This document shows positions 1 to 64,000 of a DNA stretch of 64,000 bases, piece by piece. Location: NCBI GenBank assembly GCA_018127705.1, contig CP072328.1, positions 62,001 through 126,000 on the forward strand, written 5' to 3'. The position numbers were made by a program, and so were the translations under genes. The DNA comes from TM7 phylum sp. oral taxon 349. GTDB lineage: Bacteria > Patescibacteriota > Saccharimonadia > Saccharimonadales > Saccharimonadaceae. Position 1 is the stretch's first letter, and every line of letters begins with the position of its first letter. The notes under the pieces were generated by a model. That model saw nothing but the letters and a program-made list of their open reading frames with translations. It did not search any database and was not told where the DNA came from.

Positions 1-140
1 AATGCGATATAGATTGCTTCAATGAGCGACGTTTTACCGCTGCCATTTGCACCCGTTATCAGCGTCGGGTTTGTTACAAAATCAAGCGTCTTCGTATCGT
101 GTACGCGGATATTTTGGACTGTTAGCCGAGTAATGCGCAT
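1..140 (-). CDS. recF: RecF recombination mediator, N-terminal part (runs off window)
   Basis: Reading the minus strand from the ATG at 138-140 gives about 46 residues that start MRITRLTVQNIRVHD and contain a P-loop GANGSGKTS. This is the start of RecF, the SMC-like ATPase that loads RecA at single-strand gaps and stalled forks. Only the Walker A end is visible; the rest lies left of the window. The start codon is one base from the end of dnaN, so the two are probably co-transcribed, as in the common dnaA-dnaN-recF order. The position beside dnaN makes RecF much more likely than another SMC-like ATPase. Confidence 0.85.
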   Translation of the reverse strand, partial: MRITRLTVQNIRVHDTKTLDFVTNPTLITGANGSGKTSLIEAIYIA

Positions 141-141
141 A

Positions 142-1242
142 CTAGCTCTTAAGTGGCATAATGATATGGGTGTAATTTGGCGCTTCTTCGGCAGCGGTTA
201 GCACGCATGGCGACAACTTACCGCTAAATCGAAACTGGACAGAATCTCCATCAATCACGTTGAGCGCGTCAGCGATGTAGCGCGAATTTAGCGTGATGTT
301 GCCATCGCCTGCCACCTCGGCGCTCGCCGTGCTTGTATTTTCGCCAAGTTCGCTTGCAATTGAATGAATACTAAGCTGCTGCTTTTCGCTGTCAATTGTC
401 ACAGTAACGCTCCCGCCGGAATCGCGTGCGAATAGGCTAGCAACCTTTACAATGCGCGAAAATTCGCCGCTCGCAAGCGTTGCAGTTACGTCAGATGTTT
501 TTGGAATAAGCTGCTGGTAATTCGGGTAGCTGCCTTCAATCAGCCGACTCGTAATTTCTGCTTCGCCGACACGAAATCGCACCTGCGTATCGTCAAACAG
601 CACTTCAACCGACTCAGTTGCATCTGAAATCGTACGTAATACTTCCTGTAAACTCGTTGTTGGCACGATTGCCGCAATCTCACTTGTTGTTTCAAATAAG
701 CGGCGCTGCGCTAAACGATACCCGTCTGTACCCGCCAGATATAGCTGTCCGCCATCAGTGTGCCAATATACGCCAGTTAGCACTGGCCGCGACGTATCAT
801 TGCTTGTCGTAATGATCGTTTGGCTAATCGCCTGCTTGAAGTCAGCTTCGGCAATAGTATACGTAACGGCCTGCTTTTCATCAATTGATGGCAGCTCGGG
901 AAACTCCGTTGCATCAACGCCTGTCATGATTGACGAATAGTTACCAGATGAGATCGTCATTGACGTTCCTTTACTTGATAATTCAATCGTACCTTTTGGC
1001 AAGCTGCCAACGTAATCGCTAACGAGCCGGGCAGGCAAGGTAATATCGCCTTGCCTCACAACTTTTGCGCCAACATAGCACGTCGCCGCAATTTCAAGAT
1101 TTGTTGCTGCTACTAATAGCCGTGTGCCATCGGTACGCAACAAAATGTTACTAAGAATCGGTAAGCCTGTTCGATTGCTTGCAACGCGGCCAACAATCGA
1201 CAATGCACGTGCGAAATTTTCTTGTGTGACTGAGAGTTCCAT
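142..1242 (-). CDS. dnaN: DNA polymerase III subunit beta (sliding clamp)
   Basis: A 366-residue protein, the usual length of the bacterial beta clamp. It forms the ring that tethers the replicative polymerase to DNA and binds many repair proteins. The N-terminus (MELSVTQENFARAL) and the C-terminal end (HIIMPLKS) are typical; the final residues normally form part of the peptide-binding pocket. The ATG is preceded on the minus strand by an AAGGA Shine-Dalgarno sequence about eight bases away, so this gene has a conventional leader. It lies between dnaA and recF, all on the minus strand, with a 266-base dnaA-dnaN spacer that contains DnaA-box-like sequences. Confidence 0.96.
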   Translation of the reverse strand: MELSVTQENFARALSIVGRVASNRTGLPILSNILLRTDGTRLLVAATNLEIAATCYVGAKVVRQGDITLPARLVSDYVGSLPKGTIELSSKGTSMTISSGNYSSIMTGVDATEFPELPSIDEKQAVTYTIAEADFKQAISQTIITTSNDTSRPVLTGVYWHTDGGQLYLAGTDGYRLAQRRLFETTSEIAAIVPTTSLQEVLRTISDATESVEVLFDDTQVRFRVGEAEITSRLIEGSYPNYQQLIPKTSDVTATLASGEFSRIVKVASLFARDSGGSVTVTIDSEKQQLSIHSIASELGENTSTASAEVAGDGNITLNSRYIADALNVIDGDSVQFRFSGKLSPCVLTAAEEAPNYTHIIMPLKS

Positions 1243-1381
1243 AATACTATCCTTTTATTGTTATTAATTGATGGTGATATATAGTAGGCTCTGTGGAAAT
1301 AGTGGAAAAAGTGCTCATTTCTAGAGGTCGTTCGGGCGTAGTATGTAGGGGAAACTCGGTGCGGATAATGCGAAGAATCCA

Positions 1382-1504
1382 GTGGATAATGAGGGTATTT
1401 ATCCACGCAGCGCTTCTCGCTGCACTCATGCGAAGCAGAGCGGGGGATAGTCGAACACATGTTTTACTCACAGGTATTCGCTGATAATTCACTTGTTTTC
1501 CACA
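1382..1504. promoter_or_regulatory. DnaA-box-like sites in the dnaA-dnaN spacer
   Basis: The spacer holds GTGGATAAT at 1382-1390, TTATCCACG at 1399-1407 and TTTTCCACA at 1496-1504. Each is one or two mismatches from the DnaA box TTATCCACA. They may serve as weak origin or autoregulatory boxes. The better cluster is on the other side of dnaA. Confidence 0.5.
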
Positions 1505-1508
1505 CGCA

Positions 1509-2876
1509 TTAGGCATACAACTTCTCCCGAATTTCAACGACTTGCTCGCGGATCAAGAAATCAAGTTTAATTGCCCGCTCAATTTTGTCGACCGAATGAA
1601 TTGCAGTAGTATGATCTTTGCGTCCGAGCTCTTGGGCGATGCGCGGAAAACTCATATGCAATTCGCTGCGGAGTAGGTACATCGCAATTTGCCGCGGTAC
1701 GACGATGTGCTTATCGCGCTTGCTTGAACACATTTCTTTGCTGTCAATTTGGAAGTGGCGTGCTGTCTTGTCGATAATCTGCCGGGCAGTGAGATGCTGC
1801 GGACGGCTTTGGCGGACATTACCGAGCAGCCCTTCGGCGGTAGCTGTGTCGGGCGGTACGCCGCGCATCTCGGCGTAGGCGAGTAGCTGGTTGAGCGCGC
1901 CTTCAAGTTCTCGTACATTCGTTTTAATATTTTGCGCTAGATATTCAATTGTTCCGCGTTCTAGTTGAATACCGGATAACGCCGCCTTTGTTTCAATGAT
2001 AACGCAGCGCGTTTCAAAATCAGGCATCTGAATATCAATTGCCATACCCCATTCAAATCGGCTGCGTAAACGCTCGGTAAGCGTCGGAATGCTACGCGGA
2101 GGCTTGTCGCTGCTGATGATAATTTGTCTGTTTGCCTGATGAAGCGTATTAAATGTATGAAAAAACTCTTCCTGAGTTTTTTCCCTGCCAGCAATAAACT
2201 GAATATCGTCGACAATTAAGACATCCATCTTGCGGTATTTATCGGAAAAGCCGGCTTTCTTGAATCGAACCGCCTCTAAGAACTCTTTCATGAAGGTCTC
2301 GGTACTGATGTAAGCAACTTTCATGTTCGGGTCATTCTTGATGATTTCGTTACCGACCGCTTGAATTAAGTGTGTTTTACCTAAGCCGACGCCGCCGTAA
2401 ATAAAGAGCGGGTTGTACTTTGTACCGGGGGAGACGGCTGCTGCTTGGCAGGCGGTGTAGGCGAGGTCGTTACACGAGCCGACAACAAAGGTTTCGAAGG
2501 TGTAGCGCGGGTTAAGCGTTTCATGAGCATGCGAGGCTTTGCCACGTATTGACGAAGGCGTAGCAACGAGTTCACGCAAACGATTATTTTTCGCGGTGTC
2601 GTGTGTCGTTTCGCGGCTCAGTATTTTCTTCTTTTCTTTCTTTACTTTATACTCGATTGTTGGTGCGGTTAAATTGTTATGTGCAAGCACTTCGCGGATC
2701 TGTTTGTCGAACCTTTTCTCAAGTTGTGTTTTGCAAAAAACATTCATAACGCCGATAGTAACAACCTTGTCGTTGTACTCAAGCAATTCAGTGTCTTTAA
2801 ACCATATTTTAAAGCTTGCATGCGGCACCGACAGCTCCAGCTCGCCGAGCACGCTTTGCCATAATGAATCTCTCAT
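1509..2876 (-). CDS. dnaA: Chromosomal replication initiator DnaA
   Basis: A 455-residue DnaA. Domain I occupies roughly the first 80 residues, followed by a charged linker. The AAA+ core has Walker A GGVGLGKTH near residue 160 and Walker B VLIVDDIQF. The C-terminal domain IV carries the DnaA signature around KDHTTAIHSVDKIERAI, which contacts DnaA boxes. The protein melts the origin and loads helicase. The ATG at 2874-2876 has a leader of roughly 50 to 60 bases after a TATGAT-like -10. The gene reads away from the DnaA-box cluster at 3010-3071, the usual arrangement at oriC. Confidence 0.97.
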   Translation of the reverse strand: MRDSLWQSVLGELELSVPHASFKIWFKDTELLEYNDKVVTIGVMNVFCKTQLEKRFDKQIREVLAHNNLTAPTIEYKVKKEKKKILSRETTHDTAKNNRLRELVATPSSIRGKASHAHETLNPRYTFETFVVGSCNDLAYTACQAAAVSPGTKYNPLFIYGGVGLGKTHLIQAVGNEIIKNDPNMKVAYISTETFMKEFLEAVRFKKAGFSDKYRKMDVLIVDDIQFIAGREKTQEEFFHTFNTLHQANRQIIISSDKPPRSIPTLTERLRSRFEWGMAIDIQMPDFETRCVIIETKAALSGIQLERGTIEYLAQNIKTNVRELEGALNQLLAYAEMRGVPPDTATAEGLLGNVRQSRPQHLTARQIIDKTARHFQIDSKEMCSSKRDKHIVVPRQIAMYLLRSELHMSFPRIAQELGRKDHTTAIHSVDKIERAIKLDFLIREQVVEIREKLYA

Positions 2877-3154
2877 ATAACCAGTAATCTACCCTCTCTG
2901 CCGTCGCTCCACATATGTACTTCATCATAGCGAAAAAAATAGTTTTCCACAACTGGTTATGCTATACAAAATAGGCGTGTATACAAGCGGATAGATATAG
3001 AGGTGATATTTATCCACATTTTACAATTACCTCTGTAAAGTTGTGGATAACTATACGAAAAATGTGGATAAGAATCAATAGCTGTGCGATATTCTCGACA
3101 ACAAAGCAAGCCTATATTGAACTGAGCGATAACTTTTGCTATAATACTAGTAAT
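2877..3154. other. Probable replication origin (oriC)
   Basis: This AT-rich 278-base gap lies between divergent dnaA and rpmH. It contains three perfect DnaA boxes: TTATCCACA at 3010-3018 and its complement TGTGGATAA at 3042-3050 and 3063-3071. A weaker TTTTCCACA is at 2943-2951. Box spacings of 32 and 21 bases are close to whole helical turns, which suits cooperative DnaA binding on one face. The location beside dnaA supports an origin; strand skew could not be computed here. Confidence 0.75.
3117..3145 (+). promoter_or_regulatory. rpmH promoter, leaderless
   Basis: TTGAAC at 3117-3122, a 17-base spacer and an extended -10 (TGC then TATAAT at 3140-3145). The rpmH ATG at 3155 is only nine bases further and no Shine-Dalgarno lies between, so transcription should begin at or within about three bases of the start codon. 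Confidence 0.75.
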
Positions 3155-3292
3155 ATGCCAAAGCGAACATATCAACCACACACTCGCCACCGCGCGAAAA
3201 CGCACGGTTATCGTGCACGCCGGGCGACTAAAGCTGGACGCGCCGTACTCAAGCGCCGCCAGGCGAAAGGTCGCGCTCGGATTGCGCTCTAA
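3155..3292 (+). CDS. rpmH: 50S ribosomal protein L34
   Basis: A 45-residue, very basic protein starting [18 protein letters not shown] and continuing with the Arg/Lys/Ala-rich pattern of bL34, whose usual length is 44 to 47. It is a structural protein of the large subunit that sits on 23S rRNA. A longer in-frame reading begins upstream, but homology and the promoter position fix the start at 3155. It heads the rpmH-rnpA-yidC-khpB group found next to many origins, and is followed at once by a hairpin terminator. Confidence 0.96.
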
Positions 3293-3298
3293 GAGGAT

Positions 3299-3330
3299 AA
3301 TAACGCCGCTAGCAAAGAAGCGGCGTTATT
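3299..3330 (+). terminator. Hairpin terminator after rpmH
   Basis: A perfect 12-base-pair stem, 3299-3310 against 3319-3330 (core AACGCCGCT / AGCGGCGTT), with an eight-base loop. The right arm ends in GTTATT. The rnpA extended -10 begins only a few bases later, so this hairpin separates rpmH from rnpA. Confidence 0.75.
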
Positions 3331-3341
3331 ATTGCTATAAT
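3331..3341 (+). promoter_or_regulatory. rnpA extended -10, leaderless
   Basis: TGC followed by TATAAT (3336-3341), eight bases before the rnpA ATG at 3350. There is no Shine-Dalgarno. The place of a -35 falls inside the terminator hairpin loop and does not match the consensus, so the TGn extension probably matters. Confidence 0.65.
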
Positions 3342-3349
3342 ACGTCAGT

Positions 3350-3691
3350 ATGCTTGCAGTAACTTATCGATTCCACGGACATGGCAGCCTTGGTTATCTT
3401 TATCGTAACGGGAGAGCAATTCGTTCGCGTTGCTTGACGGTAAAATACATCGCTAATCCGCGCCGAAAATATCCGCGGTTTGCGGTAGTAGTGAGTAAAA
3501 AGATATATAAATCGGCTGTTCGGCGCAACCGAATCCGTCGCCGCGTGTACGAATGCATTCGCCGGGAATTGCCAAATTTATCAAACGCTGGCGATCTAGC
3601 GGTGATTGTTACAAACGCCGAAGTATTGACGATGCCTGCCGCTGAGCTTGATTCGCTTGTTGTGCAGCTGCTGCACCAGGCATGTTCTTAA
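3350..3691 (+). CDS. rnpA: Ribonuclease P protein component
   Basis: A 113-residue basic protein of normal RnpA length. It has the family signature KSAVRRNRIRRRVYE at about residues 60-75, the RNR motif that contacts RNase P RNA, and an N-terminal segment rich in basic and aromatic residues for the pre-tRNA leader. It assists the catalytic RNA in tRNA 5' maturation. The start at 3350 is supported by the -10 eight bases upstream. It lies between rpmH and yidC as expected. Confidence 0.95.
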   Translation: MLAVTYRFHGHGSLGYLYRNGRAIRSRCLTVKYIANPRRKYPRFAVVVSKKIYKSAVRRNRIRRRVYECIRRELPNLSNAGDLAVIVTNAEVLTMPAAELDSLVVQLLHQACS

Positions 3692-3766
3692 TCTGGGGGG
3701 GCGAAATAGGTAAAGCGGCGAAAAGATGGTATACTTACATTAGATAACACGACGAGGAGAGATGTT

Positions 3767-4711
3767 TTGTTTGAAACGATCGTAGTAAATCCGATTTTTA
3801 ATGCACTGATGCTTATCTATAGCGCCGTGCCTGGCGGCGACTTCGGCGTTGCGCTCATTATTTTTACGATTATTGTACGCCTATTGATGTATCCGCTTGT
3901 AAAAAACCAGCTGCACCAAACAAAAGCAATGCGCAAATTGCAGCCGGAACTAGCGAAAATTAAGAAAAACGCCCAGGGCAATAAACAAATTGAAGCGTTG
4001 CAGCAGATGGAGTTGTACAAGCGCTACGGTATTAAACCACTGCGCTCCATTCTCATTTTAATTATTCAGCTGCCGATTTTTATCGCATTGTTCCAAGTGA
4101 TACGCGTTATTACCCTGCACCGCGATCAGGTAGCACAGCATATTTATGAGCCGTTTAAGCACATCGACGCAATTAAAGCAGTGATTGAACATCCCGAGAA
4201 CTTTAATCATACAATGCTTGGGTTTATTGATTTGACGAAAACAACGTTTAGCAACGGTAGCGTTGATTTGGTGCTCCTTGCTCTAGCGGTGATTTCGGCA
4301 CTGACGCAGTATGTTATGTCGAGACAAACTATGCCGGCAGATAGCAAAGGCAAAAAACTGCGCGATCTTATGGCGGAGGCAGCAGACGGCAAACAAGCTG
4401 ACCCGAGCGAGATGAGCAGCGCAATGACGCGCGGCATGATGAAATTTATGCCGATTATGATGTTTATGATTATGGTGGGATTACCAGGCGCGCTTGCGCT
4501 CTATTACACGATTTCAAACTTATCGGCAGTAGCACAACAACACTATCTCTTGAAAAAAGATGTTGGCGAACTTGACGAAATTGCCGACGAAGCGATAAAA
4601 ACCAAAAAAAGCTCGACAAAAGGAGCAAAAAATCAGCGCAAGAAAACAGGCGCCGAACGCGCAAAACAGGCGCGCGAGGGTCATGTCACGCGGATAAAAG
4701 CGAAAGGATAG
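3767..4711 (+). CDS. yidC: YidC/Oxa1-family membrane protein insertase
   Basis: A 314-residue polytopic protein of the short, Gram-positive-like YidC type without the large periplasmic domain. It begins with a hydrophobic segment, then a membrane helix with the conserved arginine (TIIVRLLMYPLV), a basic cytoplasmic hairpin rich in Lys/Gln, and further helices. The C-terminal tail is very Lys-rich, which helps ribosome binding. It inserts proteins into the cytoplasmic membrane alone or with SecYEG. The start is TTG at 3767, chosen because GAGGAGA lies six bases upstream. khpB follows after eight bases. Confidence 0.93.
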   Translation: MFETIVVNPIFNALMLIYSAVPGGDFGVALIIFTIIVRLLMYPLVKNQLHQTKAMRKLQPELAKIKKNAQGNKQIEALQQMELYKRYGIKPLRSILILIIQLPIFIALFQVIRVITLHRDQVAQHIYEPFKHIDAIKAVIEHPENFNHTMLGFIDLTKTTFSNGSVDLVLLALAVISALTQYVMSRQTMPADSKGKKLRDLMAEAADGKQADPSEMSSAMTRGMMKFMPIMMFMIMVGLPGALALYYTISNLSAVAQQHYLLKKDVGELDEIADEAIKTKKSSTKGAKNQRKKTGAERAKQAREGHVTRIKAKG

Positions 4712-4719
4712 GAGAAGCT

Positions 4720-5181
4720 ATGGATCGAGAAGAATCAGTTGAATTTGCACGCAAGCTCGTTGAGGATATTGTGTCGTTTTTCGGCGAAAATATTGCCGTT
4801 GAAGCGCATATTGAAGACGATATGATTGCGCTCGCCGTTGAAAGTAGCGATTTGAACAGCATCCTAATCGGGCATAATGCCGAAACATTGCGTAGTCTTC
4901 AATATATTGTGATGACAGCGCTTCATAATAAAGGTGCAGCGCTTACGCACGCTGTTGTTGACGTTGCAAACTATAAAAAACAACGTGAAGAGAAAGTTGC
5001 CGAAAAAGCGCGCGGTTGGATTGAAGAAGTGCGCCGCAGCGGCGACTCGCACATTGCGCACATCAATGCTGCCGACCGCCGAATCGTGCACCGCGTCGCT
5101 ACTGAATATAGCGATATTCGTACCCATTCCGAAGGCGAAGGGCGCGATCGCTACATCGTGATTGCACAGGCTAGTTCATGA
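4720..5181 (+). CDS. khpB: KhpB/Jag RNA-binding protein (KH and R3H domains)
   Basis: A 153-residue protein without the N-terminal Jag-N domain. The first half is a KH-like domain with the loop LIGHNAETLRSLQYI near residues 48-62. The second half is an R3H domain with the R-x3-H motif in NAADRRIVHRVATE at about 117-130. KhpB binds RNA with KhpA and in Firmicutes affects cell elongation and division. It directly follows yidC, the usual pairing, eight bases after its stop. Confidence 0.9.
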   Translation: MDREESVEFARKLVEDIVSFFGENIAVEAHIEDDMIALAVESSDLNSILIGHNAETLRSLQYIVMTALHNKGAALTHAVVDVANYKKQREEKVAEKARGWIEEVRRSGDSHIAHINAADRRIVHRVATEYSDIRTHSEGEGRDRYIVIAQASS

Positions 5182-5222
5182 TATACTACATATATAACCT
5201 AGCGTAAGAAAGGATAATAGGT

Positions 5223-5804
5223 ATGACAGGTGTATTGTTAGTAGTTTTGCTCGTTGTTATTGTGGCGGTTGTAGCGATTGCCGGCGCACTGATCGCAATG
5301 TATAACGGACTCGTTAAGCTTAATATTAAAGTTGAAGAAGCATGGAGCGGCATCACGGTGCAATTGAAGCGGCGCGCCGATATGATTCCAAACTTAGTAG
5401 AAACTGTTAAAGGTTACGCTGCACACGAAAAAGGCGTATTTGAAAAAGTTACCGAGGCGCGCGCGTCAATTATGAACGCAACGACGCCGCATGATGCTGC
5501 TAAAGCAGACGGCGAGCTAACAAGCGCCCTTAAGAGCCTGTTTGCGGTCTCAGAAAATTACCCAGAGTTGAAAGCGTCGCAGAACTTCACGGATCTGCAA
5601 AATCAGATTACAGACACGGAAGATAAGATTGCGGCATCACGCCGGTTCTACAATGCGGTCGTTACGCAATTCAACACTAAACGCAAAGTATTCCCAACAA
5701 ATATCTTTGCCGGTATGCTCGGATTTCATACCGATAAAGAGTTCTTTGATGTCAGTGAGAGTGAACGTGCTGCAGTTGAACAGCCGGTCAACGTAAAGTT
5801 TTAG
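5223..5804 (+). CDS. LemA family membrane protein
   Basis: A 193-residue LemA protein: one N-terminal membrane helix (about residues 2-26), then the family motif YNGLVKLNIKVEEAWSGI and QLKRRADMIPNLVETVKGYA, then long helices. LemA proteins expose a helical bundle outside the membrane; their biochemical role is not established. AAGGA lies about nine bases before the ATG and TATACT at 5182-5187 is a likely -10. It is followed 21 bases later by a Tim44/DUF3137-like protein, so the two probably form an operon. Confidence 0.92.
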   Translation: MTGVLLVVLLVVIVAVVAIAGALIAMYNGLVKLNIKVEEAWSGITVQLKRRADMIPNLVETVKGYAAHEKGVFEKVTEARASIMNATTPHDAAKADGELTSALKSLFAVSENYPELKASQNFTDLQNQITDTEDKIAASRRFYNAVVTQFNTKRKVFPTNIFAGMLGFHTDKEFFDVSESERAAVEQPVNVKF

Positions 5805-5825
5805 TAAAAGCAGAGGAAAAGCTCA

Positions 5826-7190
5826 ATGGTTCAGACTATCTTTGTAGCCCTTGAGCTTTTTGCGCGTGCAGGCGGCGGCGGGTCTGGCGGCTCTTCAGGA
5901 GGCGGCGGAGATGGCGATGGAGATGGGATTGTCTTTCTTGCGCTAGTCGGCTACGTGCCGACGCATGGACTTGGCGCATTTTTACGCCGCAAATTACCAT
6001 CAGAGTCTGGCGCTGCATCGTTGCTCGCCCATGTGATTACATGGCCGTTGGCTATTATATGGGCGATTGCGTGTTTCGCGATGTTTGGCAGCGGCTTCTT
6101 TGGCTCTATTGTCGCATTAGGAGCAATTGTTGGCGCGCCAGCTGGCTTATTTAATTGGTTTAGCGAAGTGCTGAAGCAGTCGGCGGAGGTCAAACAGCGG
6201 CTCAAGCGAGCAGCGGCAAACGATCCAATGTGGGATGAGGCGCAGCTTGTTGATTTTGCTAAACAGACATTTATGCGCTATCAATACGATTGGTCGCGTC
6301 AAGATACCGAGTCAATGAAACAATACATGACTGAAGATTATCACTACCACGCATCACTCTTTATTTATACGTTACAATTAATGCAACGTACGAACACAGT
6401 GGAAGATATCGTGATTGATGAAGCAGTTGTTGTGCAGGTTCACGATGACCAAAATGATGCAAATGACCGAGTGACAATAGGTATTACGGCGCGCGCTAAA
6501 GATACGCTTATCAACACGGCGGCGAACACGGCGATTTTCACGGACAGCAATTCATTCACGGAATATTGGACGTTTGCGCGCAGCGGCTCAACGTGGCTGC
6601 TTGCTGATATCGGTCAGGCAACAGCGGATATGGCTGCCTATAATAATGAGCTGGCGGCATTCGCGGCGCAGAATAATTACTGTTATAGCGTTGATATGGG
6701 TTGGTTATTTATACCGGAGCGCGGACAATTGTTTGGACAGGCGAAGTTTGGCGTCTCAGATATTAACAACCACGCTGTGGGGCTATATAAAGAGTCGCTG
6801 TTAGTGCAATTGTATACATACGCTGCATTTAATGGTGCGCGGCCGCGGGTAATTGCGCAGGTGAATGTGCCGAAAACGTATGGTAATATCATCGTACACC
6901 GCAAACGGAGTTCAAGCATTAATACGCGTGGATTAGAACGTATCGAAACCGAGTGGATTCAATTTAACCAGCAGTATGAAGTGTATGCGTCAAACGCTGA
7001 GCAGGCGACAAGTTTTGAGCTGCTTAACCCAACGTATATGGAGCAGCTCGCGGCGCTGCCGTTCGCGGTGACGATTGAAGTGGTAGATAACGTAATCTAT
7101 CTCTATACCGATGAGCGTGGCACCGATGTTGCGACCTACGGCATAATGCTTGATTTGGTGCATAAAGCATTCAAAGAACTACGGCTGTAG
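5826..7190 (+). CDS. Glycine-rich membrane protein with Tim44-like and DUF3137-like regions
   Basis: A 454-residue protein. Residues 15-35 are a Gly/Ser/Asp low-complexity stretch. Two membrane segments follow between about 70 and 105. Residues about 120-265 resemble the Tim44-like fold (VDFAKQTFMRYQYDWSRQD, then a paired beta region with EYWTFARSGSTWLLADIG). The C-terminal 150 residues resemble DUF3137 (QYEVYASNAEQATSFELL). This is inference from sequence patterns. Its pairing with LemA suggests a membrane-associated scaffold. Its last 12 bases overlap the end of a convergent glycosyltransferase gene. Confidence 0.75.
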   Translation: MVQTIFVALELFARAGGGGSGGSSGGGGDGDGDGIVFLALVGYVPTHGLGAFLRRKLPSESGAASLLAHVITWPLAIIWAIACFAMFGSGFFGSIVALGAIVGAPAGLFNWFSEVLKQSAEVKQRLKRAAANDPMWDEAQLVDFAKQTFMRYQYDWSRQDTESMKQYMTEDYHYHASLFIYTLQLMQRTNTVEDIVIDEAVVVQVHDDQNDANDRVTIGITARAKDTLINTAANTAIFTDSNSFTEYWTFARSGSTWLLADIGQATADMAAYNNELAAFAAQNNYCYSVDMGWLFIPERGQLFGQAKFGVSDINNHAVGLYKESLLVQLYTYAAFNGARPRVIAQVNVPKTYGNIIVHRKRSSSINTRGLERIETEWIQFNQQYEVYASNAEQATSFELLNPTYMEQLAALPFAVTIEVVDNVIYLYTDERGTDVATYGIMLDLVHKAFKELRL

Positions 7191-8270
7191 CACTTTCATA
7201 TACACCGCATGCGTTTCTTCCGCCATACGCCGCCAGGAATACTTGGCGACTTGCGCTGTGCCTTTTTTAATGAGCGCGCGGCGTCTTTTTGGATTAGTAA
7301 TGACACGTTCAATTGCAGCGGCCATATCGTCGGTATCAAGCGGATCGAAATATTCGGCGGCATCGCCTAAAATCTCGGGCATACATGACGCATTGCTGCT
7401 AACGACTGGCGTACCGTATGCCATTGCTTCAAGTGGCGGCAAGCCAAACCCTTCCATGAGCGATGGAAAAACATATGCAGCAGTTTTCGTGAGTAGCCAG
7501 TCGCGTTGTTCGTCGGGCAAGAATCCTGTGAAATGAATATTGTGATAGCTTTGTTTTTCATAAAATGCCTTATTAATCTTCGTGTCGCGATTCATGCGCC
7601 CAACAAACACCAGTCCCAGATCAGAGTATTTTTTCAGTAATTGCTGATGTGCGGCCGCTAAACGTCGTAAATTTTTATAGTCTGGTTGTTGCCCGATATA
7701 CATAATAAAGCTATGAAATGGTAGCTCGTGGTATGGCTTTAACGTGCCTTTACAGACTTCGCCTGACTCGTAAATCACGGTAATGTTATCGTCGGGAACG
7801 TTAGTAAACGCTTGGAATTCGCGCTTAGTTGTCTCGGATATTGCGATAATATGGCTACTCGTATGTGCTACACGCTTAAACACGAAGCGCCCGACGAGTT
7901 GCTTAGCGTGGTATAGCAGCCAATTTTTGTCGGAATTGTAGGTTTTGAATAACGTCATATCATGCACAGTTGTAACGTGCTTGCCGCGGTATAGGATCGG
8001 TTGTTGCGGCATGCAAAAGTGCACTAAATCCGGTTTGAGCGTATCAAGATAACGCTTGAAGCCGATCTGCTCGGCAAATGAATAGTTGTCAAACTCCGCT
8101 ACACGCACGGTGAAATGAGGATTCACCGGTTTCCAGTAGTGCTTATCCTTGGCGCGTACGAGTACGCTATAGGAATTTTCATGGTCAATTTGCTGCAAAT
8201 ATTCCAGTAGCTTGACGACGTATGTGCCTGTGCCAGAGTTAATGACGCGTGCGTCAATTGCGATATGCAT
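7179..8270 (-). CDS. GT4-type glycosyltransferase (GT-B fold)
   Basis: A 363-residue group 1 glycosyltransferase. The acceptor-side N-terminus starts MHIAIDARVINSGTGTYV. The donor-binding C-terminal half has the E-x7-E motif region MEGFGLPPLEAMAYGTPVVSS at roughly 275-295. No signal or membrane helix is seen, so it should act at the inner face of the membrane. It overlaps the upstream GtrA gene by one base and is last in a three-gene minus-strand operon with GtrA and a polyprenyl-phosphate GT2. The sugar and acceptor cannot be told from sequence. Confidence 0.88.
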   Translation of the reverse strand: MHIAIDARVINSGTGTYVVKLLEYLQQIDHENSYSVLVRAKDKHYWKPVNPHFTVRVAEFDNYSFAEQIGFKRYLDTLKPDLVHFCMPQQPILYRGKHVTTVHDMTLFKTYNSDKNWLLYHAKQLVGRFVFKRVAHTSSHIIAISETTKREFQAFTNVPDDNITVIYESGEVCKGTLKPYHELPFHSFIMYIGQQPDYKNLRRLAAAHQQLLKKYSDLGLVFVGRMNRDTKINKAFYEKQSYHNIHFTGFLPDEQRDWLLTKTAAYVFPSLMEGFGLPPLEAMAYGTPVVSSNASCMPEILGDAAEYFDPLDTDDMAAAIERVITNPKRRRALIKKGTAQVAKYSWRRMAEETHAVYMKVLQP

Positions 8271-8680
8271 TATGCGGTATCCTTTCGAAATACTAATAGA
8301 TCATAGGTAAGATAATTCCAGGTAAGCGATACGATCGTACCAGCGAGTTTTGCAGCGAGAAGCGCAAACGATTCGTTATGTAGCACTGCAGTGCACAATG
8401 GCGAGAACAGCCAGATAACACCGTTTTGCAACACCCACAGTCCGAACAGGGTAACGATGGTAAATAGCACTATTTCATGTTTAATGCTGCCGCCGCTTGA
8501 ACGAAAAGTGTATTTTTTGTTGGCAAAGAAACTAAAACCAAAGGCTAACCCTGTCGACAGGGTATTGCTGGCGATTTTTGGCAGCCCAAGATGCGTGAAT
8601 AAGAAGAGCAATCCAAAATCAAGTGCAGTATTGATTGCACCGACGATACCGAAGCGAATGATTTTATTGTTTTTTATCAT
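8270..8680 (-). CDS. GtrA-like four-helix membrane protein
   Basis: About 136 residues with four hydrophobic helices and the GtrA pattern IRFGIVGAINTALDFGLLF near the start and FFANKKYTFRS in the middle. GtrA proteins are thought to help move polyprenyl-phosphate sugars across the membrane. The ATG at 8680 is preferred; a TTG at 8701 is in frame but lies deeper inside the preceding gene. It overlaps the GT2 gene by 17 bases and the following GT4 by one, so translation is probably coupled. Confidence 0.88.
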   Translation of the reverse strand: MIKNNKIIRFGIVGAINTALDFGLLFLFTHLGLPKIASNTLSTGLAFGFSFFANKKYTFRSSGGSIKHEIVLFTIVTLFGLWVLQNGVIWLFSPLCTAVLHNESFALLAAKLAGTIVSLTWNYLTYDLLVFRKDTA

Positions 8681-9611
8681 GCGCTTGATGATACTCCTCA
8701 ATGAGGTAGAGCGGGCGTTGTTTTGTCTCGTTGAAAATCCGGCCGATATACTCGCCGATGATGCCGAGAAAGATCATTTGCACGCCGCCTAGAAACAAAA
8801 TTACTGCCATTAGCGATGAATAGCCAGCGCCAGTAGGTACGCCGAATAGCGGCCTGATTAACAGATAAAGAATATACAAAAATGCACCGCATGATATAAT
8901 CATTCCCAAAATCGACGACATTCGTAGAGGCGCAGTGGTAAAGCTAGTGACGCCGTCGATTGCTAGATTAATAAGTTTGCGGTAATTCCACTTCGTTTCG
9001 CCGGCGATGCGCGGGTCGCGGTCGTAAAAAATCTCTTTCTTTTTATAGCCGATCCAGCTGAACATTGCCTTGGTGTTGCGCTGCGACTCGCGAAATTGTT
9101 TAAGCGCATCAATGCAGCGGCGATCAAGCAGGCGGAAATCGCCGGTGTCAACTTGGATTGGGATCGTGGTTGATGATTGCAACAGCTTGTAGTACCACTG
9201 TGACGTTTTCTTTTTAAGCCAGGTCTCGCCATCGCGGCTCTTGCGGCGTGCGTAGACGTCGTCGTATCCTTGTTCCCATAGCTTGATCATGTCGGGGATT
9301 AGCTCGGGCGGGTCTTGCAAGTCGGCGTCAATGATGACGAGCGCATCTCCTTGTGCGTGGTCAATGCCGGCAATCATAGCGATCTCTTTACCAAAATTGC
9401 GCGATAGATTGATATATGATACATGACGGTTAGTTTTGGCGTATCGTTTGATGATCTCAAGCGTTTCATCGCGGCTGCCGTCGTTGACAAAAAGAAACTC
9501 GAAATTATAGCCCTTGACCGATGCCGTAAGCGCGTCAAGCCGCTCAAAAAGTGCTGCAAGCACAGCTTGCTCGTTGTAGGCAGGAATGAGGACAGAGATA
9601 GTCTTCTTCAT
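8664..9611 (-). CDS. GtrB/DPM1-like polyprenyl-phosphate glycosyltransferase (GT2)
   Basis: A 315-residue GT2 enzyme: GT-A domain with SVLIPAYNEQ at the start, VNDGSRDET near residue 46 and the DxD-type IIDADLQDPPE near 93, then two C-terminal membrane helices and a basic tail. Such enzymes move a sugar from a nucleotide donor to undecaprenyl phosphate. Pairing with the adjacent GtrA (a presumed flippase) fits a GtrA-GtrB modification module, with the GT4 as partner. The extended -10 TATAAT six bases before the ATG predicts a leaderless mRNA. Confidence 0.9.
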   Translation of the reverse strand: MKKTISVLIPAYNEQAVLAALFERLDALTASVKGYNFEFLFVNDGSRDETLEIIKRYAKTNRHVSYINLSRNFGKEIAMIAGIDHAQGDALVIIDADLQDPPELIPDMIKLWEQGYDDVYARRKSRDGETWLKKKTSQWYYKLLQSSTTIPIQVDTGDFRLLDRRCIDALKQFRESQRNTKAMFSWIGYKKKEIFYDRDPRIAGETKWNYRKLINLAIDGVTSFTTAPLRMSSILGMIISCGAFLYILYLLIRPLFGVPTGAGYSSLMAVILFLGGVQMIFLGIIGEYIGRIFNETKQRPLYLIEEYHQAHDKKQ

Positions 9612-9617
9612 GGGGTT

Positions 9618-9623
9618 ATTATA
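9618..9623 (-). promoter_or_regulatory. Extended -10 of the GT2-GtrA-GT4 operon
   Basis: On the minus strand TGA then TATAAT (9623-9618) is followed by six bases and the ATG at 9611. No Shine-Dalgarno fits, so the start codon should be at the 5' end of the message. It lies just beyond the end of sucD. Confidence 0.65.
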
Positions 9624-10484
9624 TCATTTTATACGTGCTATTAGCTTGTCGATCGACGTTGCGGTTACAGCGCCGGCGGCTTGTAAACGAGTTGTCTTTG
9701 CGGCGGCGGATTCAAGCTCGTTTGTGCCGAGAATTGCTCCGGCGTGCCCAAGCTGCACGCCGCGTGGTGCATGGTGTCCGGCAATATATGCATACACCGG
9801 TTTGCTGATATGTTGCTTAATATGATCGGCGGCGGTAATCTCGCTCGTGCCGCCAATTTCACCAATCATAACGATACGTGCAATATCCGGGTCGTGTTCA
9901 AAGAGATTAAGACAATCCGTGAAGCCTATGCCGCGCACCATATCGCCACCGATTCCGATGATATATTTTTGCCCGAATCCGCGCTGAGTGAGTAGGCTCA
10001 TTGCTTCGTATGTAAGTGTACCGCTGCGGCTGACAATTGCTGTATTGCCTGGTACTGCGAGCGTTGTGGGTATAATACCGAGGCTATGGACGCCGGGAAT
10101 TAGTACGCCGGGACAATTTGGGCCAACGAGCACTGACGACGAGCGTGCTAATCGTTGCGTAATATACAACATATCATGAACAGGGATATTCTCGGTGATG
10201 CAGATAATGAGCGGAATATGCGCATCAATTGCTTCAAGGACTGCGGCTTTGGCATGTGGCGCGGGAACAAAAATTATTGAGGTGTCGACAGTATGCTTAA
10301 CTTGAATATCGGCAATTGTACGGTAAACTGGTATGCCGTAGACATCTTTGATTTGTTGATTTGGTGATGTGCCGCCAATGATTCGTGTGCCGTATGCGAG
10401 CATATTTTTAGCGTGTGCCGTGCCGCCGCTGCCAGTAATACCCTGAATGACGACATTCCGGCGGGTGAATAGCTCTGGTGTCAT
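9624..10484 (-). CDS. sucD: Succinate-CoA ligase subunit alpha
   Basis: A 286-residue protein of normal SucD length. The N-terminal Rossmann domain has GITGSGGTAHAKNML. The ligase half contains GPNCPGVL near residue 120 and GHAGAIL near 246, whose histidine is phosphorylated during catalysis. With SucC it interconverts succinate, CoA and a nucleoside triphosphate with succinyl-CoA. The start overlaps the end of sucC by four bases. The usual G-K-R-M before the histidine is G-V-Q-L here, so nucleotide or acid specificity might differ. Confidence 0.9.
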   Translation of the reverse strand: MTPELFTRRNVVIQGITGSGGTAHAKNMLAYGTRIIGGTSPNQQIKDVYGIPVYRTIADIQVKHTVDTSIIFVPAPHAKAAVLEAIDAHIPLIICITENIPVHDMLYITQRLARSSSVLVGPNCPGVLIPGVHSLGIIPTTLAVPGNTAIVSRSGTLTYEAMSLLTQRGFGQKYIIGIGGDMVRGIGFTDCLNLFEHDPDIARIVMIGEIGGTSEITAADHIKQHISKPVYAYIAGHHAPRGVQLGHAGAILGTNELESAAAKTTRLQAAGAVTATSIDKLIARIK

Positions 10485-11539
10485 GAGAGTGCCTCCAATG
10501 CATCAGCAAGAGTATTGTATAGCGGTATACTTGCATCAGCGAGCAATTGTTTTGCTTTGTTGGCGCGGTTACCGACGAGGCGGACGTGCAGCGGCGGTAA
10601 GTCTGGAAACGTTTCTTTTGCGCCTAGAATAGCTTGCGCAACGTCGTCGCAGCGGACAATTCCACCGAAGATATTGATAATAATTGCTGTTACGTGCGGT
10701 AATGCGCTGATACGGCGAAAACAGTCCATGATTTTTTGCGGCGTAGCATTACCGCCAATATCTAAAAAATTCGCAGGTGTGAAGCCGGCATTCGCAACCG
10801 CATCAACCGTTGCCATCGCAAGCCCGGCGCCGTTAGCAATGGTAGCAATCGTACCGTTTTGGTCAAGCGTAACGAAATTATTGCCCTCAGGTGTTTCATC
10901 AAAGTGCCACTCAGGGTGGCGAAAAAACGCTGCGTCGTCGAGCGTAATTTTCGCGTCGCCTGCGACCAGTATTCCGTCTGTGGTCAAAATCAGCGGGTTG
11001 ATTTCGAGTAGTAAACAGTCGTTGCTTACAAAGCAATGATGCGTGTTGGCAATGATATCTTGCAACAAGAAAGCCTTATCAGGGACGTCAAGACAATCAG
11101 CCAGTTCGTCGCCTAATGTCTCAAATGAGCGCTGATCAACCGAATGGCTGAAGAAGGCTTCGCTGTCTTGCTCTTCAACTTCAATACCGCCGTTTGTGTT
11201 GGCGAGTAGCTCAATCTGGCTAGTCTCACGATTGATGATAAGCGAGAAATAGAACTCGCGTTTGATGTCAATTAGCTCTTCAGCAAGAAGCTTCTGCGGC
11301 GTGAACCCGTGAATTGTACGACCAAATAATGCGGTAATAGCAGGTTGTAGGTCACTCGGTTCGCGTACAATAATGACGCCGCCTGCTTTGCCGCGCCTGC
11401 CGGTCGGCACCTGCGACTTCAGAACAACAGGGGTGGAGATGCTTGTCTGTGAATCGTCTATTCCAACAATTGCTCCGTGCGGGGTTGGAACTTTAGCGGC
11501 GACGAGTAACTGCTTAGCTTCATATTCGAGTAGTTTCAT
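10481..11539 (-). CDS. sucC: Succinate-CoA ligase subunit beta (ATP-grasp)
   Basis: A 352-residue SucC-like protein, slightly shorter than the usual 385-390. It starts MKLLEYEAKQLLVAAKVPTP, has the ATP-grasp Lys/Gly region (VLKSQVPTGRRGKAGGV) near residue 36-52 and the CoA-ligase motif LDIGGNATPQKI near 238. It heads the sucCD pair. On the minus strand the message starts with a strong hairpin (11554-11591) about 15 bases before the ATG, a possible regulatory structure. Confidence 0.9.
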   Translation of the reverse strand: MKLLEYEAKQLLVAAKVPTPHGAIVGIDDSQTSISTPVVLKSQVPTGRRGKAGGVIIVREPSDLQPAITALFGRTIHGFTPQKLLAEELIDIKREFYFSLIINRETSQIELLANTNGGIEVEEQDSEAFFSHSVDQRSFETLGDELADCLDVPDKAFLLQDIIANTHHCFVSNDCLLLEINPLILTTDGILVAGDAKITLDDAAFFRHPEWHFDETPEGNNFVTLDQNGTIATIANGAGLAMATVDAVANAGFTPANFLDIGGNATPQKIMDCFRRISALPHVTAIIINIFGGIVRCDDVAQAILGAKETFPDLPPLHVRLVGNRANKAKQLLADASIPLYNTLADALEALS

Positions 11540-11553
11540 ATAAGTTTCCTATT

Positions 11554-11591
11554 CCCGTAGGGCGTGTTTTTTGTAAAAAACGTTCTACGGG
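11554..11591 (-). promoter_or_regulatory. Hairpin in the sucC 5' leader
   Basis: CCCGTAG at 11554-11560 pairs with CTACGGG at 11585-11591, and the interior also pairs (T-run against A-run). It sits just upstream of sucC. A half copy of the same motif (CCCGTAGGGCGTTTTTATTG) recurs at 11820-11839 without the closing arm. It could be an attenuator or a protein-binding site. Confidence 0.5.
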
Positions 11592-12444
11592 TAAGTTATT
11601 CATCTAAGTCTTCTTGCACATAGTCGGTAATAAACCATAAACAATTAATATCCTGATTAGTCTTCTAGTAGTTGATCGCTAAAGGTCTCATCTCGAGAAT
11701 TGCTGATAAGCAGATAATATATAGGCTAGAGCTGTTTAATAGGTTAGTGGTTTGGCGAATTCTCAAAATCATGCAGTATGCCCTGATTAAAATAATGAAG
11801 TTACATTACTTCTATTCTACCCGTAGGGCGTTTTTATTGCAAAACATGTCTTAACGCATGGCATAAATACATGTTAGAAGTTAACCTAAAGTCATAACCA
11901 ACTTTGTGTCTTTTATTATTTTTTCCTATCTTTCATATCCTTTTTTACGCCTCTCTCCATAAAAAATACCGGATATCGATATCCGGTATTTTTTATCTAT
12001 TTTACCCCTGTTATCTTTTATTCTTTTTTCTCTTCTTTTATATATAAATATATAGAAGAGAATTATAGAGGAAAATCATAGAGAATAATTACGAAAAGAA
12101 TTTAGGCATAAATAAAATATGGAAGCAGTAGATAAACAGACAAACAGTTCTAGCTTATCCTTTACATAGTATTTAGGCAATTGGTTTGAGTGATTTAGGC
12201 TGAACTGAGTTGGTTAGGTTAAAAGTACTGCGATATGGTTAACCCTAACATACATCTAGCAGCTCGTATCTAGTGTAGCATTCTCAAAGCTAGACAGGCT
12301 GTAGGAATTTCATGGGATCATTTTGCCTATATAGCCGTATGTAGTCGTAAATACCATATGCCATATGAGAACGCTCTAGACAGCGTTATAGAGTTAGGGC
12401 TGTTTTGGGTTGAGTAGTTAAACCGTGGCTGCTAGGAGCTATAT
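11592..12444. other. Long AT-rich gap without a convincing gene
   Basis: About 850 bases between divergent sucC and the 889-residue protein gene. I see no convincing protein; a 60-codon frame at 11672-11854 has no start signal or domain pattern. It holds a half copy of the sucC leader hairpin (11820-11845), a perfect palindrome (11961-11994) and an AT-rich hairpin with arms TTCTCTTCT (12028-12036) and AGAAGAGAA (12054-12062). A non-coding RNA is possible, but none matched a family I know. Confidence 0.5.
11961..11994. terminator. Perfect 34-base palindromic bidirectional terminator-like element
   Basis: Arms of 17 bases (11961-11977 and 11978-11994) are exact reverse complements: a run of six A, then TACCGG, then ATATC, mirrored and ending in six T. 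It would act as an intrinsic terminator from both sides. No annotated gene ends at it on either strand, which suggests an unrecognised transcript. Confidence 0.75.
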
Positions 12445-12473
12445 TTGACGAAATAATGTTCAGCAGCTATCAT
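12445..12473 (+). promoter_or_regulatory. Promoter of the 12.5-17 kb module
   Basis: TTGACG at 12445-12450, a 17-base spacer and TATCAT at 12468-12473. The ATG at 12481 follows after seven bases, so the message is predicted to be leaderless. Confidence 0.6.
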
Positions 12474-12480
12474 AATTGTC

Positions 12481-15150
12481 ATGAAATTAAAGATGCTGCA
12501 CTTTTTTAAGGCAAATAAACACGACCTAAGTATAGGCATTACACTTTTTAGCTTGAGTTTTCTATTCTATGTGGTATTTGCAGCTATCATCACGATAATA
12601 GCGAGAGGTTATGATAGTTTAAACGCTTTTTTTGATGCAGACACGTTCAGAGTGTATGCTGATATGACCGTTGCCAATTACACGCACTATAGGACGATTG
12701 TGCATCCATTATTCGTCATATTAACTCAACCGTTTGTTTTAATAGTTAATTTTTTCACAAGGAACACCGTAGCAGCGTGCGTCTTAGTGCAAACGTTTGT
12801 GTCTGCTGTAAATATTACTCTTTTGTATGGTTGTCTTCGAAAAATTGGATTAAACACCAAGCGATCACTCGCTGTCAGTGTGCTATTTGCGCTCACTGTA
12901 CCTCAATTTATTTTCTCGGTTACGCTTGAAACATATATATTTGCTCAGCTTGGACTACTCATTATGTGGCTATGCGCCTTGTTCTTTGTTAAGAAAAAAA
13001 CACTAAATTTGAATGATTATACTGTGTTGGCGCTACTTGGTATTGCAAGTCTTAGTATAACAGTTACAAATTTTGTGCAATATATTATTGTGTTGCTTAT
13101 CGTTATAGCGCTAAACAGAAAAGAAACAAAAAAGTTGACGAAAATATCTATACTAGTTGTTTCGGCTTTATGTATTACTACTACCATCGCACAAATACAA
13201 AGCGTTGTATGGCCGTCTTCTGTAGACTTCTTCAAGGGCAATATATCTGCGATCGTCAAAAAAGATTCAGAAGAGCTGCTATATATTGAAAAGCAGAGCT
13301 CAATTATGTCACGAGTTACTAAGCAAATAAGACACAATACTACTGCGAATATCCCGCTATTTATTACCAAGAATGGAGATGAGCGCGAAACTGAATTTAG
13401 AGCATACAGCATAAAGGGTAATGTTGTTACTAATATAGTTGCCTACACTATGTTTATCGCTATCGCCGTGATTCATGGGCGATTTATCAGAAAACATCGT
13501 AAGACATTACTAACCACCAACAAGATATATTCAGGCATGATAGCTGCATACATTGTTAATTTCGCGTTCCACATGTGTTATGGAAATCTGTCTGGTTTTC
13601 TCTACACTCCTCACTATAATTTTTTATTAATTTTAGCGACCGCTTACGTTTGGCGTAACTCTAACGGGTTATCAAGATTAACCAAAAACCAGCGCATTCT
13701 TTCAGGACTTTTCTTTTTGGTGATTGTATCTCAAACTATAGGTCTTATATGGTTAACTAAGGAGATTGTGTCAGCGTACGGTGTGCACTGTACGGTACCT
13801 AAGACCTTAGCGATATGTGTTGCTTGTGTTGGTGTTATGTGTGCGATTTTACTATGGGCACTTCGGTCTCGAAAGAAATATATTATTTTTGTCTTACTAT
13901 CGGTTGTGGCCATGCTGATCGGCGTTAAGCTGTTTAACTCGTATTTTACAAATCGTCAAAACGCAATAACTCAATCAAAGCAATTACTGCTTAAAGATAG
14001 TCAGGTGCGCAAGGGGGTTGAAGACTTAGACGCCTATTATAACGAGCTTGATAATAAATTGTTAAGTGAAAAATTTAAAGTACAAAAATACGGAAGAACT
14101 AACAGAAAAAAGGCAGATTTTTTCTATTTTGGTATGGTTGACCGAAGGAAGATGGTGTATCGTAGGGGAAAATTATATGATTTGTTTACAAAAGAAGTCA
14201 TAAAAAAATGGAGTGTTAAAGCCGAATTTATCATTCCGAGTGAGTACACTGTTGCATTGTTAGACGAGAATAATAAACTTGTGAAGATTTTTGAAAATGA
14301 AGATGGTGTTTTTGTCAAGGAAGATGACGCGGAAGCTATACTCACAAAAGGTAGTGAAAAATTCAAGTTGCCTCGTTTTGAAGGTAAAAAATATGCACGT
14401 ATTCTACGTGTACTGCATCAAGAACTTCTCTTCAATATCCACAATGGGATTCCAAAGCCAAATATATTAACATATAAGGATGGTGGCGGCTGGTATCGAG
14501 ACGGCATGGTCATGACAATGGCGCTTGAATACACGAATAACCAACATGTACTAGAAAAATGGGTTGCGTCATTGAAAGATATCTATGATCATCACGCAGG
14601 AGATGAAGCGGACAACCCTGGAGAGCTTCTATATATCCTTGGCGCAGTAAAGAATAATCGGCAGGATCTCGTTGATAAAATCTTTGCGGAGGTTAAAAGT
14701 AAAGCCAGAGACGGTCATTTTAGCGGTCCGTGCGATGGCACATGGCAGACTTATTATCCGACAGCCTTACTACTTAATGGAGCGAGGAAGATTGGACAAA
14801 ATCTGCCAGTAGAATTATCTTTACCAAATATTGATGACGGGTACGGAGTTTTGACCTGGTGGTATCCAGACAGGAGAATTATTAACGACGGATTGAAACA
14901 AAAACATAGTGATAAAAATGTCGAGAAATGGCCATACCTGACTTGGGCTGAAGCTCACTATCGTGGAAATGATTCGTCTGTCTACATTCTTGATGAAGTA
15001 TACCCATTATCGTACGAAGGGTCTATTACAGGGGCTCGTCATGTTACTTCGCAGAATTTTTTCAATAGTTTCTATACTCAGGATCAAGGTCTGTCTCTGT
15101 CGCATACATGGCATGCTGCTGAAATGTTTTTGTTACTAAATGAATTGTAA
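12481..15150 (+). CDS. Large membrane protein, GT-C-like with C-terminal soluble domain
   Basis: An 889-residue protein. The first 500 residues hold about eleven hydrophobic helices. The first outer loop contains acidic residues in FFDADTFRVYADM (about 50-62), as in GT-C glycosyltransferases that use polyprenyl-phosphate sugars. Residues about 510-640 are a charged soluble region. The last 240 residues (GGWYRDGMVMTMALEY, DGTWQTYYPTALL, TWWYPDRR) are aromatic-rich and look like an alpha/alpha-barrel or carbohydrate-active domain. Function is inference. The next two genes are a UbiA prenyltransferase and a HAD-GtrA fusion, which suits use of a lipid-linked sugar. Base composition is more AT-rich than at the left end. 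Confidence 0.65.
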   Translation: MKLKMLHFFKANKHDLSIGITLFSLSFLFYVVFAAIITIIARGYDSLNAFFDADTFRVYADMTVANYTHYRTIVHPLFVILTQPFVLIVNFFTRNTVAACVLVQTFVSAVNITLLYGCLRKIGLNTKRSLAVSVLFALTVPQFIFSVTLETYIFAQLGLLIMWLCALFFVKKKTLNLNDYTVLALLGIASLSITVTNFVQYIIVLLIVIALNRKETKKLTKISILVVSALCITTTIAQIQSVVWPSSVDFFKGNISAIVKKDSEELLYIEKQSSIMSRVTKQIRHNTTANIPLFITKNGDERETEFRAYSIKGNVVTNIVAYTMFIAIAVIHGRFIRKHRKTLLTTNKIYSGMIAAYIVNFAFHMCYGNLSGFLYTPHYNFLLILATAYVWRNSNGLSRLTKNQRILSGLFFLVIVSQTIGLIWLTKEIVSAYGVHCTVPKTLAICVACVGVMCAILLWALRSRKKYIIFVLLSVVAMLIGVKLFNSYFTNRQNAITQSKQLLLKDSQVRKGVEDLDAYYNELDNKLLSEKFKVQKYGRTNRKKADFFYFGMVDRRKMVYRRGKLYDLFTKEVIKKWSVKAEFIIPSEYTVALLDENNKLVKIFENEDGVFVKEDDAEAILTKGSEKFKLPRFEGKKYARILRVLHQELLFNIHNGIPKPNILTYKDGGGWYRDGMVMTMALEYTNNQHVLEKWVASLKDIYDHHAGDEADNPGELLYILGAVKNNRQDLVDKIFAEVKSKARDGHFSGPCDGTWQTYYPTALLLNGARKIGQNLPVELSLPNIDDGYGVLTWWYPDRRIINDGLKQKHSDKNVEKWPYLTWAEAHYRGNDSSVYILDEVYPLSYEGSITGARHVTSQNFFNSFYTQDQGLSLSHTWHAAEMFLLLNEL

Positions 15151-15157
15151 TTATAGC

Positions 15158-16021
15158 ATGGAAAAATGTAAGAATATTATTCAGCTAGCTAGACCAAGGC
15201 ATTACATCAAGAATATTCTCATTTTATTACCTTTGTTTTTCGGCGGCCTATTGTTTGATTGCGGTCTTATTGTCAAAGCACTTATTGCTTTTACGTCATT
15301 CTCGTTTATTGCCTCGACTGTTTATATCATAAATGACATCAAAGATGTAAAAAACGACCGACGCCATAAAACGAAATACAAGCGTCCAATTGCTTCTGGC
15401 GCTGTCCGCATACGAGATGCAATTGTCGCAGCGTGTGCTCTATTTTTCGTTTCGATCGCGATCAATGTGCTTGCGTTTGGAATCAACTTGTCGCTTGCTG
15501 TTTTGCTTGGTTATTTCTTCATCAATATACTGTACAGTGTTTTTGGACTAAAAAACATTCCGATTATTGACGTTTTCATTCTCTCGGCAGGATTCATTCT
15601 AAGAATTATTTATGGCGGGTTGGCCCTTGGAATTCCCGTTTCTAAATGGCTTTATTTGACGATTTTTGCTTTTTCTTTTTACATGGGGCTTGGCAAACGG
15701 CGCAATGAGCTTATAAATAACAAAGACTCGACACGTCCAGTCAACAAATTCTACACGAAGGATTTTCTTGATAAAAATATGTATGTATGCTTGACGCTTG
15801 GAATTGTGTTTTATTCGCTTTGGACGATAGCTCCGCCCTACGATCATTCGTTGCTTTTTTGGACGATACCAATTGTTATGGTTATTATCATGAATTACAG
15901 TTTGTTGATCGAAAGAGAAGAGTCCGAGGGTGACCCAGTTAACGTCTTGCTCGGGAGCATAAACCTTAAACTACTATTACTATTATATGCTACCGCTTTG
16001 ATGGGTGTAATCTACCTATGA
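15158..16021 (+). CDS. UbiA prenyltransferase, DPPR-synthase-like
   Basis: About 287 residues with eight to nine membrane helices. The start resembles decaprenyl-phosphate phosphoribosyltransferase (IQLARPRHYIKNILILLPLFFGG). The first Asp-rich motif is NDIKDVKNDRRHKTKYKRP, near residues 61-79. In mycobacteria this family joins phosphoribose to decaprenyl phosphate, the first step to decaprenyl-phospho-arabinose. ATG at 15158 is preferred because the family starts a few residues before ARP; an in-frame ATG at 15140 overlaps the previous gene. It overlaps the next gene by four bases. Confidence 0.82.
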   Translation: MEKCKNIIQLARPRHYIKNILILLPLFFGGLLFDCGLIVKALIAFTSFSFIASTVYIINDIKDVKNDRRHKTKYKRPIASGAVRIRDAIVAACALFFVSIAINVLAFGINLSLAVLLGYFFINILYSVFGLKNIPIIDVFILSAGFILRIIYGGLALGIPVSKWLYLTIFAFSFYMGLGKRRNELINNKDSTRPVNKFYTKDFLDKNMYVCLTLGIVFYSLWTIAPPYDHSLLFWTIPIVMVIIMNYSLLIEREESEGDPVNVLLGSINLKLLLLLYATALMGVIYL

Positions 16022-16995
16022 TACTTAATCTTTACGATTTTGACAAAACCATCTACGACGGAGATTCAACACTTGACTTCTATCGTTTTTGTCTCAAAAA
16101 AGACAAAAAGTTACTGCGTTTTTTGCCACAACAGATTAAAGGGCTTATTGGATATGCTACCGGCGTTTATTCAAAAGAAAAATATAAAAGTCTTTTTTTC
16201 AGCTTCTTTCGCGGGATTGATAATGTGGACAAGCGTGTCGATGAATTTTGGGTAATATCGAAAAAGAAAATAAAACAGTGGTACAAGAATGATCTCGCAC
16301 CGCATAAAGTTATCATCTCTGCTTCGCCTGAATTCCTTCTTCGTCCGGTTGCTGGTGAGATAAATAGTATGCGTATTATTGCTAGCCCTGTTGATAAAAG
16401 AACAGGGGAATTTAAAGGCCTCAATTGCTATGGTGCAGAAAAAGTACGAAGGCTAGAGGAATCCTACCCGCACTCTTTTATTCAAAATACATATAGCGAT
16501 AGCCTGTCAGATCTACCGATGCTAAAATTAGCGCAAAATCCATACATCGTGAAAGGCGATCGCATCATAAAGCTTAACGACTATGATAGGCTACCTATTA
16601 TTCAGTATTTCTTTAGCAGGAAGTTTATAGCGTTCCTCATTGTTGGTATGATTAATGCAATTCTAGGCGTCTTTCTGTCCTATCTATTTTTCATATTACT
16701 ACAGAATACTATTTTGGCTTTAATTTGCGGCTTTTTGACGAGCTTAGTCCCATCATACTTCTTAAATAGCACGTTTACATTTCGTGAGAAAAATTATAGC
16801 TTTCGGTATTTTTATAAGTTTTGTCTTTCGTACATACCAAACCTACTTATTCAAGTTATAAGCGTATCAATTCTTGATAAACTCTATGGTGATAGTAAAA
16901 TTTTACTCTACATTGCGTCCGTTAGTATTAGCGTTCCTGTGACATTTCTGATTTTAACTATTTTTACGTTTAAGCATAAAGTACAAGAAAGATAG
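16018..16995 (+). CDS. HAD-IB phosphatase fused to GtrA-like membrane domain
   Basis: A 325-residue fusion. Residues 1-190 form a HAD-IB phosphatase with motif I YDFDKTIYDGD (D7 and D9), motif II Ser in ISASPEFLL, and motif III/IV YSDSLSDLPML. Residues about 196-325 are a GtrA-like domain with four helices (FIAFLIVGMINAILGV, then YFLNSTFTFREKN). By analogy with decaprenyl-phosphoribose metabolism the phosphatase could remove the 5-phosphate and the GtrA part could help translocation. Substrate is inference. It overlaps the UbiA gene by four bases. Confidence 0.82.
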   Translation: MILNLYDFDKTIYDGDSTLDFYRFCLKKDKKLLRFLPQQIKGLIGYATGVYSKEKYKSLFFSFFRGIDNVDKRVDEFWVISKKKIKQWYKNDLAPHKVIISASPEFLLRPVAGEINSMRIIASPVDKRTGEFKGLNCYGAEKVRRLEESYPHSFIQNTYSDSLSDLPMLKLAQNPYIVKGDRIIKLNDYDRLPIIQYFFSRKFIAFLIVGMINAILGVFLSYLFFILLQNTILALICGFLTSLVPSYFLNSTFTFREKNYSFRYFYKFCLSYIPNLLIQVISVSILDKLYGDSKILLYIASVSISVPVTFLILTIFTFKHKVQER

Positions 16996-17251
16996 AATCG
17001 TTACACTATTTTATCTTTCTTATATTTCAAGTTTGGTATATTCATGCAGGCTTTTTGGTGGATTCGTCTGCTATTAGTAGCTCTATATAGTATGATCTTG
17101 TTGGTAACGTATAGAAGAGTAACTGAAAAAGTAGCCAATTTGTTGAAGCTATGCTAAAAAGTAAACAAAAATAAAACTCATTACACTATTAATCAGACAT
17201 AAAAGGAATATTTAGACGACCGTACCACGTAGGCGATTACTGTGCGAAAAG

Positions 17252-18259
17252 CTATTTACCAGTGAAAAGCTTGCGGAATTTAAGTAGCCCTGTCTGATTA
17301 GGTAGTGGGCCATTGTGAATAATGCTGCGGACATAGGCGATTGAGACTTTCCGGTCACGCTGAATTTTAACGCGATGTACCCAGGCGTGCGGTTGGCGGA
17401 TGAGCGATGCAAAAATACCTCTGAACGCCGGCCAGCTGTTGCCGTGTCGGATAGCACTCGCAAAAATCAGCCAATACGCTAGGAAAAAGCGTGCGCCAAT
17501 CGTCCAGAATAGCCGTCCTGGGACGTTTTTGATGAGCACAAGCGGCAGGTTTTTGAACGTGTTAAACACGGCGAGACCTGGAACCTTTTGGCTGCTCGCA
17601 CCAACTTTATGGTATGCGATTGCTTTTGGTGTATAACGTACCTTCCAGCCGGCGAGCTGTGCACGAAAACTGAGATCAACATCTTCGTAGTACATGAAAA
17701 AATCCTCGTCAAACAACCCAATGTCGCTAAACATTGCTGTGCGATATAATGCGCCGCCGCCTGTCGCACCGAAAATTTCGCCTGACTGGTCTGGCGCGTT
17801 AGCTATCGGCTCGTCGCGATGACGTGGCCCGGGAAGGCCCCAAGTGGTGTAGAATTCTCCTGTTGAGTCGATTGCACTACCTTCTAGCCTAGACATGCTG
17901 CCAGTTACGATTCCGCAGTCTTCGTGCTCATCCAATTCTTTTGTTAATTCCTTTATCCAATCTTTTTGAGCTTTAGCATCAGGATTTAGAAGAGCAATAT
18001 AGTCATATTGCTCTTCTATTGCTATTTTTAGACCGCTATTAATTCCACCTGCAAACCCTAGATTTTTATTGTTTTTTACCAATCGTATTCGCGAATTGCT
18101 CTGCGTAATTTTTTGAAAAATCTTTACCGAGTCGTCAGAGGAAGCATTATCAACAAGTAAAATATCTGATGGGGTTGTTTGAGCTAGAATAGATTTAGTG
18201 CAGCATATGGAATCGCTTGGACTATTCCAGTTTAGGATAATTGTGATAATTTTTTTCAT
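17252..18259 (-). CDS. GT2 glycosyltransferase, rhamnosyltransferase-like
   Basis: A 335-residue GT2 enzyme with IITIILNWNSPSDS at the start, DNASSDDS near residue 38 and the LLNPDAKAQKDW metal-site region near 92. The later part has FMYYEDVDLSFRAQLAGW, typical of rhamnosyltransferases (WcaA/RfbF-like). The C-terminal 100 residues are basic and moderately hydrophobic and may bind the membrane. The gene is divergent from the ABC permease, with both promoters sharing one palindromic -10 at 18272-18285. Together with rml genes at 41-46 kb it probably contributes to a rhamnose-containing glycan. Confidence 0.87.
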   Translation of the reverse strand: MKKIITIILNWNSPSDSICCTKSILAQTTPSDILLVDNASSDDSVKIFQKITQSNSRIRLVKNNKNLGFAGGINSGLKIAIEEQYDYIALLNPDAKAQKDWIKELTKELDEHEDCGIVTGSMSRLEGSAIDSTGEFYTTWGLPGPRHRDEPIANAPDQSGEIFGATGGGALYRTAMFSDIGLFDEDFFMYYEDVDLSFRAQLAGWKVRYTPKAIAYHKVGASSQKVPGLAVFNTFKNLPLVLIKNVPGRLFWTIGARFFLAYWLIFASAIRHGNSWPAFRGIFASLIRQPHAWVHRVKIQRDRKVSIAYVRSIIHNGPLPNQTGLLKFRKLFTGK

Positions 18260-18271
18260 AACTGCGCGTCT

Positions 18272-18285
18272 CTATTATATAATAG
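18272..18285. promoter_or_regulatory. Palindromic shared -10 between divergent genes
   Basis: The 14-base perfect palindrome CTATTATATAATAG contains TATAAT on both strands: 18278-18283 for the plus-strand permease (ATG 18297) and 18279-18274 for the minus-strand GT2 (ATG 18259). Both transcripts would have leaders of about seven bases. The two polymerases could not occupy it together. Confidence 0.6.
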
Positions 18286-18296
18286 AAGATAAAGAT

Positions 18297-19133
18297 ATGA
18301 GAAACGCGATACTGCATAGTGTGTCTAGACGGCTATTCTCGAAAGAAAATAAGTCGTTATTCTTGGAACTAGTGAGAACAGACTTTAAATTGAGATACCA
18401 AGGGTCGTTTATTGGTTACGCGTGGTCGTTACTGAAACCTCTGCTGTTATTCGTTATTCTCTATATTGTCTTTGTTTATTTCTTAAAAGTTGGTCGCGAC
18501 ATTGAGCATTATCCTGTCTATCTATTGCTTGGAATTGTGATGTGGAATTTCTTTACTGAGATGACAGTACAAAGTCTTGGCTCAATTGTTGGTCGAGGCG
18601 ATCTCATTAGGAAAATAAAGATCCCACGCTGGATGATTGTTTTAGCAACAAGCGCATCTGCGTCAATTAATTTATTTTTCAGCTTACTTGTTGTTTTTAT
18701 ATTTATGGCAGTTAATGGTGTACCAGTTACATTAGCAGGTGTTGGCATGCTGCTACTGTATGTAGCTATTACGTATGTATTCGCATTAGGCATATCTTTT
18801 CTACTGTCGGCTTTGTATGTTCGGTTTCGCGATGTTAGTTATATATGGGAAATAGTCCTGCAGGCAGGATTTTATGCAACACCTATAATCTACCCGCTCC
18901 AGATGGTAAAAAATGTATTTATTGAAAAGATTCTTATACTCAATCCGCTTGCGCTTGTTATCCAAGGTGCTCGTCATGACCTCATAAATAGTGAACAGAC
19001 ACTGTCGTTTACTACACTCTGGGGGAGCAGACCTGTAATGATTGTTGTTTCTTTGTCTATTATTGTTATATTTATTGTGGTAGGTATAGCTTATTTTAAG
19101 AAGCAATCTAGATATTTTGCGGAGAATATATAG
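18297..19133 (+). CDS. ABC-2 type polysaccharide export permease (Wzm-like)
   Basis: About 278 residues with six membrane helices, starting MRNAILHSVSRRLFSKENKS. The family segment is RTDFKLRYQGSFIGYAWSLLKPLL (about 25-48). It forms the channel part of an ABC exporter that moves lipid-linked polysaccharide outward; the ATPase is encoded next. Upstream in-frame ATGs at 18198 and later lie inside the divergent GT2 gene, so the ATG at 18297 just after the shared -10 is chosen. The stop abuts the GTG of the ATPase gene. Confidence 0.9.
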   Translation: MRNAILHSVSRRLFSKENKSLFLELVRTDFKLRYQGSFIGYAWSLLKPLLLFVILYIVFVYFLKVGRDIEHYPVYLLLGIVMWNFFTEMTVQSLGSIVGRGDLIRKIKIPRWMIVLATSASASINLFFSLLVVFIFMAVNGVPVTLAGVGMLLLYVAITYVFALGISFLLSALYVRFRDVSYIWEIVLQAGFYATPIIYPLQMVKNVFIEKILILNPLALVIQGARHDLINSEQTLSFTTLWGSRPVMIVVSLSIIVIFIVVGIAYFKKQSRYFAENI

Positions 19134-20333
19134 GTGAGTAGAAATAAAAAAGAGGTAGTTATTGCGGTTAAAAATCTTCATAAGGATTTTATACTTCCGC
19201 GTGGTCGTGGTAATTCATTTAAGAGTTTATTAATAAATTTTCGTCGAACCTATACGGAAATTCAGCATACGCTACGGGGCATTTCGTTCAATGTTCATAA
19301 AGGGGATTTTTTGGGTGTTGTCGGGAGAAACGGTAGTGGAAAAAGTACGTTATTGAAATTACTCTCAGGTATTTATACGCCAACGAAAGGCTCGATTACA
19401 GTTAAAGGCAAACTGACGCCATTTATTGAGCTCGGTGTCGGTTTTAATCCTGAACTGTCTGGACGAGATAACGTATATCTCAACGGTGCGCTGCTTGGTT
19501 TTTCGCGTGCTGAAATGGGCGAAAAATATGATGAAATTGTAGCATTTTCTGAGCTAGAGCGCTTTATGGATCAAAAATTAAAAAATTATTCAAGTGGAAT
19601 GCAAGTCCGTCTGGCGTTTTCGATTGCAATTCAGACAAACACTGATATCTTAGTCCTTGACGAGGTGCTTGCGGTCGGTGATGAGGCGTTCCAGCGAAAA
19701 TGTTTTGACTATTTTAAGCAGATAAAAGCACAGAAAAAAACAGTCATCTTAGTGACGCACGATATGGCGTCGGTTAGGCGATTTTGCAATCGTGCCATTA
19801 TGATTGATAATGGCAAGGTAGTTGCCGATGGGCAGCCAGAAGAAGTGGCAAATCTATATAGTCTCGAAAATATTGAAAAAGCAGTTTTAACGAAGAAAAC
19901 TGCCACTAATAAACCATGGATTAGCGTGGCAGTTGATAAAAAAATATTAACACCGCAAGATACGCTGCGCGCAACAGTTGAATATTATGTACCGAGTAAC
20001 CAATCAGTTTCGTTTGGTATTTCGGTTATTGATGAAGCGTCAAATCGTGCAACGTCAGTGATTGATGATGGATTTTTCCGTGGCAATGATGATGTGACAA
20101 TAACATCGCAAAAAAAAGGTGTGTATAAATATCACTATAGATTGCCGCTTGATGAATTCAACAATCGAACGTTTGAGATTGCTGCGACATTGTTTGCATA
20201 TGATAGTAAGCGTGATGAGTATGAGCCAATTGCTTACACGACCGAGAAACAGATTGCAACGTTTTATGTAAAGAGTAAAAACAAAGATGGAGGATTACTA
20301 AAACGTAAAGGTGAGTGGCAGAAAGTAAAATAA
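19134..20333 (+). CDS. ABC transporter ATPase of polysaccharide export, Wzt-like with C-terminal domain
   Basis: A 399-residue ATPase. Walker A is GVVGRNGSGKSTLLKLLSG near residue 62, the signature YSSGMQVRLAFSIA near 145 and Walker B ILVLDEVLAVGDE near 166. Residues about 260-385 form a beta-rich domain like the Wzt C-terminal carbohydrate-binding domain, which recognises the finished polysaccharide. The start is GTG at 19134, directly after the permease stop. The next genes are glycosyltransferases, so this is an ABC-dependent capsule or O-antigen-like export locus. Confidence 0.92.
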   Translation: MSRNKKEVVIAVKNLHKDFILPRGRGNSFKSLLINFRRTYTEIQHTLRGISFNVHKGDFLGVVGRNGSGKSTLLKLLSGIYTPTKGSITVKGKLTPFIELGVGFNPELSGRDNVYLNGALLGFSRAEMGEKYDEIVAFSELERFMDQKLKNYSSGMQVRLAFSIAIQTNTDILVLDEVLAVGDEAFQRKCFDYFKQIKAQKKTVILVTHDMASVRRFCNRAIMIDNGKVVADGQPEEVANLYSLENIEKAVLTKKTATNKPWISVAVDKKILTPQDTLRATVEYYVPSNQSVSFGISVIDEASNRATSVIDDGFFRGNDDVTITSQKKGVYKYHYRLPLDEFNNRTFEIAATLFAYDSKRDEYEPIAYTTEKQIATFYVKSKNKDGGLLKRKGEWQKVK

Positions 20334-20343
20334 CGGAGGAAAT

Positions 20344-21564
20344 ATGTTACGAAAAGCGTATAAGTTTTATGCCTACACGAAACAGAATGGAGTAGGGCAA
20401 GCGGTTCGCAAGACGAAACGATACTTATCAAAGCAGCAGGCGCTGGCTATTAAACAGCCAATTGAAGTAATGGCAACAATTGAAGATATCATGAAGGCGG
20501 ATTATGTTAACCATCCATATAAAGCTCCGGCAAAAAATAAACATAAGAAATCATTGAAGATTGGCTGGGTGCTTTCACCATTGTCGCCAGGGAGTGGCGG
20601 ACAAAATACAATTACGCGGTTTGTTAGGCATTTACAGCGTGCCGGTCATCGGGTGACAATCTATGTCTACGAGGGAATTCACCCGCAATCAGTAAAAGAA
20701 GCGACGCACATTCTCAAAACAAGTTTTAAGCTTGATGTGGAGGTAAAAAAAATTGCGCAATATGAAGAATCTGATGCGTTAATCGCGACTGGCTGGGAAA
20801 CGGCATACCCAGTATTTAACATTAAAACAAAAGCGCATAAATTCTATTTTGTGCAGGATTTTGAGCCATATTTTTATGGACTTGGTTCCAAGGCGGTGCT
20901 CGCAGAGAATACATATCGTATGGGGTTTTACGGTATCACTGCTGGACGATGGTTAACGAAACGAGTAAAAGAGTATGGCATGAAGTCGGATTATTTTAAT
21001 TTTGGTGCCGACATGGATATTTATCGACCGAAAACTGATGCTGTAACAAAACAAAAGAAAATTTGTTTTTACGCACGACCAGTAACAGAGCGCCGCGCGT
21101 TTGAGCTTGGCGTGATCGCACTTGAGAAATTTCACCAGAATCATCCTGAGTATACGATTGAATTTTTCGGCTGGGACGTGTCGAATTATCAGATCCCTTT
21201 CTCATATGTTAATCGAGGTATTCTATCTCATGAAGAATTGGCTCGGTTGTACCAAGAATCAGTCGCTTGTTTAGTATTGTCATTGACAAATGTATCGCTT
21301 CTTCCTTTAGAGCTTTTGGCGGCAACATGTATTCCAGTGATGAATGAGGGCGAAAATAATAGTTTAGTTCTTGGCAAAAACACCTATATTCATTATACTG
21401 CGACAACACCGATCCAATTAGCACAGGCGTTATGTGAAACTGTTGAGCGAAAAGACATTGATGAGTATGCAATGAAAGCGTCGGCAAGCGTCAAGAATTT
21501 GTCATGGAATGATTCCTATAAAAAAGTTGAAATGATTATTCGTCGCGAGGTGTGTGGTGAATAA
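20344..21564 (+). CDS. WsaF-like glycosyltransferase (rhamnan synthesis type, GT-B)
   Basis: A 406-residue protein starting MLRKAYKFYAYTKQNG. The core resembles WsaF-type rhamnosyltransferases: WVLSPLSPGSGGQNTITRFV, then YFVQDFEPYFYGLGSKAVLA near residue 175, then KKICFYARPVTERRAFELG and a donor-site region (LSLTNVSLLPLELLA). It lies ten bases after the Wzt-like gene with GGAGG as ribosome-binding site, and overlaps the next GT2 by about eight to eleven bases. Rhamnose as donor sugar is inference, helped by the rml genes in the window. Confidence 0.83.
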   Translation: MLRKAYKFYAYTKQNGVGQAVRKTKRYLSKQQALAIKQPIEVMATIEDIMKADYVNHPYKAPAKNKHKKSLKIGWVLSPLSPGSGGQNTITRFVRHLQRAGHRVTIYVYEGIHPQSVKEATHILKTSFKLDVEVKKIAQYEESDALIATGWETAYPVFNIKTKAHKFYFVQDFEPYFYGLGSKAVLAENTYRMGFYGITAGRWLTKRVKEYGMKSDYFNFGADMDIYRPKTDAVTKQKKICFYARPVTERRAFELGVIALEKFHQNHPEYTIEFFGWDVSNYQIPFSYVNRGILSHEELARLYQESVACLVLSLTNVSLLPLELLAATCIPVMNEGENNSLVLGKNTYIHYTATTPIQLAQALCETVERKDIDEYAMKASASVKNLSWNDSYKKVEMIIRREVCGE

Positions 21565-22558
21565 ACGCGTCGATATCACAATTTTTATTCCGACATATTT
21601 TGCAGAAGATACGCTTGCTCACCTATTGAGGAAGATTTTTAAGCAAAAAATTGATAAAACGTTTGAAGTGTTGATCTATGACACGAGCTCGACAGATAAA
21701 ACGCCAAAAATTATTGAGCGATTTGCGAAGAGGCATGCCAACCTTCGTCACAAAACAATTCTTAAAAAAGATTTTCAGCATGGACGAGTTCGACAGCAGG
21801 CTGCTGAAGATGCAAAAGGAGAGTTTGTTGTATATCTGACGCAAGATGCAATTCCAGCGCACAATCGATGGCTTTATGAATTGCTGAAACCGTTTGAAAT
21901 AAACGAGAAAATTGTCGGTGTGACTGGCAAACAAGATCCAAGACCAAAAACATTTCCGCTGTTAAAACGTGAAATTCGTGGTGTATTTTCTGGTCTTGGT
22001 CCAGATAATGGTACGACGATTTATTACAAAGATGACTTCATTAAAAAGCAGAGTCAATACGACCATGTGGCATTTTATTCCGATGTCAATTCTGCTTGCC
22101 GGCGCAACTTTGTCTTGCATACTATACCATATCGCGAATTGGATTATGCCGAAGATCAGGCATTCGGTCGCGATGTAATTGAGGCTGGCTATATGAAGGC
22201 GTATGCATCAAGAGGTAATGTTGTCCATTCAAATGAATTTAAAATTCGAGAATATAAAAATCGAATGTTTGATGAAGTGATGGGACTAAGGAAGGCAGGG
22301 ATTCCGGTAAAGGCGCCATCGTTTCTTGGTATTATTAAAGTAGTCGCATTAGGCACTGTTAAAGATACGATTTTTACGCTGCGTGATAGTGAGTACTCCT
22401 GGAAACGCCGTCTATTCTATATTGCGGTTAACCCAATTTATAATATTGAAAAATGGCGTGGGTTTCGTAAGGCGGTGGAGTTTGATCTTAATGACCAAAA
22501 GACAGCTCATCGCTACTCGTTGGAATCGCGTCAGGCACGTGTCCGATTGAAACGTTAG
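21557..22558 (+). CDS. GT2 rhamnosyltransferase-like protein
   Basis: About 333 residues. The GT-A domain has ITIFIPTYFAEDTL, YDTSSTDKTP near residue 42 and YLTQDAIPAHNRW near 95, followed by DYAEDQAFGRDVIEAGY near 195. The pattern is like RfbF/WcaE rhamnosyltransferases. Two consecutive GTG codons (21554 and 21557) could start it; 21557 gives a better six-base distance from GAGG at 21547-21550. It is last in the export-locus operon. Confidence 0.85.
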   Translation: MNKRVDITIFIPTYFAEDTLAHLLRKIFKQKIDKTFEVLIYDTSSTDKTPKIIERFAKRHANLRHKTILKKDFQHGRVRQQAAEDAKGEFVVYLTQDAIPAHNRWLYELLKPFEINEKIVGVTGKQDPRPKTFPLLKREIRGVFSGLGPDNGTTIYYKDDFIKKQSQYDHVAFYSDVNSACRRNFVLHTIPYRELDYAEDQAFGRDVIEAGYMKAYASRGNVVHSNEFKIREYKNRMFDEVMGLRKAGIPVKAPSFLGIIKVVALGTVKDTIFTLRDSEYSWKRRLFYIAVNPIYNIEKWRGFRKAVEFDLNDQKTAHRYSLESRQARVRLKR

Positions 22559-22578
22559 TGTTTTAATAGTGACTATGC

Positions 22579-22584
22579 TATAAT
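22579..22584 (+). promoter_or_regulatory. Extended -10 upstream of the 22.7 kb operon
   Basis: TGC then TATAAT (22579-22584). Transcription would start near 22591, giving an 80-base leader that contains a tandem 15-base repeat, and GAAGGG about ten bases before the ATG at 22671. Confidence 0.65.
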
Positions 22585-22613
22585 TTCACTAGATAATTTA
22601 CTACTGCTAGTGT

Positions 22614-22654
22614 AAAACAATGTATCTGAAAACAATGTATCTGAAAAAAATGTA
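22614..22654 (+). repeat. Tandem 15-base repeat in a 5' leader
   Basis: AAAACAATGTATCTG occurs at 22614-22628 and again at 22629-22643, followed by a degenerate third start (AAAAAAATGTA). Each unit contains an ATG but no long reading frame. It lies between the -10 and the start of the 187-residue membrane protein. Confidence 0.8.
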
Positions 22655-22670
22655 GAAGGGATAGGTCGCG

Positions 22671-23234
22671 ATGCTTAAGCAATCAAAACGTTCGCGCAAA
22701 AAGTGGATTTTGGTTGGGGTATTTATTATCCTGCTACTAGGGGGCTGTCTAGTGCTCGCATATATAAAGCGAATACCACCGTTTGACCGGTTGCAGCTCA
22801 ATCCAGCAACGAAGCCGATTGAACCGGAGGATTCAAGAGAAAATAATGTTAATTATGATAAGCCGGCTTCGGAGCAGCAGAAAGAAGGCGAGCGAATTAA
22901 GAAGAAATTTATCGAAAAACACGAGGCAAAACAATCAGATAATCAGGAGGAGGCAGGCTCTATAGCAGTGACGATCACAAACACATCATACGTTGATGGT
23001 AAGTTAAGTATTCGTGCCATCGTTCCGACAACTCAAGTTGATGGAACGTGTACGTTGCAGTTAACAGCTAAAGAAGGTCAATCAATAACTAGAGAAGTTG
23101 GCCTGCAGAATATGGGTTCATATGTTATATGCAAGGGGTTCGATGAGGAGATTGCGAAGGGCGATTGGCATATCCGGATTGATTATAAATCTAATCAAGT
23201 GGCTGGTCGGGCGGAGAAAGATCTTTCATTATGA
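22671..23234 (+). CDS. Single-pass membrane protein with Ig-like outer domain, unknown function
   Basis: A 187-residue protein not recognised as a named family. Residues 1-14 are very basic, 14-35 form one membrane helix with a cysteine (ILLLGGCLVLAY), and 45-105 are a charged, Lys/Glu-rich linker. Residues 105-187 look like a small beta-sandwich (SIAVTITNTSYVDGKLSIRA, CTLQLTAKEG). It should be anchored with its C-terminus outside. It overlaps the secreted lytic-like protein gene by four bases, so the two probably act together at the cell surface. Confidence 0.7.
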   Translation: MLKQSKRSRKKWILVGVFIILLLGGCLVLAYIKRIPPFDRLQLNPATKPIEPEDSRENNVNYDKPASEQQKEGERIKKKFIEKHEAKQSDNQEEAGSIAVTITNTSYVDGKLSIRAIVPTTQVDGTCTLQLTAKEGQSITREVGLQNMGSYVICKGFDEEIAKGDWHIRIDYKSNQVAGRAEKDLSL

Positions 23235-25585
23235 CGGTACGTTGGCGATTGGGACTGATAGGTAGTTTAGTAGCTGTGAGTGTTCTCATGAGTATTTGTG
23301 CTGCTTCGTCTGTCTCCGCGGCCGATGCACGTAATTTTAATGCCGGGAGGATTATTGATGACGCAGTATTCACAAATTCCGACTCAATGTCTGTTCAGCA
23401 GATACAACAGTTTCTAGAGAGTAAAGTATCGTGTGATACGTGGGGGCAAAAGCGGTCTGAGTTAGGTGGCGGTAGTCGTGCACAATGGATGAATGCGCGT
23501 GGTATTTCGGCGCCGTTCCGTTGTATAACGGATTATGCAGAGAATCCGAATACGGGCGAGAATAATTATAGTAAACAAAACAATCCGGCTGGAGCTGTAT
23601 CAGCAGCACAACTGATTCATGTGTATGCTAAGCAATTTGATATTAATCCTCAAGTGTTGATTGCTACACTTCAAAAGGAAAACAGCTTAATTACTGATGA
23701 ATGGCCAACGCCAAAACAATTCCGCGAGGCGGTCGGGTTTGGCTGTCCTGATCATGTTGCACCGGGCGCCCCGGCATGCGACCCGGCTCACGGAAGTTTT
23801 TCGGCACAATTATATCAAGCGGCGCGGCATTTTCGCGGTTATATGGAGCGGCGACCGGGGTGGTTTGTCCCATATAGCACTGGCTGGAATAAGATAATGT
23901 GGAATCCGAATGGCGGTTGTGGTACAAGTGACGTATATATCGAAAACCGTGCAACAGCTGCTTTGTATAGCTATACGCCATATCGTCCAAATCAGGCAGC
24001 GCTTAATGCGCAATACGGCACGGGAGACGGTTGCTCGTCGTACGGTAATCGTAATTTCTATTTATTCTTTAGTGATTGGTTCGGCTCAACTCATATAAAT
24101 GGCCATTTACTAAGAACGGTTGACAATGCAACAGTTTATCTTGTCGGTAAAGACACAAAATATCCGATCGCTAGTATGGAAACGCTGAGTCAACTGTCGG
24201 CTGCTCTTGGGTCGGTTAGTTTTGTCTCGCAATCATACCTTGACACCTATCTGACAGGCCAGCTCGCTGGACGGTTAATTCGTTCGGAAGATGGTACGAT
24301 TTACTTCTATGATTCGGGAATCAAGCTACCTTTTACGTCATGTGATATGGTTGCACAGTATGGACTTGGTCAGGGCTGTGGGCAGCCTATGCAGCTAACA
24401 AACGCACAAGTAAATCGATTTTATTCTGGACCGCCAATTATGCATGGTTACAAAACAGTCAGCGGTAAGCGGTTTTACATTGAGAATGGCAGCCGTCGGG
24501 AGGTTCTTGATGATCAATCGCTTGCTCAAGCGCAGAGAGATCAGGGTTACAATGTGCTAAGCGACTCAGCGATTCAGTATTTGCCAATTGGCGAGCCAAT
24601 TGTCAGAGATAGTGTGGTTATTGAGAGTCGTAGCGGCGGGAATCGTTATCTCGTTAGTAGCGGACAAGCATATTCAATTAAGCGGTCTATGTACGTTGAT
24701 AGGGTGTTTAATAAGTTTAATAGTGGTATATTAGAACAGGAAAGCATTGCTAAATTGCCACAATCAGGAAAAGTAATTGATGATCATATTGCGAATTCGA
24801 CAGGTACGCAATATCTAATAACAGGAGATGGCAAAAAGCAGATTGTTCACCCCGGTGAAATTAACAGTACACCAACAGTCCTGTCCGATCAAATTATTAA
24901 TCAGCTAGAGGGTAGCGGCTCGCTAGAAAGTCCGATTATGATTAAATCTGCGGATAATGGTACGGTGTATGTGATTGAATCGCAGCAGAAACGTCCGATT
25001 GTGTCGATGGATGATGTGTTTGCTATCTTGGGCAAAAATCAACCATATATTGCATGGGTATCGGGCGGTACGCTCGCCAGTATACCAAGCGGTAACGTAG
25101 TGTTTGCGCCAGGTAAGTTTGTAAAGTCGCCGTCAAATGATACTGTTTATGTATCGGATGGCTATGATAAACTATTGCCGCTATCTCATTTTCAGCAAGC
25201 TTTTGATGTCGGTGTAGAAGGGAATATCCGAACAGTGCGTGACGACGTTATTGGCAAATATAAAGTGAGCGAGTCAGTTCTATCGCCCTATGTAAACTGT
25301 GGAGGGGTAACATATTTGGGTGTTGGCGGCGTATTGTATAAGATAGAACTGTCAAATCAGCGAGCTTTTTCACTTCAGTTGCAGACGTGCAAGGCGCTTA
25401 GAAAAGAAGACGTTTTCCCAACTTTTATATCCGACGGCAGCGGTACAATTTTCTATGTTAAAGATGGTGAAATGCATCCAATTCGCAGCTGGCAAACATT
25501 CTTGTCTCTCAATAGAGAAAATAAGCCAATTGTTCGCGGCTCGTTTATTACAACACTATTGATGCCGCAAGGGTTAGTCATGTAA
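23231..25585 (+). CDS. Secreted lytic-transglycosylase-like protein with about nine C-terminal repeats
   Basis: A 784-residue exported protein. Residues 1-31 are a signal peptide ending SSVSAADA. Residues about 110-280 are a lysozyme-like region: FDINPQVLIATLQKENSLI holds the likely catalytic glutamate, and WFVPYSTGWNKIMWNP follows. From about 290 to the end there are about nine divergent repeats of 45-60 residues with the core T-V/I-Y-x-V-x-G-x-K-x-P-I (for example NGTVYLVGKDTKYPI, SGTIFYVKDGEMHPI). The repeats may bind glycan. A role on the organism's own wall or on a host wall is inference. It overlaps the upstream gene by four bases. Confidence 0.78.
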   Translation: MTVRWRLGLIGSLVAVSVLMSICAASSVSAADARNFNAGRIIDDAVFTNSDSMSVQQIQQFLESKVSCDTWGQKRSELGGGSRAQWMNARGISAPFRCITDYAENPNTGENNYSKQNNPAGAVSAAQLIHVYAKQFDINPQVLIATLQKENSLITDEWPTPKQFREAVGFGCPDHVAPGAPACDPAHGSFSAQLYQAARHFRGYMERRPGWFVPYSTGWNKIMWNPNGGCGTSDVYIENRATAALYSYTPYRPNQAALNAQYGTGDGCSSYGNRNFYLFFSDWFGSTHINGHLLRTVDNATVYLVGKDTKYPIASMETLSQLSAALGSVSFVSQSYLDTYLTGQLAGRLIRSEDGTIYFYDSGIKLPFTSCDMVAQYGLGQGCGQPMQLTNAQVNRFYSGPPIMHGYKTVSGKRFYIENGSRREVLDDQSLAQAQRDQGYNVLSDSAIQYLPIGEPIVRDSVVIESRSGGNRYLVSSGQAYSIKRSMYVDRVFNKFNSGILEQESIAKLPQSGKVIDDHIANSTGTQYLITGDGKKQIVHPGEINSTPTVLSDQIINQLEGSGSLESPIMIKSADNGTVYVIESQQKRPIVSMDDVFAILGKNQPYIAWVSGGTLASIPSGNVVFAPGKFVKSPSNDTVYVSDGYDKLLPLSHFQQAFDVGVEGNIRTVRDDVIGKYKVSESVLSPYVNCGGVTYLGVGGVLYKIELSNQRAFSLQLQTCKALRKEDVFPTFISDGSGTIFYVKDGEMHPIRSWQTFLSLNRENKPIVRGSFITTLLMPQGLVM

Positions 25586-25610
25586 ATGTGTTACAATGAA
25601 AGAACGGTCT

Positions 25611-27026
25611 ATGAAAAAACAACTTCATATCTTTTCTGCTAAGTTTGAAAAACTAAAAAAACCTCATTATTTGTACGGATTTATCGCCATCATTGCTGCT
25701 GTTAGTTTTGTCTTTCTGACGCCGCCGTTTCAAGCTCCGGATGAAGAGGCTCATTATATGAGGGCTTACCAGTTTGCGAAAGGACATATTATCTTGGGTA
25801 AGCAACAAGGAAATACATTAAGTGCTTGCACTCCCAAGGAAGCCATAAATGATATGTTAGAGGTTAGGGGCTCGGATATCAGAGGTAACACAAACAAGAA
25901 GTATGATATACGTGATGTCAAAAGAAAATTATTTGATAAAATTGATAAACCGCAAGAGTGCGGTAAATATGATACAACAGATACGCATAACTATAGCATA
26001 CTAGGATATCTCCCTGCAGTATTCGGGATAGGTTTGATTGATGCGGTGAATGGACCTCCTATGGTAGGATTCTATCTTGCACGTTTGTTTACAGCTATCA
26101 TTTCAATCGCTATCATTTCAATCGCTATCTACCTTATTCCTAGGCGCAAATTGGTATTAATTGTCGTCTCGTTGTTACCAATGTTGGTTTTTCAGCAATC
26201 TGTCATATCTGTAGATGGTGTATCGTTTGCTATATTGGCGCTATTTATAGCGTACACCTCTAGATTGTACTACGAAAAGAGTATTGATAAAAAACAGTGG
26301 ATTAAATTAGCTGCTATAGTTTTTGCGCTATGCATCAGTAAACCATTGTTGTATATATTTATACCATATATCTTTATACTGTTATCTAAGAAAAATCGTA
26401 AAAAGATTTTTATTATATTAGCTTTTTCCGTATTGACCGTTATTGGGTTTATGATAATGGGGCGAATGCTATATGGTAAGGTTCGTGTAGGTGGTGCGGA
26501 AGGGGCAAATTATTTAGAGCAGGCGAAATATTTAATAGGAGCTCCCACGAAGATTCCGGAAATCGCTTTAAATACTTATACGACTAATTACGGTGATTCT
26601 ATTATCCAGGGCATAATAGGGGTGTTCGGGGTTGCTGACACGACAATGCCAATTTGGGTGTATTTTATGGCTGCTATAAATATTTCTTTTACATTTTTAT
26701 TATCATCGGTAGATGATAATAAAACGAAAAGACTGAAAAAAATACATATAATAGTATTTTCTCTATTAATAATATTTTATTTTGCAATAGTAAATGGTGC
26801 GATATATGTATTCTATAGTCCAGTGAAATTTGAAATTTTGTATGGAGTACAAGGTAGATACTTCTTGCCAATTCTACTTGCCCTTGTGCCAATACCAATT
26901 AGATATATTACCGTAAATAAGAATCAGTATAGTAAACTGCGGAGAGATATAATAATTACTTCGGTTTGTATACTACTAATAGCGGTGTATATAGTGTTAC
27001 GTAGATATTATCTCTATACGCCATGA
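25611..27026 (+). CDS. DUF2142-like polytopic membrane protein
   Basis: About 471 residues with eleven or more membrane helices. The N-terminal pattern FLTPPFQAPDEEAHYMRAYQFAKG matches DUF2142, a family found in polysaccharide loci and thought to be related to GT-C glycosyltransferases; the acidic DEEAH in the first outer loop would be the active-site candidate. The first ATG at 25596 is also possible; 25611 (MKKQLHIF) is the more usual beginning. It is AT-rich and follows the lytic-like protein by 25 bases. Donor and acceptor are unknown. Confidence 0.75.
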   Translation: MKKQLHIFSAKFEKLKKPHYLYGFIAIIAAVSFVFLTPPFQAPDEEAHYMRAYQFAKGHIILGKQQGNTLSACTPKEAINDMLEVRGSDIRGNTNKKYDIRDVKRKLFDKIDKPQECGKYDTTDTHNYSILGYLPAVFGIGLIDAVNGPPMVGFYLARLFTAIISIAIISIAIYLIPRRKLVLIVVSLLPMLVFQQSVISVDGVSFAILALFIAYTSRLYYEKSIDKKQWIKLAAIVFALCISKPLLYIFIPYIFILLSKKNRKKIFIILAFSVLTVIGFMIMGRMLYGKVRVGGAEGANYLEQAKYLIGAPTKIPEIALNTYTTNYGDSIIQGIIGVFGVADTTMPIWVYFMAAINISFTFLLSSVDDNKTKRLKKIHIIVFSLLIIFYFAIVNGAIYVFYSPVKFEILYGVQGRYFLPILLALVPIPIRYITVNKNQYSKLRRDIIITSVCILLIAVYIVLRRYYLYTP

Positions 27027-27128
27027 GTGCATAACCAGCTGATACCTTGATATTAGTATTTTTGATTATAAGTATTACTCTACTTTTAGACCTTACAATA
27101 AACAGACAATAGCTACTTTTAGCCATGG

Positions 27129-27134
27129 TATAAT
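27129..27134 (+). promoter_or_regulatory. Extended -10 of the amino-sugar operon, with leader and Shine-Dalgarno
   Basis: TGG then TATAAT (27129-27134). The first ATG at 27166 follows about 25 bases after the predicted start and is preceded by AAGGAGG at 27152-27158. This operon is led and Shine-Dalgarno dependent, unlike many units in the window. Confidence 0.65.
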
Positions 27135-27165
27135 AGTAAGCGGAAAACAGCAAGGAGGGTAAGTA

Positions 27166-28269
27166 ATGATATCAATCGCATCACCAATTGTAGAAAGTGA
27201 GGAAATAAAAGCCGTTAATGATGTGCTTGAGTCGGGGATGTTGGCTCAGGGGCCAAAGACTGCTCAGTTGGAAGAAGATTGGGCAAAGTACTGCGGCACA
27301 AAATATGCGCTCGCAGTAAATAGCGGTACGGCTGCAATACATTCTGCGCTGTATGCGGCTGGCGTGCGCGAGGGCGATGAAGTTATTACGACACCGTACA
27401 GCTTCATTGCGACGATTAACCCGATTTTGATGCTTGGTGCTCGCCCGGTATTGGTTGATATTGATTCGGCGACGTTTAACATTGACGTGACAAAAATTGA
27501 AGCAGCGGTGACATCAAAAACGAAGGCGATCGTGCCAGTTGATTTGTACGGTCAACCGTGCGAGTGGGACGAATTACGCGCGGTTGCTGATAAGCACAAT
27601 TTGATGATTATAGAAGACGCCTGTCAGGCGATCGGTGCTGATTATAAGAGTAAAAAAGCAGGTGCGCTCGGTGATTTAGGCTGCTTTTCGCTGTATGCTA
27701 CTAAAAATATTATGTGCGGCGAAGGCGGTATCGTCACAACCAATAGCGACGAGCAGGCTGCGGCAATTCGCTCGTTCCGCCAGCATGGTATGGTCGCGCC
27801 GTATGAATACGCTGAGCTTGGCTATAACTACCGGATGTCAGATTTACATGCGGCAATTGCTGTCGAGCAGCTGAAGAAAGTTGATAACTTTACAGTGCGT
27901 CGCCAGCATGTTGCGAGCGAGTTGAATAAAGCACTCAATGGCATAAAGGGGATTCAGCTGCCGAGCGTTGCTCCGGATCGTTCGCATGTATACCACCAAT
28001 ACACGGTTGTGCTGACTGATGACGCGAACGTTTCGCGCGATGAGTTCGTTGCCGGTTTGCGCGAGCGCGGTGTAGGCGCTGGGATTTATTACCCAAAGCC
28101 ATTGCATGTCTATCCGCATATCGCAAAACTTGGTTACAAAGTTGGCGATTTCCCTATAGCAGAAGATTTGGCGGCTCGGGTTGTGTCGCTGCCAGTTCAT
28201 CCGAAAGTGTCAGACGAGGACGTCGCTACTATTGCTAGAGCAGTCAAGGAGGTGCTTGCAAATGGCTAA
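27166..28269 (+). CDS. DegT/DnrJ/EryC1 sugar aminotransferase
   Basis: A 367-residue PLP enzyme of the sugar aminotransferase family. It has AVNSGTAAIHSAL near residue 48, EDACQAIGADYKSKKAGALGD near 150 and the PLP lysine in FSLYATKNIMCGEGG near 180. Such enzymes place an amino group on a keto-sugar nucleotide, using glutamate. It opens a seven-gene operon and overlaps the Gfo/Idh oxidoreductase gene by eight bases. WbpE-like action on a 3-keto sugar is plausible because a Gfo/Idh dehydrogenase is the partner in that route. Confidence 0.9.
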   Translation: MISIASPIVESEEIKAVNDVLESGMLAQGPKTAQLEEDWAKYCGTKYALAVNSGTAAIHSALYAAGVREGDEVITTPYSFIATINPILMLGARPVLVDIDSATFNIDVTKIEAAVTSKTKAIVPVDLYGQPCEWDELRAVADKHNLMIIEDACQAIGADYKSKKAGALGDLGCFSLYATKNIMCGEGGIVTTNSDEQAAAIRSFRQHGMVAPYEYAELGYNYRMSDLHAAIAVEQLKKVDNFTVRRQHVASELNKALNGIKGIQLPSVAPDRSHVYHQYTVVLTDDANVSRDEFVAGLRERGVGAGIYYPKPLHVYPHIAKLGYKVGDFPIAEDLAARVVSLPVHPKVSDEDVATIARAVKEVLANG

Positions 28270-29269
28270 TCCACAAAAAGAAGGAAAGCTACGCACTGCT
28301 GTTATTGGTACGGGCAACATGGGTAAGAATCATGTACGGAATTACTTCATGCTTCCGGAAGCTGAGTTAGTGGGTATCGCTGACGTAAACCCCGCAGCAA
28401 AAGCACTTGCCGATGAATACCGTACAAGCTTTTTTACTGATTATAAGAAGATGCTTGACGAGGTTCATCCTGATGCGGTATCGGTTGTTGTACCGACACC
28501 ATTCCACCTTGAAGTTGCGCGCGAAGTGATGAGCCGAGGTATTCACTGTATGCTTGAGAAACCGATTGCTTCATCGGTGGAAGCGGCCGACGAGCTGATT
28601 GCTTGTGCAAAAAAGTATAAAGTCGTCTTCACGGTTGGGCATATTGAACGCTTTAACCCTGTCATGAAGAAATTAAAACAGATGGTTGATGAGAAAGCGA
28701 TTGGTGAAATAACCTCGGTGGTCTGTAAGCGGGTAGGCAGTTTCCCCATGAATGAGCCAAAAACTGATGTCATCATTGATCTTGCCGTGCATGACATTGA
28801 TCTCGTTAGCTACCTACTCGGTAAACAACCTGTATCTATTACAAGCCACGGATCACGAACTCACCACTCTAAAAAGATTGATTCGGCCGAAATACTAATG
28901 GACTATGGCCGTGCGTCTGGTTTTATTCAGGCAAATTGGCTGACGCCGGTTAAAATTCGTACTATTGCGCTTACCGGTTCAATGGGCTATCTTGAGGCGA
29001 ATTATATTACTCAAGAACTTGTATACTATAAGCATAATATGAAGGGGGAAGAAAGCGACGGATTCACCGACTTCGTTCGACGAATGGGCGAGCCAGAAAA
29101 ACGAGTTATTAAAGTTGATTTCGAAGAGCCTCTAGCCGCTGAATTGAAAGCATTTATAGCAAAATCGATGGGTCGAACGGCGGCAATTGTAGACCCGCGT
29201 GATGCTCGAGAGGCACTGAAGATTGCCCTTGAATCGATTGCTCCATTTGAGGCAAAAGGAGGTAAATAG
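28262..29269 (+). CDS. Gfo/Idh/MocA-family oxidoreductase
   Basis: About 335 residues. The NAD-binding motif TAVIGTGNMGKNHVRNY is near the start, EKPIASSVEAADELI near 95, and the catalytic-type region VIDLAVHDIDLVSYLLG near 175. The start is ATG 28262 (MANPQKEG) with AAGGAGG eight bases upstream; an earlier in-frame ATG lies inside the aminotransferase gene. WbpB- or WlbA-like oxidation of a UDP-sugar carbon, giving the keto substrate for the adjacent aminotransferase, is the likely role. Confidence 0.9.
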   Translation: MANPQKEGKLRTAVIGTGNMGKNHVRNYFMLPEAELVGIADVNPAAKALADEYRTSFFTDYKKMLDEVHPDAVSVVVPTPFHLEVAREVMSRGIHCMLEKPIASSVEAADELIACAKKYKVVFTVGHIERFNPVMKKLKQMVDEKAIGEITSVVCKRVGSFPMNEPKTDVIIDLAVHDIDLVSYLLGKQPVSITSHGSRTHHSKKIDSAEILMDYGRASGFIQANWLTPVKIRTIALTGSMGYLEANYITQELVYYKHNMKGEESDGFTDFVRRMGEPEKRVIKVDFEEPLAAELKAFIAKSMGRTAAIVDPRDAREALKIALESIAPFEAKGGK

Positions 29270-30750
29270 TGAAGCTATCAAGTTTTACTGCTTCATTTCA
29301 TGAATATGAGTATAGCCTGGAGTATTATCACGGAAAAGATGTGCTACATGAAGGGTCGCTGCTAAAAATTGATCCATCATATTCTTGGGAGCGAATTAAT
29401 CGTAAAATTCGTAATAAAATTAGGCAAGCGCAGAAACAAGATATTGGCATTAGGCGTGTTACCGGTACTGCAAAGGACATTGCTAACTTTCGGACTATAT
29501 GGTTTGATCCAAATGATGAGACTCTGCCAGTTCAGCTCTCTGATGATGAAGTGATGTATCTTGCGTACGCTAATGGCGAGTTGATTGGCGGTCTAATCTT
29601 AACACCATCAACGCCAAATACGCTATACATGCATAACCTCGGTGGCAATGAATTTGCAAAGCGACATAATGTACCTGCATTGCTTTTGTGGCATGCTGTA
29701 GAGGATTTGGTAGGTACGCGGTGGCAGTATATTGATGTCGGCGTGAGTTTTCGCCCTACGCTGTATAACTTTTTCAAAAATTGGAAGGTTGATGGCTATC
29801 CTATTATATTCTCTCCTCCGTTTATTCGACCAGACATTCGCTTAACTCCGTTTACCGGTCGAGATATTGTACGCTTTAATAACGATACGCCAAAGCAGGC
29901 TGATGAAATTATCGCGCAATACTTTGGCGATACGTATACTATTTTGCCACGGGCGATTAGCTGTCTTCAGGTGGTGCTAAAATATCTTGGTATCGGTAAG
30001 AGCGATTCTGTTGCGGTTTATAAAACATTTGCGGGCAACGAATACATTAGCGGTTGTGTACGAACTCCGATTAAGCAGCACGGCACAATGGTTCGCGAAA
30101 TTGACGACTCAACAAAAGCGGTTGTAGTGATTCATGAATTTGGCATACCGTATGAGAATCTACGTGAACTAAAGAAACGATGTGAAGAAAAAAATATTCC
30201 GTTGATTGAGGATTGTGCATGGTCGTATGGAAGCGAATTAGCAGATGGTACGCGTATTGGATCGGTGGGTGATTATGCGATTTATAGTTTGCCAAAGATT
30301 CTACCGGTGCAATATGGCAGCGTATTGGTGGGTCTTCAGGTATCAGATGAAGATAATTGGCAAAACTACCAATTGCTTGATTTTTATAAGCGTGAAATTG
30401 TTCGAAAAGCTTTAGTCGAACATTTGCCGCGTCTTGAGTCGTATAATTTGCAGCGCAGGAAAAACTGGCAGACGCTATCCGAGTGGTTTGTGCGAGATGG
30501 CTTTACTGAAATCGGCACGTTGGGCAAAAAAGTTTACCCTGGTGCATACATCGTGAAGGTGCCAGAATATGAAGATATATTTTCTCGGTATGAAATGTTT
30601 GGTGTAGAAACCGGGCGTTATTATCCAGATGAAGCGTTATTCTTGCCGGTGCATCAAAGCTTAGCACAAAATGAGCTGGCGTATATGTACGGCGTATTTC
30701 GAGGTAAGCTTAATCTGTGCAGCAATTATCAACGAGGCGGTAAAAAGTGA
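29269..30750 (+). CDS. FemAB/GNAT-like acyltransferase fused to DegT-like aminotransferase domain
   Basis: A 493-residue fusion. Residues about 20-190 look like a FemAB/GNAT acyltransferase: SWERINRKIRNKIRQAQKQD, LAYANGELIGGLIL and YIDVGVSFRPTLYNFFKNW. Residues about 220-490 resemble a reduced DegT-type aminotransferase: AVVVIHEFGIPYENLRELKK, IEDCAWSYGSELADG and a retained lysine in YSLPKILPVQYGS. The start is GTG 29269, overlapping the previous stop by one base. It might N-acylate the amino sugar made by the two upstream enzymes; whether the DegT part is active is unknown. I know no standard name for this architecture. Confidence 0.75.
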   Translation: MKLSSFTASFHEYEYSLEYYHGKDVLHEGSLLKIDPSYSWERINRKIRNKIRQAQKQDIGIRRVTGTAKDIANFRTIWFDPNDETLPVQLSDDEVMYLAYANGELIGGLILTPSTPNTLYMHNLGGNEFAKRHNVPALLLWHAVEDLVGTRWQYIDVGVSFRPTLYNFFKNWKVDGYPIIFSPPFIRPDIRLTPFTGRDIVRFNNDTPKQADEIIAQYFGDTYTILPRAISCLQVVLKYLGIGKSDSVAVYKTFAGNEYISGCVRTPIKQHGTMVREIDDSTKAVVVIHEFGIPYENLRELKKRCEEKNIPLIEDCAWSYGSELADGTRIGSVGDYAIYSLPKILPVQYGSVLVGLQVSDEDNWQNYQLLDFYKREIVRKALVEHLPRLESYNLQRRKNWQTLSEWFVRDGFTEIGTLGKKVYPGAYIVKVPEYEDIFSRYEMFGVETGRYYPDEALFLPVHQSLAQNELAYMYGVFRGKLNLCSNYQRGGKK

Positions 30751-31436
30751 TATATGCCCTCTATTCGGATATCCATAACGATAGGGATGGTTGGCGGCGG
30801 CTAAGCCGGCATCAGGCATTTTTGACGGCTGATAGGCGAATTTGTCTTGGCGATGTTATTAATGCGCATATGCCAGAAGAAGCGATTAAGTTCTACCGGC
30901 AGGTAGCAAAGGCAAGTGATGCTGTAGTGCTCGGTAATCACGAAGCGATTTTTACAGGTAAGTGTGATATTGCAACTTTCCACCCGCGGCTTTCTCAAAA
31001 ACTTTCTCAGGCGAAAACTTGGTTGACGGCCACTGAACCGCAGCTTGTAAAAGAATTTGCACGGCTACCGCAACGTATAAACCTCGGCGAAGAAGCGGTG
31101 GCGACGCATGGTAGTTTTTCTGCAGATAATCCATGGAGGCATATTCGCTATATAGAAGATGTTGCAGATGAGGCGGCGCATACATCTGCGAGAATTGCTT
31201 TTTTGGGCCACGGACATATCCCATTTATTGCATACAAAAAAGAAGGGTATTGGTTCTATGATCGCCAAGTATATCGTAAGCCATTTTTGCTAGATAGTGA
31301 TACGCCGTATATCATTAATATAGGGAGCGTACTTGGCTCTCGTGAAATGCGTTGGCATGAAAAGACGTTCGTAGCGTATAATGATGAAATACCTTGCGTG
31401 ACGTTTTACGAGCTAACGGGATATAAGGAGAAATGA
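30747..31436 (+). CDS. Calcineurin-like metallophosphoesterase
   Basis: A 229-residue phosphoesterase with the metal motifs YSDIHNDRDGW (D8, H10), CLGDVINA, VLGNHEAI and GHGHIPF, followed by NIGSV. Start GTG at 30747 overlaps the previous stop by four bases. The fold hydrolyses phosphomonoesters, phosphodiesters or nucleotides. Inside a sugar operon it could remove phosphate from a sugar intermediate or cleave a nucleotide-sugar; the sequence does not decide this. Confidence 0.87.
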   Translation: MIYALYSDIHNDRDGWRRLSRHQAFLTADRRICLGDVINAHMPEEAIKFYRQVAKASDAVVLGNHEAIFTGKCDIATFHPRLSQKLSQAKTWLTATEPQLVKEFARLPQRINLGEEAVATHGSFSADNPWRHIRYIEDVADEAAHTSARIAFLGHGHIPFIAYKKEGYWFYDRQVYRKPFLLDSDTPYIINIGSVLGSREMRWHEKTFVAYNDEIPCVTFYELTGYKEK

Positions 31437-31437
31437 T

Positions 31438-32475
31438 ATGACAACGGTGTTAGTGACTGGCATTGGCGGTACGCGATCAATCGGAATTATGAAATCGCTT
31501 CGCGATATGCAGGAGCATATACGCGTGATCGGCACGGATGCAAATTTTTTCAATGCTGGCGCGTTTCAATGTGATGTGGCGTATATTGTACCGTTTGCAT
31601 CAGAAGAGGGGTATTTGGCGCGTCTTGAAGAAATTATTACAAAAGAAAACGTGTCGATTGTTTTTGCGAGCGTTGAGAAAGAAGTAGCGTTTTTAGCGCA
31701 GCATAAGGCAGAAATTGAGGCAATGGGTGTAGTCTGTCTTGTGCCTGATCAAGAGGTGCTTGCTGTCTGCTTTGATAAGTATAAGACTCAGCAATTTCTG
31801 AACGATAATGGTTTTACTGCTATTCCATGCATCTATACAGATAACGAAGCTGCTACACGACAGTTCGCAGACGAACATGGTTTTCCTCTCATTCGTAAAC
31901 CAGTCATGGGGTATGGCTCGAAAGGACTATCAATCATTTGCGCTCAAGAGGAACTTGCAGAAATTCCAAAAAGTAACGAATATGTTCTGCAGCAATATAT
32001 TGAGAATGAAGATACGGAAACGTTCTACAATACCGTACTTAATGAATATACTGCTGAGGTGTTTATCAATAACAATGGCTCGGTTGCGGGCGGCATTATT
32101 CTTAAGCGGGCGCTCCATGCGGGCGAGACAGTGGCGGGGTATAGTGTAGATGATGAGAAAACGCTACGCTACTTGAGCGGTATCGCGGTGAAGCTAGGTA
32201 TCAAAGGACCGTGTAACTTTCAATATCGCAAGGCTGACGGTAAAATATATATCTTTGAAATTAATCCCCTGTTTTCTGGTACCACATACGTGCGAGCTCA
32301 ATTTGGATTTAACAATGTGGCACTCGCGGTCAAAAGTTTTGTACGGGGTGAGCATGAGACGATCGCAAGTAGTGAGCTAGAAGATAAATACTTTGTTCGC
32401 TATTTGAGCGAAACATTTATAAATCCAAAAGATATTGAGAAGTTTCAAACAACAGGGAAGTTTACGAAGCAATGA
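31438..32475 (+). CDS. ATP-grasp ligase, carbamoyl-phosphate-synthase-like
   Basis: A 345-residue ATP-grasp protein. It begins with a Rossmann-like domain (VLVTGIGGTRSIGIMKSL), then the ATP-grasp core with PLIRKPVMGYGSKGLSII near residue 150 and the metal-binding E-I-N-P in IFEINPLFSGTTYVRA near 275. Such enzymes activate a carboxylate and join it to an amine. In this operon it could attach an amino acid or other acid to an amino sugar. It lies one base after the phosphoesterase stop and overlaps the epimerase by four. Confidence 0.85.
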   Translation: MTTVLVTGIGGTRSIGIMKSLRDMQEHIRVIGTDANFFNAGAFQCDVAYIVPFASEEGYLARLEEIITKENVSIVFASVEKEVAFLAQHKAEIEAMGVVCLVPDQEVLAVCFDKYKTQQFLNDNGFTAIPCIYTDNEAATRQFADEHGFPLIRKPVMGYGSKGLSIICAQEELAEIPKSNEYVLQQYIENEDTETFYNTVLNEYTAEVFINNNGSVAGGIILKRALHAGETVAGYSVDDEKTLRYLSGIAVKLGIKGPCNFQYRKADGKIYIFEINPLFSGTTYVRAQFGFNNVALAVKSFVRGEHETIASSELEDKYFVRYLSETFINPKDIEKFQTTGKFTKQ

Positions 32476-33344
32476 ATATACTTGTAACTGGCGGCACAGG
32501 GTTTCTTGGGGGATATGTGTTACCTCTGCTGGCTGATGATTCGGAGATAGATAAGCTCTTGTATACTTATCGTCACCAGCCGTGCGGGGAGTCTTCATCT
32601 ATGCGCGGTCTGGCTCTTGATATTACAAATCTTGAGAATTTTAAGCCTCACCAGGCTGTTCTTGAAGAGGTGACATGCTTGGTACATATGGCTTCAGCCG
32701 TATCGCACGGTCGTGTTGCGCTTTATCAGGATATCTCACAGAATATTACTGAAAATTTCTCGAGCCTTGGTAATCTTTTGCAGTTTTTGCCAAATTTAGA
32801 AAAGATAGTCTATATAAGTAGCGGCTCAGCAGAAATCTACAAAGATGATCCTACGATGTATGGTGTTGGTAAGCTGCTTGTGGAACAGGTTCTGCAGCAT
32901 ATCGTGCGGTACCATAATGTAGCCTGCACTATACTACGTTTTCCACAATTATACGGTCCAGGTGAGCCACATGGTACTTTTGTAAGTAAATTTATTAATT
33001 CTTTTTTGGATGGAAAAGCAATTCAGCTTATGAACGATGGTACAACGGTGCGAGACATTCTTTATGTTAAGGATGCGGCAGCGAGCATCGTTTACGCTGC
33101 TAAACAGGCACCCTCTGGCGTATTTATGGTGAGCGACCCAATTAAACATACTGTTGGTGAGATTGCTGTTATTCTACAAGTAATAACGGGGGCAGACGAT
33201 GCGTGTATTGTACGAGTGAGTTCAAACAACACTGGTGCGCTTGGCTATCACTTTACAAGTGACATAGATAAGCTTGGTTATAAACTGTGCTATACTGTAG
33301 AACAGGGGTTAGAAGAGACTGTAAGGGGATGGAATAATGTATAA
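32472..33344 (+). CDS. NAD-dependent epimerase/dehydratase (extended SDR)
   Basis: A 290-residue extended short-chain dehydrogenase. The nucleotide motif is VTGGTGFLGGYVLPLL, and the catalytic triad region has SSGSAEIYKDDPTMYGVGKLL (Tyr and Lys of YxxxK as YGVGK). It has RFPQLYGPG and VRDILYVKDAA as in nucleotide-sugar epimerases. It is shorter than GalE or RmlB. It probably epimerises or reduces a nucleotide-sugar of this operon. It overlaps the following GT2 by eight bases. Confidence 0.87.
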   Translation: MNILVTGGTGFLGGYVLPLLADDSEIDKLLYTYRHQPCGESSSMRGLALDITNLENFKPHQAVLEEVTCLVHMASAVSHGRVALYQDISQNITENFSSLGNLLQFLPNLEKIVYISSGSAEIYKDDPTMYGVGKLLVEQVLQHIVRYHNVACTILRFPQLYGPGEPHGTFVSKFINSFLDGKAIQLMNDGTTVRDILYVKDAAASIVYAAKQAPSGVFMVSDPIKHTVGEIAVILQVITGADDACIVRVSSNNTGALGYHFTSDIDKLGYKLCYTVEQGLEETVRGWNNV

Positions 33345-34272
33345 AAATTTGAAAGTTGGTGTATTTGTTCCCGCCTATAATGAGGAAAAGCAGATAGCGG
33401 CTGTGCTTAAGACGATGCCTGACTTTGTTGATAAGGTGTTGGTGGTTGATGATTGTAGCCAAGATGATACATCAAAAGTTGTAAAGCGATTTTTAAAAGA
33501 TAAAAGGATAGTATTGCATCGTAATGAGAAAAATATGGGCAATGGTGCTGGTGCTAAGTTCGCTTATCAAAAACTAGTTGAGATGGGTATGGATATCATT
33601 ATGCCGATGAGCGGTGATGGGCAGACAGAACCGCAATATATGCCTCGGTTACTTGATCCTGTTGTAGAAGATAAATGTGATTTTGCAAAAGGTAATCGCT
33701 TCTTAGAGAGGGCGGTCTATAATAAAATGCCTACCTATCGTTATTGGGGTAATATCTTTGTAACGATGATAAACAAATTCTCAACAGGCTATTATTCAAT
33801 GTATGACAGCTTGAACGGATATTATGCTATTAAGGCAGACACCTTGAAGAAACTCGATTTCTCGCGACTAGGCGATCGCTATGAGTTCGAGAATAGTTTT
33901 TGGATTCAGCTCAATATTGTTAACGCGCGCGGGCTTGATGTATCTATCCCGCCTGTCTACAAAGATGAGAAATCTACCATTAAGCTAGGCAGAACAGCGC
34001 TGCGTACGCTATGGGTATTGTTTAAAGGTTTTTTCGAGCGTATTTTCCGCAAATATATTCTCTTTAATCTTACGCCAACGGGTCTCTTCTTCATTACCGG
34101 CACACTGCTGACATTGTTTGGTATAGTTTGGGGATTATTTATAACAATTAAGTCAATTGGACCAGCAAGCCCGTCAACAGCAACGGTCATGCTCGCTGTG
34201 GTGCCATTTATTTTGGGTGTGCAAATACTCTTGCAGGCAATTGTGCTTGATATCCAAGCAGAGCCGAAGTAA
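33337..34272 (+). CDS. DPM1-like GT2 glycosyltransferase with two membrane helices
   Basis: A 311-residue GT2. The GT-A domain has VFVPAYNEEKQIAAVLK, VVDDCSQDDTSK near 37 and MPMSGDGQTEPQYM near 88. Two hydrophobic helices occupy about 235-300, separated by a short charged segment. It should transfer a sugar, probably the product of the upstream operon, to polyprenyl phosphate. It is the last gene of the operon and a strong hairpin terminator follows. Confidence 0.87.
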   Translation: MYKNLKVGVFVPAYNEEKQIAAVLKTMPDFVDKVLVVDDCSQDDTSKVVKRFLKDKRIVLHRNEKNMGNGAGAKFAYQKLVEMGMDIIMPMSGDGQTEPQYMPRLLDPVVEDKCDFAKGNRFLERAVYNKMPTYRYWGNIFVTMINKFSTGYYSMYDSLNGYYAIKADTLKKLDFSRLGDRYEFENSFWIQLNIVNARGLDVSIPPVYKDEKSTIKLGRTALRTLWVLFKGFFERIFRKYILFNLTPTGLFFITGTLLTLFGIVWGLFITIKSIGPASPSTATVMLAVVPFILGVQILLQAIVLDIQAEPK

Positions 34273-34290
34273 CGGTAATCAAGCAGTAAT

Positions 34291-34331
34291 AAAAACTTCC
34301 CCGTTATGTAACGGGGAAGCATAAAGTTTTT
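34291..34331 (+). terminator. Intrinsic terminator after the amino-sugar operon
   Basis: CTTCCCCGTTA (34296-34306) pairs with TAACGGGGAAG (34309-34319), an 11-base-pair GC-rich stem. A run of A precedes it and a T-run follows at 34327-34331. On the other strand it would also terminate the minus-strand tRNA at 34337-34424. Confidence 0.8.
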
Positions 34332-34336
34332 CAATG

Positions 34337-34424
34337 TGGCGGAAGGGGTACGATTCGAACGTACGGCGCACAAATGCGCAAACACCAAAAGGTATTTTAC
34401 CTTAAACCACTCAGTCACCCTTCC
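34337..34424 (-). tRNA. Class II tRNA (Ser-like) with abnormal eight-base anticodon loop
   Basis: Minus-strand cloverleaf of 88 bases: acceptor GGAAGGG/CCCTTCC, discriminator G and encoded CCA. The D arm is Ser-like (ACT, loop GAGTGGTTTAA, GGT), the long variable arm is GCGCA-TTTG-TGCGC, and the T arm is GTACG-TTCGAAT-CGTAC. The variable arm and G73 resemble tRNA-Ser. The anticodon stem AAATA/TGTTT pairs fully, but it encloses eight bases, CCTTTTGG, with no serine, leucine or tyrosine anticodon. If T33 is the first T, the anticodon would be UUU (lysine). It may be decayed or specialised. It lies beside an IS element. Confidence 0.7.
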
Positions 34425-34480
34425 ATGCTACTATCTATAATAGGGTATCTTGTATATAAGGTCAATACATTGTACGAAGT

Positions 34481-35423
34481 GGATACTCTAAACTAAAACG
34501 GAACATCCCATATACTTAGAGATGTAAAGCAACTAAGTACAGAAAGGACGCTCCGTATGTCTAACATACCAAACTTTGCCAGCAATAAGAAGTGCTGGAG
34601 GCTTATCAACAAGCTTGTCTTTGGGGAGGAGGTGTCGTGCCCGCTCTGCGGGTGCGAGCTGCAAGAAAACTACCTCTCAAGATATCTCTGGTGCAAAATA
34701 TGCCGCAAAAAGCTCAGAGCCACTGCCTGGCATGGTTCCTGGCTGTATGGCATGAAGCTGTCGTCCAAACAACTATTCAAGCTAATCTGGTGCTGGCAGA
34801 ATCGTAAAAGTGTTGAGGCAGCTATACTGTTTGCTGGCGTTAGTTATCCAACTGTAGCTAGATGGTTCTCCCGCTTTCGAGAGAACCTGCCAGACGCTGC
34901 AACAATGCTAGAAGGCTTAATCCAAGCCGACGAAAGCTACTTCTCAAAGCTCAAGAGTAAACAAGCTACCTACATAGTTACTGGCGCCATTGAGCAGGAT
35001 ACCGGGCGCTTAGCCTTGCGTATAACCGGCGGCTTCCATGACGGACGAAGCCAAGATGTGCTTGAACAGTTCATCCAAGACAGCGTAAAACCAGGCAGCC
35101 TAATTATTACCGACAAATGGTACGGTTACGACGAATTACCGCTCCTAGGCTACGAGCATGAAAGCCACAACCACAGCAGAGGCGACTTTGCTAATACCAA
35201 CAAAGCTGAGCTAATTTGGAGCGTAGCCAAGCGCCACATGCGCAAACTCTACGGACAACGCATCCTAACCCACCAACTAGAAGAACTCTGCAAAGAATGG
35301 ATGGCAAGAGCCAACCGCCCCAAGCTATTCGAGGACCCGATGACTTACCTGCGCTTTACTTTGGATGTTCCAAGTGGGTACAGTCAACTAACATGGAACA
35401 AGCGTAAACCGTGGATAAGTTGA
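34481..35423 (+). mobile_element. IS1595-like insertion sequence with inverted right tail
   Basis: The left end GGATACTCTAAACTAAAACG... at 34481-34505 precedes the transposase. At the right, GGTACAGTCAACTAACATGG... (35377-35400) has the same orientation as the left end instead of the opposite, flanked by TGTTCCA (35366-35372) and TGGAACA (35394-35400). Sequence beyond it (to about 35420) reads as the transposase tail in reverse. The right end is therefore a tail-to-tail join rather than a normal terminus. Confidence 0.75.
34557..35423 (+). CDS. IS1595-family (ISXO2-like) transposase
   Basis: A 288-residue transposase. An N-terminal zinc ribbon has CPLCGCELQ and CKICRKKL (about residues 24-57). 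The DDE-type core runs from LIQADESYF near 122, through IITDKWYGYDEL near 183, to the N-K-A-E segment TNKAELIWSVAKRHMRK near 223. The last 16 or so residues (from SGYSQLTW) arise by reading through an inverted copy of the element's own end; the related remnant at 48.8 kb stops after VPF. The protein is otherwise intact and may be active. Confidence 0.9.
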   Translation: MSNIPNFASNKKCWRLINKLVFGEEVSCPLCGCELQENYLSRYLWCKICRKKLRATAWHGSWLYGMKLSSKQLFKLIWCWQNRKSVEAAILFAGVSYPTVARWFSRFRENLPDAATMLEGLIQADESYFSKLKSKQATYIVTGAIEQDTGRLALRITGGFHDGRSQDVLEQFIQDSVKPGSLIITDKWYGYDELPLLGYEHESHNHSRGDFANTNKAELIWSVAKRHMRKLYGQRILTHQLEELCKEWMARANRPKLFEDPMTYLRFTLDVPSGYSQLTWNKRKPWIS

Positions 35424-35450
35424 TAGATCTTTAAATAGCTCAGGGGGGGC

Positions 35451-36594
35451 TTAAACCCACCCCTCAACCGCAACACCCAAAGACGCGGCGTATTCCAGTG
35501 GCGTTAGCCACTGGAATCGTTTTCTTGGTCGGTTGTTAAGCATGGATTCTACTTTTAATATATCCCGGTTAGTTAGTTTTTTGAAGTCAGTGCCTTTGGG
35601 GAAGAAGTCGCGGATGAGCCCGTTGGCGTTTTCGTTTCTGCCTCGTTCCCAGGAATGGTAGGGATTGGCGAAGTAAATATCCGCTCCTAGGTCTTTCTCG
35701 GTTTGTCTCCAACCGGCAAATTCTACGCCGTTGTCGTAGGTTATGGTCTTTGGCAAGGCTCCGGTGTGCCTGCTGAGCCTTTCTAGATCAAGCATGGTCT
35801 GTTTTTGTATCTTATGTACATCATAGCCGCACACTAGGCTAATTGAGACTAACCCCGTCTTTCGCTCCACGTGAGTTAGCAATCTGTCTCGGCTATCTTT
35901 GCCGAAGATGGTATCGCCCTCTAGGTCGCCTAAGCGCCCGAGTTCATCCACTACGCCGGGTCTAGCTGCAATATTGCGTTTGCCGGCAGACATCCAGCCG
36001 GCAGGTACGGCAGGTATACGGCTGCATCTGTATTTCTTGCCGCGGCGCCGCAGGTGTTTATGGAGGTTGTATTTCTTGGCGTATTTGCAGATTGCTTTAG
36101 GCGAGACGTAAGACAAGCTAGCAGATTTGTCTCTTTTGTTAATCTCTATCTGCAGCCTGCCAGCAATCTGCTCGGGAGACCAACGCAGCCTGAGGCGCGA
36201 TTCAACGAACTCTCTGGTTTGCTGGTATCCAGAAAGCTCCGAGCAGCAGGGATTGTTTCTTGCATCTAGCCAGCATCTTATGCTGGGCGGATTTAGCCAA
36301 GTAGTTTATTCTCTCGAATTGGCACAGGCGTCTTCTATGCCGAGCTTTCTTTTCGCGAATCACTGGCACTTTGGCGGTACCGCGAAAGTGTCTCGAGTCT
36401 AGTCCCAGCTCCTTAGGTTTATTAACTCTGGTCTTTTTGGCAAAATTTTGGTTTCGCCTGAGCTCCCGAGAGATGGTTGAGGGACTGCGGTTTAGCATGC
36501 GAGCTATCTCGCGCACCCTGGCTGAGCTTCTAAGCAGCGCTTCAATAACAATTCGCTCTTCGCTTGAAAGTTGTGTATACTCTCTTTGAGGCAT
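35451..36594 (-). pseudogene. IS30-family transposase, frameshifted
   Basis: The minus strand encodes an IS30 transposase in two frames. The first part (36594-36202, 130 residues) has the N-terminal helix-turn-helix (LSSEERIVIEALL, ISRELRRN). The second frame is open from about 36240 onward through WSPEQIAGRLQIEINKRDKS to the DDE core: LGDLEGDTIFGKDS, TYDNGVEFAGW and WERGRNENANGLIRDFF, ending at 35451. One base shifts the frame near 36230-36245. I see no slippery site, so it is probably inactivated. The stop codon lies just outside the left inverted repeat, supplied by flanking DNA. Confidence 0.88.
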
Positions 36595-36704
36595 TTTGGA
36601 ATACCTTTCTGCTAAAATTAGGTTGTTTTCGCAGATCCAATTTTAACAAAGGACGAACCAAGATGCCTCTTTTTGTATGGGGAGTGTTGCGGTTGAGGGG
36701 TTGG
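35456..36704 (-). mobile_element. IS30-like insertion sequence
   Basis: Bounded by an 18-base perfect inverted repeat: ACCCCTCAACCGCAACAC at 35459-35476 and its complement at 36684-36701, with weaker matching outside. It contains the frameshifted transposase and about 90 bases upstream of it. It lies immediately right of the IS1595-like element. Confidence 0.85.
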
Positions 36705-36717
36705 TGTAGGGGGTTGG

Positions 36718-36745
36718 TTGACTAAATACATTATTATGTTAAAAT
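36718..36745 (+). promoter_or_regulatory. Promoter of the 409-residue orphan gene, leaderless
   Basis: TTGACT at 36718-36723, a 16-base spacer and TGT plus TAAAAT (36740-36745). The ATG at 36755 follows after nine bases with no Shine-Dalgarno. The promoter starts about 14 bases outside the IS30 inverted repeat. Confidence 0.6.
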
Positions 36746-36754
36746 AGAGTTACT

Positions 36755-37984
36755 ATGAGAGATAATGATAACCAAATCGCAGAAAAGTTGCCCTGGGTGC
36801 CGAAGGAGCTATTCTTAGATCAAAACCGAGAGACTGTCGCTGAAATCTTAGGCACTATTGCTGTTGACTCAGAGAATTCAGCCTTCGCTGAAGAGGCTAG
36901 ACGAGCACAGAATGACGTTGAATCGGGCGGTGAGCTATCAGAAGAAACTCGCAGGTTCATGTGGAGGCGTTGGATGGGCACTCAGCATGGTACAGCCGAA
37001 GGTACACAAGGTAAAGTGCTTATTACTCAAGACAATAGCAAAAGATACTGGGAACTTATAAAGCAGCTCCATTACGGTGATCTTCGTTTCACCGAGGGTC
37101 GGTATACGCCATCAGATATTGAAATTGGACACAGCCTGATACTGGGTAGCGGTCCGGAAGAAATAATTGCTCGTATGCAGGCCGCCTATGGTGACGACCC
37201 AGCGAGCGGGCGCATCCACAACGCACACCTTTTAGTTGGTCAACGCCGACGTTGGCCGGGGGCGCCGGACGAGTTAAATCCTGAAACTATTATCTCTACC
37301 GTTTCTCGTCAGATAGGCAATGAACATTTTGATATGGACAAACTGCTCGGTATGCCGCATTGGCGAGACGAGATAAAGAAGCCTGTTGATCCCGAGTTTA
37401 ACAATTGGGATGAGGCATTTGCTACCGAGTATATTATCGGTAAACTGGCACTGGAAGCGATGCTCTATGACTTGATAGATTGGAAAAACGGATCCGAGGA
37501 TATTCCCGCAACGTCAACCGATCAACCGGCGCAAGAATTAATTGACGCGGGTGTTCCTCTGCGTGATTCCGTTATGACCATCTACCATCTCAAGAACGGC
37601 ACAAACGCTACATTATTGAATGCCGCTGCTATACCGCGCCACAATGGAGGTAATCCGCGTCCAACTTGTGAATCGCAGTATAGGGAGATAATAGATTCGG
37701 GCGTGTTTAGCAAGAATTCTGCAGATCTTGAATTACCCATGAGTGTGAGCGTCAGTACTCCGCATTGGCGGGCTGTGATAGAGGCGCCGATGCGGCTTTT
37801 AGGCAACAATAACCCCACACTAAACCGGATTCCGTCTATATTGCCGGTAGGACATGATTGGTCGCCTACTAAAGATCCTATCACAGCATTAGGCGAGATA
37901 ATTGCAACGCACAAAGCAGACTTACGGCTAAGAGCTCTTATGGACGGCAAAAACCCAGATGCCCCAGAACTGCTTGACATATAG
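36755..37984 (+). CDS. Unknown 409-residue soluble protein
   Basis: Not recognised. It starts MRDNDNQIAEKLPWVPKELF, is acidic, has no signal peptide or membrane helix and lacks obvious catalytic motifs. Notable segments are RFMWRRWMGTQHGTAEG near residue 70, LLVGQRRRWPGAP near 160 and SVSVSTPHWRAVIEAPMRLL near 330. Trp, His and Arg spacing might indicate a nucleic-acid or sugar-binding fold, but this is a guess. Its codon pattern looks like that of a real, intact gene. It stands alone between two insertion sequences, so it may be horizontally acquired cargo or a survivor of a disrupted locus. Confidence 0.75.
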   Translation: MRDNDNQIAEKLPWVPKELFLDQNRETVAEILGTIAVDSENSAFAEEARRAQNDVESGGELSEETRRFMWRRWMGTQHGTAEGTQGKVLITQDNSKRYWELIKQLHYGDLRFTEGRYTPSDIEIGHSLILGSGPEEIIARMQAAYGDDPASGRIHNAHLLVGQRRRWPGAPDELNPETIISTVSRQIGNEHFDMDKLLGMPHWRDEIKKPVDPEFNNWDEAFATEYIIGKLALEAMLYDLIDWKNGSEDIPATSTDQPAQELIDAGVPLRDSVMTIYHLKNGTNATLLNAAAIPRHNGGNPRPTCESQYREIIDSGVFSKNSADLELPMSVSVSTPHWRAVIEAPMRLLGNNNPTLNRIPSILPVGHDWSPTKDPITALGEIIATHKADLRLRALMDGKNPDAPELLDI

Positions 37985-38032
37985 CAAAAATATTTATTCC
38001 CCTATTTAGCCTACGCTTAGTCTGTATTCTTT

Positions 38033-38495
38033 TTACCTCTTTAGTTCACCAAGTTTATCAATCAATAGCAGAACAACTAACATTAACAACAGCGACGCTA
38101 CATGCACTACTCTATACCCGCTCGCATACATCGTTGGCGAGACCCACAGCATGGCTGTTGCAGTAGCTGCTAAGAGACAGCCAGTGATGCATATTGCTGC
38201 TTTTTGACGGGATCTTATACCAAAAACAATAGCAATTGCAACGATAGTCAGGACTAACGCGCACAGCCAAAATATCACCGGAATCCATTGCGTAAACCCG
38301 CCGACATAACGCCACGAAGCATGAAAATTAACAATACCGCCAAAATGAACTTTGCGTAATAGCATCATAAGCTCCACATCAAGCATGATAGTTTTAGCTA
38401 GCAAGAACACACTAGCGAAACCCATGATAGCTAGGACTTTTTTATGGAGCCGCCAAAGCATTATACATAGCAAACACCATACTTCGTACCAACCC
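38033..38495 (-). pseudogene. C-terminal fragment of a large membrane protein (DUF6056-like) cut by an IS
   Basis: A 154-codon hydrophobic stretch with four to five helices, from GWYEVWCLLCIML to LLMLVVLLLIDKLGELKR. It begins exactly at the IS481-like element's left inverted repeat, so it has no start of its own. Its likely N-terminal half is at 39583-40461 on the same strand, beyond the insertion. Together they resemble polytopic glycosyltransferase-related proteins. It is not expected to be functional. Confidence 0.7.
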
Positions 38496-39581
38496 ACTAC
38501 CTTTGCAACATCTCCGCAGGTGTTCGCATCTGTATACCTAAGTGTACTCTATGGTGGTTGTAATAATCCAGGTACGACGTTAGTCGTGCCTGGATTGCCT
38601 GTGTGTTTGTCTGGTAAGAAAGGGTTCTACTAGTACATTCGTCTTGCAAAGTACGATTAAACCGTTCTATGTGAGCGTTATCGTTCGGCCTGCCGAGGCG
38701 GCTGTGGCGAGTAACAATGCCATATTGAGCAAGTGTCTGCTCGAAGTGACGACTAAACTCAAGTCCATTGTCAGCCTGCACCATCTTGAAATGGAAGCCA
38801 AAAAACTTTTGGGCATCCAAGATGGTTCTCGCGGCCTCTTGGGGTATTATTTGCCTAGCCGCCCTAGCATAGGCCATGCGAGTATATAGGTCAATGACAG
38901 TATAAATATATGTGCGCTGGCGGGTATACGGACACACAAAGTGAATAGTGTCCGTCTGGACAAGTTCGCCTGGGGCAGTCGCTCTTGGTCGATGCGGATT
39001 ACTTCTTATGATCCGTGGCTTTCTGGCGCCGTCAAAGCAGTGGTGTCGCCTGAGAATGCGACGCACGGCTACTCAAGCTCACTACATAGCCTAATACATA
39101 GCAGACATGGTGCCACACTACCTCAGCGCATCGCTGTAGTTTCTTCCTCGTCTCCAGCACTGCCCGAACAATATGTGCGGGAATAGCCCGAGAATGACTG
39201 TGCGGGCGAGACGATACGGTAGGAATCTGCCACGAGCAGGCACGTAATCGAAACTGAGAGACAGCACCCACTCCAGGAATATATCCAGCAGGAGTAACTT
39301 TGCGCTGCTGTCTATTAGCATTGACAAAGCAGACACCGCTATTCTGCTGCCGCCACTTCTGCAGCCAGCGCCAAATAGTACTACGATGCGCACCAGAGCG
39401 TAAAGCTACTACGTTGACTGGCAACTGGTCGCATATGAGTAGTTTCATTGCCGAAGCTCTAGCTTTTGGCAGGTTAGGATTGGTAGAATAGGCCACAGCA
39501 GGCCCTCCTTTCTGATTAGGTGGTACTAATCTAGTGTAGGATAGTCTGCTTTTTTAGGCAGAGGATGTTGCGAAGGTAGTG
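38495..39581 (-). mobile_element. IS481-like insertion sequence interrupting a membrane-protein gene
   Basis: The ends are near-perfect inverted repeats: CACTACCTTTGCAACATC at 38495-38512 and the complement of its right counterpart at 39564-39581 (one mismatch). About 1.09 kb lies between, with one transposase in two frames. The element sits between two parts of the same minus-strand membrane-protein gene. I found no clear target duplication. Confidence 0.8.
38497..39496 (-). pseudogene. IS481-family transposase, frameshifted
   Basis: The first frame (39496 to about 39060) has a helix-turn-helix start with MKLLICDQLPVNVVALRSG and STIWRWLQKW. The second (from about 39070 to 38497) has the integrase core with the three acidic residues in VQTDTIHFVCP, VQADNGLEFSRHF and NAHIERFNRTLQDEC. 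The frames are joined by one extra base in SLS/AVRRIL near 39075. The stop codon lies in the left inverted repeat. IS481 elements do not usually need frameshifting, so it is probably dead. Confidence 0.85.
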
Positions 39582-39582
39582 A

Positions 39583-40461
39583 GCCTTTACGATACTATTG
39601 ACAATGACGCTCCTGTATGGTTTATTATAATATCCATAAACCATCGGATGGAAGATTCTGCTCGCACCGCTGTAGGCACAGTTAGCATGTCAGGAAGCCA
39701 GTTGTTAATCTCCTGCTGGATTCTCAAAACATTACCAGACGCACGAACAACACATAACACACCGATAGACAATAACACGGTCATAACAGCTAATAGCACT
39801 GCAACTTTTTTCGACCGGTTTTTCTGGTATAAATACCAAGCGAGTACTGCTAAATATATCAGTGCCAGGATAAAACCAAAAATTGCTCATGCGATAAAAC
39901 CGTAGTAATGCTAGCAACAGACGATACAGCTGTTTGTGCAACCGAAGTCTTGCGCTGTAAAAATATAGCACAAGGCAGATAAATTGCTATTAAGAATAGT
40001 GCGCCTACCCAAAAATAGTTCACTGAACCAGTTAACCAAAACACCGACTCTGTCGCTGTGCCTTGTGACAATAGCCATACAAACGTACAGCTAGCCGTAA
40101 GTGCCGTTATGTCAACCTTACGATTCTTTGCAGTGCGGATTAAGCGGTAAAATTTAAAAAAGTAAACAGTACCGACCATATACGCAACAGTATTCAACAG
40201 CGCCCAGCTAGCCGACCGAGGAGCTAACAGCCAAAGCGCCATCTCAGGAAAGACTCGGCTGCTCCAGCTGTTCCAGCGGTAAGCAATCCAGTCGAATAAA
40301 CCAAACTCGACCGTCTTAGCTGCGAACCAAATATCGTCGTCGCGGAAAACAGTTCTCAGTGACATGATAAAAAACACTGCTGTGCACAATACGAATATAA
40401 GCAGAAACGGTCGGTTGCGTCTGTCGAGAACAGTACGATTAATATCGCCTAAAAGCCTCAT
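39583..40461 (-). pseudogene. N-terminal part of a DUF6056-like membrane protein, frameshifted and IS-disrupted
   Basis: The ATG at 40461 gives MRLLGDINRTVLDRRNRP, then helices and FRDDDIWFAAKTVEFGLFD, whose acidic DDD in the first outer loop resembles GT-C proteins. The frame breaks near 39890 at a T-rich stretch: the reading ends FLVLSWH, but the next frame continues ALIYLAVLAWYLYQKNRSKK and LLAVMTVLLSIGVLCV to about 39587. The IS481-like element follows. So at least one indel and one insertion destroyed this gene. Confidence 0.75.
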
Positions 40462-40471
40462 ATGTACCAAA

Positions 40472-40477
40472 ATTATA
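40472..40477 (-). promoter_or_regulatory. Extended -10 of the disrupted membrane-protein gene
   Basis: On the minus strand TGG plus TATAAT (40477-40472), ten bases before the ATG at 40461, the same spacing class as other leaderless starts here. The promoter is intact although its gene is broken. Confidence 0.5.
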
Positions 40478-40830
40478 CCATCACGTAGCTAAAAGGCAAG
40501 CAGACGATCTTGGCGTAGATACCCAACATTTAAATGGTAATATTGCGCTGTAGAAGGCTGACAGCTTGACGTCTCAGAACTACTAATACGATTTACAAAG
40601 TTGCTTTTGACACATAAGGGTGTCTAGAGCTTGAAAAACAATTACTTGAAAGAATAGTTAATCATATACTAACCAAGCACTGAAAAGCATAATAGTTAAA
40701 TAGATGTCCAAGAAATAATCCGAGACAAAATTATTCCAACCCTTCACCAGACCAGCGATGGGGCGTATTGGTTCCGCTCCAGACTAGTCAATTGATCTCT
40801 GGCGGGTTTGCGAAGCAATTCTAATCAGAG
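40478..40830. other. Intergenic stretch without recognised content
   Basis: About 350 bases between the broken membrane-protein gene and the DMT-type protein gene. I see no convincing reading frame, RNA gene or insertion-sequence end. Confidence 0.5.
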
Positions 40831-40836
40831 TATAAT
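40831..40836 (+). promoter_or_regulatory. -10 of the DMT-type transporter gene, leaderless
   Basis: TATAAT at 40831-40836, eight bases before the ATG at 40845, with no Shine-Dalgarno in between. Confidence 0.6.
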
Positions 40837-40844
40837 AACTAAAT

Positions 40845-41222
40845 ATGCTGTTAATCGGATTTTGGCTTGTTGTTTATAGTGTTATCGTTGCGCTATCAAT
40901 TATTTTTCTTGGTAATCCTAGCACGCTTGTTGGTGCGCTTACCGTCAAGTCGCTGCTTGGGCTTTTACTTGACTGGAGGTTTCTTTTGGGAGGTATTCTT
41001 GCTTTGGGCGCACGTTTTATCTTCGTGATCATCAACAATCTTGCTTCCAAAAATCCGGATCTTGCTTCAGCGCACCTCACCATTACGGCGGTCGCTACCA
41101 CTGCAAGTGTTGTTTTTGTGATTCTCGTAAACCATTTCTTGCTTGGCGAGCAACTCCGCCTTTCGCAGATTATTGGAATTGCTATTGTGCTTTTTGGTCT
41201 TTATATCGTTTTCGCAAAATGA
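40845..41222 (+). CDS. Small DMT-superfamily membrane protein (EamA half / ArnE-like)
   Basis: A 125-residue protein with four helices, equal to one half of an EamA transporter. The C-terminal end (FVILVNHFLLGEQLRLSQIIGIAIVLFGLYIVF) is the typical EamA repeat end, with glutamate in the last loop. Small proteins of this type act as dimers in multidrug export or as flippases of lipid-linked aminoarabinose. The setting among glycan genes favours lipid-sugar transport, but this is inference. It stands alone between gaps. Confidence 0.75.
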   Translation: MLLIGFWLVVYSVIVALSIIFLGNPSTLVGALTVKSLLGLLLDWRFLLGGILALGARFIFVIINNLASKNPDLASAHLTITAVATTASVVFVILVNHFLLGEQLRLSQIIGIAIVLFGLYIVFAK

Positions 41223-41479
41223 TGCTTGAATAAGTTTAAACACATTCTAGACTTTGGTTTTTCAAACTAGCGCAGGAGTCTTAAATGAATTACTACTATT
41301 GAACAGGCGCAAAACGCAAGTGGGTTAGTGCGCCTTTGAATAACTTGGATTGGTTAGTCTCTATATGTAGGTATCCGTCTAATTAGTTTAGCAGGATGGT
41401 AGTTTAGTGAGCTGGTGAATTTAGAGCATTTTAATATGATAAACAGCATTTATTATAAGTAAAACGACTAGAGGTGGGG

Positions 41480-42334
41480 CTATAGGGAAGACAGATAATT
41501 ACCGTAGCCTGATTTCTTGAGTGGTCGCGCCAGTTCGTTGAGTTGTTCTCGGCTAATGAAGCCTTGTTCGTGGGCGATTTTTTCCGGCGAACCGATGATT
41601 TGTCCGGTGCGGGTTTGGATGACGCGGACGAAGTCTTCGGCGTCAGTTAGGCTATTGATCGTGCCGGTGTCGAGCCATACATCGCCGCGTTCAAGCGTAG
41701 TAACATTCAGTTTACCGCGGCGTAAATACTCGGCGTTGATTGAAGTAATCTCTAACTCGCCGCGCGCTGATGGCTGGACATTTTTCGCGATTTCTATGAC
41801 ATCGTTATCATAGAAATACAAGCCAACTACAGCGTAGTTTGATTTTGGCTGCTGCGGTTTTTCCTCGATTGATATTGCATGGTTGTGCTCGTCAAATTCT
41901 ACGACACCATAGCGCTCAGGATCGGACACTTTATATGCGAATACTGTGCCGCCATCCGGGTCAGTGCAGGCGCGTAAGGAATCGTCAAGCGCGTCGCCGT
42001 AAAAGATATTATCGCCGAGTACTAGCGCTACCTTATCGTCACCGATAAATTCCTCACCGATGATAAATGCTTGGGCGAGTCCATCCGGGCTTGGTTGAAT
42101 GGCATAATGCAAATCAAGCCCCCACTGTGAACCATCGCCGAGCAGGCGTTTGAATCCAGCCTGGTCTTCTGGCGTGGTAATAACAAGAATCTCGCGGATA
42201 CCCGCTTGCATCAGCGTTGTTAGCGGGTAGTAAATCATCGGCTTGTCATAAATTGGCATCAGCTGCTTGCTGATTGCTTTGGTAATTGGCCAGAGGCGCG
42301 TGCCAGATCCGCCAGCTAAAATTATTCCTTTCAT
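41480..42334 (-). CDS. rmlA: Glucose-1-phosphate thymidylyltransferase
   Basis: A 284-residue RmlA. The nucleotide-binding start is [17 protein letters not shown] with [16 protein letters not shown], then [10 protein letters not shown] near residue 107 and [17 protein letters not shown] near 220. It makes dTDP-glucose, the first step of dTDP-rhamnose synthesis. The length is near the usual 286-293. Its start overlaps the end of the AAA/DUF4143 gene by four bases, so it is probably translated from the same message as galE/rmlBCD. It is separated from rmlD by that foreign-looking ATPase gene. Confidence 0.95.
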
Positions 42335-43494
42335 AGTAATCCTCCTTGGAACAAACTTATTTTATCATCAGGCAATGCTCGAAATAACGTATCATTGAAA
42401 TTACTTGGATTAACGACGGTATACTCGCTATTTGGGTATAATTTCGTGAACTCTGTAGGAACCTTAGGTTCTTTTTTACCATATTTTATTTCAAATGCCC
42501 GAACAACATCTTGTTCATCTTCAATAAGGTCAATTTCCTGTTTTTTGTTGTTTCGCCAGTAATACGAACGAACAAGACGGTCTGTCGTAGAGAGGTATTT
42601 TCTACGTTCAAGGATGCAAAAATTTTCCCATAGAGATCCAGCGTCTTCGCGAATATGCAGAGGGCGAAAATCATTAATTAGAGCGTTACGTATACCGAGA
42701 TCTATAAAATATATTTTCCGAAGCCTACCAACCTCGGCTCGGAGATTTTTACGGTATTGATTGAGCCTGAAAACGATAAATGCTTTTTCCAGCAAATCAA
42801 TGTAGCGTTCGACAGTTTCGCGGCTGACGCCTAGTTTTCGGCTGAGCTCGCTGTAGTTCACTTCGTTTCCTATCTGGTATGCAAGCAGTTGTAGCAAGTT
42901 ATTTAAGATAGTTTGGTCGTAAATAACAACAGGCGAGAAAGCATCGCGGAATATGTAATTGATAGCCATATTACGAAGACGTTTCGATGCTTCTTCTCCA
43001 GAAAGTGTCCACATACCAGGATAACCGCCGCGCACAGCTAGCGTACGGGCGTGAGCCAGCATTGATGGGGTATCTGTAGACACTTCTCGCACGCTAAGGG
43101 GATAAAGCTGGATTTCAATACTTCGTCCGGTAAGAGGTTCAGCGACGCGATTCGCTAAATCAAGGCTAGACGATCCAGTGACGAGCAGCGGGATGCTCGG
43201 GTAGCTGTCGTGTAGCAGCTTTAGCGATATTCCAATATTTTCGACCCGCTGCGCCTCATCAATGACGACAAGATCAGTGTCTCCGATGTATGATTTCAGC
43301 TCTTGGGCAGACCGTTCTGTAAGGTTAGCGACAACCGTTGGATCATCGCAATTGAGGTAGAGTGGTTTTTTATAGTTTGCGGCAACCTGTTTCGCAAGCG
43401 TTGTTTTACCGGTTTGTCGAGCGCCATAGATAATAGCGACAAGCCCTTGATTAAGAACGGATTTTACCGTTGACTGAGCATCTCGCTGAATCAT
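42331..43494 (-). CDS. AAA ATPase with DUF4143 (AAA_14) inside the rml cluster
   Basis: About 387 residues from the ATG at 43494 ([11 protein letters not shown]). The AAA_14 domain has Walker [15 protein letters not shown] near residue 25 and Walker [15 protein letters not shown] near 85. A winged-helix middle region has [19 protein letters not shown]. The C-terminal DUF4143 domain ends in a nuclease-like D...ExK arrangement ([20 protein letters not shown]). Such ATPases are mobile and of unclear role. It overlaps rmlA by four bases, so it is now part of the operon. A 43530 start is possible but would include repeat DNA. Confidence 0.88.
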
Positions 43495-43512
43495 ATATCG
43501 TAGCGTAACATA

Positions 43513-43591
43513 GTGATTAACGCAGGTCAACCGTCGAAAAAACGGTGATTAACGCAGGTCAACCGTCGAAAAAACGGTGATTAACGCAGGT
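43513..43591. repeat. 32-base tandem repeat between rmlD and the AAA ATPase gene
   Basis: Two complete 32-base units (43513-43544, 43545-43576) and a 15-base third copy (43577-43591) of a sequence starting GTGATTAACGCAGGTC. The partial copy contains the rmlD stop codon, so the repeat arose by duplication of the end of rmlD. Each unit has a small hairpin, ACCGT/ACGGT, and on the minus strand a TTGACC resembling a -35. Confidence 0.9.
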
Positions 43592-44444
43592 TTGTCGTCT
43601 CTTTCTTGATATATTCAGATAGATCGTCTTGCCAATTGCGGCTAGTAAATCCTGTCGCATGCAGTTTGTCGAGGCTCATGTCCGATCCGAGCGGCCGCGG
43701 TGCAACACCAGGCTTATTGGCAAAGTATTCAGCTGTGGTTGTGTCAGTGACGGTCAGATCATCGCGACCAGCGAGCGTGAAGATTTGCCGGGTGATATTA
43801 GCCCAGCTCGCTAGCGATCCGTCGTTGGTGACGTTATACGTACCATAATCAGCGTGCGTGGTGAGTAAGTGATCAATTGCTCGTACGAGTTCCGATGTAA
43901 AGGTCAGCCGTCCGATCTGGTCGGACACGACTGTTGGTGAAATATTCTTTTTAGCGAGTTCGAGCATGGTACGGACGAAGTTTTTACCTTCACCGATGAC
44001 CCAGGTGGTGCGTAAGACGTAGTGTTTTGGTAATAGACTAATAACAATATCGCCCGCAGCTTTACTATCGCCGTAGACAGATAAGGGGCTGAAACTCTCA
44101 GTTTCAAGATGCGGTTCGCGCGTGCCGTCAAACACATAGTCGCTTGAAATATGTACAAGCGCCATGTCGTGTTTCAGGCAAACGCGTGCGAGGTTTGCAA
44201 CCGCTTCGGCGTTTACTCTCCAGGCGGCGACACGACCTTCTGGCGTTTCGGCGGCGTCTACGTTTGTAAACGCGGCGGCGTTGAGAATTATTTCAATCTG
44301 AGACCAGTCAAAATTTTCAACAGAATCACGGTCTGTGATGTCAAGCTCGGTTATATCGGCAAATCTGCTACTGGGATATTGCGCGCGTAATGCCGTGCCA
44401 AGCTGCCCGTTTGCGCCAACGATAAAGATTTTATTGTCGTCCAT
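43581..44444 (-). CDS. rmlD: dTDP-4-dehydrorhamnose reductase
   Basis: A 287-residue RmlD: NAD(P)-binding IVGANGQLGTAL, ALVHISSDYVFDG near residue 103, YGDSKAAGD (catalytic YxxxK) near 128, and YNVTNDGSLASWANITRQI. It reduces dTDP-4-dehydrorhamnose to dTDP-L-rhamnose. It follows rmlC with a two-base gap. Its 3' end was tandemly duplicated (43513-43591). Confidence 0.95.
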   Translation of the reverse strand: MDDNKIFIVGANGQLGTALRAQYPSSRFADITELDITDRDSVENFDWSQIEIILNAAAFTNVDAAETPEGRVAAWRVNAEAVANLARVCLKHDMALVHISSDYVFDGTREPHLETESFSPLSVYGDSKAAGDIVISLLPKHYVLRTTWVIGEGKNFVRTMLELAKKNISPTVVSDQIGRLTFTSELVRAIDHLLTTHADYGTYNVTNDGSLASWANITRQIFTLAGRDDLTVTDTTTAEYFANKPGVAPRPLGSDMSLDKLHATGFTSRNWQDDLSEYIKKETTNLR

Positions 44445-44446
44445 AG

Positions 44447-45016
44447 TTAAACCTCCAGAGGAATTACATTTGCTAATAACGGATGAGCAGCGTCTTTACT
44501 GGAAATAATCGCGTCTTTTTGCGAGATTGGCCAGTCAATGCCAAGGACTGGATCGAATAAATTGACGAACGTATACTGCGCGTCCGGCGACCAGTGCGCG
44601 TCAACAAGATAGGTGTAAGCGATGTTGTCGTCAAGCGTTTGATAGCCGTTAGCAACACCTTGCGGCACGAAGATCGCTGTTCCCGGATTGATCTCATGCG
44701 TAAATATGCGACCGAAGTTTTCGCCTTTTCGCAAATCGCACCACGCACCAAATACGCGTCCGTTTGCTGTTGAGATAAATTTATTCCATGGTTCGGCGTG
44801 CAAACCGCGCGTTGCGCCGGCTTTATCATTGAAGCTAATATTGTTTTGCACGATTGTAAATTTAGGTAAGCCGAGAGCTTCCATTTTTTCTTTTTGATAA
44901 TTTTCTTTGAACCAGCCGCGGTTATCGCCGTGGACAGGCAACTTCACGACGAACAGGCCAGGAATAGGCGATTCGGTGACAGTTAATTCGCTATATGCTG
45001 ATGGATCAAAATTCAT
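44447..45016 (-). CDS. rmlC: dTDP-4-dehydrorhamnose 3,5-epimerase
   Basis: About 189 residues, the normal RmlC length, starting MNFDPSAYSELTVTES. It has the cupin features HGDNRGWFKENYQKEKM, GATRGLHAEPWNKFI (catalytic His) and FVPQGVANGYQTL. It epimerises C3 and C5 of the 4-keto sugar. The start at 45016 has AAGGAGG at the right distance; a longer in-frame reading would run into rmlB. Confidence 0.94.
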   Translation of the reverse strand: MNFDPSAYSELTVTESPIPGLFVVKLPVHGDNRGWFKENYQKEKMEALGLPKFTIVQNNISFNDKAGATRGLHAEPWNKFISTANGRVFGAWCDLRKGENFGRIFTHEINPGTAIFVPQGVANGYQTLDDNIAYTYLVDAHWSPDAQYTFVNLFDPVLGIDWPISQKDAIISSKDAAHPLLANVIPLEV

Positions 45017-45026
45017 ATAATCCTCC

Positions 45027-46052
<1,026 letters not shown>

Positions 46053-46055
46053 TCA

Positions 46056-47072
46056 TCACGACGAATAGCCATTTGGGTTCTGTGATTGCCAGCGCCAACT
46101 ATCGTGGCACGCATCTTTGATTGTCAATTCAGCGCGCCAGCCAAGCTCGTGTTCAGCTTTACTGCAATCAGCGTAGCAGGCGGCGATATCGCCTGCGCGG
46201 CGCGGTTTGATTTCGTATGGCAGATCTTTGCCGCACGCTTCGCTAAACGCGTGAATGATTTCGAGAACTGACGTACCGTGCCCTGTGCCGAGATTGTATA
46301 CGTGCGCGCCCGTTTGCATATGCTGCAGAGCAGCGACATGTCCGCGCGCTAAATCAACGACGTGAATATAGTCGCGCACACCTGTGCCGTCTGGTGTATT
46401 ATAGTCATTGCCAAATACACCAACACTCGTTAATTTGCCAACGGCGACTTGCGCGACATACGGTAATAAATTATTCGGAATGCCATTTGGATCCTCGCCG
46501 ATCATGCCGGATTCGTGGGCACCGATCGGGTTGAAATAGCGTAAAATCGTCGCCTGAAAATCAGTATGAGCAGCGCTGTAATCACGGACAATCTGTTCAA
46601 TCATGTATTTCGTCCAACCGTACGGATTCGTGATACCGATGCCGGTTTGCGATGTTTCGCGCAGGGGGAGTTCGCTTGGTGTGCCGTATACGGTTGCTGA
46701 GCTGGAGAAGACTAATTTATTCACAGTATGCTTACGCATTGCTTTAAGCAGTGTGAGCGTTGAAACGAGGTTATTATCGTAGTACTCAAGCGGCTTGGTG
46801 ACCGATTCGCCGACTGCTTTGAGACCCGCGAAGTGAATTACGGCGTCAATAGTATGCGTTGTGAAAATATCATCAAGTGCCGCTTGATCGCGAACATCTG
46901 CTTTAATGAATGGAATAGTTGTGTTTGTAATTTTCTCGACGCGCCGCAGGCTTTCGACATTAGCGTTTACAAGATTATCAATTACGACAACATTCAAATT
47001 ATGTGCGATAAGTTCTATGAGCGTATGGCTGCCAATATATCCAGCGCCGCCCGTGACAAGGATTGTTTTCAT
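46056..47072 (-). CDS. galE: UDP-glucose 4-epimerase
   Basis: A 338-residue GalE of standard length: VTGGAGYIGSHTLIEL, HFAGLKAVGESV, FSSSATVYG, YGWTKYMIEQIV (YxxxK) and the end TIKDACHDSWRWQSQNPNGY, all typical. It interconverts UDP-glucose and UDP-galactose (or the N-acetyl forms). TATCAT lies six bases before the ATG, again suggesting a leaderless message. It has its own promoter and lies 15 bases before rmlB. Confidence 0.95.
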   Translation of the reverse strand: MKTILVTGGAGYIGSHTLIELIAHNLNVVVIDNLVNANVESLRRVEKITNTTIPFIKADVRDQAALDDIFTTHTIDAVIHFAGLKAVGESVTKPLEYYDNNLVSTLTLLKAMRKHTVNKLVFSSSATVYGTPSELPLRETSQTGIGITNPYGWTKYMIEQIVRDYSAAHTDFQATILRYFNPIGAHESGMIGEDPNGIPNNLLPYVAQVAVGKLTSVGVFGNDYNTPDGTGVRDYIHVVDLARGHVAALQHMQTGAHVYNLGTGHGTSVLEIIHAFSEACGKDLPYEIKPRRAGDIAACYADCSKAEHELGWRAELTIKDACHDSWRWQSQNPNGYSS

Positions 47073-47078
47073 AATTCT

Positions 47079-47084
47079 ATGATA
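47079..47084 (-). promoter_or_regulatory. -10 of galE, leaderless
   Basis: TATCAT on the minus strand (47084-47079) followed by six bases and the ATG at 47072. The divergent cytidylyltransferase-like gene starts at 47125 with a normal Shine-Dalgarno. Confidence 0.5.
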
Positions 47085-47124
47085 AAATAAAGAGCGTTAG
47101 ACAGCAAATGACGGAGGATAGATG

Positions 47125-47556
47125 ATGAAAATTGTGATTGTAAGCGGATACTTTAATCCGCTGCACGGCGGACATCTTGATATGATTGAGGCAGCGGCGC
47201 AGATGGGTGATAAACTGATCGTGATCGTTAACAACGATAAGCAACAGTTGCTAAAAAAAGGCAAAATTATTTTAGATGAAAATAATCGCCTGCGTTTGAT
47301 GCGTGCGCTTAAGGGCGTTGATCAGGTAATGCTTTCAATTGATGAAGATCCGACGATCATTAAAACGCTTGAAATGGTAGCGGGACAATATCCGGGCGAC
47401 GAATTGATTTTTGCAAACGGCGGTGATCGTGATACTGAAAAAGCAATTCCGGAAGCAGATGTATGTAGAAAACACAACATCACTATGCGTTTTGATGCAG
47501 GTACGGGTAAACCCGATTCATCGACGCGTATTAATCGGGCAACAGGCAACGAATAG
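47125..47556 (+). CDS. Cytidylyltransferase-like nucleotidyltransferase
   Basis: About 143 residues of the HIGH-type nucleotidyltransferase family: IVSGYFNPLHGGHLDMIE near the start, with the HxGH-like motif, and GGDRDTEKAIPE followed by a terminal SSTRINRAT like the (I/V)SSTxI motif. It resembles glycerol-3-phosphate cytidylyltransferase and the heptose adenylyltransferase RfaE2. It probably activates a sugar- or polyol-phosphate. ATG 47125 is preferred over 47122 because of its seven-base distance from GGAGG. Confidence 0.82.
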   Translation: MKIVIVSGYFNPLHGGHLDMIEAAAQMGDKLIVIVNNDKQQLLKKGKIILDENNRLRLMRALKGVDQVMLSIDEDPTIIKTLEMVAGQYPGDELIFANGGDRDTEKAIPEADVCRKHNITMRFDAGTGKPDSSTRINRATGNE

Positions 47557-48675
47557 TTATCGCCACTGGTCGGACACAACTTTGCGTAGTTTTGTGAGGA
47601 ATAGCGACTTGTCGAATCGTCGCGCTGTGCGATTGAGTTTACTCGGAAACCAACGAATTGTTTCGGCGCGTTTTATCGCTTCGACGACATCGTCGACCGT
47701 TTGACGAGCGAAGAGCACGCCAGTTTCTCCTTGGGTGACGATATCGCGCGTGCCGGCGCTATCATAGCCGATAACAGGTGCGCCGGCGGCAAGGGCTTCA
47801 ACGCTTACAATGCCGAAGTCTTCGTCGCTTGGGAAAACAAAACCTTTTGCGTGATTGAGCGCACGTTCAACGGCCTCGTCAGAAGCGTCGCCGAAGCGAT
47901 CGGTATAAAATTCAATCGTTGAACCGGCGATTTTACGCAGTTCGTCATGCATCTCCCCTTTACCGAACACTTTGAGCGGTACGCCTAATTTTGTGCACGC
48001 GGCTACCGCTAAATCAAATCGTTTATTCGGCAACTGGCGCCCCAGCGTGACATAGTAATCGCTGCGCGTACGGGCAGGCGTGAATCGATGTGTCTCGACT
48101 GGTGGGTAAATGACGGTCGCTTGCTTGCCGTAATAGGTTTTAATACGCTTTTGCGTCTCGGTGCTATTAGCGATCCAAACATCTACGCGCTGTGCTGCTT
48201 CGTAGTCAAGTTTTCGCTGGTGCGGCACGAGAATTGGCATAAGCGTCCGTATGACTGGATTAAGCATGCCGAACCCGGGTTGTTTGCGGTATAAATCGTA
48301 GTGGCTCCAATAATAACGTGCGGGCGTATGGCAATACGAAATAATTTTTTGATCGGGACGCGATTTTTTGATCTGGTTCGCATTCAAATAGGCGCTCGTG
48401 AGAATGATGTCAAACTCTCTTAAGTCGAACTCCTGAAATGCCTTAACCGCAAGCGTTGGAAATAGTCGATGCGTTTTGCGCAGGAATCTTGGTAACTTTT
48501 GTAGTTTTGATGTGCGTACATCGGCGTTGCTGAACGCAGGCACGGCTTTGGGATTGTATAGTGCGGTATAAATCGGTGCGTCAGGGAAGGCTTCGTGCAT
48601 CGCGAGTACGACATTTTCAGCGCCGCCCATCACAGTGAGAAACTCGCATACAATTGCAATCTTTGGAGTGGTCAT
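47557..48675 (-). CDS. GT4-family glycosyltransferase (mannosyltransferase-like)
   Basis: A 372-residue GT-B enzyme. The N-terminal part has IAIVCEFLTVMGGAENVVLAMHE; later there are SYCHTPARYYWSHYDLYR near residue 135, YYVTLGRQLPNKRFDLAV near 210, and a donor site with FPSDEDFGIVSVEALAAGAPV near 290. This is like WbaZ/RfaG-type mannosyl or glucosyl transferases. TATACT six bases before the ATG predicts a leaderless message. Its stop abuts the convergent cytidylyltransferase gene. Confidence 0.9.
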   Translation of the reverse strand: MTTPKIAIVCEFLTVMGGAENVVLAMHEAFPDAPIYTALYNPKAVPAFSNADVRTSKLQKLPRFLRKTHRLFPTLAVKAFQEFDLREFDIILTSAYLNANQIKKSRPDQKIISYCHTPARYYWSHYDLYRKQPGFGMLNPVIRTLMPILVPHQRKLDYEAAQRVDVWIANSTETQKRIKTYYGKQATVIYPPVETHRFTPARTRSDYYVTLGRQLPNKRFDLAVAACTKLGVPLKVFGKGEMHDELRKIAGSTIEFYTDRFGDASDEAVERALNHAKGFVFPSDEDFGIVSVEALAAGAPVIGYDSAGTRDIVTQGETGVLFARQTVDDVVEAIKRAETIRWFPSKLNRTARRFDKSLFLTKLRKVVSDQWR

Positions 48676-48681
48676 AATAGT

Positions 48682-48687
48682 AGTATA
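48682..48687 (-). promoter_or_regulatory. -10 of the GT4 gene, leaderless
   Basis: TATACT on the minus strand (48687-48682), six bases before the ATG at 48675. Confidence 0.6.
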
Positions 48688-48734
48688 CCGTTTTGTGGTG
48701 GCGTTCTGCTAGATTGCTTAGAAACTAAAAAATA

Positions 48735-48821
48735 TATGGCTAGAGCTAACTACCCTAAATTATTCAAATATCCATTAATATACCTAAGGTTTACGCTTGT
48801 TCCATTTTAGTTGACTGTACC
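48735..48821 (+). mobile_element. Remnant of an IS1595-like element (3' end only)
   Basis: The frame from 48735 reads MARANYPKLFKYPLIYLRFTLVPF and stops, nearly identical in pattern to the C-terminus of the transposase at 34.6-35.4 kb. It is followed by a right end, TGTTCCATTTTAGTTGACTG... (48798-48821), that is correctly inverted relative to the left end of the complete copy. The rest of the element is gone. Confidence 0.85.
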
Positions 48822-48880
48822 ATTGAACCCATTTTATTGATAGACGAGACGACGAGATGCTATTGTGTGCAATATGTCTT

Positions 48881-49385
48881 ATGAATAAGGCTGTTATCTT
48901 TGATGGCGATGGCACTTTGTGGCGACCGATTGGAGGTGGCAAAAATTTGCGTCCTGATGTAATTTACCGAGGTGGAAAAGTTGAGAAAAATAGTCATCTT
49001 CGTCTGGAGATAGTTAATGGTGCGTATGAAATGCTTTTTCGGTTACGTGGTCAAGGATACAAGATCTTTGTTGTTTCGGCGCATCCTGTGCCCGGGAAAG
49101 GGACGCTTGAGGAACTTAAATCAAAAATAGTCGATAGGCATTGAGCATCTTGTTGACGGCTTCTTTTGTTCCGATGGCGGGGATAAAGATGGCAAAGCGA
49201 AGGTTATACGTGATATTGTTGTTGATTTTGGGCTTGATAAGGCACAGACTTATACGGTGGGTGATAGCTATTATTATGATTATGAGGCTGGTAAAAAGGC
49301 AAGCGTAAATAGTTTTTTGTTAGAAATGGTTACTGTAAACAACCCTTTCCTCTTCTTAATGATGTTTGCTCCATTGATCGTATAA
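48881..49385 (+). pseudogene. HAD-superfamily phosphatase, frameshifted
   Basis: From the ATG at 48881 the protein begins MNKAVIFDGDGTLWRP, HAD motif I with the usual DxD, and continues to SAHPVPGKGTLEELKS. It then stops at 49144. The next frame resumes at once (GIEHLVDGFFCSDGG) and reaches the HAD motif IV region KAQTYTVGDSYYYDYEAGK, ending at 49385. A single-base indel near 49130-49140 splits it. It lies next to the IS1595 remnant and is probably not functional. Confidence 0.8.
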
Positions 49386-49560
49386 CTGATCTGGTAGTGA
49401 AATAATACAGAGTCTCTATGGATGTTTTTTCTATAAGTCAGGGCAGTGTACTCCTCTCTTCCTACGACGGTTCTATACAACTTGCAGACTCACGGCTCAA
49501 GGCCGTTTCTATGTTGAAACGTATTCACTGGGTGTTTAGGCTGGGTTGCTAAACTGAGGG
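49386..49560. other. Short gap with a weak hairpin
   Basis: The stretch between the broken phosphatase and the WbaP-like gene has a small hairpin, ACGGC at 49492-49496 with GCCGT at 49502-49506, followed by TTTCT. It may be a weak terminator. I see no gene in it. Confidence 0.4.
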
Positions 49561-49565
49561 TAGTT

Positions 49566-51002
49566 CTATCGTGCGCCTGTCTTACGGACAACGACGGCGA
49601 TTGTTTTGAATAGGATGCGTAAATCAAGCCAAAAACTCCAGTTTTGCGCGTAGTATAATTCTAGCTCAATTCGCTCGTCGAAGCTCAGGTCGGATCGCCC
49701 TGACACTTGCCATAGCCCTGTGACGCCTGACTTGACGCTATGTAAGAGTGCGGTACGCGATTGGCTAAACTTGACCTCTTGCGGCAAGATTGGGCGCGGA
49801 CCGACGAGGCTTAACTCGCCGCGTAGCACATTGATAAACTGCGGAAATTCGTCAAGCGACGTGTCACGCAATATTTTGCCGAAACGCGTAATGCGCGGAT
49901 CATTCTCAACTTTGTGATTGCGCCGATATTCGTCTGCTAAGTCTGGTCGCCCCATATCCTCAAATTCTAAACTGGCATCTTTTTTGCCATACTGCGCGCC
50001 CATAGTACGGAACTTGTATAACTTAATCGGTTTAGAATACTGGCTTAGGCGCTTGGATCGATAGAAAATTGGGCCGGGATTAAAGATTTTTTGAAGAAGT
50101 GATAATACAAGTAAAACGCTGCCCCACAGTGGCAGCGCTGCAACGACGAGAATAAAATCAAACAGACGTTTGCAAACCGCCCCCCAGCCAATTAGTGGTG
50201 TCTGGCTAACGGTAATCATTGGATAGCCAAGGAACACGTCGATTGTGTTTTTGCCAGTATAGAACTCGGGTTCGCCAGGAATAAAATTATATTGGATATG
50301 CGCGATTTGCGCAGCGCTTAATATTTTATGATTGCGCGTTCCGCTATCATACAAATCGGTTTGAATGATGGTGGTAATATTCAACTTATCAATATCTTGC
50401 AGCGCGTCTTCAACGCGCGTGTAATGGTTAATGCCAAGATGCGGCGGCAATAATCGAGCTGGACCGGCAAATGCGACAATCTGATAACCAGACTTATGCG
50501 TTGACCCAAGCGCTAACGCGATATCGGTTGTTGCGTCGGAATTGCCGATCACAAGCACACGGCTTACGCCGCGTCCATAGCGAAATAGCTCATGGCGAAT
50601 ATCGCGTATTAATTCGCGCGCGACAATAATCGCAGCGGTTGAACCGATGAACACGTACGATGCCACCAGCCGCGCCGGAAAAATATGAATATTTGTAAAA
50701 TATTCCCAGCCAATCACAAGTAAAATGCCAATAAATGTGCCGAGAATGATGCGACTCCATTCGACGAGCCGGCGCGTGTAAATGCCTGCGCTATAAAGTC
50801 CAAGCGACGCAAAAATTAAAACCCACACAGGTGCAATTGCTAAGAAGCTGACGATATAATCGGTCGCGTAAACAGCGTGTAAGAGCGCACGGTGATCGAG
50901 TTGCGTGCGTACATAATATGCCAAAGAAAACACGGTAGCAAGTATGATTGTGTCGACAATCATTAACAAAATACTATATGCTTTCGTATTTCTCGACGGC
51001 AT
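49566..51002 (-). CDS. Polyprenyl-phosphate sugar-1-phosphate transferase (WbaP/WcaJ-like)
   Basis: About 478 residues. Four or five N-terminal helices (to about 130) precede a CoA-binding-like Rossmann domain (VSRVLVIGNSDATTDIA). The C-terminal sugar transferase domain starts KRLFDFILVVAALPLWG and has YKFRTM, DPRITRFGKILRDTSLDE, FPQFINVLRGELSLVGPRP and GVTGLWQVSGRSDLSF. It starts glycan assembly by placing a sugar phosphate on undecaprenyl phosphate. The ATG at 51002 (MPSRNTKAYS) is chosen because the 51014 ATG overlaps the -10. It is divergent from the ligase-like gene. Confidence 0.92.
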   Translation of the reverse strand: MPSRNTKAYSILLMIVDTIILATVFSLAYYVRTQLDHRALLHAVYATDYIVSFLAIAPVWVLIFASLGLYSAGIYTRRLVEWSRIILGTFIGILLVIGWEYFTNIHIFPARLVASYVFIGSTAAIIVARELIRDIRHELFRYGRGVSRVLVIGNSDATTDIALALGSTHKSGYQIVAFAGPARLLPPHLGINHYTRVEDALQDIDKLNITTIIQTDLYDSGTRNHKILSAAQIAHIQYNFIPGEPEFYTGKNTIDVFLGYPMITVSQTPLIGWGAVCKRLFDFILVVAALPLWGSVLLVLSLLQKIFNPGPIFYRSKRLSQYSKPIKLYKFRTMGAQYGKKDASLEFEDMGRPDLADEYRRNHKVENDPRITRFGKILRDTSLDEFPQFINVLRGELSLVGPRPILPQEVKFSQSRTALLHSVKSGVTGLWQVSGRSDLSFDERIELELYYAQNWSFWLDLRILFKTIAVVVRKTGAR

Positions 51003-51012
51003 GAGTACTGCC

Positions 51013-51034
51013 ATTATAACAATTCCGTTATAAT
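51013..51034. promoter_or_regulatory. Divergent -10 pair for the WbaP-like and ligase-like genes
   Basis: Minus strand: TGT plus TATAAT (51018-51013), ten bases before the ATG at 51002. Plus strand: TATAAT (51029-51034), eight bases before the ATG at 51043. The two -10s are ten bases apart, so polymerases would compete, linking glycan initiation to ligation. Confidence 0.65.
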
Positions 51035-51042
51035 AGCACTAG

Positions 51043-52395
51043 ATGAAACATGCTATTTTGCGATTGGCAGCGCCGCGGTATAGATCTATTTTGGATCGTA
51101 TAATTATTGGGCTACTTGTTGCGATTATGGCGCTAATTGTAGTTCATGCGCCGCTGAGCGTATTTATTGGCAGTAAGGTTCCAGCGTTTGCACTTGGTAT
51201 AAAGGCCTGGAAAGAGATCATGATGGTGATCGCTGCGCTTTTGGTTGTGCTACGGTACGGGCGGCGTTTGGTACGTGATTTTCGCCGTGATTCGCTCGTG
51301 ATTTTGTGCGGCTTGTATGTCGTGCTGCACATTGTGTTGGTGCTGCCGGCGGCAAATGGTGGATTGGCAGCAATTGCCGGACTGATGGTTGATTTGCGTT
51401 ATATTGTTTATTTCGTGTTAGTATATGTGGTTACGCGCTATAATCCGCGGTATCGCGCGTGGCTGTGGCATACGGCAGCAATTGGCGCAGCGGTTGTGCT
51501 AGGGTTTTTGTTAGCACAGTTTGTACTGCCAGTTGATTTTTTGAAGTATCTCGGCTACAACAAAACAACGATCGCGCCATATATGCTGGTCGACATGAAT
51601 CCGGCGTTTGTGCGCTACAACAGCACGCTGCGCGGTCCGAACCCGCTTGGCGCGTATGCGATTATTGTTGTCAGTATTGCAACGGCGTGGTGGCTTATAC
51701 GAGCGAAAAAATTGCGCGATAAGCGGTGGCTAGCATTGCCGGCGTTCTATGCGGCTATCGGAACGGTTGCGGTGTGGGTGAGCTATTCGCGCAGCGCGTT
51801 AGTGGCGGCAGCTGGTAGCATTGGGTTGGTTGCAGTGCTTCAGCTTGGTTGTAGAGTTTCGCGGCGCGTATGGCTAGCGGGCATAGGAATCATGATAGCG
51901 TGCGCGGCGGGACTATACCTGATTCGCGGTACGGAATTTTTCCATACGGTTATAATTCACGACAATCCTGCAACGGGTGCACACACCACATCAAATGACG
52001 ACCATGCCAAGTCGCTATCGGCGGGTATTGCGCGTATGGCGCAGCAACCGCTTGGGGCTGGTGTCGGTACGACAGGTTCGGCGGCAATGTACGGCAGTAT
52101 GCCGCATATCATCGAAAATCAATACGTGATGGTGGCGCACGAAGTTGGCTGGTTGGGGCTCGTTCTGTTTGTATTGATCTATACACTCGTGCTGCGTGGT
52201 TTATGGAAGCAGCGGCGGCAGTGGTATGCGGTCGGATTATGGGCGAGCGGCGTTGGGCTGGTGCTTGTCGGGATTGTACTGCCGGTATGGGCGGATGACA
52301 CCGTGTCAATCGTGTGGTGGGGGCTGGCAGCGGCAGTTTGTAGTAAAAATTACAAAGGAGAAATATATGGTACATCCCACAAAAAAACAACGTGA
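51043..52395 (+). CDS. O-antigen-ligase/polymerase-like membrane protein
   Basis: A 450-residue protein with about eleven helices. The long outer loop near residues 300-355 (TTSNDDHAKSLSAGIARMAQ and QPLGAGVGTTGS) and the following ENQYVMVAHEVGWLGL are the Wzy/WaaL-type pattern, with His and Arg residues in the loop. It would polymerise the glycan or attach it to an acceptor. The ATG is predicted to be at the message's 5' end. Its last 29 bases overlap the start of the LexA-like gene. Confidence 0.85.
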   Translation: MKHAILRLAAPRYRSILDRIIIGLLVAIMALIVVHAPLSVFIGSKVPAFALGIKAWKEIMMVIAALLVVLRYGRRLVRDFRRDSLVILCGLYVVLHIVLVLPAANGGLAAIAGLMVDLRYIVYFVLVYVVTRYNPRYRAWLWHTAAIGAAVVLGFLLAQFVLPVDFLKYLGYNKTTIAPYMLVDMNPAFVRYNSTLRGPNPLGAYAIIVVSIATAWWLIRAKKLRDKRWLALPAFYAAIGTVAVWVSYSRSALVAAAGSIGLVAVLQLGCRVSRRVWLAGIGIMIACAAGLYLIRGTEFFHTVIIHDNPATGAHTTSNDDHAKSLSAGIARMAQQPLGAGVGTTGSAAMYGSMPHIIENQYVMVAHEVGWLGLVLFVLIYTLVLRGLWKQRRQWYAVGLWASGVGLVLVGIVLPVWADDTVSIVWWGLAAAVCSKNYKGEIYGTSHKKTT

Positions 52396-52705
52396 ATTAC
52401 TTAATTTTATTGACGGTTTTATCAAAGGAAACGGCTATAGTCCAAGCTTTCGTGAAATTATGCGTGCGCTTGACTACAAAAGCGTGTCGACGGTCGCTGC
52501 ACACGTGAATGGGCTTATTGCGCGTGGTTGGCTGGTTAAAAAAGATAATTCAGCGCGTACACTTGAGGTGGTACAAGGTGCCGCCGAGCAGCCGTGGTGG
52601 AGCCACTTAGAGCATGAAGTGAAAAAACGTGAAGGAATAAGCGACGAAGCAGCACAGAAAGAATGCGATATTTTGCGGCAAGCGCTTGCGATTGTTAAGC
52701 GGTGA
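52367..52705 (+). CDS. LexA-like DNA-binding protein without the peptidase domain
   Basis: About 112 residues from the ATG at 52367, with AAAGGAG six bases upstream. Residues 1-66 are the LexA winged helix: KKQRELLNFIDGFIKGNGYSP, SFREIMRALDYKSVSTVAAH and VNGLIARGWLVKKDNSARTLEV. The rest is short, acidic and helical (EHEVKKREGISDEAAQKEC), with no S24 autopeptidase Ser/Lys. It overlaps the ligase-like gene by 29 bases. It could be a repressor that does not respond to DNA damage, perhaps controlling its own operon. A truncated LexA is the alternative. Confidence 0.83.
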   Translation: MVHPTKKQRELLNFIDGFIKGNGYSPSFREIMRALDYKSVSTVAAHVNGLIARGWLVKKDNSARTLEVVQGAAEQPWWSHLEHEVKKREGISDEAAQKECDILRQALAIVKR

Positions 52706-52762
52706 CAGCCAGTGTGTCCGCCTTTACAATTTTGCACTGATACAGTACAATTACTGATGTAT

Positions 52763-52837
52763 TCCGGGGTAGCTCAGCGGTAGAGCGGATGGCTGTTAAC
52801 CATTAGGCCGCGGGTTCGAACCCCGCCCCCGGAGCCA
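52763..52837 (+). tRNA. tRNA-Asn (GUU)
   Basis: A 75-base cloverleaf: acceptor TCCGGGG/CCCCGGA, D arm with AGCTCAGCGGTAGAGC, anticodon loop CTGTTAA (anticodon GTT), T arm GCGGG-TTCGAAC-CCCGC, discriminator G and encoded CCA. It lies between the LexA-like gene and the HEPN-like/CBS gene. Confidence 0.97.
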
Positions 52838-52880
52838 AGAACTTATTTTAAATCTATTGAGACAGTAGGGCTGGTGCAGC

Positions 52881-53609
52881 GTGACAAGGGCGGAAAAGTA
52901 TAGATGCGAGTTTAATAGATTAGAGAAGATACTGAAAAGAAAAGACGGCGCGTCAGATGAAAAATCAATACGGTCAGTTGTAGAATCATTGGCAAGAAAA
53001 CGAGGAAATCGTGTCATTCGGCAGTATAAAGAAGAGATTATACAGCATATACAACTTAGGAATGCTATCGTTCATCAGTCAACAAACATGACTATAGCTG
53101 AACCGCATGAAGAAACGATATCTGAGTTGCGTAAGTTGAGGGAGCATATTGAACGACCGAAAACTGCTTGGGATATTGCGACGAAACCACTAGTGACGAT
53201 TGCCTTAGATGACGACTTATCTCACGCGATTCGTTGCATGGTTGAAAAGTGCATCACAAGTTTGCCGATAATTGCCGATAAAAAGGTGGTTGGTTTCGTT
53301 TCCGAAAGAACTATCGTGCGGGCGATTAATAGCGCGTTTGAAATTGGCGGTGCATTTGTTGATGAGGCAAAAATACAGGACATTAGGTATGATATGCCGT
53401 ACGGAGATGATATTGATACGTATGGTTATGTTTCCAGAGATACAACTGTTTATGAGGTTGAAGATATGTTTATTGACGCAATTAAGGACAAGAGGCGTCT
53501 TCTGGCGATTCTCGTATCTGAAAATGGCACTGAGTCGGCTATGCCGCTTGGGATTATCACGGCCTGGGATTTGTATAAAATTGATAAGCAAAAAAAGCAA
53601 GTTGGATAG
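52881..53609 (+). CDS. HEPN-like domain fused to a CBS pair
   Basis: A 242-residue protein starting at GTG 52881. Residues 1-90 are helical and contain RNAIVH (R60 to H65), the R-x4-H motif of HEPN RNases and toxin-like proteins. Residues about 100-240 form two CBS domains (AWDIATKPLVTIALDDDL, VEKCITSLPIIADKKVVGFV, LGIITAWDLYKI), which usually sense adenosine nucleotides. A nucleotide-controlled RNase or a regulatory dimer is suggested, but the motif is short. It lies 43 bases after tRNA-Asn. Confidence 0.7.
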   Translation: MTRAEKYRCEFNRLEKILKRKDGASDEKSIRSVVESLARKRGNRVIRQYKEEIIQHIQLRNAIVHQSTNMTIAEPHEETISELRKLREHIERPKTAWDIATKPLVTIALDDDLSHAIRCMVEKCITSLPIIADKKVVGFVSERTIVRAINSAFEIGGAFVDEAKIQDIRYDMPYGDDIDTYGYVSRDTTVYEVEDMFIDAIKDKRRLLAILVSENGTESAMPLGIITAWDLYKIDKQKKQVG

Positions 53610-53647
53610 AGTTGTCGCAACGATTGGTTGGGACTAAGGATCGTGCG

Positions 53648-54160
53648 ATGCTCGTTTATCAAGGTAGGGAAGGTAGGATGAGCTCATCTCAAGACAGCGC
53701 TACCCTAGCCGAAGGGCAGCAAGTTATAACCGCATGTGCCGTTATACATCGAAAAGGCAGTAACGGGCATGAGATCATGGTTGCGCGTAGAGCGCTAACA
53801 AAGAAGTTCTTGCCAGGCAAGCTAGAACTGCCAGGCGGACACATTGAGTTTGGCGAAACATTAGTTGATGGTTTACGTAGAGAGCTAAAGGAAGAGCTCG
53901 GTATTGATGTTGTGGTCAGAGACACTGTCGGCGCTTTCACGTATGTAAATGAAGTGAAACGCTCGCATTCAGTTGAAATTATCTTTTTCGCACAACTAGC
54001 AAACGGTTGCCTGCCAAAGATAAACCTTGCTGATCATTCTGAAGTTATTTGGGCAAACCGAAACAATCTAAATGTTATTAAAACTGAAAATGGTTCTAAC
54101 GATCAAGAGTTTCCATTTCTCGTACGAGCACTTGACCTATTAGATGGAAGAGCCTCTTAA
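53648..54160 (+). CDS. NUDIX hydrolase
   Basis: About 170 residues with the NUDIX box GGHIEFGETLVDGLRRELKE followed by ELGID, complete with REL-EE. The family hydrolyses nucleoside diphosphates linked to another group (modified dNTPs, dinucleotides, nucleotide-sugars). ATG 53648 has AAGGA seven bases upstream; a TTG at 53612 and an ATG at 53678 are in frame. It is followed by an ATP-grasp gene. Confidence 0.9.
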   Translation: MLVYQGREGRMSSSQDSATLAEGQQVITACAVIHRKGSNGHEIMVARRALTKKFLPGKLELPGGHIEFGETLVDGLRRELKEELGIDVVVRDTVGAFTYVNEVKRSHSVEIIFFAQLANGCLPKINLADHSEVIWANRNNLNVIKTENGSNDQEFPFLVRALDLLDGRAS

Positions 54161-54243
54161 TATTCTCACAGACATAAGACGCGTCCGGAGGCTGGATGCC
54201 AGGACAGCTGTATTTTAGTGCTATAGTGTAAGGTGTGGTAAAG

Positions 54244-55317
54244 ATGCCTAAAGTCAAAATGAATAAATTAACAGTAGATGATATATCAGAGATAAACGTT
54301 TCTGATACCTTGCATTTGATAGACTTTCGTGCGACTGGCGAAACGCTTGAACATGAAATACCGAGCATGTTTTTGTATGAGAACCTTTCGCAGTGGCTTA
54401 TTCCTTTTAATTCAAGAAGAAAGTGCGGTAAATACGTCATAAATTCACCTGAATTATTGCGCAATGATGTCCGTGAGGATAATTTTATAGTTGCATTGCC
54501 TGGTAAAAAAGCGTCTATAAGTTTAATTGATCGATTAGATAAACCGGTTGTTGGCGTTAACAAAGTTTGGGCGGCAATACCACACCCATCGATTGACAAC
54601 TACTGCAAAAGGCATAATTTAGCACTTAATTATTGTTATGCAGATTATTTACGTTACAACGATAAGCTTGCACAGAAAGAGATACTTCGTGAGCTCTCGC
54701 CAGAATTTTTTGTTATTACCCCAGAGAACTTTGAAAATGTTGTGAAACGAGAGAGGGGGTATATTAAGGCGGCACGTGGTGCGGGAGGCTTTAGTGTTTT
54801 GAACCTTAAGACTGACGCGCGTGAAATCGTTAATCGTCGCCATGAAATCACCTCCGGCGGCGTGAAGTGGTACTATGAGGTTAAGGCTCATGGTGCACCG
54901 CATAGTATGCAAATATACAAACACGGCAGCGAATATACACTTTACGGTTTCTCCGAACAGTATATGGATGGAACTCATTTTGTTGGTGCTAAAGTGCTAG
55001 ACATTAAAGCTGTAATGGAAGATAGGCTATATAATTTTGTGGCTGAGACGTGCCGCAGGATTGACTCGCTTATCCATAGCTATACAGGATTTTTTGGTAT
55101 TGACTTGATGATAAGCAAGGATAGTCTAGATGTACTAGAGTGTAATATTAGATTGACGGCTGCAACACTGCCGACGCTGCTCGCAAACGCAATTGGCATA
55201 TATAGATATGTGGAGTATTTTGAAGAGGTACCGTTGTTGTCAGTAGATACGGCTGATACTGTATTGGTAAGGTCGGAGTATATGGGTAATGCAATTATAA
55301 TTCGCCCATACCGATAA
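54244..55317 (+). CDS. ATP-grasp enzyme, possible peptide or amide ligase
   Basis: About 357 residues from ATG 54244 (MPKVKMNKL); a GTG at 54235 is in frame. The N-terminal 120 residues are a pre-ATP-grasp-like domain. The core has YIKAARGAGGFSVLNL near residue 180 and FFGIDLMISKDSLDVLECNIRLTA near 305, where ECNIR is the E-x-N-x-R metal and phosphate motif. Such enzymes join a carboxylate to an amine using ATP. The neighbouring NUDIX, kinase and RdgB-like genes give no clear substrate. Confidence 0.78.
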   Translation: MPKVKMNKLTVDDISEINVSDTLHLIDFRATGETLEHEIPSMFLYENLSQWLIPFNSRRKCGKYVINSPELLRNDVREDNFIVALPGKKASISLIDRLDKPVVGVNKVWAAIPHPSIDNYCKRHNLALNYCYADYLRYNDKLAQKEILRELSPEFFVITPENFENVVKRERGYIKAARGAGGFSVLNLKTDAREIVNRRHEITSGGVKWYYEVKAHGAPHSMQIYKHGSEYTLYGFSEQYMDGTHFVGAKVLDIKAVMEDRLYNFVAETCRRIDSLIHSYTGFFGIDLMISKDSLDVLECNIRLTAATLPTLLANAIGIYRYVEYFEEVPLLSVDTADTVLVRSEYMGNAIIIRPYR

Positions 55318-55349
55318 TATGATTTTCTGTAAAGTATCATTATAAATTA

Positions 55350-55355
55350 TATAAT
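55350..55355 (+). promoter_or_regulatory. -10 of the P-loop kinase gene, leaderless GTG start
   Basis: TATAAT at 55350-55355, six bases before the GTG at 55362, where the +1 is expected. Confidence 0.6.
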
Positions 55356-55361
55356 AGACAT

Positions 55362-55889
55362 GTGGAAGATTCGCATCTCATCATCCTCCGCGGTAATTCT
55401 GGCAGCGGTAAGACAACGGTGGCAAAACGGTTGTTTGACCATTTCCATGCGGACGCGATGCTTGTGTCGCAAGATGTCGTGCGCCGTACCATGCTTCGTG
55501 TTAAAGACGTACCGAATAATCCAGCAGTTGAACTTATCTATAAACTGTGTTTGTACGGCAATCGTCTTAATAAGATTGTCATTCTAGAGGGAATTTTGCG
55601 CCGCGACGTGTACGGCAATAAGCTTACAGAATTAATGGTAAATTTTAATGGAGCCGTTCATATTTATTACCTTGATATTCCGTTTGATGAAACATTACGC
55701 CGGCACGCCACGAAGCCGAATACACATGAGTTTGGCGAGGCGGAGATGCGCCAATGGTGGAGGAGCAATGACGTACTTGGTGTAAAAGAAGAACAGATAT
55801 TTAATGAAAAGATGAGCGCAGATGATATGCTGAGAAAGATATTGAATGATTGCGTGACAGGCAGCAATAACACTATGAAGGGGTCATGA
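55362..55889 (+). CDS. P-loop kinase (AAA_33 / zeta-toxin-like)
   Basis: A 175-residue kinase starting GTG (MEDSHLIILRGNSGSGKTTVAKR), with Walker A GNSGSGKT near residue 11, SQDVVRRTM near 36, VILEGILRRDVYG near 74 and a lid-like REKY-like arginine region TLRRHATKPNTHEF. Such small kinases phosphorylate nucleotides, nucleic acid ends, sugars or antibiotics. It overlaps nothing but abuts the RdgB gene, whose ATG is at 55890. With the phosphoesterase and nucleotidyltransferase downstream, a nucleic-acid-end or nucleotide role is possible. Confidence 0.83.
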   Translation: MEDSHLIILRGNSGSGKTTVAKRLFDHFHADAMLVSQDVVRRTMLRVKDVPNNPAVELIYKLCLYGNRLNKIVILEGILRRDVYGNKLTELMVNFNGAVHIYYLDIPFDETLRRHATKPNTHEFGEAEMRQWWRSNDVLGVKEEQIFNEKMSADDMLRKILNDCVTGSNNTMKGS

Positions 55890-56468
55890 ATGAAACTCCT
55901 CTATGCAACCACCAACATACATAAGCTTCGCGGTGCTAATCGTGCACTTGCCGGTACAGGTATTGAATTAATGCTGCCAAGCATTGATCTACCGGACGTT
56001 CCAGAAATTCAATCAGATGATCAAACGGAAGTTTCGGTCGACAAGGCGATAAAATACCATGCGTTATTGCGCTGCCCTATAGTAGTGATGGATTCAGGGT
56101 TGTTTATTGAACCGCTCGGTGGCTTTCCTGGTGTGTATACAAAGTACGTACTTGGTGTACTCGGTATAGATAAGTTGGTTAATCTAGTGCAAAATATTGA
56201 AAAGCCAGTAGCATTCACGCAGCGAACGATTACATATTTTGATGGCGTGACGCTCAAGACGTTTTCATCAAAAGTGACTGGTACATTAGTTCGTGAACCG
56301 CGTGGCATGAATGGGCGTAATTACGATAAATATTTTGTCGCTGACGGCAGAGACAAAACTATTGCAGAGTTCTCTGACGAGGAACAAACAGCGCTGACTG
56401 CGCCAGTATGGCAGGAATTTGCAGCGTGGGTGAATAAGCACAAAAAGGATTTGTGTAGCAGTAAATAA
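55890..56468 (+). CDS. Non-canonical purine NTP pyrophosphatase (RdgB/HAM1 family)
   Basis: A 192-residue protein: LLYATTNIHKLRGANRAL (normally TxNxxK), VMDSGLFIEPLGGFPGVYTKYV near residue 67 (normally DDSGL) and GRNYDKYFVADG near 142 (normally GFGYDPxF). The core acidic DSGL is kept. It removes ITP and XTP from the nucleotide pool. The deviations from the consensus (TNIHKL, GRNYDKYF) are notable and could mean an altered substrate. Confidence 0.85.
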   Translation: MKLLYATTNIHKLRGANRALAGTGIELMLPSIDLPDVPEIQSDDQTEVSVDKAIKYHALLRCPIVVMDSGLFIEPLGGFPGVYTKYVLGVLGIDKLVNLVQNIEKPVAFTQRTITYFDGVTLKTFSSKVTGTLVREPRGMNGRNYDKYFVADGRDKTIAEFSDEEQTALTAPVWQEFAAWVNKHKKDLCSSK

Positions 56469-56575
56469 TACACTGAAAGAGGAGCTGTATAGCGATATTT
56501 TGATCGAAAATGATATGATGGCTTAACTCGTGTAATAATTTGTGCATAACTATATTTAATGTTATGTTATTGAAT

Positions 56576-57490
56576 ATGGTTAGAGAAATGTTAAAAGGAG
56601 GAGTGGACGTTCATCTTGGCAGTTCGGATAATCTAGAGAGGTCGGAACACAACCCTACGGTTATCGCAATGCTGGGTGCTGTCGGTTTGAACGGTGTTGA
56701 CATACAGTTGTTTGACGCTATGCAGCAAAGCGGGGCGTCAGTTTTTGTACATGGCAGTCTTGTTTCGGGTAGAATCAGTTCGAGATCTGATGTTGACTTT
56801 ACGGTAATAGGAGACATTGGCAATATGCCACCGATTCTTAGAGACACGCTAATGCCGGGTGCGGCGGTGAGCACTGCAGATTACGTGTCGACATCGGTGC
56901 GGAGCCAAGACGGTCGAAAACTGAGTCTTCATATTAGTGAGTCGAAGTTTCGCGGTTCATATCCCGATCGGAATAAACCGTATGCGACTGAATATCGGTC
57001 AGGCAATCATGCGAAAAAACGCGACCAATCGTACTTTTTGTCAACTGTCGATCGGGATGGCGGCATATATCTAATTAATTTTTTATGTAGCAGTAAAGTG
57101 CAAAAACCTGATGGCAGTACGCTGACTGACACGCCGCAGACGGGAGTGATGGTAATCAATGGAGAATCGGTATTTAGCGATGAGGGTGAGCGCTTAAGTA
57201 TTGAAGCCCGCGAGAAGATATATATAGACCCGCAGGGGCAAGCTACAGATTGCGCGTCAAATGCAGTACTGCGAGTTGCTACCCTTGGATTGGAATTTGA
57301 TAAAATGCAATCGGACATCCCACTTTATTCAAATGCGGAGAGTGAAAAGCGATTCGTGAAAGATCCGACGTCAAGAAGCATGCAGATGATCGCTGATTTT
57401 ACGGGGATTAATCCTGATGTTATAACCGTAAATATGTTCAGAGAATTGGCAAAATACTGGCAAAAGGTGAAGCCGCATAAACAACGATGA
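56576..57490 (+). CDS. Pol-beta-like nucleotidyltransferase-fold protein
   Basis: About 304 residues. The motif FVHGSLVSGRISSRSDVDF near residue 60 is the hG[GS]...Dh[DE] signature of the nucleotidyltransferase fold. The rest, including SLHISESKFRGSYPD, looks like a longer catalytic domain, followed by a helical C-terminus. The family includes tRNA or protein nucleotidyltransferases, oligo-synthases and antitoxins. The start is uncertain among ATGs at 56564, 56576 and 56588; 56576 is given because a TATGTT lies seven bases before it. It overlaps the metallophosphoesterase by four bases. Confidence 0.75.
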   Translation: MVREMLKGGVDVHLGSSDNLERSEHNPTVIAMLGAVGLNGVDIQLFDAMQQSGASVFVHGSLVSGRISSRSDVDFTVIGDIGNMPPILRDTLMPGAAVSTADYVSTSVRSQDGRKLSLHISESKFRGSYPDRNKPYATEYRSGNHAKKRDQSYFLSTVDRDGGIYLINFLCSSKVQKPDGSTLTDTPQTGVMVINGESVFSDEGERLSIEAREKIYIDPQGQATDCASNAVLRVATLGLEFDKMQSDIPLYSNAESEKRFVKDPTSRSMQMIADFTGINPDVITVNMFRELAKYWQKVKPHKQR

Positions 57491-58380
57491 CAAAGCAACA
57501 TACATGTATATCGGTGGCTGATATTCACGGCAATATAGTGCAGTATGAGAAATTAAAAACGCTTGTTGCAGGCGAACGGTTCGATTTTGTGTTTATGTGC
57601 GGCGATCTTTTACCGAAAACTGGTGGTTCATGGCACATTAATAACAAAGTGCGAACAACAGCAATGCAAGCTGACTTTATTGAAAACTATTTTTTCAGTT
57701 ATCTGGTTGAGCTTGGGAAAATAGCAGACGTGTATGCAATTTTTGGTAATGATGATTTTAGTAGTAATTATTCAATGCTTACGCAAGCTGCCATTGAGAA
57801 TGTGCATTTTTTGAATCGGCAGGTGAAAAAAATGCAGGTGCATGGCAGGGACTTGTATGTAGCGGGTTATCCATATGTTGGATTGACACCGTTCTATCAT
57901 AAGGATTGGGAACGATGGGATGAGCTGCCGCGCAGCTTGCCGTATAAAATATATCGCACTGACGGCTATATTTCTCGTGAAGGAGCTCATATACCGGTTG
58001 ATCTATATAACGATACGCAGACGATAGCTGATGATATACGGGTATTATCTCGTTTAAGCGATCCAAAGGATACTGTTTATATTTTTCACGAAGCGCCTTT
58101 TAATACACCACTTGATCAAATTGCGTCAGATAATAAATATATTAAGAACGGACAGCTCCATATCGGCAGTCAAGCGATTCGCCGATTCATCAAGGATAAG
58201 CATCCCTTATTAACAATGCATGGGCACATCCATGAGACTTTTGCCGAGTCTGGGGATTTTTGTTGGCGAAATGATGCAAGCGTTAGTTTTACGGCGGCAA
58301 ATGACTTTACGAGCGATATGTTAGCATATATTGAGTTTACGCTGCCGAACTTGGGGTTGATTGAACGTAAGGTTGTCTAG
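57487..58380 (+). CDS. Metallophosphoesterase (calcineurin-like)
   Basis: A 297-residue phosphoesterase with motifs SVADIHGNIVQY (D, H), MCGDLLPKTGG, IFGNDDFSSN (normally GNHD, here GNDD), FHEAPFN and LTMHGHIHETFAESG. It is larger than the one at 30.7 kb. The GNDD variant, seen in some archaeal-type phosphoesterases, keeps the Asn. It overlaps the nucleotidyltransferase gene by four bases, so the two are probably made together. Its substrate may be a nucleotide or cyclic phosphate. Confidence 0.87.
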   Translation: MTKQHTCISVADIHGNIVQYEKLKTLVAGERFDFVFMCGDLLPKTGGSWHINNKVRTTAMQADFIENYFFSYLVELGKIADVYAIFGNDDFSSNYSMLTQAAIENVHFLNRQVKKMQVHGRDLYVAGYPYVGLTPFYHKDWERWDELPRSLPYKIYRTDGYISREGAHIPVDLYNDTQTIADDIRVLSRLSDPKDTVYIFHEAPFNTPLDQIASDNKYIKNGQLHIGSQAIRRFIKDKHPLLTMHGHIHETFAESGDFCWRNDASVSFTAANDFTSDMLAYIEFTLPNLGLIERKVV

Positions 58381-58421
58381 GCGGATAGTGTTAAACTTGT
58401 CGGGCATAGATTTATAGTTGG

Positions 58422-58427
58422 TATAAT
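58422..58427 (+). promoter_or_regulatory. Extended -10 of the YraQ-type operon, leaderless
   Basis: TGG plus TATAAT (58422-58427), nine bases before the ATG at 58437, with no Shine-Dalgarno. Confidence 0.65.
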
Positions 58428-58436
58428 ACAATAAGT

Positions 58437-59318
58437 ATGCTCACTCCCTTGCAAGATTTTCTCACATTTTTGATTAGTATTGTCGTTGAGGCACTGCCGT
58501 TTGTTGTGCTCGGTATTATAATTTCGGTGGCAGTACAAGTATGGCTGCCGGAAGGCTGGTTGTTGCGCCGGTTGCCAAAGCGTCGTTGGGTGCGGCAAGT
58601 TACTATTTCGTTGTTGGGTGTATTTGTGCCGGTGTGCGAGTGTGGTAATGTGCCATTGGCGCGCGGGCTGTTAGTACAAGGCTTAAGCGCGTCGGAATCG
58701 CTGGTATTTTTGCTTGCCGCTCCAGTACTGAATCCAGTGACGATTATTACCACGCAGCAAGCATTTGCGAACGATCCGGTGGTGCTTGCTGGGCGTATGG
58801 CGGGTGGCTTCGTTATTGCGAATGTAGTTGGTTGGGTGTTTATGAGGCGTCGGCGCGATGAATTGCTACAGCCAGATTTTATCAAAACGTGCCAAATTTC
58901 TCGCCACATTCATGAACGGCGGTGGGCGCGTAGTTTAGAATTATTCCGTCACGAGGCAAGCCATATACTGCCGGCGCTTTTATTCGGTGCAGCAGCGGCA
59001 GCATTAGTGCAAGTTGCCGTGCCGCGTGAAATTTTATTAACACTTGGTAGCAACCCGGCATGGTCTATCGCCGCAATGCTGGTGCTGGCGTTTGTGATTT
59101 CTATTTGCTCAAATGTTGACGCATTCTTTGCGCTGGCATTTAGAGATACGTTTACTGCTGGTTCGCTTGTGAGCTTTCTAGTATTTGGGCCAATGATCGA
59201 CATCAAATTGCTCAGTTTGATGCGGACGACATATCAGCCGAAAGTGCTGATGCAGGTTTCACTGTCGGTATTGTTAATGGCTGCGGCAATAGGATTGGGG
59301 GTGAATTATGTACTGTAA
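58437..59318 (+). CDS. UPF0718/YraQ-type permease (DUF318)
   Basis: A 293-residue membrane protein with about eight helices. The family hallmark is VPVCECGNVPLARGLL near residue 62, a Cys-x-Cys-Gly loop, and a second half-repeat SICSNVDAFFALAF near 220. Members are predicted transporters; the transported species is not established. It overlaps the DUF1980 gene by 11 bases, the partner seen with this family in many bacteria (YcgR/YcgQ in Bacillus). Confidence 0.88.
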   Translation: MLTPLQDFLTFLISIVVEALPFVVLGIIISVAVQVWLPEGWLLRRLPKRRWVRQVTISLLGVFVPVCECGNVPLARGLLVQGLSASESLVFLLAAPVLNPVTIITTQQAFANDPVVLAGRMAGGFVIANVVGWVFMRRRRDELLQPDFIKTCQISRHIHERRWARSLELFRHEASHILPALLFGAAAAALVQVAVPREILLTLGSNPAWSIAAMLVLAFVISICSNVDAFFALAFRDTFTAGSLVSFLVFGPMIDIKLLSLMRTTYQPKVLMQVSLSVLLMAAAIGLGVNYVL

Positions 59319-60063
59319 ATGGTCGGCGTGGCATGTTGAGCATTGCGGTGCGATTGCGATGGCGCTATTGTGCGCTGGAGTCATTCGCCTAGGCATACTC
59401 GGAAAACTACAACTCTATATTCATCCGCGTTACACGATATTCACATTGGTGATGGCCGGTGCTGGACTAATAGTAGCGCTGGCGAGCATGGTGGTCGGAT
59501 ATCGGTCGTATCATGCTGTTCAAACAGCTACATGCGCTAGAGATAATCGTACAATAGCAAAGGTAATAACGGCGCTCCTCTTCGTGATGGCTTGTGCCGG
59601 TTTTCTTTTCGTGCAGCCGGCAACGCTTAGTGCACGCACGGCAGCTAGTCGTGGTATCGACCGCAATTCGGCATTGACCAATGCAGATGCTTCGTCAGCG
59701 TTATTTGATACGGCTGGTTACTCGCAGCTCGGCATTAAAGATTGGTCGTCGTTGCTGGCGCACTACGATGCAAATTTTTTCGTAGGCAAGACCGCTTCAA
59801 TCACCGGATTTGTCGCTGATAATGGTAATACAAATATATTTTTCGCCTCGCGTTTTTTTGTGACATGCTGTGTGGTTGACGCGCAGCCGATTGGTGTGCC
59901 GGTTTACGTACCGGACTGGCGGCATCGTTACTCACCGAATAGCTGGCTTGAAATTACAGGTGAGTTTATCGAAAACCCTGATACAAATTCGCTGCATAAC
60001 ATCGTTTTGAAACCATCGCGCATTCAATCGGTCGCGCCGCCGCGGGAGCCGTATGTGTATTAA
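59308..60063 (+). CDS. TIGR03943/DUF1980 family membrane protein (YcgQ-like)
   Basis: A 251-residue protein with about three N-terminal helices. The C-terminal outer beta domain (about 145-245) has KTASITGFVADNGNTNIFF, RFFVTCCVVDAQPIGVPV and WLEITGEF. The CC in FVTCCVVDA is characteristic of the family. It is the usual companion of YraQ-type permeases. Start ATG 59308 overlaps the permease end and its own end overlaps the propeller-like gene by 11 bases. Confidence 0.88.
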   Translation: MYCKWSAWHVEHCGAIAMALLCAGVIRLGILGKLQLYIHPRYTIFTLVMAGAGLIVALASMVVGYRSYHAVQTATCARDNRTIAKVITALLFVMACAGFLFVQPATLSARTAASRGIDRNSALTNADASSALFDTAGYSQLGIKDWSSLLAHYDANFFVGKTASITGFVADNGNTNIFFASRFFVTCCVVDAQPIGVPVYVPDWRHRYSPNSWLEITGEFIENPDTNSLHNIVLKPSRIQSVAPPREPYVY

Positions 60064-61408
60064 AGTGCAGCTGAATCGGCTACGCTTACGCCGGTTTACG
60101 CTAGTAGCAGCTGTTTGCAGCGCCATTATAGTAATTCTCACAATAGCAACAGCAAATACAGGCGTTCGTGTACGCTACGCTGATCTTAATCCATCTGAAT
60201 TGACCAATGCGGACGGGCGGATTGTGCTGCATATGTCGGTGCCGGTCAAGCGCGTTATGCCAGAGCAAGTTTCGTTGACACCGGCTGTTTCCGTATCGGT
60301 GACGACAAGCGGCAATACAATAGTTATCACGCCAAACGAACGATTACGGTATCAAACGGAATATTATGTGCGCGTACGCGATATAGCAGGCCAATATGGG
60401 CGGCAACATAGCAATATTGAATATCATTTTTCTACACCGCCGGCGAAGCTATATTATCTACAGCGGCAGTATAGTGGTGGTGGCGACGAGAGCAAGGCAA
60501 ATGATCAGATTATCGCGACAACCATGCAGTCTAACAATACCGAAGTGCTATTTGCAGCGCCGCGAATCCTTGAGTTTGTCGCAGTGCGTGATGAACTAGT
60601 TATAAATACCTATCGCGATGGCGTATCGCAGTTGCAGCGCGTTAGCTTGAGTAACAAGCGCACGCAAGCGGTGCCGGTAGCAAAACCACAACTTGCCGCG
60701 AAACTGCAATCGCTTGGCGATGGACGGCGCGTCGGCTACATTACGGGAGAGCACTCCGATACGAAAGGCGGGCAACTCCAATTACTAGACGTAACAAACG
60801 GATCGTCGCGTGTGGTTAAAAATGTGGGTGCAGTGACTGATTGGAGCACCAGTCCTGATGGCAGTTTAATAGCGGTCGTTACAGTGAAAGGAGATTTATT
60901 GCTTATTGATACGGCAGGTAAAAAACAACCGCGACCACTCGGTAATGCGAGCGAGCTTGGCGATTTTTCAAGCGATGGGCGAATGCTGTCGTTTCTCGGT
61001 AGTGCAGGTGGTTTTGTAGCGTACGATCTTGAAAGAAATGAACGCCGCGCAATTTTCAGTGACTCAACGCAGGCGAATTCATATATTGTGCGGCTTAAAT
61101 TGCTGGGAAAGAATGCCCGGTTGATGCAGAGTATGTTTATTGCCGACAGAAAACCGGGCAGTGAGGTCACGTATAATGATGGGCGTAGCGTAGCCAGGCT
61201 ATATCGTCCAGATGGCGCGCATGATATTACAGGGTTATCTGCATCGCCGAATGGCCAATATATCGCTGTCGAGACTGCGTCGCAGCAAAATTCGTCGTTT
61301 GATAATTACCCTGTTAATGGACGTAATATGTCGACACGCACCGTACTCATTGATCAGAGCGGTACTGTTATGCGCACGATAGACGGGTGCAACGTTGTGT
61401 GGAAGTAG
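60053..61408 (+). CDS. Membrane-anchored beta-propeller-like protein
   Basis: A 451-residue protein with one N-terminal membrane helix (about residues 15-35), an SbsA-type Ig-like region (to about 125, with YQTEYYVRVRDIAG) and a C-terminal TolB/WD-like propeller. The propeller shows repeats such as VTDWSTSPDGSLIAVV, LGDFSSDGRMLSFLGS and TGLSASPNGQYIAVET. It should be anchored with the propeller outside. It is coupled by overlap to the YraQ/DUF1980 pair, which is an uncommon third member. Confidence 0.78.
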   Translation: MCIKVQLNRLRLRRFTLVAAVCSAIIVILTIATANTGVRVRYADLNPSELTNADGRIVLHMSVPVKRVMPEQVSLTPAVSVSVTTSGNTIVITPNERLRYQTEYYVRVRDIAGQYGRQHSNIEYHFSTPPAKLYYLQRQYSGGGDESKANDQIIATTMQSNNTEVLFAAPRILEFVAVRDELVINTYRDGVSQLQRVSLSNKRTQAVPVAKPQLAAKLQSLGDGRRVGYITGEHSDTKGGQLQLLDVTNGSSRVVKNVGAVTDWSTSPDGSLIAVVTVKGDLLLIDTAGKKQPRPLGNASELGDFSSDGRMLSFLGSAGGFVAYDLERNERRAIFSDSTQANSYIVRLKLLGKNARLMQSMFIADRKPGSEVTYNDGRSVARLYRPDGAHDITGLSASPNGQYIAVETASQQNSSFDNYPVNGRNMSTRTVLIDQSGTVMRTIDGCNVVWK

Positions 61409-61412
61409 AATT

Positions 61413-62651
61413 TTACATCGCGCTAAAATACGATCGTCCTGGCTGTAATTTTCCGCCAAAAAGCGTATCAATTGTCACGAATGTGAAACCTTGTTTTGAT
61501 AACGCGTCGAGAACGCACGGTATAGCGTCGACCGACGTTGGGTGGACGTCGTGGAATAAGATAATTGCACCGGCGCGCGCGTTACTAACGGCGCGCAGGC
61601 ATACGATATTACTATCGCGGTCAGCCCAGTCGCGCGTATCAACTGACCACAAAACCGACGACATGCCAAATGTCTGTAGTTGCTGCGAAACTGAGGCATT
61701 GATCGCGCCATATGGCGGGCGCATTACCGTTGGCGTTTGCTTGATAGCGGCGTGAATCGCGCGGTTAGTTTGTGAAATTTCGTTCGCAACATTGCTTGGT
61801 GCAAGTGCTGTTAAATCAGGGTGCCGCCATGAATGGTTGCCAATCTGGTGCCCGCGGGCAGCTTGCTGCTGCAAAATTGCGTGATGCGCTGCTACTTTTT
61901 CGCCGATCACGAAAAAGGTTGCTTTGGCGTGATATGTATCAAGCGTATCGAGCAAACGCATAGTATGCGCTCCTGGTCCGTCGTCGAATGTCAACGCGAT
62001 ACATTTGCCGCTGCACCGTGTTGTGCTGTTCTGCGGAGCAGCGGGAGTTGGTGTAGGATTATCTGGCGGATTAGTTGACGCTAGATCGTTAGATCCTGCA
62101 ATATCGCCTGTTTGTTTGTCAAACGTCCATGATAGCAAATACTGCTCGGAATGCGAAGTGTGCATATTTTGCTTAATTAGCACTGTAATTGATATAAAAC
62201 GGTCGTCGTTACGTAGCACTTGGTAGCCTGCTGTGTTTGTGAATGGCTCGGTAATGTGCGCCGACTGTTTAGTAAGTGCGTCGCGAAAGCCGCGGTCTTT
62301 CTCGTTGATAGCAGCAGCGATCGTATCGTTGATCTTCTGATTTTTCGTGATAGGGTATTCAATTGATGTTTGTTCGGCGCGGTTGCGGCGCTGTACGAAT
62401 TTTGACGTAATGTCGCGATATTTCGAGTTTGCGAAATAATATTTCGTGTCGGCAGGATCAGCTGCTGGCGTAATATGCGGGCGGTTCAGATGAAATACTA
62501 GTGCTAAGCATATGGTCGCAAGAACTGGCGCTACAGCAAAAACAATAATGTATGATTTTTTCAAAGAAATGCTCCGTCGTTTTCTTGGCGTTTTTCGCAC
62601 TAATTTCTTCGGTGCGGGTAATGTTGTTTTGTGTGATTTTGAGCGAATCAT
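61413..62651 (-). CDS. Polysaccharide deacetylase (NodB domain), membrane-anchored
   Basis: A 412-residue protein. Residues about 1-27 are basic (KLVRKTPRKRRSISLKK), 30-52 form a membrane anchor, 60-190 are a linker and DUF3298-like region, and 215-400 are a NodB domain. The NodB domain has IALTFDDGPGAHT (catalytic Asp, metal Asp), GNHSWRHPDL (the H-x3-H), RPPYG and WSVDTRDW, and FHDVHP near the end. It probably removes acetyl groups from peptidoglycan or capsule amino sugars outside the cell. A 33-base palindrome covers its predicted promoter. Confidence 0.92.
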   Translation of the reverse strand: MIRSKSHKTTLPAPKKLVRKTPRKRRSISLKKSYIIVFAVAPVLATICLALVFHLNRPHITPAADPADTKYYFANSKYRDITSKFVQRRNRAEQTSIEYPITKNQKINDTIAAAINEKDRGFRDALTKQSAHITEPFTNTAGYQVLRNDDRFISITVLIKQNMHTSHSEQYLLSWTFDKQTGDIAGSNDLASTNPPDNPTPTPAAPQNSTTRCSGKCIALTFDDGPGAHTMRLLDTLDTYHAKATFFVIGEKVAAHHAILQQQAARGHQIGNHSWRHPDLTALAPSNVANEISQTNRAIHAAIKQTPTVMRPPYGAINASVSQQLQTFGMSSVLWSVDTRDWADRDSNIVCLRAVSNARAGAIILFHDVHPTSVDAIPCVLDALSKQGFTFVTIDTLFGGKLQPGRSYFSAM

Positions 62652-62684
62652 ACTACAGTTATAGCATAATGCTATAACTGTAGT
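62652..62684. promoter_or_regulatory. 33-base palindrome over the deacetylase promoter
   Basis: Arms of 16 bases, ACTACAGTTATAGCAT (62652-62667) and its exact complement (62669-62684), separated by one base. On the minus strand it holds TGC plus TATAAC (62663-62658), six bases before the ATG at 62651. It could be an operator that blocks this leaderless promoter, or a hairpin in DNA. Confidence 0.65.
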
Positions 62685-62690
62685 CTAAAA

Positions 62691-62712
62691 ATAGACGACC
62701 GATGTCGTCTAT
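62691..62712. terminator. Hairpin with A/T flanks
   Basis: ATAGACGAC (62691-62699) and GTCGTCTAT (62704-62712) form a nine-base-pair stem with loop CGAT, flanked by AAAA on the left and CAAAA on the right. On the minus strand it could terminate transcription coming from the right before the deacetylase promoter. Confidence 0.5.
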
Positions 62713-63162
62713 CAAAATGGGTCTCTACTACCCGAATTAATGATGTGATATCCGAAGACACGTTATTTTAACTCGTTGTGTTATTTTGAAGAGTACTGAA
62801 ACGCGGCAGCTGATCATAATCGCACTGTTCGTTTTATAGCTGTTTTCTCATCGCTTTTTCTTCCTGCAATGAGAATGGTTTTGCGTGAAAATTTTCTTGA
62901 ATCGTTTGAACTTACCGTCGTTGGTATCAGTAAGCTTTACGTCTCCATGTTTAGTGACCGCGACATAGCGGCTTCGTAGCGTGTTTGTATTCGTGTTTGT
63001 TTGTGTTTTCATGATTGTTTGTTCTTTAGCAACGTTTGAAATAGCCACGATAGCGGTGGCTGTGTTACTTTTCTAGGTTGCGAGAGAAAGAAGAAACGTG
63101 CCCACTGCTCGTGACCACGTTGCTTAGGGTTATTGTACTACAGAGAACGGGGGGTGGCAAGA
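62713..63162. other. Mostly non-coding stretch with one possible small gene
   Basis: About 450 bases. It contains a possible 54-residue minus-strand frame (62848-63012) and a small hairpin AGCCAC (63042-63047) with GTGGCT (63055-63060). Otherwise I recognise nothing. Confidence 0.4.
62848..63012 (-). CDS. Possible 54-residue basic small protein
   Basis: The frame from ATG 63012 reads MKTQTNTNTNTLRSRYVAV and continues with TKHGDVKLTDTND and a very basic end FKRFKKIFTQNHSHCRKKKR. There is no membrane helix and only a weak ribosome-binding site, and no known family. The Thr/Asn-rich start and Lys/Arg-rich end could be a nucleic-acid-binding peptide or chance. An upstream ATG at 63048 is in frame. 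Confidence 0.35.
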   Translation of the reverse strand: MKTQTNTNTNTLRSRYVAVTKHGDVKLTDTNDGKFKRFKKIFTQNHSHCRKKKR

Positions 63163-63984
63163 CTACGTTATAAACGTCGTGCCGTCCGCTCGTGTTATCG
63201 TAACATTCTGGTTATATGATTTCATCTTCTCATGAATCTTAGCCAACGTCTCTTCATCCGGCAAAGAGTCGCCATCGACACCAAGCAGTTTATCGGCCGC
63301 TTCTATTTCTTCAGCAGTGATAACGCGAACATTCGGATCAGACAGTTCCTTGCCGCTTTTATCTACAAGCGCAATGTCGACGTCAACGATACCATTTTCG
63401 TCCGGTTTGCTCATGCCTTTAATTATATAATCCTGACCGCGCCCAAGCAATATCTCTTTCTCATACGGATATTCAGAGCGCTCAAGCAATATGGCGTTTA
63501 CATCAAGTCCATGATAACCTTGAGGCACTTTCACCCGCAACAAGTATTTATACGGGTCGCTTGCACCGAACGCAAAACTTCGTCCAACGATATTATCGCG
63601 ACTCATCGATAAAAAGCCCTTGTCATTGAACGTATCACCAATGGCCAGTTGATTTTTCAAACCAAAACCGCGATAGAGTATAGTGTCATTACCGAGCGCA
63701 GACTTTGCAATCATCTTATCTAACCGTTTCACTGCCTCAGTCGCATGCGAACTAATAGCAGTTCCGGTTCGGAGGTGTTCATTTATCTCCTTGTAGTAAA
63801 TCCCCTGGTACATCAATAAGGCTTCGGTGTCGACTTTAGTAACACCTTTCGCTAGTACGCCAGTATCAATCAGCTCCTGCTTGCGCGTTGTTTTGAGATG
63901 CTCTACCTTGTCAGCAAGCTCTTCGTTCTTCATGCCGGTGACTTCAGGTAGCTTATAATCGTCCGACATCTTACGTATCATCAC
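63163..63984 (-). CDS. ADP-ribosyltransferase (R-S-E class), possibly complete or C-terminal part
   Basis: 273 residues visible. Motifs of the arginine-type ART family occur in order: the first-strand Arg in ILYRGFGL (R105), the S-x-S motif in GFLSMSRD (S126, S128) and the biglutamate E-x-E in YPYEKEILLGRG (E175, E177). Residues 60-100 match the helical part before the core. Two glutamates favour transfer to arginine or nucleotide. No signal peptide is seen; the GTG at 63984 is only 16 bases from the window edge, so a longer protein is possible. Effector, toxin or phage-derived roles are open. Confidence 0.82.
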   Translation of the reverse strand: MMIRKMSDDYKLPEVTGMKNEELADKVEHLKTTRKQELIDTGVLAKGVTKVDTEALLMYQGIYYKEINEHLRTGTAISSHATEAVKRLDKMIAKSALGNDTILYRGFGLKNQLAIGDTFNDKGFLSMSRDNIVGRSFAFGASDPYKYLLRVKVPQGYHGLDVNAILLERSEYPYEKEILLGRGQDYIIKGMSKPDENGIVDVDIALVDKSGKELSDPNVRVITAEEIEAADKLLGVDGDSLPDEETLAKIHEKMKSYNQNVTITRADGTTFIT

Positions 63985-64000
63985 CCATATACAACGGCAG

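Follow-up and report, generated by a model that had tools for sequence, protein, structure and literature searches.

A seven-gene operon of an oral Saccharimonadia bacterium that may acylate an amino sugar through an ATP-grasp ligase

Seven genes of TM7 phylum sp. oral taxon 349, encoded on the + strand at 27166–34272 of the whole 64,000-nucleotide stretch that was analysed (the window), most likely direct the synthesis of an unusual amino sugar for the cell surface. On the reading that we favour, with a confidence that falls a little short of even, the operon would make a UDP-linked 3-amino sugar that is N-acylated by ATP-driven ligation and not from acetyl-CoA, with an acid that is probably phosphorylated and later dephosphorylated. 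The steps were pieced together from gene order, gene families, motif residues, conservation and the exchange with an acyltransferase in the same slot. Gene 2 would oxidise C3 of UDP-GlcNAc and gene 1 would follow with a transamination to UDP-GlcNAc3N. The ATP-grasp ligase of gene 5 would convert a carboxylic acid to its acyl phosphate and couple it to the 3-amine, and the metallophosphoesterase (MPE) of gene 4 would remove the phosphate on the acid; a 3-phosphoglyceryl or an O-phosphoseryl amide could be its substrate. The SDR of gene 6, whose role is a guess, might alter the sugar or its acyl group in oxidation state or in stereochemistry, while the GNAT half of gene 3 could add a further acyl group. 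Gene 7 would load the sugar on polyprenyl phosphate, and an EamA/SMR-like protein and a DUF2142 protein encoded nearby may flip the lipid-linked sugar and transfer it outside.

Layout of the operon and its occurrence in relatives

The seven co-directional open reading frames meet, in order, with overlaps of eight, one and four bases, a one-base gap, and overlaps of four and eight bases, figures that assume a gene 2 start at ATG 28262, the mechanical call having begun at TTG 28181. Their positions and their Pfam and NCBIfam assignments (Table 1) agree with the original prediction of linked genes of these families. The original prediction also knew of no named pathway for this exact set; in line with this, no model in the Pfam and NCBIfam libraries names one for it, and the literature searches made listed no paper on it. 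The host genome is small, lies in one contig and is 98% complete.

Table 1. Genes of the operon and probable partners in the window
Feature	Position	Strand	Assignment	Evidence
Gene 1	27166..28269	+	DegT-family PLP aminotransferase (GnnB/WbpE-like)	PF01041, E=4.8e-127
Gene 2	28262..29269	+	Gfo/Idh/MocA NAD-dependent 3-dehydrogenase (GnnA/WbpB-like)	NF040723, 277 bits (under cut-off of 450); structure 7bvj
Gene 3	29269..30750	+	Fusion of GNAT (Acetyltransf_6/FemAB-like) and short divergent DegT-like domain	Pfam, hhalign, alignment
Gene 4	30747..31436	+	Metallophosphoesterase (MPE)	PF12850/PF00149
Gene 5	31438..32475	+	ATP-grasp ligase, PRK12767 family, PylC-like N-terminal domain	NF009402, PF21360
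Gene 6	32472..33344	+	Extended SDR	PF01370, E=1.6e-26
Gene 7	33337..34272	+	GT2 glycosyltransferase, AglJ-like, polyprenyl-phosphate type	PF00535; TIGR04182 below cut-off; hydropathy
Probable partner	25596..27026	+	DUF2142 multi-helix membrane protein	Pfam, BLAST
Probable partner	40845..41222	+	125-aa EamA/SMR-like membrane protein	EamA, E=0.00046, below cut-off

Another patescibacterial genome, L072, has the whole set in unchanged order at 39–72% identity, so the linkage of the genes is more than chance, and the view of them as a single operon for a modified amino sugar is supported. Linkage elsewhere is partial: all seven genes are together in L072, whereas G294, G386, G448 and G497 hold sub-modules and never the whole set. 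After the gene 1–gene 2 pair, the window and L072 carry the fusion, MPE, ATP-grasp, SDR and GT2. Within the same class, G294, G448 and G497 have an ATP-grasp, an SDR and a HAD at the pair locus, and G386 has the fusion, a hexapeptide acyltransferase (weakly similar to named acetyltransferases) and a GT2, without the MPE–ATP-grasp–SDR trio; elsewhere in the phylum, G273 has DegT, Gfo/Idh, ATP-grasp and HAD. In the slot after the pair, the ATP-grasps fall into two subclades and the phosphatases into two superfamilies. The ATP-grasp was matched in three of 13 same-genus genomes (own included), most of the genus being without it, and a Gfo/Idh of the gene 2 type in five of the 342 genomes of the class. 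Outside the class, five of nine other Gfo/Idh loci have a DegT gene and, next to gene 2, a hexapeptide acyltransferase gene (in L135 on the other strand), which would take the role of WbpD; no such acyltransferase was seen at the remaining four.

The two hydrophobic stretches found by hydropathy at the C-terminal side of gene 7, together with its family matches, uphold its assignment as a polyprenyl-phosphate GT2. In G386, G448 and G497 the gene directly upstream of the pair encodes a homologue of the DUF2142 protein (by BLAST, and in G386 by Pfam), with no BLAST match in that place in L072 and G294. The EamA/SMR-like protein is 75% identical to one of G386, and its homologues adjoin the GT2 in L072, G386 (with a tRNA between) and G448; about 6.6 kb with insertion sequences separates its gene from the operon in the window. 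A tRNA-like gene at 34337–34424 was rejected as a part of the system, as none was found in the L072 locus and the tRNA in G386 is a different one.

The gene 1–gene 2 pair and the fusion

Gene 1 has GT 54–55, D151, Q154, K180 and NYRM 221–224 in invariant columns of a seven-sequence alignment, and we take these positions to be the canonical DegT residues (Schiff-base Lys, Asp, Gln/His, phosphate-site Thr and NYRM). The best solved structure for gene 2, searched as a five-sequence profile, matches over the full length at 136 bits. Its NF040723 match was rejected as proof of UDP-GlcNAc specificity, since a relative adjoining a 6-dehydrogenase scores higher (327 bits).

The pair had been taken to be of the WbpB/WbpE type, which needs UDP-GlcNAcA, yet a UDP-sugar 6-dehydrogenase (PF03721) is absent from the genome in a search that was positive in 13 of 14 control genomes. 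WbpB/WbpE action on UDP-GlcNAcA was dropped on this ground, and a GnnA/GnnB-type reaction from UDP-GlcNAc to UDP-GlcNAc3N appears more likely for genes 2 and 1. None of the five tested genomes with the ligase module (this one and four others) has a PF03721 enzyme, so there is no obvious uronic acid acceptor in them; uronic acids could be scavenged or come from another enzyme. G386 encodes a 6-dehydrogenase, which is TuaD-like.

GnnA and GnnB, which make UDP-GlcNAc3N for the lipid A of some proteobacteria, are a Gfo/Idh 3-dehydrogenase and a DegT aminotransferase (functions as in an excerpt of PMC7663294). The pair in the window resembles them in its adjacent Gfo/Idh and DegT genes with active-site motifs and in that a 6-dehydrogenase is neither needed nor present, but its neighbours are those of a surface-glycan locus, a ligase and a GT2 among them. 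With the WbpA-B-E-D route to UDP-GlcNAc3NAcA, as outlined in an excerpt of PMC10622841, it shares the logic of an oxidoreductase/aminotransferase pair; the differences are the missing 6-dehydrogenase and the ATP-grasp trio in place of a hexapeptide acetyltransferase, no WbpD-type N-acetyltransferase being found among the seven reading frames. The G386 hexapeptide protein, a weakly conserved query without a positive control, had no match in the genome. WbpABDE-like sets (6-dehydrogenase, Gfo/Idh, hexapeptide acyltransferase and DegT) are present in the patescibacterial loci L134 and L138.

Gene 3 comprises a GNAT domain (about residues 1–200) and a short, divergent DegT-like domain (about 205–493). 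The predicted acyltransferase–DegT fusion stands in so far as both halves were detected: Pfam gave DegT at residues 276–340 (E=9.6e-12) and, under the model's cut-off, GNAT PF13480 (E=0.0014), and hhalign matched the GNAT half to a profile of three stand-alone GNAT proteins over 143 columns (probability 96.5, E=9e-10). One scanned protein of that profile matched PF13480 over the cut-off and PF04339 (FemAB_like) at E=0.0068, so that the name FemAB-like is partly a judgement. The DegT half fits the prediction less well. D315 and K343 are kept, but W318 stands where Gln is canonical, and in all three fusions the phosphate-site Thr is not kept and the NYRM motif is missing, in a region of uncertain alignment; being so short and divergent, this half is perhaps no further sugar aminotransferase beside gene 1. 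The fusion was also rejected as a widespread bifunctional enzyme, its full length being restricted to the window and G386 (two of 392 genomes) and L072. Matches were found in 88 of 286 genomes (own included), all but its own partial, and in five plasmid records, likewise partial; none was found in phages, and none was confirmed among 32 candidate stretches of genome contigs or 22 of viral contigs. The trio accompanies the fusion at some loci and not at others, and ATP-grasp modules occur without the fusion (G294, G448 and G497).

The ligase, its phosphatase and competing readings

The amide ligase had been singled out as the unusual feature of the operon, and gene 5 duly passes NF009402 (269 bits against a cut-off of 218). 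Among 16 sequences, its D113 and K114 are invariant, and K154, E274 and N276 are each shared by 90% or more; presumably these are the ATP/Mg residues of an ATP-grasp ligase. In gene 4, the metal-site residues D8, H10, D36, N64, H65, H121 and H157 are conserved in a ten-sequence alignment, with H155 in nine of the ten, and gene 6 has the motifs GGTGFLG and YGVGK. A tree of the SDRs was rejected as proof of co-inheritance, because the support for their grouping is too weak (47/86).

In other phyla, related ATP-grasps are often close to a phosphatase and to amino-sugar aminotransferases. Elsewhere than at the pair loci of the class, a phosphatase lies within three genes of a related ATP-grasp at 18 of 26 loci and none does at eight (three of these, L095–L097, on short contigs), counts that refer to hand-picked loci (13 of a 27-locus set and 13 others, several picked for the linkage itself) and to profiles trained on the same proteins. 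The annotated S. meliloti locus L036 stood in for thirteen Sinorhizobium/Ensifer loci, and L093 was omitted as nearly identical to L092. Ten neighbouring proteins were checked by Pfam, and the other phosphatases were assigned via BLAST, our own profiles or by eye; the ORF caller misread the high-GC loci L074, L076, L082 and L087 and the S. meliloti SDR, which is known from annotation. In two cases, A. noterae and a MAG of the Lachnospiraceae, the gene directly upstream of the ATP-grasp encodes a WecE-type transaminase that scores over the cut-off; a Cytophagales MAG has PseC/PseI nearby, again over the cut-off, and G155 has PseB/PseC. The MPE had been left unexplained by the original prediction; it recurs near similar ATP-grasps and probably takes part in the chemistry of ligation.

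It is possible, though rather unlikely, that the acid which the ATP-grasp couples to the sugar amine is an amino or hydroxy acid that bears no phosphate, with the MPE acting separately, for example by trimming a sugar or carrier-lipid phosphate. The PylC-like N-domain (PF21360) of gene 5 agrees with this, as do its nearest solved structures, with an amino acid ligase and Ddl following carbamoyl phosphate synthases, and an "ATP-grasp amino acyl ligase" is listed for a C. acetobutylicum sugar cluster in an excerpt of PMC4000134. However, the phosphatases near the ligase belong to three superfamilies (MPE, HAD and PHP), which suggests a direct link between phosphatase and ligase.

The C. jejuni HS:2 capsule, as presented in part of PMC11800397, offers a parallel in which a phosphorylated unit is amide-ligated by the amidoligase Cj1438C and then dephosphorylated by the HAD phosphatase Cj1435. 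The two systems would have in common an ATP-consuming amide ligation to a phosphorylated partner (proposed here), phosphate removal and a PLP enzyme making the partner; in Campylobacter the ligase is a TupA-like ATP-grasp and its target is the glucuronic acid of the elongating chain, whereas the window has a PRK12767-family ligase, an MPE and a likely amino sugar acceptor. We consider it improbable that the likeness goes further, with the sugar giving the carboxylate and the DegT half of the fusion making a phosphorylated amine, to be coupled by the ATP-grasp and then dephosphorylated. Although the enzymes are of the same kinds as Cj1437, Cj1438C and Cj1435 (PMC11800397, in excerpt), the 6-dehydrogenase is absent from this and four other module-bearing genomes, the ligase module does without the fusion in three genomes and the DegT half is missing canonical transaminase features. 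Moreover, Cj1438C is called TupA-like in the excerpt of PMC11800379, and gene 5 has no TupA-like match among its Pfam models at E≤0.001 (PylC-like_N, ATP-grasp_3, ATPgrasp_Ter and CPSase_L_D2). We likewise give little credence to a trio that makes its own small building block, for instance a modified acid or sugar, unattached to the gene 1–gene 2 product and co-located through a shared polysaccharide: S. meliloti has PHP–ATP-grasp–SDR without an adjoining aminotransferase and Bacteroidota MAGs have MPE–ATP-grasp inside nonulosonate clusters, but the operon overlaps tightly and an acyltransferase takes the place of the trio in G386.

Meaning for surface sugars

Bacterial surface glycans commonly contain amino sugars that carry amide-linked acids, and where the acid is not acetate, many of the attaching enzymes have, to our knowledge, no assigned gene. 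Iyer et al. in 2009 reportedly predicted amidoligases, with ATP-grasp/GNAT ligases that modify metabolites and peptides, and genes 5 and 3 are similar in bringing together ATP-grasp and acetyltransferase-like domains. The operon would be a variant on known amino-sugar pathways, with a ligase–phosphatase logic like that of the Campylobacter amidoligase. A Cytophagales pseudaminate cluster with acetamidino genes contains MPE–ATP-grasp, and in Tannerella forsythia the candidate gene for the N-glyceroyl group of Pse5Am7Gra (N-glyceroyl pseudaminic acid) "remains elusive" in the excerpted text of PMC6120980; the likeness is that of an N-glyceroyl amino sugar, and a link to the operon is conjecture.

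More doubtful is the wider proposal that an ATP-grasp with a phosphatase (MPE, HAD or PHP), often with an SDR, might be a general route in several phyla that puts phosphorylatable acids such as glycerate or serine on amino-sugar nitrogens, replaces acetyltransferases in place and supplies the class of genes still missing for nonulosonic acids of the N-glyceroyl type and for similar sugars. The operon offers a compact gene set and a clear substrate prediction, and G386, where an acyltransferase occupies this slot, provides a natural control, so that a handful of purified proteins could be enough to test the question. Were the wider proposal true, the sugar chemistry of many uncultured lineages would become readable from their genomes.

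The operon and its distribution

The seven genes had been read as co-directional and overlapping or one base apart, and ORF calling with Pfam and NCBIfam on this genome (a single contig of 1.02 Mb, 98% complete, of which the window spans bases 62001-126000) reproduced the ORFs, their lengths and families, and all junctions, which are overlaps of 8, 1, 4, 4 and 8 bases and a single gap of one base. In order they encode a DegT aminotransferase and a Gfo/Idh oxidoreductase (together, the pair), a GNAT-DegT fusion, a metallophosphoesterase, an ATP-grasp ligase, an SDR and a GT2 glycosyltransferase. The operon lies within a region from 12 to 34 kb of the window where G+C is 0.36-0.45, compared with 0.45-0.48 ahead of the region and 0.44-0.48 over the following 20 kb; a second low stretch (0.41-0.43) is found at 54-58 kb. 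The same low-G+C region holds an ABC-2 exporter pair, a WsaF-like protein, GT2 glycosyltransferases, UbiA-type and GtrA-type proteins and a DUF2142 protein, company that fits a surface-polysaccharide locus.

Scanning genome_contigs with a three-sequence ATP-grasp alignment yielded 27 loci, the closest of which, L072, is on a contig of "Patescibacteria group bacterium isolate Bin_44_4". The original prediction of linkage held for L072, where all seven genes stand in the order of the window, with identities of 66% (DegT), 65% (Gfo/Idh), 72% and 55% (GNAT and DegT parts of the fusion), 42% (metallophosphoesterase), 55% (ATP-grasp), 39% (SDR) and 72% (GT2), but four genomes of the same class, G294, G386, G448 and G497, share sub-modules only. 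These four and the window are the only 5 of 342 genomes of the class with the Gfo/Idh gene (E<=1e-50), and G294, of the same genus, matches the window at 97% identity in gene 1 and 85% in gene 2, yet its downstream genes differ. The ATP-grasp query matched in 3 of 13 genomes of the genus (own included), 4 of 60 relatives and, across the phylum, 22 of 286 genomes, there mostly weakly and often to long ORFs. The seven-gene set is rare, accessory and modular.

Ligase, phosphatase and fusion

Gene 5 scores above the cut-off of NF009402. Its N-domain is PylC-like, and it retains residues that we take to bind ATP and Mg. Its nearest solved structures are 2pn1 and carbamoyl phosphate synthases, with an amino acid ligase and Ddl lower down, and related amidoligases were reportedly predicted by Iyer et al. 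in 2009. In gene 4 the metal-site residues are conserved. A metallophosphoesterase stands within three genes of related ATP-grasp proteins in G268, in A. noterae and in contigs of Roseivirga, Cytophagales, Lachnospiraceae (two) and Gastranaerophilales (two); at the same distance S. meliloti has a PHP protein, and G155, G273, G079, G294, G448, G497 and Haloarcula have a HAD protein. A phosphatase is this close in 18 of 26 chosen loci and matches none of 252 ORFs more than four genes away, figures that are descriptive and carry no test, since the profiles were trained on the same proteins and the loci were partly picked through this linkage; none lies within three genes in the other eight (L062, L068, L091, L094-L098). 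A script counted 11 of the 26 loci with an SDR within three genes, that of Cytophagales barely reaching the threshold; the annotated S. meliloti SDR brings the number to 12.

Several neighbours of these ligases are amino-sugar enzymes: a WecE-type transaminase over cut-off, immediately before the ligase in both A. noterae and L086; PseC, PseI and acetamidino genes (WbuX, HisH, WbuZ-like) in L092; and PseB and PseC in G155, whose nonulosonate cluster (L066, 6534-10597) combines these and a NeuB/PseI-like protein below cut-off with GNAT-SDR-ATP-grasp-HAD. The G155 SDR apparently has Cys at the Tyr position of the YxxxK kept in the others. On S. meliloti pSymB (L036, 7575-13928), a PHP-ATP-grasp-SDR trio directly follows the sulfate-activation genes cysD-nodQ-cysQ.

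The first 200 residues of the fusion, gene 3, align with a profile built from three separate GNAT proteins. Two of them are encoded directly upstream of ATP-grasp in Gastranaerophilales; one of the three is over the PF13480 cut-off and matches the FemAB_like model weakly, so that "FemAB-like" is partly our own judgement. The remainder can be aligned to DegT proteins by hhalign (97.7, E=1.5e-12) but is short. It retains Lys343 and Asp315, with Trp318 at the Gln site; all three fusions lack the phosphate-site Thr and the NYRM motif, over a stretch where two alignments disagree. Our guess is that this part binds PLP with altered chemistry, or acts as a scaffold. A similar short DegT occurs as a separate protein in G583 (L119, 3956-8266), beside a full DegT and two proteins judged by eye, one WbqC-like and the other perhaps a further short DegT-like protein; it is possibly a stand-alone version of the C-terminal domain.

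There is precedent for such amidation in the C. jejuni HS:2 capsule, where, in extracts of one report, an ATP-dependent amidoligase domain joins serinol phosphate to glucuronic acid and the phosphate is afterwards taken off by a HAD phosphatase (PMC11800397); extracts of another describe the ligase as a TupA-like ATP-grasp (PMC11800379). The logic is alike, but the ligase family and likely acceptor differ. Excerpts of two further papers mention an "ATP-grasp amino acyl ligase" in a C. acetobutylicum sugar cluster (PMC4000134) and a candidate gene for T. forsythia N-glyceroyl pseudaminic acid that "remains elusive" (PMC6120980). For the present operon, a phosphate-carrying acid, an SDR step and a role for the fusion are what we infer.

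Export genes and the insertion block

The product of gene 7 carries two hydrophobic stretches in its C-terminal part, and its homologues in L072, G386 and G448 adjoin an EamA/SMR-like membrane protein of 122-124 aa. Together with DUF2142, this arrangement suggests a possible transfer of the ArnC/ArnE-F/ArnT-like kind. In the window, insertion sequences intervene.

Features of the window around the operon
Feature	Position	Strand	Remarks
ABC-2 exporter pair	18198-20333
784-aa protein	23231-25585		signal-like start
Seven-gene operon	27166-34272	+
tRNA-Ser-like gene	34337-34424	-	ARAGORN: tRNA-???
Insertion block	34557-40470		separates operon from EamA-like partner
IS1595-family transposase	34557-35423
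rve-type integrase ORF	35451-36116	-	below cut-off
409-aa ORF	36755-37984		no family given
rve-type integrase ORF	38497-39066	-
DUF6056 piece	39859-40470	-
EamA/SMR-like homologue	40845-41222		~6.6 kb with insertion sequences between operon and it

Neither Pfam nor NCBIfam matched the 784-aa protein at E<=0.001. It is linked to the locus, with homologues close to the pair in G386, G448 and G497 as well.

The tRNA-Ser-like gene encodes its CCA and its other arms pair, but the anticodon arm is abnormal, with an 8-base loop, CCUUUUGG, or a shorter one under other pairing; the closest relatives found are ordinary tRNA-Ser genes. On the same strand a promoter-like site lies at 34465-34437 and a terminator hairpin at 34320-34295, one on either side of the gene, but such matches turn up at least as often in shuffled sequence as in the region. 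SerRS is not known to need the anticodon, and with a possibly FemAB-like domain in the operon the gene could conceivably supply a seryl-tRNA that takes no part in decoding. The gap between the GT2 and EamA-like genes of G386 holds a normal tRNA-Thr (L118, 8491-8565), near the position of the tRNA-like gene and insertion block of the window, and may be a hot spot for integration.

The sugar and the slot after the pair

The pair had been assigned to the WbpB/WbpE type, and the Gfo/Idh and DegT families were confirmed, but PF03721, the family of UDP-sugar 6-dehydrogenases, is absent from the genome (13 of 14 control genomes were positive). It was likewise not found in G294, G448 and G497, nor in the genome of L072, whose completeness is not stated; G386, of the acyltransferase type, has a 6-dehydrogenase closer to TuaD than those of L134 and L138, two loci outside the class. 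The best solved relative of gene 2 is 7bvj (full length, 136 bits), which we take to be GnnA; 3q2k (69 bits) and 3q2i (65 bits), presumably WlbA, score lower. The NCBIfam UDP-GlcNAc 3-dehydrogenase model does not discriminate, since the L134 protein, which has a 6-dehydrogenase next to it, reaches a higher score. Conversion of UDP-GlcNAc to UDP-GlcNAc3N appears the likelier route, mainly because the 6-dehydrogenase is missing.

What follows the pair varies (Pfam was run on ten of the neighbour proteins): fusion-metallophosphoesterase-ATP-grasp-SDR-GT2 in the window and L072, fusion-hexapeptide acyltransferase-GT2 in G386, and ATP-grasp-SDR-HAD with a GT2 homologue nearby in G294, G448 and G497. 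Elsewhere in the phylum, G273 has DegT-Gfo/Idh-ATP-grasp-HAD. The Gfo/Idh gene (E<=1e-40) is found in 10 of 267 genomes including our own, giving nine further loci outside the class, five of which (L132, L133, L134, L135 and L138) have a hexapeptide acyltransferase beside Gfo/Idh, on the opposite strand in L135, and a DegT in the locus; BLAST of the locus found none in L136, L137, L139 and L140. Three of the five (L133, L134, L138) also hold a UDP-sugar 6-dehydrogenase and resemble the WbpA-B-D-E set as given in extracts of PMC10622841.

The simplest reading of this exchange, judged from gene content, is that the ATP-grasp module would acylate the new amine, taking the task of the acyltransferase elsewhere. 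The operon is real, and conserved but rare, and it probably represents a variant of the known 3-amino-sugar pathways in which an ATP-grasp module replaces the acyltransferase.
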